From a virus, in IMG/VR virus record IMGVR_UViG_3300000928_001353, positions 1-22,177 of that record: DNA of 22,177 nucleotides. The stretch is one strand, 5' to 3'. Of the stretch, positions 1 through 22,177 are shown piece after piece; positions within the stretch are counted from its first letter, which is position 1, and each line of letters opens with the position of its first letter. The notes beneath the pieces are model-generated. The model had not been told where the DNA came from and searched no databases. It saw nothing but the letters and a program-made list of their open reading frames with translations. The position numbers and the translations under genes were made by a program.

Positions 1-265
1 ATTCATATACATTAATATCTTTATATTCATCTGGCATAAACCATTCTGATTGTAATGCACCGTCAAATGTCTTTTCATCTACGTCTAGGGGAATATATTT
101 TTGTAGTTTACTAAGGCCTTGTTCTTCCATAGCCTTATTAAATTGTTCTAGATCGTCTGATGGCTCACAAAGAACCACATGGCACTTATCAGCATGACCT
201 GAGTAGATCATATCAACTAAGTCTTTATTGGTGAATCGTGGTATTCCTAGGTGATCTGTTTTCAT
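1..265 (-). CDS. Conserved hypothetical phage protein, N-terminal part (runs off the left edge)
   Basis: An open frame on the minus strand begins at ATG 265 with MKTDHLGIPRFTNKDL and stays open to position 1, giving 88 visible residues. An in-frame ATG at 271 would add two residues. The 265 start was preferred because MKT.HLGIP resembles the start of a conserved protein I recall from T4-like cyanophages. In that family, from memory only, a DnaE-like GRGS motif follows further on, beyond this window. The visible part is soluble and mixed in charge, with a CHVVLCE stretch and an acidic end (WFMPDEYKD). It lies 15 nt after the stop of the 77-residue gene and probably shares its transcript. No clear Shine-Dalgarno sequence is visible, and a small hairpin sits just upstream. 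Function unknown. Confidence 0.7.
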   Translation of the reverse strand, partial: MKTDHLGIPRFTNKDLVDMIYSGHADKCHVVLCEPSDDLEQFNKAMEEQGLSKLQKYIPLDVDEKTFDGALQSEWFMPDEYKDINVYE

Positions 266-280
266 AAGCATACATGTATT

Positions 281-514
281 TTAACTGATGTTTATCAGTT
301 TGTCAAGTCCTGATTCAGGATTTTCTATATCTTTTTGCATTGCTTTAGCTCGTCTACCACGTGCTTCGGCAATATACATATCAAGTATAGCAGACATTTG
401 TTGATGTACTTGCGGGTTTGAAGTCATAAAGTATTTGCGTTGCAAATCTACTATTTTAGCTTCAAGATCGGCGGTGCTTATATTATCAAAACTATCAACT
501 AACGGATTAAACAT
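281..514 (-). CDS. 77-residue helical conserved hypothetical protein
   Basis: A short, probably all-helical, charged protein starting MFNPLVDSFDNISTADLEAK and containing LQRKYFMTSNPQVHQQM. It has no membrane segment, signal peptide or cysteine motif. The ATG overlaps the stop of the 189-residue gene by one base (TAATG), which indicates translational coupling. The motif LQRKYFMT.NPQV..Q resembles a small protein I recall from T4-like cyanophages next to tail genes, but no function is known to me. Its place at the end of the structural block suggests a virion assembly or accessory role, which is only inference. Confidence 0.8.
   Translation of the reverse strand: MFNPLVDSFDNISTADLEAKIVDLQRKYFMTSNPQVHQQMSAILDMYIAEARGRRAKAMQKDIENPESGLDKLINIS
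283..300 (-). other. Perfect 7-bp hairpin at the end of the 77-residue gene
   Basis: AACTGAT and ATCAGTT pair perfectly around a 4-nt loop. The element overlaps the stop codon of the upstream minus-strand gene and ends about 17 nt before the next start. No T tract follows on either strand, so it is not a convincing terminator. It could be an mRNA processing or translation-coupling element, or chance. Confidence 0.4.
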
Positions 515-1083
515 TAAGCCAACAAGTCAGTTATATACTGGCCTTTATACTCTCCGTATATACTTGCACCAGCATCGTAAGTCCAAAACTCAAATATATG
601 TGGTTGTGTAGCACTGTCTACAGTAGTTGGATTTGTAAATCCAGTTGGAACTCTAAAAGTACTTCCTAATGAAGTAAATGTAGCAGTATCTCCACCACCA
701 TTTCCGATCAAGTGTACAGTCATCTTTCCAAGTTTTCCACTTGCAGGCCAATCTGTTAATGTTAAAGTAACATTAGCCGCTATTTTAAATGTTTGATAAT
801 GTCCATTTGCAAAACTAATGTTTGTATTGCCGGATAATGTTCCGCCATTATAAAACGCTTCTGTTTGTTTAAGAATATTACCTTCAATTTGGTTATTCCC
901 TGAAAACGTATTTGCCGCATTTAATACCGCACTTGTTGTCTGTAATGTTGTAATTTCAGTATTAGCAGTCGCTAGTCCTGTTTTGATAACTGTAAAATTA
1001 TCTCTAAAGCCTTGACTATCATTGTCTTGGCCGGCTACAGGATATGCGCCGTTAATGGTTGTTGATATAATGTTGCTTGCCAT
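514..1083 (-). CDS. Virion structural-type protein, 189 residues
   Basis: The N-terminus (MASNIISTTINGAYPVAGQD, then NDSQGFRDNFTVIKTGLA) is a variant of the start module of its larger neighbours: a Gly/Asp-rich turn, then an amphipathic helix with F-R-D-N-F in place of LR.AF.K.N.NF. A short coiled-coil-like segment (residues about 40-75) follows, then a beta-rich C-terminal domain with FEFWTYDAGASIYGEYKGQY. This fits a fibre- or baseplate-associated structural protein; a specific T4 counterpart cannot be named. The start at 1083 has an RBS (GAGAGGTAG about 5 nt upstream) and a late promoter motif at 1103-1110. Its stop overlaps the start of the 77-residue gene. Confidence 0.8.
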   Translation of the reverse strand: MASNIISTTINGAYPVAGQDNDSQGFRDNFTVIKTGLATANTEITTLQTTSAVLNAANTFSGNNQIEGNILKQTEAFYNGGTLSGNTNISFANGHYQTFKIAANVTLTLTDWPASGKLGKMTVHLIGNGGGDTATFTSLGSTFRVPTGFTNPTTVDSATQPHIFEFWTYDAGASIYGEYKGQYITDLLA

Positions 1084-1102
1084 TTTCTACCTCTCGTTAA
1101 TG

Positions 1103-1110
1103 TTATTTAT
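1103..1110 (-). promoter_or_regulatory. T4-type late promoter motif before the 189-residue gene
   Basis: The minus strand reads CGATAAATAAC, matching the NATAAATA late motif described for T4-like phages (T4 consensus TATAAATA, used by the gp55 sigma factor). It lies in the only intergenic gap here. An RBS (GAGAGG) and the ATG at 1083 follow at a distance that leaves a short leader. Confidence 0.65.
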
Positions 1111-1115
1111 CGCCG

Positions 1116-4100
1116 TTATGCATTGTAACCGTAATTTGCGAACAATATATATTGCTCGTTACTATCTCCAGTAGTGCTATCAACAATATAGCGGTCAACT
1201 TCTATATCTAATGTTTTAAAATCAAACTTACTATTTCTAACATTTGCTAATATTTCTGCACTTTTACCAGGCTTACAATAACATAACGGTATTGCTAGTG
1301 TAAATCCTGATTCTTGTGTTCCTGTACTCTGCGGAGTTCTCATCCACAATGGCAAGAACCCATATGTAGTCTGTCCTGTTGCTTCTAAACTTTCTCTCAT
1401 ATTAGTAATATTACTAATGTGTCTAATATCATCACCGCCAGACACTAATATAGCATCACTGTCTGATAAAGGAATATTTTCTCTTATACCTTGATTAAAG
1501 TTTTGACTATCTGTTTCAGCTATTGCTGTTAATAAACTGCTCTGATCACTACTTACTACCTTATCTCCTACTGCTAGTGTCATATCGTTAGTTGGGAAGT
1601 AATACTGTTTATCACTTTCATCAACTCCTGAAGTTACATAGTTTGGCTCATATCCACTTACTCCTAAGTCGTTATCTTGGAATAGTTGTCGTAACATTGT
1701 CTTTGAAGGTTTAGTAATTACAGGTAAAATATGTGTTGTATATAACGCATGACCTAATGGATTTGCATCTACCGCCGAAATACCTTCCGGAGTACGCATG
1801 TTATCATGCCATTCAGGTTGTAGTGATCCTCCCGGTATAAATTCTGTAATGTAATTCCATTCGCCGAGTACTAACAAGTATAAGTATTCACGCATTAACA
1901 ATGCTCTAAAGTCTGCATCGGTTCCAGGAAACGTGCCGCTATATCCAGAAATATCAAACATATTATTGTTTATTGCTTCTACCATTGCAAGATACAAAGC
2001 ACTAGTTTGATTCTGTTGATTTAATGCATCATTTTCTGATAGGCCATATACTGTAATAGTATGAATTAAATGTTCTAGTACTTCTAATATAGCACTATCA
2101 CCATTTAAACTTTCATTTACGTGTTCCCAAATATAGTCTACTGAATTGTAAGTATATTGAAACTTCTCTAAGCCTTCATAAGATAATACTGCATTATCTG
2201 CTGTAATACTTGGAGTATAACTACTAGGACCTTGCCATCCTATTTTTTGTGCTGTTTTGTTTTCTTTCATTCTATTAATAACAGCCATTTGTTTAGTAGG
2301 ATTAGTACTACCGCCATATGTTGAATCTAATAGAAGAGTTACTGTTCTTGCTACTTTTAAAATGAACTCGTTGCTGTTTGCTCTTGCACCGCCAATAGCA
2401 GGAGTACCTACTAATTTAATCCCATATACATCAAGAAATCTATCAAATGGTCTAAATTTACTACTATTAATTAGCGGATCTTTATTAAAAATTTCATCTC
2501 CACCTTTAAGTGTAATCATACCTGAATTAGTATGCTCTCGTCCATTAGTATCCCATATACTAACTTGATCAACAGTTAGTGATTTACTATTTTTAATTTT
2601 AAAGTTTTTAGCAGTCTTACCTTTAGTTGGTTCTGCTGGATCAATTACTTCTGCGTATACAATTTCGTATACTGTATTGTCTGTTCCTGGTGTTTTTGCA
2701 AGAGCAGTTTTTACATTACCAACTTTATAACGTCTTTTCTTATGATACTTTTGACTACTTGCAAAATATGTATCTAATGATTTAGTTTCTAAACCTGCAT
2801 ATGCTAGTATCTTAACTTCTTTTTGCAGACCAAATTCAGAATCGTTAGGACGATATAAAACATTAGCTGGGAATATGTTAGGATTACTTATAAGTCCTCT
2901 ATAAGATGCACGTAACTCTTGATCCATAAATGGTTTCATATATAGGTTACTATATAACAAATCGTTTTCGTCTAGAATATTAATTGTAAATTGCTTGGTT
3001 ACTGCACTATAACCAAACCTATCTTTAGCTTCTACAGTAAAGGTATAAGATCTATCAACAGTGGTATCTCCTCCATCGATTAAAAGTAAACCGTTATCAA
3101 AAATAGTTAGTCCGTCTATAATAGTAGGAGTAATTTCACCAAACTGTTGTACTTTGCCAGTTATTTCTCCATCAAATTGTAAACTAAGTCCTGGAGGTAA
3201 TCTACCGGCCGTTTTAGTATATATTAATGGAGCATCAGTAACACTACTCGTAGCTTCTACTCTAAACACGCTTATAAAGTTTGCATCAATAGTTCCTAGT
3301 ACAGTATTACTAGTAAACTCAATAGTTGAATCTACATCACCTAGTATTTTAACTGTAAACGTTCTATCTTTAGATGAAGCTATTGTATTACCGTCAACTA
3401 AATTAGCTGTAACAGTAAACTTATATTCTTTAGTTACTGATGGCTGATATGGTATGCGACCTGCTACTTCGCCTGTTGAAGCATCTAATGTCATACCAGG
3501 AGGTAATGTACTTGCACTAGCATCTGGATTATTAGATTTAAGTACAAACTGTGTAACTCCTTGTTGTAAGTTATTTTTTAAAACATCAAGGAATATTGTA
3601 ATATAATTATCAGCTCGTCTATAACCTATATCACTATTTGTTAACCATACTGGTGTTCTAAGATATGTGTTGTCAGAAGTAAATACTCCTGTACCTACTT
3701 GCATTAATACGTTATCTGCTCTTAAGAAATCATCGCCAACTACATATATTGTAAATTGTCTTTTAACAATAGTATCTCCATCATTTACGCTTACTGCAAA
3801 CTGATAGTATCTATTAAGTTTCTTTGGTGCTTTAAATACTGCATCTGGAAAAAACTCGCCGTTGTAGTAATAAGAACTAACACTAGTAAAGTCAAATGCG
3901 TATCCGTCATATGTATTTGTATCATATGCACCCTTACTAGCCGCTACATCTAATGCAAGTAACGGATCAACTACACCTGATATTAAACCAGTACGACTCA
4001 TAGTAATACCTGACGGCAACTCTCCGTCGCCTTTATTAATAAAATATTCTAGTTGTTGTCCTGCAGGCATATCTAAGTCTGTTGCCTGTAATTGGAAATG

Positions 4101-4460
4101 AATAATTTCATTATCTAAAACAAAATATCTTTTGTTTTCCCCACCGACTGATAAGTTTCCTTCTGGTGTGGCCCATATTGGTTCATCAGCACCTTCTACT
4201 ACAATTTTATAAGTTCGGTCTTCTATAATAGAACCAGTAGTTGCTCTTATTACAAATGTGCTAGTGGTAGATCTAGGAACTGGATTAGGAGTTCCTACAA
4301 TTTGATTATCCTTTAGACGTAAACCTTCTGGCAGTTCACCTGATATTAATTTAGTTGTAACTGAAGCGTTATCAGAAATTGGTAAGTTTACTATTGCAGT
4401 AATACTTTCCTCTAAGTTAGCTAAAGTGACTCCTGAAAGATTTGTCCAGATATTGCTCAT
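1116..4460 (-). CDS. 1114-residue structural protein with putative Ig-like (He_PIG-type) domains
   Basis: At least four repeats of the type LP.G(L/I/M)....G.I.G.P occur at about residues 42, 148, 318 and 420 (for example LPPGMTLDASTGEVAGRIP). This is the hallmark of putative Ig (He_PIG/cadherin-like) domains that extend fibres and bind surfaces. From about residue 500 the protein changes to a non-repetitive region, which includes E796-H797-L-I-H800, REYLYLLVLGEW and EWHDNMRTPEG. I recognise this only as resembling conserved segments of large marine T4-like phage virion proteins. There is no signal peptide or membrane helix. The gene starts 2 nt after the stop of the 180-residue gene, so the two are probably co-transcribed from the late promoter at 5025-5032. 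A fibre or baseplate role is inferred. Confidence 0.85.
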   Translation of the reverse strand: MSNIWTNLSGVTLANLEESITAIVNLPISDNASVTTKLISGELPEGLRLKDNQIVGTPNPVPRSTTSTFVIRATTGSIIEDRTYKIVVEGADEPIWATPEGNLSVGGENKRYFVLDNEIIHFQLQATDLDMPAGQQLEYFINKGDGELPSGITMSRTGLISGVVDPLLALDVAASKGAYDTNTYDGYAFDFTSVSSYYYNGEFFPDAVFKAPKKLNRYYQFAVSVNDGDTIVKRQFTIYVVGDDFLRADNVLMQVGTGVFTSDNTYLRTPVWLTNSDIGYRRADNYITIFLDVLKNNLQQGVTQFVLKSNNPDASASTLPPGMTLDASTGEVAGRIPYQPSVTKEYKFTVTANLVDGNTIASSKDRTFTVKILGDVDSTIEFTSNTVLGTIDANFISVFRVEATSSVTDAPLIYTKTAGRLPPGLSLQFDGEITGKVQQFGEITPTIIDGLTIFDNGLLLIDGGDTTVDRSYTFTVEAKDRFGYSAVTKQFTINILDENDLLYSNLYMKPFMDQELRASYRGLISNPNIFPANVLYRPNDSEFGLQKEVKILAYAGLETKSLDTYFASSQKYHKKRRYKVGNVKTALAKTPGTDNTVYEIVYAEVIDPAEPTKGKTAKNFKIKNSKSLTVDQVSIWDTNGREHTNSGMITLKGGDEIFNKDPLINSSKFRPFDRFLDVYGIKLVGTPAIGGARANSNEFILKVARTVTLLLDSTYGGSTNPTKQMAVINRMKENKTAQKIGWQGPSSYTPSITADNAVLSYEGLEKFQYTYNSVDYIWEHVNESLNGDSAILEVLEHLIHTITVYGLSENDALNQQNQTSALYLAMVEAINNNMFDISGYSGTFPGTDADFRALLMREYLYLLVLGEWNYITEFIPGGSLQPEWHDNMRTPEGISAVDANPLGHALYTTHILPVITKPSKTMLRQLFQDNDLGVSGYEPNYVTSGVDESDKQYYFPTNDMTLAVGDKVVSSDQSSLLTAIAETDSQNFNQGIRENIPLSDSDAILVSGGDDIRHISNITNMRESLEATGQTTYGFLPLWMRTPQSTGTQESGFTLAIPLCYCKPGKSAEILANVRNSKFDFKTLDIEVDRYIVDSTTGDSNEQYILFANYGYNA

Positions 4461-4462
4461 TT

Positions 4463-5005
4463 TTATATAGATCCAAGATTTGTCGAACCAAGTGGAGTAG
4501 GAATACTACCATAATCTATATCTACTACATATTGTAAATAATCTCTATGACTATTATGTGCTTGCGTTATTGCCCCAAAGTCAAAATTATTTTCAAAAGA
4601 AGCACTTATACTATCATTAGTAATTGTAAGTGTAGAGCCTATTGCTGAAGTAGTAACACCACTACCGCCTAATATATTAAATGACGTACCGTCAGCTATT
4701 GCAAGACTGCCCGAGTCAGTAACAATAGTATTTCCATTTAAGTTTGTAGCAATAGTAATTAAGTCGCCGTTGGTTGTTACACTAATCCTATCGCCTTCGA
4801 TAATTTTACGGAACTCTAAGTTGTATCCTGTTTTTTGTTTAAAAACTCCGCTACCACCTACACCTACGTTTGAACCAGTAGTTGCTTCGTCGTTTCGTAA
4901 GTCAAGTTCGTCAAAGTTTGCATTAACTTTAAGAAATGCGGATCTAAGATCATCTCCTGTTCCGTCGTTTGCTAAAGTACCTATGTTAATATCTTGAATT
5001 GCCAT
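4463..5005 (-). CDS. 180-residue structural protein with the shared N-terminal docking-type module
   Basis: It begins MAIQDINIGTLANDGTGDDL and continues RSAFLKVNANFDELD, the same module that opens the 211- and 2360-residue proteins. The middle is a beta-rich, Thr/Ser/Gly-rich region (residues about 50-135). The C-terminus repeats a DFG/DYGSI-type motif (FDFGAI, then DIDYGSIPTPLGSTNLGSI), a pattern I associate with marine phage fibre-like proteins. The start is supported by a GAGG RBS and by the late motif at 5025-5032. The 1114-residue gene follows after 2 nt. It is probably a small fibre or adaptor subunit; the exact role is unknown. Confidence 0.82.
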   Translation of the reverse strand: MAIQDINIGTLANDGTGDDLRSAFLKVNANFDELDLRNDEATTGSNVGVGGSGVFKQKTGYNLEFRKIIEGDRISVTTNGDLITIATNLNGNTIVTDSGSLAIADGTSFNILGGSGVTTSAIGSTLTITNDSISASFENNFDFGAITQAHNSHRDYLQYVVDIDYGSIPTPLGSTNLGSI

Positions 5006-5024
5006 TTTATTGTTTCCTCAATAG

Positions 5025-5032
5025 TATTTATT
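5025..5032 (-). promoter_or_regulatory. T4-type late promoter motif before the 180-residue gene
   Basis: The minus strand reads GAATAAATACTATTGAGGAA, with AATAAATA 20 nt upstream of ATG 5005 and a GAGG RBS between them. It sits immediately after the stop of the 2301-residue gene (5035-5037), so it would re-initiate late transcription for the 180/1114 pair. Confidence 0.65.
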
Positions 5033-5034
5033 CT

Positions 5035-8000
5035 TTATGGGAAGTTGCTTCCTGTGCCCCATTTAATTCTTACACCGCCTGCTTGAGCGGCTGTTCCGCT
5101 GGCAGTTCCAAACCAGTAATAGTAAAATGATCCAACGTTTTGAGCTCTAATTCTACCTCCACAACCGCCACCGCCGCCACCACCGACTGAAACTGTTGCA
5201 CTACCATCATTACTTCCTATTCCGCCGTTAGTACCGCCATCGTAGTTAAAGTATAATGGACTAGTGCTTACTACTAACTGTGGAGCCGGCGTCCCGTTAG
5301 CTCCATTAGCTCCGCTACCATATAGTTCAACACCGCCGCCACGACCTCCTCTTGCTCTTTTTGAATAGTTATACCCGCCGGTACTTCTATAAAACTGTCC
5401 TAGTCCTGTGCCGCCTTGACCGCCACCGCCGTAGTTTGCACTGCCAGAGCCAGCACCTCCTCCTCCGCCGGGAACATTACCAGTAAAAGGACTTAGCGAC
5501 CCGCCATTAGTTCCAGTGCCGCCGGTATCTCCGCCTCTGCTTGTTCCATAGCTACTATTAGTAGTAAATGTTCCGCCGGTTCCAGCTGTAGAGCCACTAG
5601 ATGCTTGACCGCCGCCTGCTGTTAATAAAATATCGCTGTTATATGTAACAGTAGTGTTTCCTCCATTTCCAGGAGAAGTAATTGTGCTGTTGTCCGGATA
5701 GTAATTTTGCGGGCTATTAACAGTTTCAAAAGGATCATTAAGACTACAGATCCCTAGTGTTCCTGCGTCTCCTACGTTAACTGTCATAGTATCTCCTGGA
5801 CTAACTGCTACTGCATTTACCCAAGCTACAGCTCCGCCACCGCCACCACCGCCTGATCCATAAGATGCTCTGCCAGCTTCTGCGCCACCACCGGCGCCAA
5901 CTGCAATAATGTCAACTGATGTAACTCCATCTGGAACTGTAAATACTGCGGATCCAGCTGTGTAATCAGTATACTCTCCTGATACTGTAGTACTAGTATC
6001 ATTAATTACAACACTAGCTGATTGTCCTTTACCATCTAATGATACTAATAATGTTTCTGAACCTTCTGTTATTCCATCTGCTGAAATAACTATATCTAAT
6101 GTTGCTGTATTATTAACAGCAACAAAGTTTCCTGTTAAACTTGCTCCACTAATATCACTACCGACTACACCTGATATCGTATACGCTATGTTAGTATTGT
6201 TATCGACATTTGTTGTTGTTAATGTAAATGTTACAGTTGTTCCTTCGTTTGCACTACTAGCACTAGCCGCAATAGCGTATGTTGGATCTCCGCCTCCAGC
6301 CGCTACTGAGTATGGTTGTAACGCCATTTTATATTCAGTTGTTACTGATGGTGAACTCGGAGTAAGTCCTGTGCTTTCCGGCATTGCTCGTGCAGATGAG
6401 TTAGGTGGTAATATATAAGTTGGTGTTGTAGTATCCCCAGCAATTAGTTGGTTAAGTAATGTATTTTCTTGACCCCAAACAGTAAATGCAATTGATGTAA
6501 AATTACTATTCTCTGCTGTTCTAGCTTCTACGTATCCTGTTTTACCAATAGCCCAATCTTCAAATGTTTGGTTAATCGTTGCTACAGCATTACCTATTCC
6601 GTCTCCGTAATGATCCTCAGTTCCTACAGGAACTGATGCTACAAATTGACTTGCATTTCCGCCGGATAGTTTATTGCCTGGATTACCTTGTCCACCTAAA
6701 TAAAGTTTAGTTACACTTGATGCACTCTTGTCTACATATACACTATTAATAGAAGTATTACCAGATGTTAATAATAATCTACTGTCTGCTGTAGCTAAGT
6801 TTGCTGTGTCTATTTTAGCAAAGTATCCGTTTAGAGCACCTAAGTAAGGAGTATAGTTATCAGCACTATCTTCTTTTTGTTGCCCTGCAACATATATAAT
6901 TGCACCGTCTAATTTAACATCTGTTAACACATTTCTTTGTGTAGTTCCAGTTGAATCATATATACCTATACGTTGTATTACACTACTTAGTGCATGATGT
7001 AAGTGATATATTTCTCCCTTACCAGTAGAAGTATCATTAAGTGTAACTACTACTCCTTCTTGGCTAACATCAATACCTCCTAATGTTATATCAGTAGTAG
7101 CATCTTTCTTTTCAAATGTTATTTCTCTAACAATGTTTGGTATATTATTTGTTCCTTCAAGATAACATCTAACAATAATTTTATCTTTACGTTGTACTGA
7201 TGCTTCGGTACCAGTATATGGAGTAGAAGGATCTCTACCTACATGTGTTCCTGCTAGGTAATAATATTTTCCAGGAGCATCGAGCCCAGTAATTTCTTGG
7301 TAGCGTATATGTTTAAAATTTTGGTTATGTTGGTACTCCGCCGCTACCGCAGGCCAAAGATAACTTGAACCAGAAATAGATGCAGTTGCCGCTACTCCTG
7401 ATGCAAGTGTTACTCTATGCCATAATGCACCTACACCCCATATAGGGTCAGAGCTAGTAACATCTGGAGCTCCTTGTATCAGCTGACCTACACAATTTAA
7501 TGTTTCACCGTCTTGTCCAATACAGCAATCATTAAAGTATGCTTGATTATTTTCTGCAACTCCTCTATAATTACGATATTTTTTAGACCATTGTACTACA
7601 CCATCTGAATTAAATTTAATAGCAAGTGCTTGTGAAAGTAAAGAGGTATCATAACTAGAATCAACCATGTTGTTTCCTTCACCACCGACAACATATATAT
7701 TATTGAGGGAGTCTAGACATACACTAGTTAAAAATGCAGGAGCCGCAACAGTTTTACGCCATACAAGATTTCCTTTTGGATTTGTCTTATAAACAAAGTA
7801 TGAAAATACACTACTAGTAGATTCTGACTTAGATATACTAATAGTATTTCCTAAACTATCGCCTGCTATTTTTATTACTTCCTCACTAGCACTAGTGTAA
7901 TCAGTTGAGCTTGCCCAATAGTCGCCAGTGGTATAGATTTTACTATTCATTGCACTATGTGAGCTACATTGATAATATGTTATACCAGCAGTTCTTGGAG

Positions 8001-11000
8001 TATAAACTACAGCCCCTGATGTTGCTCCATTATTAGTTACATCTGGTACTTGATTTCCTGTTCCTGTACCCTGTTGCGTTTTTATATAAAACGGATGTCC
8101 TGGTGCATTTACATTAAAAGTTAACGTATCATTTATATTAGCAACTATAAATGGATTATTACCTGAATAGCTACCATTTCTGTCGGTTGCACTTGAGAAC
8201 GTATAAGCTGACGTACCTGAACTAACTACATTACCACTATACGATTGTTCTGTTCCTGTAGATGAGTCTGTTATTGTTACGCTTATAGAAGTTGCACCAT
8301 TGTCGAGCGACATTAAAAATGTTTCGTTACCTTCTTCAGATGAATCTTCAGTAACTGTAATCGTTTTTTGATTACTAGCCGGAGTTAGTGTACCTGTAAG
8401 CACTTCGTTTTCTATATCAGCACTAGTTACACCTGTAATTGTGTAAGGCATTAGTGTACTTGAAACTGTTAAGTTATTTGTTAATGTAACTATAAAAGAA
8501 CTTCCTTCATATACAGACGACTTGTTAGCACCTAAGCTATAACTAGGTGATTGGAACTGATACGCTAACACATCACCTGGATATGTAATCATAATTGCGC
8601 CAGCAATGCCACTATTAGCTCCCGGAACTGTACTTGATAACGAGTGTGTCATAACACCGCCACCGCCGGCGCCAGCATTAATTGCGGAGCCAACTGTATT
8701 TCCTGGATTACCGCCTGTTCCACTAAACGCTGTACCTGCACCTGTAATTGTTTGTGATTGCGTAGTAGTTGGTTTTGCTCCTGCTAAACCACTTCTTCCA
8801 ATAGTAACTGTTACACCACCTCCACGTCCACCAATTACATTTCCTGTACCACTTGCCCAATCTGCTGTATATCCATGTCCGCCGCCTGAGCCAGCACCTA
8901 TTCCACCATCTACTGCTGTTTCTGATGGAGCATTTTGTGCAGTTGTATCTGTTAAGGCTGTCTGAGGTGAACCTGCACCTCCGTCTTCGCCCATACCAGC
9001 GGCACCACCACCGCCTCCTACTACTGCTGAAGATGTATTAGGGCGATAGCTATTGCCGCCTGCGCCGCCAGCTTTTGAAAAGTCCCATGCTCCTGATGCT
9101 GTACCGCCAGCACCTCCTGCTATTAATGTATTAATAGCCATTGGATTTATACTAGATGATGTTCCTGCTAATCCACCGCCTGCTGTATAGCTAACACCGC
9201 CTACTGTTATTATCGTACTACCACCATTACCACTTGCACCACTACCTCCTGAACCTACTGTATACGTTACAATATCTCCAGGCGATACAGTTATATTATT
9301 TTTGAATGCAATAGCACCACCACCACCACCTGATGTTATAGTGCCTGCTGATCCGCCACTTATGCCAGCGGCGCCGCCACCTATTCCCATAATGCCAATA
9401 TTAGTAACTCCAGCAGGTACAGTCCAAGACCCTCCTCCTGATGTTGTAATTGTTTGTGTTCCAGACACAACATCTAAACTAGTATCAACTATAGTAACTG
9501 TTCCGCTAACATCAGGATAGTTGTTTAATGTAAAGGTTAAAGTTTCATTACCTTCAGTAGTAAGATCTTCAGCAGTAGTAAAAGAAACTGTTTCTACAGA
9601 TCCAATGGTAAAGAATCCAGTTAAACTATCTCCTCCAATGTCAGCACTAGTTACACCAGTAACTGTATACGGAACTTGTACACCAGGTACTCCGTTAATT
9701 GCAGAAATATTAACATTAAAACTGCCCCCTTCATTTACTGTAGTTTCTGAGAAATTTAAAGTATAACTTGCGGCCACTGTACTAGTATCAGCAATAACCA
9801 CTTGTGAACTAGCCAGCGTATTGTTAAGTGCTAGTGTTATTGTTTCTTGTCCTTCGGAAGTTTCGTCTGCTGTAATATCAAGTGTTCTACTATCAGTAGT
9901 ACCTACAACAAATGCTCCGGTAAGACTTGCACCGCCTATATCATCACTAGATATACCTGAAATTGTATACGGTAAAGATGTTCCTGAAGAAACGTTACCT
10001 GTTGTTAGTGTAAATGTTACACTACCTCCTTCACTAACAGTAGCACTACTAGGCGATAAAAAGTATGTAGCGTCTGGCTTACTAGTATCTGTAATAGTAA
10101 CACTAACTGATGCTAGTCCATTATCTAATGATAATAGAAATACTTCATCGCCGTCATCAAATATAGTATCTGCTGTTACTTGTACAGTAAGAGTATTAGT
10201 TGTTCCTACAATAAATGATCCTGTTAAACTAGCACCGTTTATATCACTTGTACTAACACCTGTAATAGTATATGGAACAATAGTACTATTAACTAAATTA
10301 GTTGTTACTAATGTTATTGTAAATGTTTCGCCTTCGTCAACTCCGCTTGTACTAGTTGTAAGTGCATATGTTGGTGTTACTACTGCTCCTGTTTCTTCAC
10401 TAGTTACTTGTCCTGCTATAGTTAATACTAATGATGAGTTATAAGGTTGAAAAGCAAATCTATTTTCTGCTTCTAATAAACTAGTTGGCGAAGTATAATC
10501 TATACCTGCACCGGCTGTATCTTCTAGCATTGATGTTTTTGCATTAGATGTAACCCATTCTAATGCCTGTGCAGTAGTTTTTGTAGGATTAATTTCTAAG
10601 TAAGTAGATAGTAGTCCTACAATTTGCGGACTTGCCATACTAGTACCACTAATATTACAAATTTTAAAACTACTATTATTTGGATACACTCCATCTGTAA
10701 ATTTGTTTATATTACTTGTGGAACTCATAATATTTGTTCCTGGAGCAAATATATTCACTCCTGGGCCTCTTTCTGAGCTTGCTGAAATCTTTTCTTTTCC
10801 ACTAGTTCCTACGGTTGAATCAATATTACCTACTATTAGTGCTTCATCGTCAAAAGGTGAACCGCCTCTATGATAATATATTTTAGTACTAGACCCGTTT
10901 CTAGTGTAGTAATTATCATAGTCGTTACCTGAAGGAACATCAATTTTGTGATACCCATTGCCTGCCGCAATACATACATGCACACCGGCATCTATAAGTT

Positions 11001-11940
11001 CTTGTACATCAGTGTCAACAGATGCAATACGTACAGGATGCCTATAATATAATCCAGTAAAGCTACCGGTCATTCCGTAATCAGTTCGTCTACCAGAACC
11101 AGTCCATTCAGTTCCACGCCAGTTACCACCTGCGATGTTAAAGTAAGATGATCCGTATCCCCAACTCATATTTACAATAGTTGGACGCTTAACTCCAGTT
11201 GTTACATCAACTGGTTTAGCAATGTGCCATTCTTTAATTACATCAAATATATCACTAATTGGTATTCCTGAATTTGGATCTGATGAACCTTCTAGACCGG
11301 CTATCTTAATTGCATAAATTCTTGCATTCTTCCCCCAGCCATATGTTTTACCTGCGGCGATGCCTGCACAATGAGTACCGTGTCCATCATAATCAGTGTA
11401 ATGTCCGTCGGGCATTGTTCCTGGTAACCCACTTGCTAAATACCAATCAATTTGTTGTACTCTATTAACTTGTACAGAATCTTCAAACTCTGGATGGTCT
11501 GCTTGTATACCACTATCTTGAATAACAATATCTACACCTGCACCTGATAGAGTGTAATCAAATCCGCCTGCAACTAAAGTTCCTACGTAAGGATCTGTTG
11601 CACTATTCATACGTCGAAGTCCCCAGTTTACAAAGGCACCTTCATCTAACGCTGTTTTAGTAAATGTTCCTGTTTGTGTTGTATCAAAACCAATTTGAAT
11701 ATCGTCTCTTAAGTCAGGACGTAGCTCAACACCATATACTCTTTTGTCCTGTTGTAATATTTCTACTTCTTGAGGTGTTAGATAATAGTGTGTATTTCTT
11801 TGTGATCCTGGCCTAGCATTAGCTACTTCGACATTTCTATTTGGAATAAATCCTGCACCGGTTAAGTTAACCATTTCTGCATTAAACGCTACAAAATCAA
11901 CTCCTCGGTTAAGGCTAACTATATATTCTTGCTCCGACAT
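5035..11940 (-). CDS. 2301-residue virion-type protein: subtilisin-like protease fused to Calx-beta-like, Gly-rich, cupredoxin and propeller-like domains
   Basis: Residues about 5-75 resemble a peptidase inhibitor I9 propeptide (YIVSLNRGVDF, then EILQQDKRVYGVEL). Residues about 125-475 are an S8 subtilase with all key residues: D142 (IQDSGI), H187 (DGHGTHCAG), oxyanion N328 (AAGNG) and S434 (SGTSMASP). Calx-beta-like repeats follow at about 522-618, 624-720 and 723-822. Then come a Gly-rich module (824-1122), a fourth repeat (1129-1228), a cupredoxin-like domain (1230-1336; H1282, C1325, H1328, M1331), a beta-propeller-like stretch (1340-1846), a fifth repeat (1886-1985) and a second Gly-rich module to the end. 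No signal peptide is seen, which fits a virion part rather than a secreted enzyme. The start is backed by an AAGGAG RBS about 8 nt upstream. The protein is probably a tail fibre or adhesin with proteolytic activity; target and processing are inferred. Confidence 0.88.
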   Translation of the reverse strand: MSEQEYIVSLNRGVDFVAFNAEMVNLTGAGFIPNRNVEVANARPGSQRNTHYYLTPQEVEILQQDKRVYGVELRPDLRDDIQIGFDTTQTGTFTKTALDEGAFVNWGLRRMNSATDPYVGTLVAGGFDYTLSGAGVDIVIQDSGIQADHPEFEDSVQVNRVQQIDWYLASGLPGTMPDGHYTDYDGHGTHCAGIAAGKTYGWGKNARIYAIKIAGLEGSSDPNSGIPISDIFDVIKEWHIAKPVDVTTGVKRPTIVNMSWGYGSSYFNIAGGNWRGTEWTGSGRRTDYGMTGSFTGLYYRHPVRIASVDTDVQELIDAGVHVCIAAGNGYHKIDVPSGNDYDNYYTRNGSSTKIYYHRGGSPFDDEALIVGNIDSTVGTSGKEKISASSERGPGVNIFAPGTNIMSSTSNINKFTDGVYPNNSSFKICNISGTSMASPQIVGLLSTYLEINPTKTTAQALEWVTSNAKTSMLEDTAGAGIDYTSPTSLLEAENRFAFQPYNSSLVLTIAGQVTSEETGAVVTPTYALTTSTSGVDEGETFTITLVTTNLVNSTIVPYTITGVSTSDINGASLTGSFIVGTTNTLTVQVTADTIFDDGDEVFLLSLDNGLASVSVTITDTSKPDATYFLSPSSATVSEGGSVTFTLTTGNVSSGTSLPYTISGISSDDIGGASLTGAFVVGTTDSRTLDITADETSEGQETITLALNNTLASSQVVIADTSTVAASYTLNFSETTVNEGGSFNVNISAINGVPGVQVPYTVTGVTSADIGGDSLTGFFTIGSVETVSFTTAEDLTTEGNETLTFTLNNYPDVSGTVTIVDTSLDVVSGTQTITTSGGGSWTVPAGVTNIGIMGIGGGAAGISGGSAGTITSGGGGGAIAFKNNITVSPGDIVTYTVGSGGSGASGNGGSTIITVGGVSYTAGGGLAGTSSSINPMAINTLIAGGAGGTASGAWDFSKAGGAGGNSYRPNTSSAVVGGGGGAAGMGEDGGAGSPQTALTDTTAQNAPSETAVDGGIGAGSGGGHGYTADWASGTGNVIGGRGGGVTVTIGRSGLAGAKPTTTQSQTITGAGTAFSGTGGNPGNTVGSAINAGAGGGGVMTHSLSSTVPGANSGIAGAIMITYPGDVLAYQFQSPSYSLGANKSSVYEGSSFIVTLTNNLTVSSTLMPYTITGVTSADIENEVLTGTLTPASNQKTITVTEDSSEEGNETFLMSLDNGATSISVTITDSSTGTEQSYSGNVVSSGTSAYTFSSATDRNGSYSGNNPFIVANINDTLTFNVNAPGHPFYIKTQQGTGTGNQVPDVTNNGATSGAVVYTPRTAGITYYQCSSHSAMNSKIYTTGDYWASSTDYTSASEEVIKIAGDSLGNTISISKSESTSSVFSYFVYKTNPKGNLVWRKTVAAPAFLTSVCLDSLNNIYVVGGEGNNMVDSSYDTSLLSQALAIKFNSDGVVQWSKKYRNYRGVAENNQAYFNDCCIGQDGETLNCVGQLIQGAPDVTSSDPIWGVGALWHRVTLASGVAATASISGSSYLWPAVAAEYQHNQNFKHIRYQEITGLDAPGKYYYLAGTHVGRDPSTPYTGTEASVQRKDKIIVRCYLEGTNNIPNIVREITFEKKDATTDITLGGIDVSQEGVVVTLNDTSTGKGEIYHLHHALSSVIQRIGIYDSTGTTQRNVLTDVKLDGAIIYVAGQQKEDSADNYTPYLGALNGYFAKIDTANLATADSRLLLTSGNTSINSVYVDKSASSVTKLYLGGQGNPGNKLSGGNASQFVASVPVGTEDHYGDGIGNAVATINQTFEDWAIGKTGYVEARTAENSNFTSIAFTVWGQENTLLNQLIAGDTTTPTYILPPNSSARAMPESTGLTPSSPSVTTEYKMALQPYSVAAGGGDPTYAIAASASSANEGTTVTFTLTTTNVDNNTNIAYTISGVVGSDISGASLTGNFVAVNNTATLDIVISADGITEGSETLLVSLDGKGQSASVVINDTSTTVSGEYTDYTAGSAVFTVPDGVTSVDIIAVGAGGGAEAGRASYGSGGGGGGGAVAWVNAVAVSPGDTMTVNVGDAGTLGICSLNDPFETVNSPQNYYPDNSTITSPGNGGNTTVTYNSDILLTAGGGQASSGSTAGTGGTFTTNSSYGTSRGGDTGGTGTNGGSLSPFTGNVPGGGGGAGSGSANYGGGGQGGTGLGQFYRSTGGYNYSKRARGGRGGGVELYGSGANGANGTPAPQLVVSTSPLYFNYDGGTNGGIGSNDGSATVSVGGGGGGGCGGRIRAQNVGSFYYYWFGTASGTAAQAGGVRIKWGTGSNFP
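5038..5975 (-). repeat. C-terminal glycine-rich module of the protease-fibre protein
   Basis: It opens with FTVPDGVTSVDIIAVGAGGG and includes SGGGGGGGAVAWVNAVAVSPGD, followed by many GG-rich loops. The opening matches the internal module at 8570-9470 (WTVPAGVTNIGIMGIGGG; GGGGGAIAFKNNITVSPGD). Glycine-rich tips of this type form polyglycine-II sandwiches in gp38 adhesins of some T-even phages; whether that fold applies here is inference. Confidence 0.65.
8570..9470 (-). repeat. Internal glycine-rich module, related to the C-terminal one
   Basis: This part (residues about 824-1122) has the VP.GVT opening, the GGGGGA(I/V)A.....VSPGD core and long GG/GGG-punctuated loops shared with the C-terminal module. 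On the plus strand it appears as dense ccgcc/ccacc runs, which create spurious proline-rich antisense frames. Confidence 0.65.
9470..10380 (-). repeat. Three tandem Calx-beta-like repeats (two more copies at about 8255-8555 and 5985-6285)
   Basis: Each repeat is about 100 residues with the pattern V.EG.(T/S)FT.TL.T...PYTI(T/S)G(V/I).S.DI.G.SLTG.F..G......TAD...EG.ET..L.L.N..AS..V.I.DTS. The EG near the start and the acidic D...EG.E loop resemble Calx-beta domains, which are extended beta sandwiches that often bind calcium. The DNA copies have diverged but keep the GVTSADI-type core. Confidence 0.7.
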
Positions 11941-11959
11941 TAACTGTCACTCCTTGGTA

Positions 11960-12595
11960 TTAGTGTAATTCTACCCAAGCACCGTTGGCATATGCTTCCA
12001 TCTTGCCTGATGTTTGGTTGTATATGATTTCTCCGTTTGCGGCAGCCAATCCATTCCTTTGCGTTGTTGTATATCCTGCAGATACAATTCTAGATAGCGT
12101 AGCAGTTAATGTTCCGTTTACTACAGTGTTACTTGAACTATGACCAATTTGCACATCTCCTGAGGATGTGTTCTCGCCGATATTTATACCTTGGCCATTA
12201 GTATTTAATTTAATATTACTATCTGAAAAAATATTAACACCACTTGCTTGTCCAATTTTAATAAAGTCAGTATCGCCAGTTGACGCTTGTAATGCTAACG
12301 TTCCAGATGTTACAGTTATTTCAAGATTACCATTGCATGTCCAAGTGTCCGAACTAATAGGACCGTTGATTGTACTGTTTAGTCCGTCTACTAGCTGTGT
12401 ACTGTCTGCACCAAATACACTACCAATAATACTTTGCTCTATCATATTACCAGATGAATTAGTTGCAACTTCTAAAGAATCTAGTCTCGGATAAACTTCA
12501 TTAAAGTTATCATTAATTTTATCAAATGCACTTCTTAAAGGATCGCCATCTCCTTTATTTGCACTTGTGCCTATGTTTACCGTTTGTTTTGCCAT
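11960..12595 (-). CDS. 211-residue fibre-like protein with the shared N-terminal module
   Basis: It starts MAKQTVNIGTSANKGDGDPL, then RSAFDKINDNFNEVYPRLDSL, the module shared with its neighbours, running into a short coiled-coil-like helix. The middle is beta-rich and repetitive (IKIGQASGVNIFSDSNIKLN, then GINIGENTSSGDVQIG), suggesting a beta-helical shaft. The end (YTTTQRNGLAAANGEIIYNQ, then TSGKMEAYANGAWVEL) is a common C-terminal tip motif of phage tail proteins (RN...A.NG.(I/M)IYN.T..K...Y.NGAW). It follows the 2360-residue gene with a TAATG one-base overlap and precedes the protease gene by about 20 nt. A late promoter consensus lies inside it at 12181-12188. It is probably a small trimeric fibre; the host-recognition role is inferred. 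Confidence 0.82.
   Translation of the reverse strand: MAKQTVNIGTSANKGDGDPLRSAFDKINDNFNEVYPRLDSLEVATNSSGNMIEQSIIGSVFGADSTQLVDGLNSTINGPISSDTWTCNGNLEITVTSGTLALQASTGDTDFIKIGQASGVNIFSDSNIKLNTNGQGINIGENTSSGDVQIGHSSSNTVVNGTLTATLSRIVSAGYTTTQRNGLAAANGEIIYNQTSGKMEAYANGAWVELH
12181..12188 (-). promoter_or_regulatory. Perfect T4 late promoter consensus inside the 211-residue gene
   Basis: The minus strand reads GGTATAAATATCGGC, an exact TATAAATA. It is coding (GINIG), so chance is possible. It lies about 240 nt upstream of the start of the 2301-residue protease gene, which has no late motif in its own short intergenic gap. Confidence 0.35.
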
Positions 12596-15500
12596 TATAC
12601 TCTTCCCACTACAATTTCAACAATGCCTTTATCAGCATCTTGTTTTGTTCCAACTGCTTTACCTAATACAGTACCTATAGCTGGACTATTGTCAACTATA
12701 GCATACCCGGGTATATTACTTGTTACTAGCATATCTCCAGCTTCTACAGTACCAATTACATTACACGGAACTCTACCTTGTAATGCTACTGCTACTCCGT
12801 TTTCTAATTCTGAATTCATTAAGTATGCCGGATTAGTTGAAACAACACCAGCAACTTTAGTAGTACCTTTTACATTAGATTGTGTAACTTCGTGTGTTCC
12901 GCCAAACATTACTACTGTTCCCGGAGTATATATTTCATCTGCGGTGTAGTTCTCAGCTAAGTCAGCATATTTTGCAGATGTAGCAGTACCACTAAACGTA
13001 GTTGCATACATTGTATTGTAAGTTAATGTTGAACTACCTATGTTGTAAGTGTTTGTTGCATCTGGTACAACACCTGTTGCACTAAACTTAAATGGATTCT
13101 TAGTAGTAGCACCGTCTTTTACAAGTAAAGCAATTTCACCTGCAACTGATTTACCAGTGTCAGCACCTAATGCAATACCAGTTGATCCTGTGCCCTTTTC
13201 ATTTGCCGCTTCAATAAAATTAGTATAAATCCAATCCGATGATATCCTTGCTTCTGCGGCAAAGTTACTATTAGTTTGTAGCGTACTTTGTGTATTTGCT
13301 CCGCTATTACCAACATCAATACTTCCTGGGAATTCTGTAGTAATCAAACTAGTACCAGTTGCTTCAAGTATTGTAGCACCACCCGGTGTAAGCATTTGAA
13401 TTGTCGTCGCCGCACCTGACTTTGGTTGTAAAATTACGTTAGTGTCTGCCGCACCTACTACTAGTTTACTAACTCTAACTTCACCAGTTGCTTTGGTCAT
13501 CACTAAACTACTGTTTGCACTAATAGTTGTAATAGGAACTTCCGTTGGAGTTGATGCTCCTCCGCTTATATTACCTATTACTCTTAAATCTGCTATACTC
13601 GGCAAGTCAGCAAAATCAACTCCGCCACCTTTTAATGTTACCCAACCGTCTGTTACAGTAAAGTCACCTGCATCAAAACTAGCAAGTCCTAAATCACTCT
13701 GTGCAATACCAGTAGCGTCTGCTCTAGTACTTGCCGCATTCATGTTTAATTTACTTTGTACAATCGCCGCTGTTGCTGAAACTGCCGCATTATCAATACT
13801 ACCTGCCGCAAAACTATAAAGTGCTGATGTTGAACCTGCTGTTCTAGTAACAGTAACAGCCATTGAACTATTACCATCTGCTACAGCGTTTGCAATCTCA
13901 TCAAATGGGCCGTCTAAAATATCTGCTGTTGGTCCGCTAGTAACAATAATCTTATCGCCACCGTTTGCTACTGTTCCTGCTGTAGCTGTGTAGGTAATAA
14001 TCTGTATGTTACCAAGTATTGGATCTGTTGTTGTTTCTACATCAACAACAGTACCTGTTGAACTACTACTAGCCTGTGCAAAGTTTTGTGCCGCGGCCCA
14101 TGTTCCTGTACCACCAATAGTATCAGCATCAACAATAAGTCTTTTCTTGCCTGTAAATACTAGTAATTGGTCTGCCGCAACATTATTAAATTCAGTATTT
14201 CTTAATTCTTCTACACTATCAAAGTTATCAACAACTCCGTCTACATATGCTTTAGTTGCCGCATGTGAGTTTGCACTTGGAGCAAGTAGATTAGTAATTT
14301 GATTTGAACCTAAGTTCATATTACCTGTTAGTGATACACTACCATCGGCAGCCAATGCACCTGAACCAATTATGTTGTTTGCAACTAGTCCGTTATGATC
14401 CCAACCTAACCGTCTGTTAACATATCCACGTACTGCACTCTGTGTTGGAACAATATCTGAACCATTTGCTGTCATGCCGTTATCTGTACTAAATTCAGCT
14501 ACAACAACACCACGTTTAAATCCAATACCGTCTAAGTTACTTAATGCAATACTACCTGCAAATGTAACTGTACCAGTACCTTGGTCAACTGTAAAGAATC
14601 TACCTACACGGAAGAAACCATCTTGGTCTGTACTTACAAAGAACACTCTACCTTTGTTACGTTCATTTATTTCGTTAGCTTGTACTGGAGGTTGTGGATC
14701 TCCTAATAGAACGTTTGGATAGTTACTGGTGTTAAATCCACCAGTACCAATATCTAAGAAGTCGTGTCCTGTTGCTCTACAAGTTGAAATACTAATTGTA
14801 ACATCACCTGGTGCACCGCTTGGAAGACCAGCTCTTAGTGTAGTAGTTTGTGATCCACTAAGCACTACTGATGCATGAAGTCCTGTTTGATTTGATGATA
14901 AGTTTAAATCACTATTTGCTATTTCTGAAATATTTACTGTAGCATATGTTCCTCGATCAATATAATTACTAACTGTGTGAAGTTTACCAGCCCAGGCAAT
15001 AATCATATCATTACGTGAAATTCTTTCTCTATCTGAAAGTGCTGTTAATTCTTCAATTGCAATTACATCATCACCTGCCGTAGCACCCATTGTTGTTCCA
15101 CCGGCGCCGGCATATGTATTTGCCGCCGCATTAGTTTTGTCAACAATAAGTCTTACATAATCAAACGTAGCATCAAAGTTTGTTAATACAGTATTATTTG
15201 CTAATGCTTCACCAGTTGATTCTGTAATTGTAAATGCAACTGTTCTGTATGTAAATTTTGGTTGCTCATCAAACTGTATAGCTGTACTTGGTCTGGTTGT
15301 AAGTGATGAAGGATTTGCAACACCTTCTAGTACAAATGCTTGGTTTTGTCTATATGTAACACTAGTGTCTTCATCTGTATTTTCAATTAATCCGTCGTTA
15401 TCAAATCCACTATTTGATGTAGTAAACGAAAGTTTATAAACTTGTCCATCATGCTTTGGTGTATGCGTAGTTGCCGCAATAGTACCTGTAACTGTAGCAG

Positions 15501-18500
15501 TTAAAATTGCACCGCTACCATTGATAGTTGCTACTGTAATTGTAGCATTATTAGCGGTAGTTGCACCATCTAGTTTTGCACCTGCGACAGTAAATGTATG
15601 TCCTACACTATATCCACTACCGCCTGCTCTAATAGTTACTCCATAAGATGCACTTGGTGCTTTCTTTTTAGTAATATCAAACTTAGCCGCAGATCCGCCT
15701 GAGTCATTGTAGGTGTATGCAACATCTTGATGTCCATCTACTATAAAATCTAATACTTTACTAACACTACTAACTTCGTGTCTAACTAGTGTACCACTAG
15801 CATGTAAAATATCAATCTCACCTTTATTTTGCGGAGCATGTTCAAAGTCATATGCATATATGCTTAACTGTCCCGAAGCAAGTGTGTATCCACCTGTAAC
15901 AACAAGTGTTGGAGGTCCTAAGTTTACACTACCTGCTGATAGAGTAATATCGTTAGTTGTGTTGAATGTACCCGATGTGTCTTTTAAGTAAAGTTTTTTA
16001 CCTTTAGTTGTAAACACAACAGTACCTGTAGCACCTGTAACAGCCTGTGTTACTGTGTTACCTCTTGTACTTAATGTAAGTACATCTGCAAAGGTAAGTG
16101 TGATGTTTGCTTCTGCTGTCTTAGCAGGCATCACCATACCATCACGTAATGTTACACTATCTGGAATTTCGTTTGGATCACTACCGTTGGCAACTAGTCC
16201 AAAGTTACCGTATGCATTTGATCCGTTAAGTGATCTAATTTCACCACCTTTGTTTGCAAAGTATGAAGTATGACAATAGTAAGTAAACTGTGATACCATT
16301 TCTGATAAGCCACCGTTTGTAACAATAAGTCCATATCCTAAGTCATTAACTTGTGTAAAGTCATTACCTAGCATACTTCTATTACCAGCTGTCTGTACAG
16401 TAATCTCAATTGGACTAACACTACTAACTGTGTCTAAGTTAAATGAGTCTGCTAGTGTTCCTGTCCAGCCAGTGCCGTTATTACTTGATCTATCAAGTAT
16501 AAGTGTTGCAGTACCTAATGCTGGATCCCAATCTCTAACTGCGTTAACCTGGAAACGTTGCCCGTCAATATAAAACGGAGCTGGTGTTTGTGGCTTCTTA
16601 ATAAACAAACCTGTACCTGCACTTGATCTAACATCAACTTGGTATATGCTATCTTTATTAATAACTTCCATTGGAGTATTACCAGTGTAAGCATCAACTA
16701 GCATACCACCTCTAAATGCTTGTCTGTTTAAACTTTGTGAAAAACTTGACCCTGTTTGACAGTATGGTGATTTAGTTAATACTTGACCATCAGGATCAAG
16801 TACCATCATAAATCCGCCGTGTCCTTGTACACTAATATTTCTAATAATAGTAGCATCGTTCATCATAAACACATCAAGTAATCTATTGTGTTTAGGCGGA
16901 TTGTAACTACCGTTGTTAAAGAATGTTATAACATCAACTAGCGAATTTAAGTTAGTTTGTGTATTTGCTTCAGGAGTTAGGCTTGAGTCAATTATTTGTG
17001 GAACTGTTGATCCTAATTTTGAACCCCAAGCACTATTTGCTAGTACTCCTGCTGTAATTGTTTTAAGATAGTTAATAGCCGCAACAGTTTCAGTTTCTTG
17101 TCCTGCTACTGATCCTGAATAATAAGCACCTTGGTTCTTTAATGATTCAGCTCTTCCACCTGTTACAAGATCTTTAATAAAGCCATCAATAATGTAACCA
17201 GTATCACGTCTACACTTAGCTTCAGTATAACTTAAACTTGGATACGTGGCATTAATATAAAGTATTGTTTCTTCAATAATAAATTGTTTATTTTTCGTTA
17301 TTAATTTTGCAGATTGTTTAAAATTACCTGGGTTAGTAATGCCACTATTACCTACATTAACATCAATAAGATTATTTGTAAGATAATGTTTACCAAAGTA
17401 TCCTACTACATTGCCTGTTAGTGGATCAACATATCCACCACCTGCTGTTGGAATATTAGTATCTGCAAATCCTGTAATACTACTATTTGCACTACCTGTT
17501 AGGTTATCAAATAGGTAGTCTCTATAAAAATATGTATTTGCCCATGGGCTTTGTGATGATCTATCATTTGGTGAAATAATACAACGTCTAAACTCGTCAC
17601 CTTTAATTGATGTGTTTTGAGGAACTTTAATTGGAAAGTCTTCAAAGTATCTACCTGATTCAACAAACACTGTTGCTTCTTGGTACTTAACTGTGTTAGC
17701 ATATTCAACTTCTTCACCTGCTATAAATTCAACTGGCTCTAATAATTGAAGTTGTAATTGGTCTTGATTTGAAGGTGTTACAGTAGCAGGATCGTTTTCA
17801 TACAAGTAACTAACAATCTTACCTAACGCACCACTGGTTTTTCCTCTAACAGTTTTACCAGGAAGTATGTCTGTGTTTGACGGATCACCTTGATCAACAA
17901 ATCCATTACCACCGTTAGCAATATTAACTTCATAAACGCTACCATCAACAGTTGCAGGTGCTTCAAACACACCGTCAGTAATAATACTTGTAACAATATC
18001 AAATTTTGCCGCAACACTGTTTAGCCCTGTAGTATCAACAACTTGTCCTGAATCAATTGTTTGTGAATATAATGTTTGTAATGCTGTAATTGTATTGTTT
18101 TGTAATACATCAGATACTAGTGATTTAGCTTTAGCAATACCTGCTAGTGTTTCTGTTCTTTGTGTACTGATTGATACAGCCGCACTTGAGTTTGCATAAT
18201 ATCTCAAACCAGCAGTCTTACTTAAGAAGTTTGCATTGTTTCCTGATAGTGTATCAAGATAAGCAGACTTAATAATTAATCCTATATCTCTAGCACACAA
18301 GTCAGCATCATAAGTTAAGTTTGGATATGTTGCATTAATAAATGCGACTACTTCCGCCTTAATAAATTCAAGGTTTGCATCAAGTAATGTTCTAACCGGA
18401 AGTCTACCAGATACAATACTCTGAATACCTACGCTTTGTGTTAGTGCTTTATTAGCTGTACTACCGTATGTAATAGTTTGTTTATAAGGACCTAGCTCTT

Positions 18501-19677
18501 CTCTCGAAGCAATCATTAATTCTTCTACCTTACGACATGCCGCACCAACTGTTTTATAAGCAAAACTTAAACTACGTCCTTCTTTACCTACAGGAACTCC
18601 AGTTTGCCTATCATCACCTTTTGTACTAACAAAAAAGTTAGTAGTTGATTGGTGACTAGATTGATCAACATAAAATTTTGTAGCCGCTTGTTTGCTTGCT
18701 TGGTCTGCCGCTTGTCCTGCTAAGTCGCCTGGATGATCACTTAGATACAATGGGCCTTCCATAGTATCACCTTGTCTACGTGTTACTGCATTTCTAGGAA
18801 GTACTTCGTCTGAAGTGTAATAGCCTGCTAATGATGCAACATAAGTTTGGTCAAGTAAAGTTTGTGTTCCACTACCGCCTGTCGCTTGTAGTCTGTTTGA
18901 ATTATTAATAGAATCATTTAGTGTAGGAAATAGTGCAATAGTATCTTTATCTATTACTCTAATATAAAAGGTAGTACCAATATTAAGATTAGTAGCCGCA
19001 CTACCAGTAGAATTATAAGTTACAGCAACACCATTTGCCGCTCTATCATACCCATGTCCAGTAATTACTAAATTACCACTACTGTTATAATTTGCAATAG
19101 TTAATGTGTATTCTGTAGCGTCTGCAGGTTCTGCTCGAACACCACCTTGTTTGTTTGGTACTCCGCCTTTTGTATATCTCTGATCAGCGTATTGTTTATC
19201 AATGGCTAAGTCGTCAATAGTAAATGATCCACCGTACTTATTAACAAATGCAGTAGCCGCATTATCAGTAACTGATATATTACCTATACCAAAACCTTGA
19301 CCATTTAAAGGTCCACTTAGCTTAGGACTAATATCTTGAGAAAGTTTACTGTTACCAGCTGTGATAATTAACTTTCCAGACTGTGTGTAATTATAACTTA
19401 TTGTATCGTCTGTGGCATCGCCTGTTAATGCACCGTCCGATGCTAGGGTTAATCCTTCAACTCCATCTTCTGTAGGTTTAATTCCTAGAATCTGACTTGC
19501 TAATCCTGAATAACTATCAGGTGTATCACCTAAGTTACTAAAATTAATCTGTCCGCCGATACCAAATACTGCATACAGTTCTTGGAAGTTCTCATTGGTT
19601 TTACGGAAAGCTTCGCGGATTGCATCGCCTGTACCGTCATTACCCTCTACACCAATATCTACAATTTCTCTTGCCAT
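12595..19677 (-). CDS. 2360-residue fibre or baseplate-type structural protein
   Basis: It begins with the shared module (MAREIVDIGVEGNDGTGDAI, then REAFRKTNENFQELY). AATKFYVD-type tail-fibre motifs occur near residue 335 (KQAATKFYVDQ) and residue 1812 (HAATKAYVDG). From about residue 350 it shows a start typical of beta-helix proteins (FFVSTKGDDRQTG...SFAYKTVGAAC) and later VFVESGRYFEDFPIKVPQNT (about 665-685) and NISVQGHGGFMM, suggesting a parallel beta-helix. Two copies of a helical INATYP...C.RD.G module are inserted (447-526 and 808-883). The C-terminal 120 residues (YADLAENYTADEIYTPGTVV, then VALQGRVPC and GDMLVTS) form a domain I recall at the end of marine phage fibre proteins, perhaps for trimerisation or tip formation. 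A GGAG RBS precedes the start, 12 nt after the IscA-like gene. A large fibre is likely; a T4 homologue cannot be assigned. Confidence 0.86.
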   Translation of the reverse strand: MAREIVDIGVEGNDGTGDAIREAFRKTNENFQELYAVFGIGGQINFSNLGDTPDSYSGLASQILGIKPTEDGVEGLTLASDGALTGDATDDTISYNYTQSGKLIITAGNSKLSQDISPKLSGPLNGQGFGIGNISVTDNAATAFVNKYGGSFTIDDLAIDKQYADQRYTKGGVPNKQGGVRAEPADATEYTLTIANYNSSGNLVITGHGYDRAANGVAVTYNSTGSAATNLNIGTTFYIRVIDKDTIALFPTLNDSINNSNRLQATGGSGTQTLLDQTYVASLAGYYTSDEVLPRNAVTRRQGDTMEGPLYLSDHPGDLAGQAADQASKQAATKFYVDQSSHQSTTNFFVSTKGDDRQTGVPVGKEGRSLSFAYKTVGAACRKVEELMIASREELGPYKQTITYGSTANKALTQSVGIQSIVSGRLPVRTLLDANLEFIKAEVVAFINATYPNLTYDADLCARDIGLIIKSAYLDTLSGNNANFLSKTAGLRYYANSSAAVSISTQRTETLAGIAKAKSLVSDVLQNNTITALQTLYSQTIDSGQVVDTTGLNSVAAKFDIVTSIITDGVFEAPATVDGSVYEVNIANGGNGFVDQGDPSNTDILPGKTVRGKTSGALGKIVSYLYENDPATVTPSNQDQLQLQLLEPVEFIAGEEVEYANTVKYQEATVFVESGRYFEDFPIKVPQNTSIKGDEFRRCIISPNDRSSQSPWANTYFYRDYLFDNLTGSANSSITGFADTNIPTAGGGYVDPLTGNVVGYFGKHYLTNNLIDVNVGNSGITNPGNFKQSAKLITKNKQFIIEETILYINATYPSLSYTEAKCRRDTGYIIDGFIKDLVTGGRAESLKNQGAYYSGSVAGQETETVAAINYLKTITAGVLANSAWGSKLGSTVPQIIDSSLTPEANTQTNLNSLVDVITFFNNGSYNPPKHNRLLDVFMMNDATIIRNISVQGHGGFMMVLDPDGQVLTKSPYCQTGSSFSQSLNRQAFRGGMLVDAYTGNTPMEVINKDSIYQVDVRSSAGTGLFIKKPQTPAPFYIDGQRFQVNAVRDWDPALGTATLILDRSSNNGTGWTGTLADSFNLDTVSSVSPIEITVQTAGNRSMLGNDFTQVNDLGYGLIVTNGGLSEMVSQFTYYCHTSYFANKGGEIRSLNGSNAYGNFGLVANGSDPNEIPDSVTLRDGMVMPAKTAEANITLTFADVLTLSTRGNTVTQAVTGATGTVVFTTKGKKLYLKDTSGTFNTTNDITLSAGSVNLGPPTLVVTGGYTLASGQLSIYAYDFEHAPQNKGEIDILHASGTLVRHEVSSVSKVLDFIVDGHQDVAYTYNDSGGSAAKFDITKKKAPSASYGVTIRAGGSGYSVGHTFTVAGAKLDGATTANNATITVATINGSGAILTATVTGTIAATTHTPKHDGQVYKLSFTTSNSGFDNDGLIENTDEDTSVTYRQNQAFVLEGVANPSSLTTRPSTAIQFDEQPKFTYRTVAFTITESTGEALANNTVLTNFDATFDYVRLIVDKTNAAANTYAGAGGTTMGATAGDDVIAIEELTALSDRERISRNDMIIAWAGKLHTVSNYIDRGTYATVNISEIANSDLNLSSNQTGLHASVVLSGSQTTTLRAGLPSGAPGDVTISISTCRATGHDFLDIGTGGFNTSNYPNVLLGDPQPPVQANEINERNKGRVFFVSTDQDGFFRVGRFFTVDQGTGTVTFAGSIALSNLDGIGFKRGVVVAEFSTDNGMTANGSDIVPTQSAVRGYVNRRLGWDHNGLVANNIIGSGALAADGSVSLTGNMNLGSNQITNLLAPSANSHAATKAYVDGVVDNFDSVEELRNTEFNNVAADQLLVFTGKKRLIVDADTIGGTGTWAAAQNFAQASSSSTGTVVDVETTTDPILGNIQIITYTATAGTVANGGDKIIVTSGPTADILDGPFDEIANAVADGNSSMAVTVTRTAGSTSALYSFAAGSIDNAAVSATAAIVQSKLNMNAASTRADATGIAQSDLGLASFDAGDFTVTDGWVTLKGGGVDFADLPSIADLRVIGNISGGASTPTEVPITTISANSSLVMTKATGEVRVSKLVVGAADTNVILQPKSGAATTIQMLTPGGATILEATGTSLITTEFPGSIDVGNSGANTQSTLQTNSNFAAEARISSDWIYTNFIEAANEKGTGSTGIALGADTGKSVAGEIALLVKDGATTKNPFKFSATGVVPDATNTYNIGSSTLTYNTMYATTFSGTATSAKYADLAENYTADEIYTPGTVVMFGGTHEVTQSNVKGTTKVAGVVSTNPAYLMNSELENGVAVALQGRVPCNVIGTVEAGDMLVTSNIPGYAIVDNSPAIGTVLGKAVGTKQDADKGIVEIVVGRV
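17030..17256 (-). repeat. Helical INATYP/CRRD module, copy 2
   Basis: Residues about 808-883 of the 2360-residue protein: INATYPSLSYTEAKCRRDTG, then D-L-V-T-G-G, YYSGSVAGQETETVAAINYL and a VLAN end. It aligns with copy 1 at INATYP.L.Y....C.RD.G.II, a YY pair, and ET..AI..(K/L). Confidence 0.65.
18100..18339 (-). repeat. Helical INATYP/CARD module, copy 1
   Basis: Residues about 447-526 of the 2360-residue protein: INATYPNLTYDADLCARDIG, then DTLSGNNANFL, YYANSSAAVSISTQRTETLA and a VLQNN end. It is a helical insertion in an otherwise beta-rich protein and matches copy 2 at most of the same positions. Confidence 0.65.
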
Positions 19678-19689
19678 TTCTTACTCCGT

Positions 19690-20055
19690 TTATATAGCAG
19701 GTACTGCTAACTTATCCATATCAAAGTTTACACTCACACCGCACCCACAACTGCTCTGTGCATTAGGATTAATGATATCAAACATTGACCCCATAATATC
19801 TTTTTTATAATCTATTTTAGTCCCAAATAAGAACATCATACTTGCGGCACCTACAATAAATGTGCAATTTTCTGTAGCATAAATTATTTGATCATCATCA
19901 AGTAGTTCAGTTGCTGTAGAATATGTTCCCCATTCGTATTCAAAACCAGCACACCCTCCACCTTTCATGTTTAGCGTAACAGCATAAACTTCGTGTTCTT
20001 TACAAATTGTAGTAACTTGTGCTTTTGCGGCGTCTGTAAGCGTACAAATATCCAT
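19690..20055 (-). CDS. A-type iron-sulfur cluster carrier (IscA/ErpA/HesB-like)
   Basis: A 121-residue protein, about the normal length of the family. It has the three invariant cysteines of A-type carriers: C35 in KGGGCAGFEYEW (family motif GGCSGF.Y) and C103/C105 in SSCGCGVSV (family CxCG), with the expected spacing of about 67 residues. Such proteins hold or deliver Fe-S clusters or iron to apo-proteins. They are known in marine T4-like phages, but their target is not established. The start at 20055 has an AAGGAG RBS and the late motif at 20074-20083. The 2360-residue structural gene follows after 12 nt, so the two are probably one late transcript. It is cytosolic, with no signal sequence. 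The carrier assignment is firm; its role in infection is inference. Confidence 0.92.
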   Translation of the reverse strand: MDICTLTDAAKAQVTTICKEHEVYAVTLNMKGGGCAGFEYEWGTYSTATELLDDDQIIYATENCTFIVGAASMMFLFGTKIDYKKDIMGSMFDIINPNAQSSCGCGVSVNFDMDKLAVPAI

Positions 20056-20067
20056 TGGATCTCCTTG

Positions 20068-20097
20068 TTGTAAGTATTTATCGATAGTTTTTATAAT
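20068..20097 (+). promoter_or_regulatory. Sigma-70-like promoter for the zinc-ribbon gene
   Basis: The plus strand has TTGTAA (20068-20073), an 18-nt spacer and a perfect TATAAT (20092-20097). The start codon is at 20116, so the leader would be very short (about 12 nt) and without a clear RBS. It overlaps the divergent late motif of the IscA-like gene. Confidence 0.5.
20074..20083 (-). promoter_or_regulatory. T4-type late promoter motif before the IscA-like gene
   Basis: The minus strand reads CGATAAATAC, matching NATAAATA, with an AAGGAG RBS between it and ATG 20055. It heads the transcription unit of the carrier and the giant fibre genes. Confidence 0.65.
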
Positions 20098-20115
20098 CTT
20101 AATGTAAATATAGTT

Positions 20116-20403
20116 ATGTTCTTAGAAGAAAAAAATATTAAGACCCGGCATGTAAGAAAGTCTAAATCAGGCAAGGAACACACTTATTTTAGAGAAAAAC
20201 ATATTGTTATACTACGGTGTGATAGTTGTAAAACAGCATTTGAACGCCCAAGAGGTAGCATGGACCCTAAACGGTTAACTAATAATTATTTTCATGTGTG
20301 TAGTAACTGTGATTCTAAACGATTTGCACAGAAAAAAGGTGTAGAAAAGAAGCAGATATGGAATGTATCTGCTTCTAGTGATCTTCCTATTGGTAGATTG
20401 TAA
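20116..20403 (+). CDS. 95-residue zinc-ribbon protein
   Basis: This is the only convincing plus-strand gene. Two CxxC pairs, C35-D-S-C38 and C62-S-N-C65, are separated by a basic segment (FERPRGSMDPKRLTNNYFH) and would coordinate one zinc as a ribbon. The rest is lysine-rich (KTRHVRKSKSGK, RFAQKKGVEKK), which fits nucleic-acid binding. The MDPKRL.NNYFHVC.NCD.KRFAQ.KGVEKK region resembles a conserved hypothetical protein I recall from T4-like cyanophages; its function is not known to me. The sigma-70-like promoter suggests early or middle expression, unlike its divergent late neighbour. It may be HNH-derived or regulatory, but no HNH catalytic set is visible. An 11-bp inverted repeat lies near its 3' end, and the stop abuts the convergent 54-residue gene. 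Confidence 0.85.
   Translation: MFLEEKNIKTRHVRKSKSGKEHTYFREKHIVILRCDSCKTAFERPRGSMDPKRLTNNYFHVCSNCDSKRFAQKKGVEKKQIWNVSASSDLPIGRL
20341..20376 (-). terminator. Rho-independent-type terminator for leftward transcription, inside the zinc-ribbon gene
   Basis: A perfect 11-bp inverted repeat (20348-20358 and 20366-20376) encloses a 7-nt loop. On the minus strand the stem is followed by T-rich sequence (TTCTTTTCT), as expected of an intrinsic terminator, and it lies about 28 nt beyond the stop of the 54-residue gene. No T tract follows on the plus strand. The stem is only moderately GC-rich. Confidence 0.6.
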
Positions 20404-20568
20404 TTACTCTGACTTGTAAATAGTCCAAGCACCGTATGCTATGGCCGCATATGCGGCTAACTTAGCAAATGGTCCTGCAATTAATATAATTAAGCCTACT
20501 GCAACTAGCATTGCACCATCCCATGAAGTACGCTCATCAAGTCTACTTGTAATCCATTTTTTTATCAT
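20404..20568 (-). CDS. 54-residue membrane microprotein
   Basis: The frame reads MIKKWITSRLDERTSWDGAM and then a hydrophobic segment of about 24 residues (LVAVGLIILIAGPFAKLAAY and onward), ending AWTIYKSE. This is one predicted transmembrane helix or hairpin after a positively charged, amphipathic N-terminus, suggesting an inner-membrane protein with N-terminus in the cytoplasm. The start at 20568 has a good RBS (GGAG 7 nt upstream). The stop directly abuts the stop of the convergent zinc-ribbon gene. I recall very similar small proteins in marine T4-like phages, annotated only as hypothetical. It is too short to be a canonical holin, though a membrane role in lysis or superinfection cannot be excluded. 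Confidence 0.82.
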   Translation of the reverse strand: MIKKWITSRLDERTSWDGAMLVAVGLIILIAGPFAKLAAYAAIAYGAWTIYKSE

Positions 20569-20828
20569 TGCTTTTCTCCGTTTTTATGCCGTTTATTTTT
20601 ATTATATAATTTTAACTATCAGTGAATCGTCTTAATAATTCGAGTCGATCAGTCTTTCTGCATAGGTAGTTTTTCGATTTCTATGACTTTAGCTAGTACT
20701 AACTTTCGTTCCCTTCGTTACACATAAAAATAAACACTATAATTAACGGCTCCAGGATAAAGGATCTTGTCCACTATATGGTACGCACCTTGCTACCTAT
20801 TATCAGTCATATTAGCTACCCAAATAAG
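20569..20828 (-). other. 260-nt gap with no intact gene
   Basis: No ORF with a start and RBS is seen on either strand, and no tRNA fold. The frame of uvsE continues as protein-like stretches broken by stops: LIWVANMTDNR, then QGAYHIVDKILYPGAVNYSV, then RRERKLVLAKVIEIEKLPMQ, then STRIIKTIH, interrupted by TAG, TAG, TAA and TGA. This may be a decayed coding remnant or chance; an untranslated RNA is also possible. Confidence 0.35.
20601..20606 (-). promoter_or_regulatory. Possible -10 element for the 54-residue gene
   Basis: A minus-strand TATAAT lies within the palindrome ATTATATAAT, about 33 nt before the start codon. No good -35 hexamer is found at 16-18 nt; the nearest (TTCACT) is only 14 nt away. 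Weak. Confidence 0.3.
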
Positions 20829-21932
20829 CTATGCTGGAATCATCGGAGCCTTGGCTATGTTTAATGAATCCAATGTACTGAATGTATCAACTACAGGTTC
20901 TTTGCATAGTGTATTTATCCTATGGTTATTAAGGGCAATAGAAGCAAGATTTTTGCATTTAGATTCTACCATAATATCAGCATAGTCTAAGAATGTTAGT
21001 GCCCAGTCATTTACTGCATTGTTCCACATGTAATCACTATGGGCTCTTAGTTTCGCTTTTTTGTATCCTTGCTCTTCCAAGGTTCGAAAGTTTGGTCTAG
21101 TTCCCGTATTATGTAGCGGGAGAAGATCCTCTCTACTAACACTATAATGAATAGTAGGACGCACACCACGCCAGCTATCAATAATACGTTTAAATCTGTC
21201 GTCGGTAGGTTCAATATACTCTCCTCTAGTGTTGCACCAATGATGGTGAATATCTAACACAAGAGCGAGATCTTTTTCAAGTTCGAGGCTGTGTTCGATT
21301 CCCCATTTGTTTTCGTCGTTTTCGATGGTAATACAGTTTCTTGCTTCAGGCGTGAGTCTTTTAAGTGCGTCTTTGATACCGGCTGGACCTTTGCGACCTG
21401 AGATGTGGACGTTACACTTGAAGTCTTGGAAGGTCTTACCATATCCCATCCACCTGATGATATCCACATGATATTCAAACTCCTCTATACTACGTTCAAC
21501 AATGTCGGGGCTATCACTAGCAAGCACAGTAAACTGACCAGGGTGCATACTAAGCCGTACGTCGAGAAGACGAGCCAACCTGCCGACCTTTGCAAGATGA
21601 ACTGCACAGTACTCACGTACATCAGGTAGCCGCCAGTAGTAACACCAGTCACGCTGAGTGTAAACAGGCAGTATGTCAGAGCCAAGCCTAACCATTCGTA
21701 ATTCATTTGGTAATCCTCCTACATATTCAATTAAGTTATAATAACTTTGTATGTTGTGGACCATTATGTCCCACAACCTTTGTTCTGCAACTTCTTTAGT
21801 CTGTCGATTTAACCATTGTACTGTTGTACACTTCGTATTTAGTGGTCGTTGAATTTCTTCAAGTAGTTTTTTCTTCTGCGTCTGATCGTGATGCATAAAC
21901 TTGCATGCAAAGCCTATTCGTTTAGTTACCAT
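20829..21932 (-). CDS. uvsE: UV damage endonuclease, UvsE/UVDE family
   Basis: A 367-residue TIM-barrel-type enzyme starting MVTKRIGFACKFMH, the family's usual K.R.G.A beginning. Likely metal-binding residues are visible: H130 in SMHPGQF, E204 in TIENDENKW, and the histidine cluster 229-231 in LDIHHHWC, followed by HYSVS and VESKCKNLA near the end. Enzymes of this family nick DNA 5' to cyclobutane dimers and 6-4 photoproducts, starting an alternative excision repair. That suits a phage in sunlit water. It starts within a possible 49-residue ORF (7-nt overlap) and downstream of a strong sigma-70-like promoter at 22047-22075, suggesting early expression. The length is near that of bacterial homologues, with some C-terminal extension. 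Confidence 0.92.
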   Translation of the reverse strand: MVTKRIGFACKFMHHDQTQKKKLLEEIQRPLNTKCTTVQWLNRQTKEVAEQRLWDIMVHNIQSYYNLIEYVGGLPNELRMVRLGSDILPVYTQRDWCYYWRLPDVREYCAVHLAKVGRLARLLDVRLSMHPGQFTVLASDSPDIVERSIEEFEYHVDIIRWMGYGKTFQDFKCNVHISGRKGPAGIKDALKRLTPEARNCITIENDENKWGIEHSLELEKDLALVLDIHHHWCNTRGEYIEPTDDRFKRIIDSWRGVRPTIHYSVSREDLLPLHNTGTRPNFRTLEEQGYKKAKLRAHSDYMWNNAVNDWALTFLDYADIMVESKCKNLASIALNNHRINTLCKEPVVDTFSTLDSLNIAKAPMIPA

Positions 21933-22075
21933 TTTTTATATTGTCCGTCAATTTCATGTGTGCCTGAGTTTGACCACGCCCATTGTATACAGTTGTACCA
22001 TGCATAGTGTGGATGTTGTCGTAGTTTTTTGTACCATTGTTTAAATAGTATAACACGTTTGCGTAACTTTGTCAA
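21926..22075 (-). CDS. Possible 49-residue microprotein with a TTG start
   Basis: The frame begins at TTG 22075, overlapping the upstream stop as TTGA, and ends with a TAA that overlaps the uvsE start (ATGGTAA). The product is rich in aromatic and basic residues: TKLRKRVILFKQWYKKLRQH, then PHYAWYNCIQWAWSNSGTHE, ending YKKW. Its amino-acid make-up and exact fit between two genes argue for real coding, but there is no ATG in frame and the RBS is weak. A sigma-70-like promoter overlaps its 5' end and would start transcripts inside it. Alternatives are a leader region of uvsE or a frameshifted tail of the upstream gene. Confidence 0.45.
   Translation of the reverse strand: MTKLRKRVILFKQWYKKLRQHPHYAWYNCIQWAWSNSGTHEIDGQYKKW
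22047..22075 (-). promoter_or_regulatory. Strong sigma-70-like promoter for uvsE
   Basis: The minus strand has a perfect TTGACA (22070-22075), a 17-nt spacer and TATACT (22047-22052), which is five of six to the -10 consensus. It overlaps the stop codon of the upstream gene. This is the best host-type promoter in the window and suggests early transcription of uvsE by the host polymerase. Confidence 0.65.
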
Positions 22076-22177
22076 CCTACAAATGCTTTCTCTTGTACAA
22101 ATGTACCTGCTTCTTTGTTAGTACCTTCTTTGAATCCCCAGCCATCAAACATATTAGCTACTTCTTTATTAAAGTCT
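22072..22177 (-). CDS. Unidentified protein, C-terminal 34 residues (runs off the right edge)
   Basis: An open minus-strand frame enters from the right edge, reads DFNKEVANMFDGWGFKEGTN and then KEAGTFVQEKAFVG, and stops at TGA 22072-22074. The codons look like ordinary coding sequence, and the end is acidic and aromatic-rich. No family was recognised. The stop overlaps the -35 element of the uvsE promoter and the TTG of the possible microprotein. Confidence 0.7.
   Translation of the reverse strand, partial: DFNKEVANMFDGWGFKEGTNKEAGTFVQEKAFVG

Follow-up and report, generated by a model that had tools for sequence, protein, structure and literature searches.

The window, the whole stretch of 22,177 nucleotides that was analysed, is a 22-kb virus record that ends where the window ends. 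Its minus strand carries a gene of a marine phage, an open reading frame of 2301 amino acids (5035-11940), of which residues 1-492 (10465-11940) form an S8 protease head. Behind this head follow about 1800 residues of Ig-like, glycine-rich, cupredoxin-like and unassigned modules. The features are listed by position, with identities to L002-L004, the window's nearest relatives, which are giant forms too.

1116-4460, minus strand: 1114-residue baseplate-wedge-like protein with He_PIG Ig domains (E=2.3e-20)
4463-5005, minus strand: 180-residue protein with a gp9/10-like N-terminal module, downstream of the protease gene (phrog_677 E=7.8e-9; PF07880 E=8e-5, sub-threshold)
5035-5973, minus strand: C-terminal glycine-rich domain 2, residues 1990-2301 plus stop, fast-evolving (phrog_4474 E=6.9e-17; 51-55% identity to L002-L004)
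5998-6267, minus strand: fifth Ig-like repeat, residues 1892-1981 (repeat search; 53-56% identity to L002-L004)
6301-7965, minus strand: unassigned fast-evolving region, residues 1326-1880 (47-52% identity to L002-L004)
7975-8286, minus strand: cupredoxin-like domain, residues 1219-1322 (C-terminal region of phrog_9158 against residues 1224-1313; relatives)
8266-8526, minus strand: fourth Ig-like repeat, residues 1139-1225 (repeat search across relatives)
8551-9426, minus strand: glycine-rich domain 1, residues 839-1130 (phrog_4474 and phrog_863, tail fiber assembly)
9493-10362, minus strand: three Calx-beta-like/Ig-like repeats, residues 527-618, 629-718 and 731-816 (phmmer repeat search across relatives)
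10501-11628, minus strand: S8 (subtilase, proteinase-K-like) catalytic domain, residues 105-480 (PF00082, Foldseek, invariance)
10639-10641, 10957-10959, 11380-11382 and 11515-11517, minus strand: catalytic codons of S434, N328, H187 and D142, respectively
11629-11715, minus strand: variable linker, residues 76-104, probable autoprocessing region in which cleavage would occur (identity, pLDDT, alignment)
11716-11940, minus strand: I9-like propeptide or intramolecular inhibitor, residues 1-75, beta-alpha-beta-beta-alpha-beta (AlphaFold2, PDB fold matches)
11960-12595, minus strand: 211-residue protein with a T4 gp9/10-like N-terminal module (baseplate adaptor), upstream (phrog_677 E=1.5e-12; PF07880 E=8e-4, sub-threshold)
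12595-19677, minus strand: 2360-residue tail fibre with a gp9/10-like N-terminal module, upstream (phrog_9851 tail fiber protein, E=1.5e-52)

The S8 head matches PF00082 over residues 133-479 with E=1.6e-26 and 93.7 bits (cut-off 21.8), covering profile positions 1-288 of 288. This match is seen with the 492-residue head and is lost when the whole 2301-residue chain is scanned in one go. PHROG 9158 matches residues 2-483 (E=5.8e-74), and in the PDB the best-matching sequences belong to keratinase, proteinase K and aqualysin. The catalytic motifs are canonical, with D142 in QDSG, H187 in GHGTH, N328 in AAGN and S434 in GTSMA. The AlphaFold2 model of residues 1-492 has a pLDDT of 92.1 and matches proteinase-K-like structures, the top Foldseek match being Protein T 8c4z (E=8.4e-19, target-normalised TM about 0.8), so that model and Foldseek both give the subtilisin fold of the S8 family. 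The complete S8 protease that the earlier note had read here, with its four residues at these positions, is borne out by the full-profile match and by the structure prediction it had proposed as a check. Its remark that a signal peptide is absent also agrees with the N-terminus, which has no hydrophobic segment (best 19-residue Kyte-Doolittle mean 1.11 within residues 1-60).

Among 140 distinct phage sequences, the catalytic residues are invariant at D (139/139), H (139/139), N (139/139) and S (137/137), with 1, 1, 1 and 3 gap rows, respectively; the DNA patterns used to collect close relatives include none of these four residues. Such invariance argues strongly for selection on catalysis, and an inactive pseudo-enzyme was rejected on this ground. 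Taken together, sequence, model and conservation indicate that the head is a complete and probably active protein-cutting enzyme. A calcium switch was considered and then dropped, because N396 stands here in place of the Ca1 aspartate of proteinase K (D200, located by eye); Asp is the commonest residue at this column in the phage clade.

Residues 1-75 are an I9-like propeptide by predicted fold. The modelled secondary structure (E4-10, H16-24, E39-41, E49-54, H56-62 and E68-73) follows the order of the I9 domain, and residues 1-80 modelled by themselves reach a pLDDT of 84. The propeptide-like segment had been placed as ending near VYGVEL, and it is indeed a structural unit whose last predicted strand, residues 68-73, is VYGVEL. 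Since PF05922 (I9) gives no match to residues 1-75 up to E=10, and the propeptide alignment used as a profile against the PDB found nothing, fold comparison was used instead. All 12 of the 12 best fold matches in the PDB are S8 propeptides or pro-enzymes (entries 3cnq, 8u45, 3whi, 1scj, 8c4z, 8c4x, 1spb, 8gko, 4yn3, 8gkp and 8gkq), with E from 0.0075 to 0.11 and TMq from 0.45 to 0.63; individually these matches are weak, but the pattern is not. The I9 assignment proposed earlier therefore stands by fold and fails by the PF05922 model. When the whole head is compared by Foldseek with unprocessed pro-subtilisin E, 484-505 columns are aligned with an rmsd near 22 Å; as modelled, both domains match while their relative placement does not. 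Of the modules of the giant forms, the propeptide is conserved best (84% identity to L002-L004), and the linker of residues 76-104 is among the worst (38-52%). The lowest pLDDT block of the head model, 70, lies within it at residues 81-90, and residue 105 aligns with mature residue 7 of proteinase K.

Past residue 526, a Pfam search finds no module above its cut-off in the window protein, and residues 1326-1880 have no Pfam match. The Calx-beta match is sub-threshold, its strongest stretch lying in the repeat at residues 1139-1225. Glycine-rich domain 1 is conserved in L002-L004 and in part in L023, while glycine-rich domain 2, at the C-terminal end, is a possible distal tip. The cupredoxin-like domain has the pattern H...C-x2-H-x2-M (HPFYIKT...YYQCSSHSAM). 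As a separate observation, domains of this kind, whose H...C-x2-H-x2/3-M pattern is amicyanin-style, occur repeatedly in phage tail proteins and are also found in L005, L006, L022, L023, L030, L033, L034, L039, L046 and L073.

The relatives come from viral contigs (272 matches, 80 kept, 50-70% identical) and from phage records (51, mostly 25-35% identical and mostly cyanomyoviruses), with two further scans; megablast of the window against phage records gives no match. Most sampled relatives consist of the protease alone, with about 510-550 residues. In the remainder it is extended by Calx-beta-like repeats (one, three, five or six), by a cupredoxin-like domain, or to the full giant form of 2301-2324 residues. 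The protease head is the constant part, and its C-terminal partners vary from nothing to Ig-like repeats, cupredoxin, lectin and esterase. In S-SCSM1_228, the S8 head is fused to a Laminin_G_3/ConA-like lectin. In ACG-2014h (L099, 7335-10259), it is fused to an esterase-like domain (BD-FAE, sub-threshold) and a cupredoxin-like domain that passes the PF00127 cut-off. In S-TIM54 (L086, 6051-12488), an esterase (BD-FAE) sits between the propeptide and the S8 core, with Ig domains behind, so that processing cannot be alike in all members. The two esterase-like domains are of the alpha/beta-hydrolase type, and the modules fused to the S8 head are of adhesion or carbohydrate-degrading type. The description of the protease as standing at the front of a giant structural protein holds for the window protein, with its 2301 residues, but not for the family, in which the giant form is one end of a series from about 510 to 2324 residues. 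L028, L029, L060 and L073 each have two S8 genes, one typical and one divergent; these lie in tandem except in L060, where they are apart.

A maximum-likelihood tree built from 89 sampled S8 domains unites 57 phage rows in a single clade (100/99) distinct from the cellular subtilases; the closest cellular domains that were found show about 25-31% identity. The fold, the catalytic residues and the I9-type pro-region are common to the window protein and to proteinase K, aqualysin I, Meiothermus keratinase and Protein T. However, the proteinase K-like enzymes are secreted and cellular, whereas the phage clade lacks a signal peptide and sits on a long branch (0.98). The jumbo phages Atu_ph07 and Phosso are also large phages with an S8 enzyme, which in Atu_ph07 is encoded close to a tail-fibre gene. 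The Atu_ph07 domain, unlike that of the window, falls outside the phage clade and among the cellular proteases; its branch is very long and its position unsure, and it is possibly a separate acquisition. The Phosso domain was left out of the tree. A further S8 domain that groups with cellular proteases is that of L097 (CAKLQF020000006, 'Acinetobacter phage MD-2021a'). Its neighbourhood is bacterial-looking, with transporters, a cysteine desulfurase and regulators, and the contig may represent host DNA that was recorded as a phage.

An S8 protease of this kind had been called unusual, which does not hold in the sense of rare: the family is widespread in phages and is catalogued as T4-GC 292, with PF00082, and as PHROG 9158, of 'unknown function'. 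Its members include PSSM2_297 (P-SSM2), SSSM7_232 (S-SSM7), SCREM1_165 (S-CREM1), a protein of S-H38 and S-SCSM1_228. They share with the window protein the S8 clade, the catalytic residues, a propeptide-like N-terminus followed by the S8 core, and baseplate or fibre neighbours. They differ from it in being 25-35% identical and mostly 550-740 residues long, without the Ig and glycine-rich extension. The S8 clade is thus phage-specific and known by annotation, while the giant form is new. A literature search found no functional study of these phage S8 proteins and no function given to the family.

The protease gene was said to be flanked by fibre-type genes, and the PHROG fibre and gp9/10-like matches in its neighbours agree with this. 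The 211-residue adaptor-like gene ends 19 nt before the protease gene, the 2360-residue fibre is 84% identical to that of L002, and residues 655-953 of the 1114-residue protein match a Syn33 protein annotated as a baseplate wedge subunit. The order of fibre, gp9/10 and baseplate genes is common to many relatives. Where the upstream flank of a relative is sequenced, the protease gene nearly always comes directly after a fibre or adaptor gene of the same strand, with a gap of about -28 to +40 nt, and this upstream neighbour is highly variable in length and content. Other genes lie beyond the fibre genes of the window. An A-type iron-sulphur cluster biosynthesis protein (19690-20055, minus strand; PF01521 E=1.5e-11) is encoded directly upstream of them. 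A lone 95-residue ORF on the opposite strand (20116-20403, plus) has a Cys-x2-Cys...Cys-x2-Cys pattern with weak Pfam matches only, and is possibly a small zinc-ribbon protein. A UvdE-type UV-damage endonuclease (20829-21932, minus strand) is nearest to those of Phage NCTB (48%) and of Erwinia/Dickeya jumbo phages.

The gp9/10 modules raise the possibility of a T4-like cyanophage origin of the window, which finds no support in its close relatives. Neither the T4-type portal gp20 (PF07230) nor psbA was found in nine relative contigs of 53-237 kb, which may be incomplete; P-SSM2 and S-H38 were positive controls in the portal search, while the search for gp23 is uninformative, as no control responded in it. 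The L012 contig (G001, 236,751 bases), the single large genome examined among the relatives, has contractile-tail genes, including a sheath, and has neither T4 portal nor psbA. Its TerL is 53% identical to that of PA5oct and 51% to that of Atu_ph07, so that it is not T4-type by portal or TerL and apparently represents a little-known large myovirus lineage. Based on the missing portal and psbA and on the TerL affinities, the close relatives probably belong to large, uncultivated myoviruses that are not cyanomyoviruses.

Evidence for a place in the virion comes from a distant relative. S-SCSM1_228, which is 28% identical over the head and has a different C-terminus, bears a '(virion protein)' mark in GenBank. 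For S-SCSM1, the published report gives 45 phage proteins detected by mass spectrometry in CsCl-purified virions (PMC9602691), and the GenBank record has 48 features with the virion mark. The mark seems to follow this experiment, although the numbers differ by three, since several predicted structural proteins, for example SSCSM1_17, 209, 211, 215 and 245, do not have it. Virion proteomes have also been reported for S-CREM1 and S-CREM2, the accessible portions of which do not name the S8 protein. No virion anchor can be recognised in the short forms that stand alone, and an S8 protein in CsCl fractions could be a contaminant. Synteny and this one relative nevertheless support the view that the phage S8 protein is carried on the virion, as the earlier note had supposed for the window protein.

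The reading that we place first, and hold with about even confidence, is that the protein is a subtilase that activates itself, is borne on the tail and cuts proteins of the host surface, its presumed substrate. A proteinase-K-like S8 enzyme, catalytically intact and presumably active, would be synthesised in the cytoplasm with no signal peptide. The I9-like N-terminal domain would fold the enzyme and keep it inhibited until the linker is processed at about residues 75-104. The protein would be built into the tail fibre or baseplate region beside the gp9/10-type adaptors, to which the observed synteny points, and the variable C-terminal modules may serve as a stalk or adhesive part. During adsorption the active enzyme would cut cell-surface proteins, much as polysaccharide-degrading tailspikes cut sugars.

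The best surviving rival, which is possible but rather unlikely, is an assembly or maturation protease that cuts itself or a neighbouring fibre or adaptor in tail assembly and may remain in the particle. The adjoining same-strand fibre or adaptor gene makes a dedicated partner plausible, the propeptide implies controlled activation, and the many relatives that are a protease alone fit such a role. A maturase, however, has no need of lectin, esterase, Ig and cupredoxin fusions, and a partner gene would not be expected to vary so strongly among relatives. Identity to L002-L004 is 67-70% for the protease core and 47-56% for the distal region, against 79-84% for the two large flanking proteins; the core thus diverges faster than its possible substrates. 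Because of these fusions, and because core and distal region diverge faster than the flanking proteins, a host-facing role is favoured over maturation on sequence grounds, short of proof; the faster divergence can also be relaxed constraint.

An enzyme freed or displayed at lysis, which degrades host proteins and thereby aids escape or limits binding to debris, is improbable. Release only at lysis would fit the lack of a signal peptide, and proteinase-K-like enzymes are typically secreted digestive proteases, but the gene lies inside a tail-fibre and baseplate cluster and the relative in S-SCSM1 carries the virion mark. That the S8 fold is a catalytically idle scaffold or binding domain is very improbable: phages do take over enzyme folds for structural use, but here the inhibitory propeptide domain is kept and D, H, N and S are invariant (139, 139, 139 and 137) even though the cyanophage members are only about 25-35% identical.

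The host-surface protease may be compared with the polysaccharide depolymerase tailspikes, since sugar-cutting tail enzymes are well known. By analogy, both would be tail-carried enzymes that clear a path to the cell surface. The tailspikes, however, cut sugar, whereas the phage S8 enzyme would cut protein, has no beta-helix and is non-homologous. A wider and more tentative reading, to which we give somewhat less than even confidence, is that the phage S8 clade consists of proteolytic tail depolymerases. Many marine myovirus virions would then carry an active, self-maturing, surface-cutting protease, with exchangeable stalk, lectin and esterase modules that set its reach and target; S-layer, porins and giant surface proteins of the host would be the targets.

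The gene is common in marine phages and its active site does not vary, yet it is annotated only as a hypothetical protein, a peptidase or a baseplate protein, and a functional description of an active protease kept on the virion was not found in the literature searched. The modular series, from the protease alone to about 2300 residues with lectin, esterase, Ig and cupredoxin modules, is a natural experiment on protein building. The finding raises the question of whether these phages shave or unlock the surface proteins of their hosts, and whether host range is set thereby. Culturable carriers, S-H38, S-CREM1, S-SCSM1 and P-SSM2, make this role testable.
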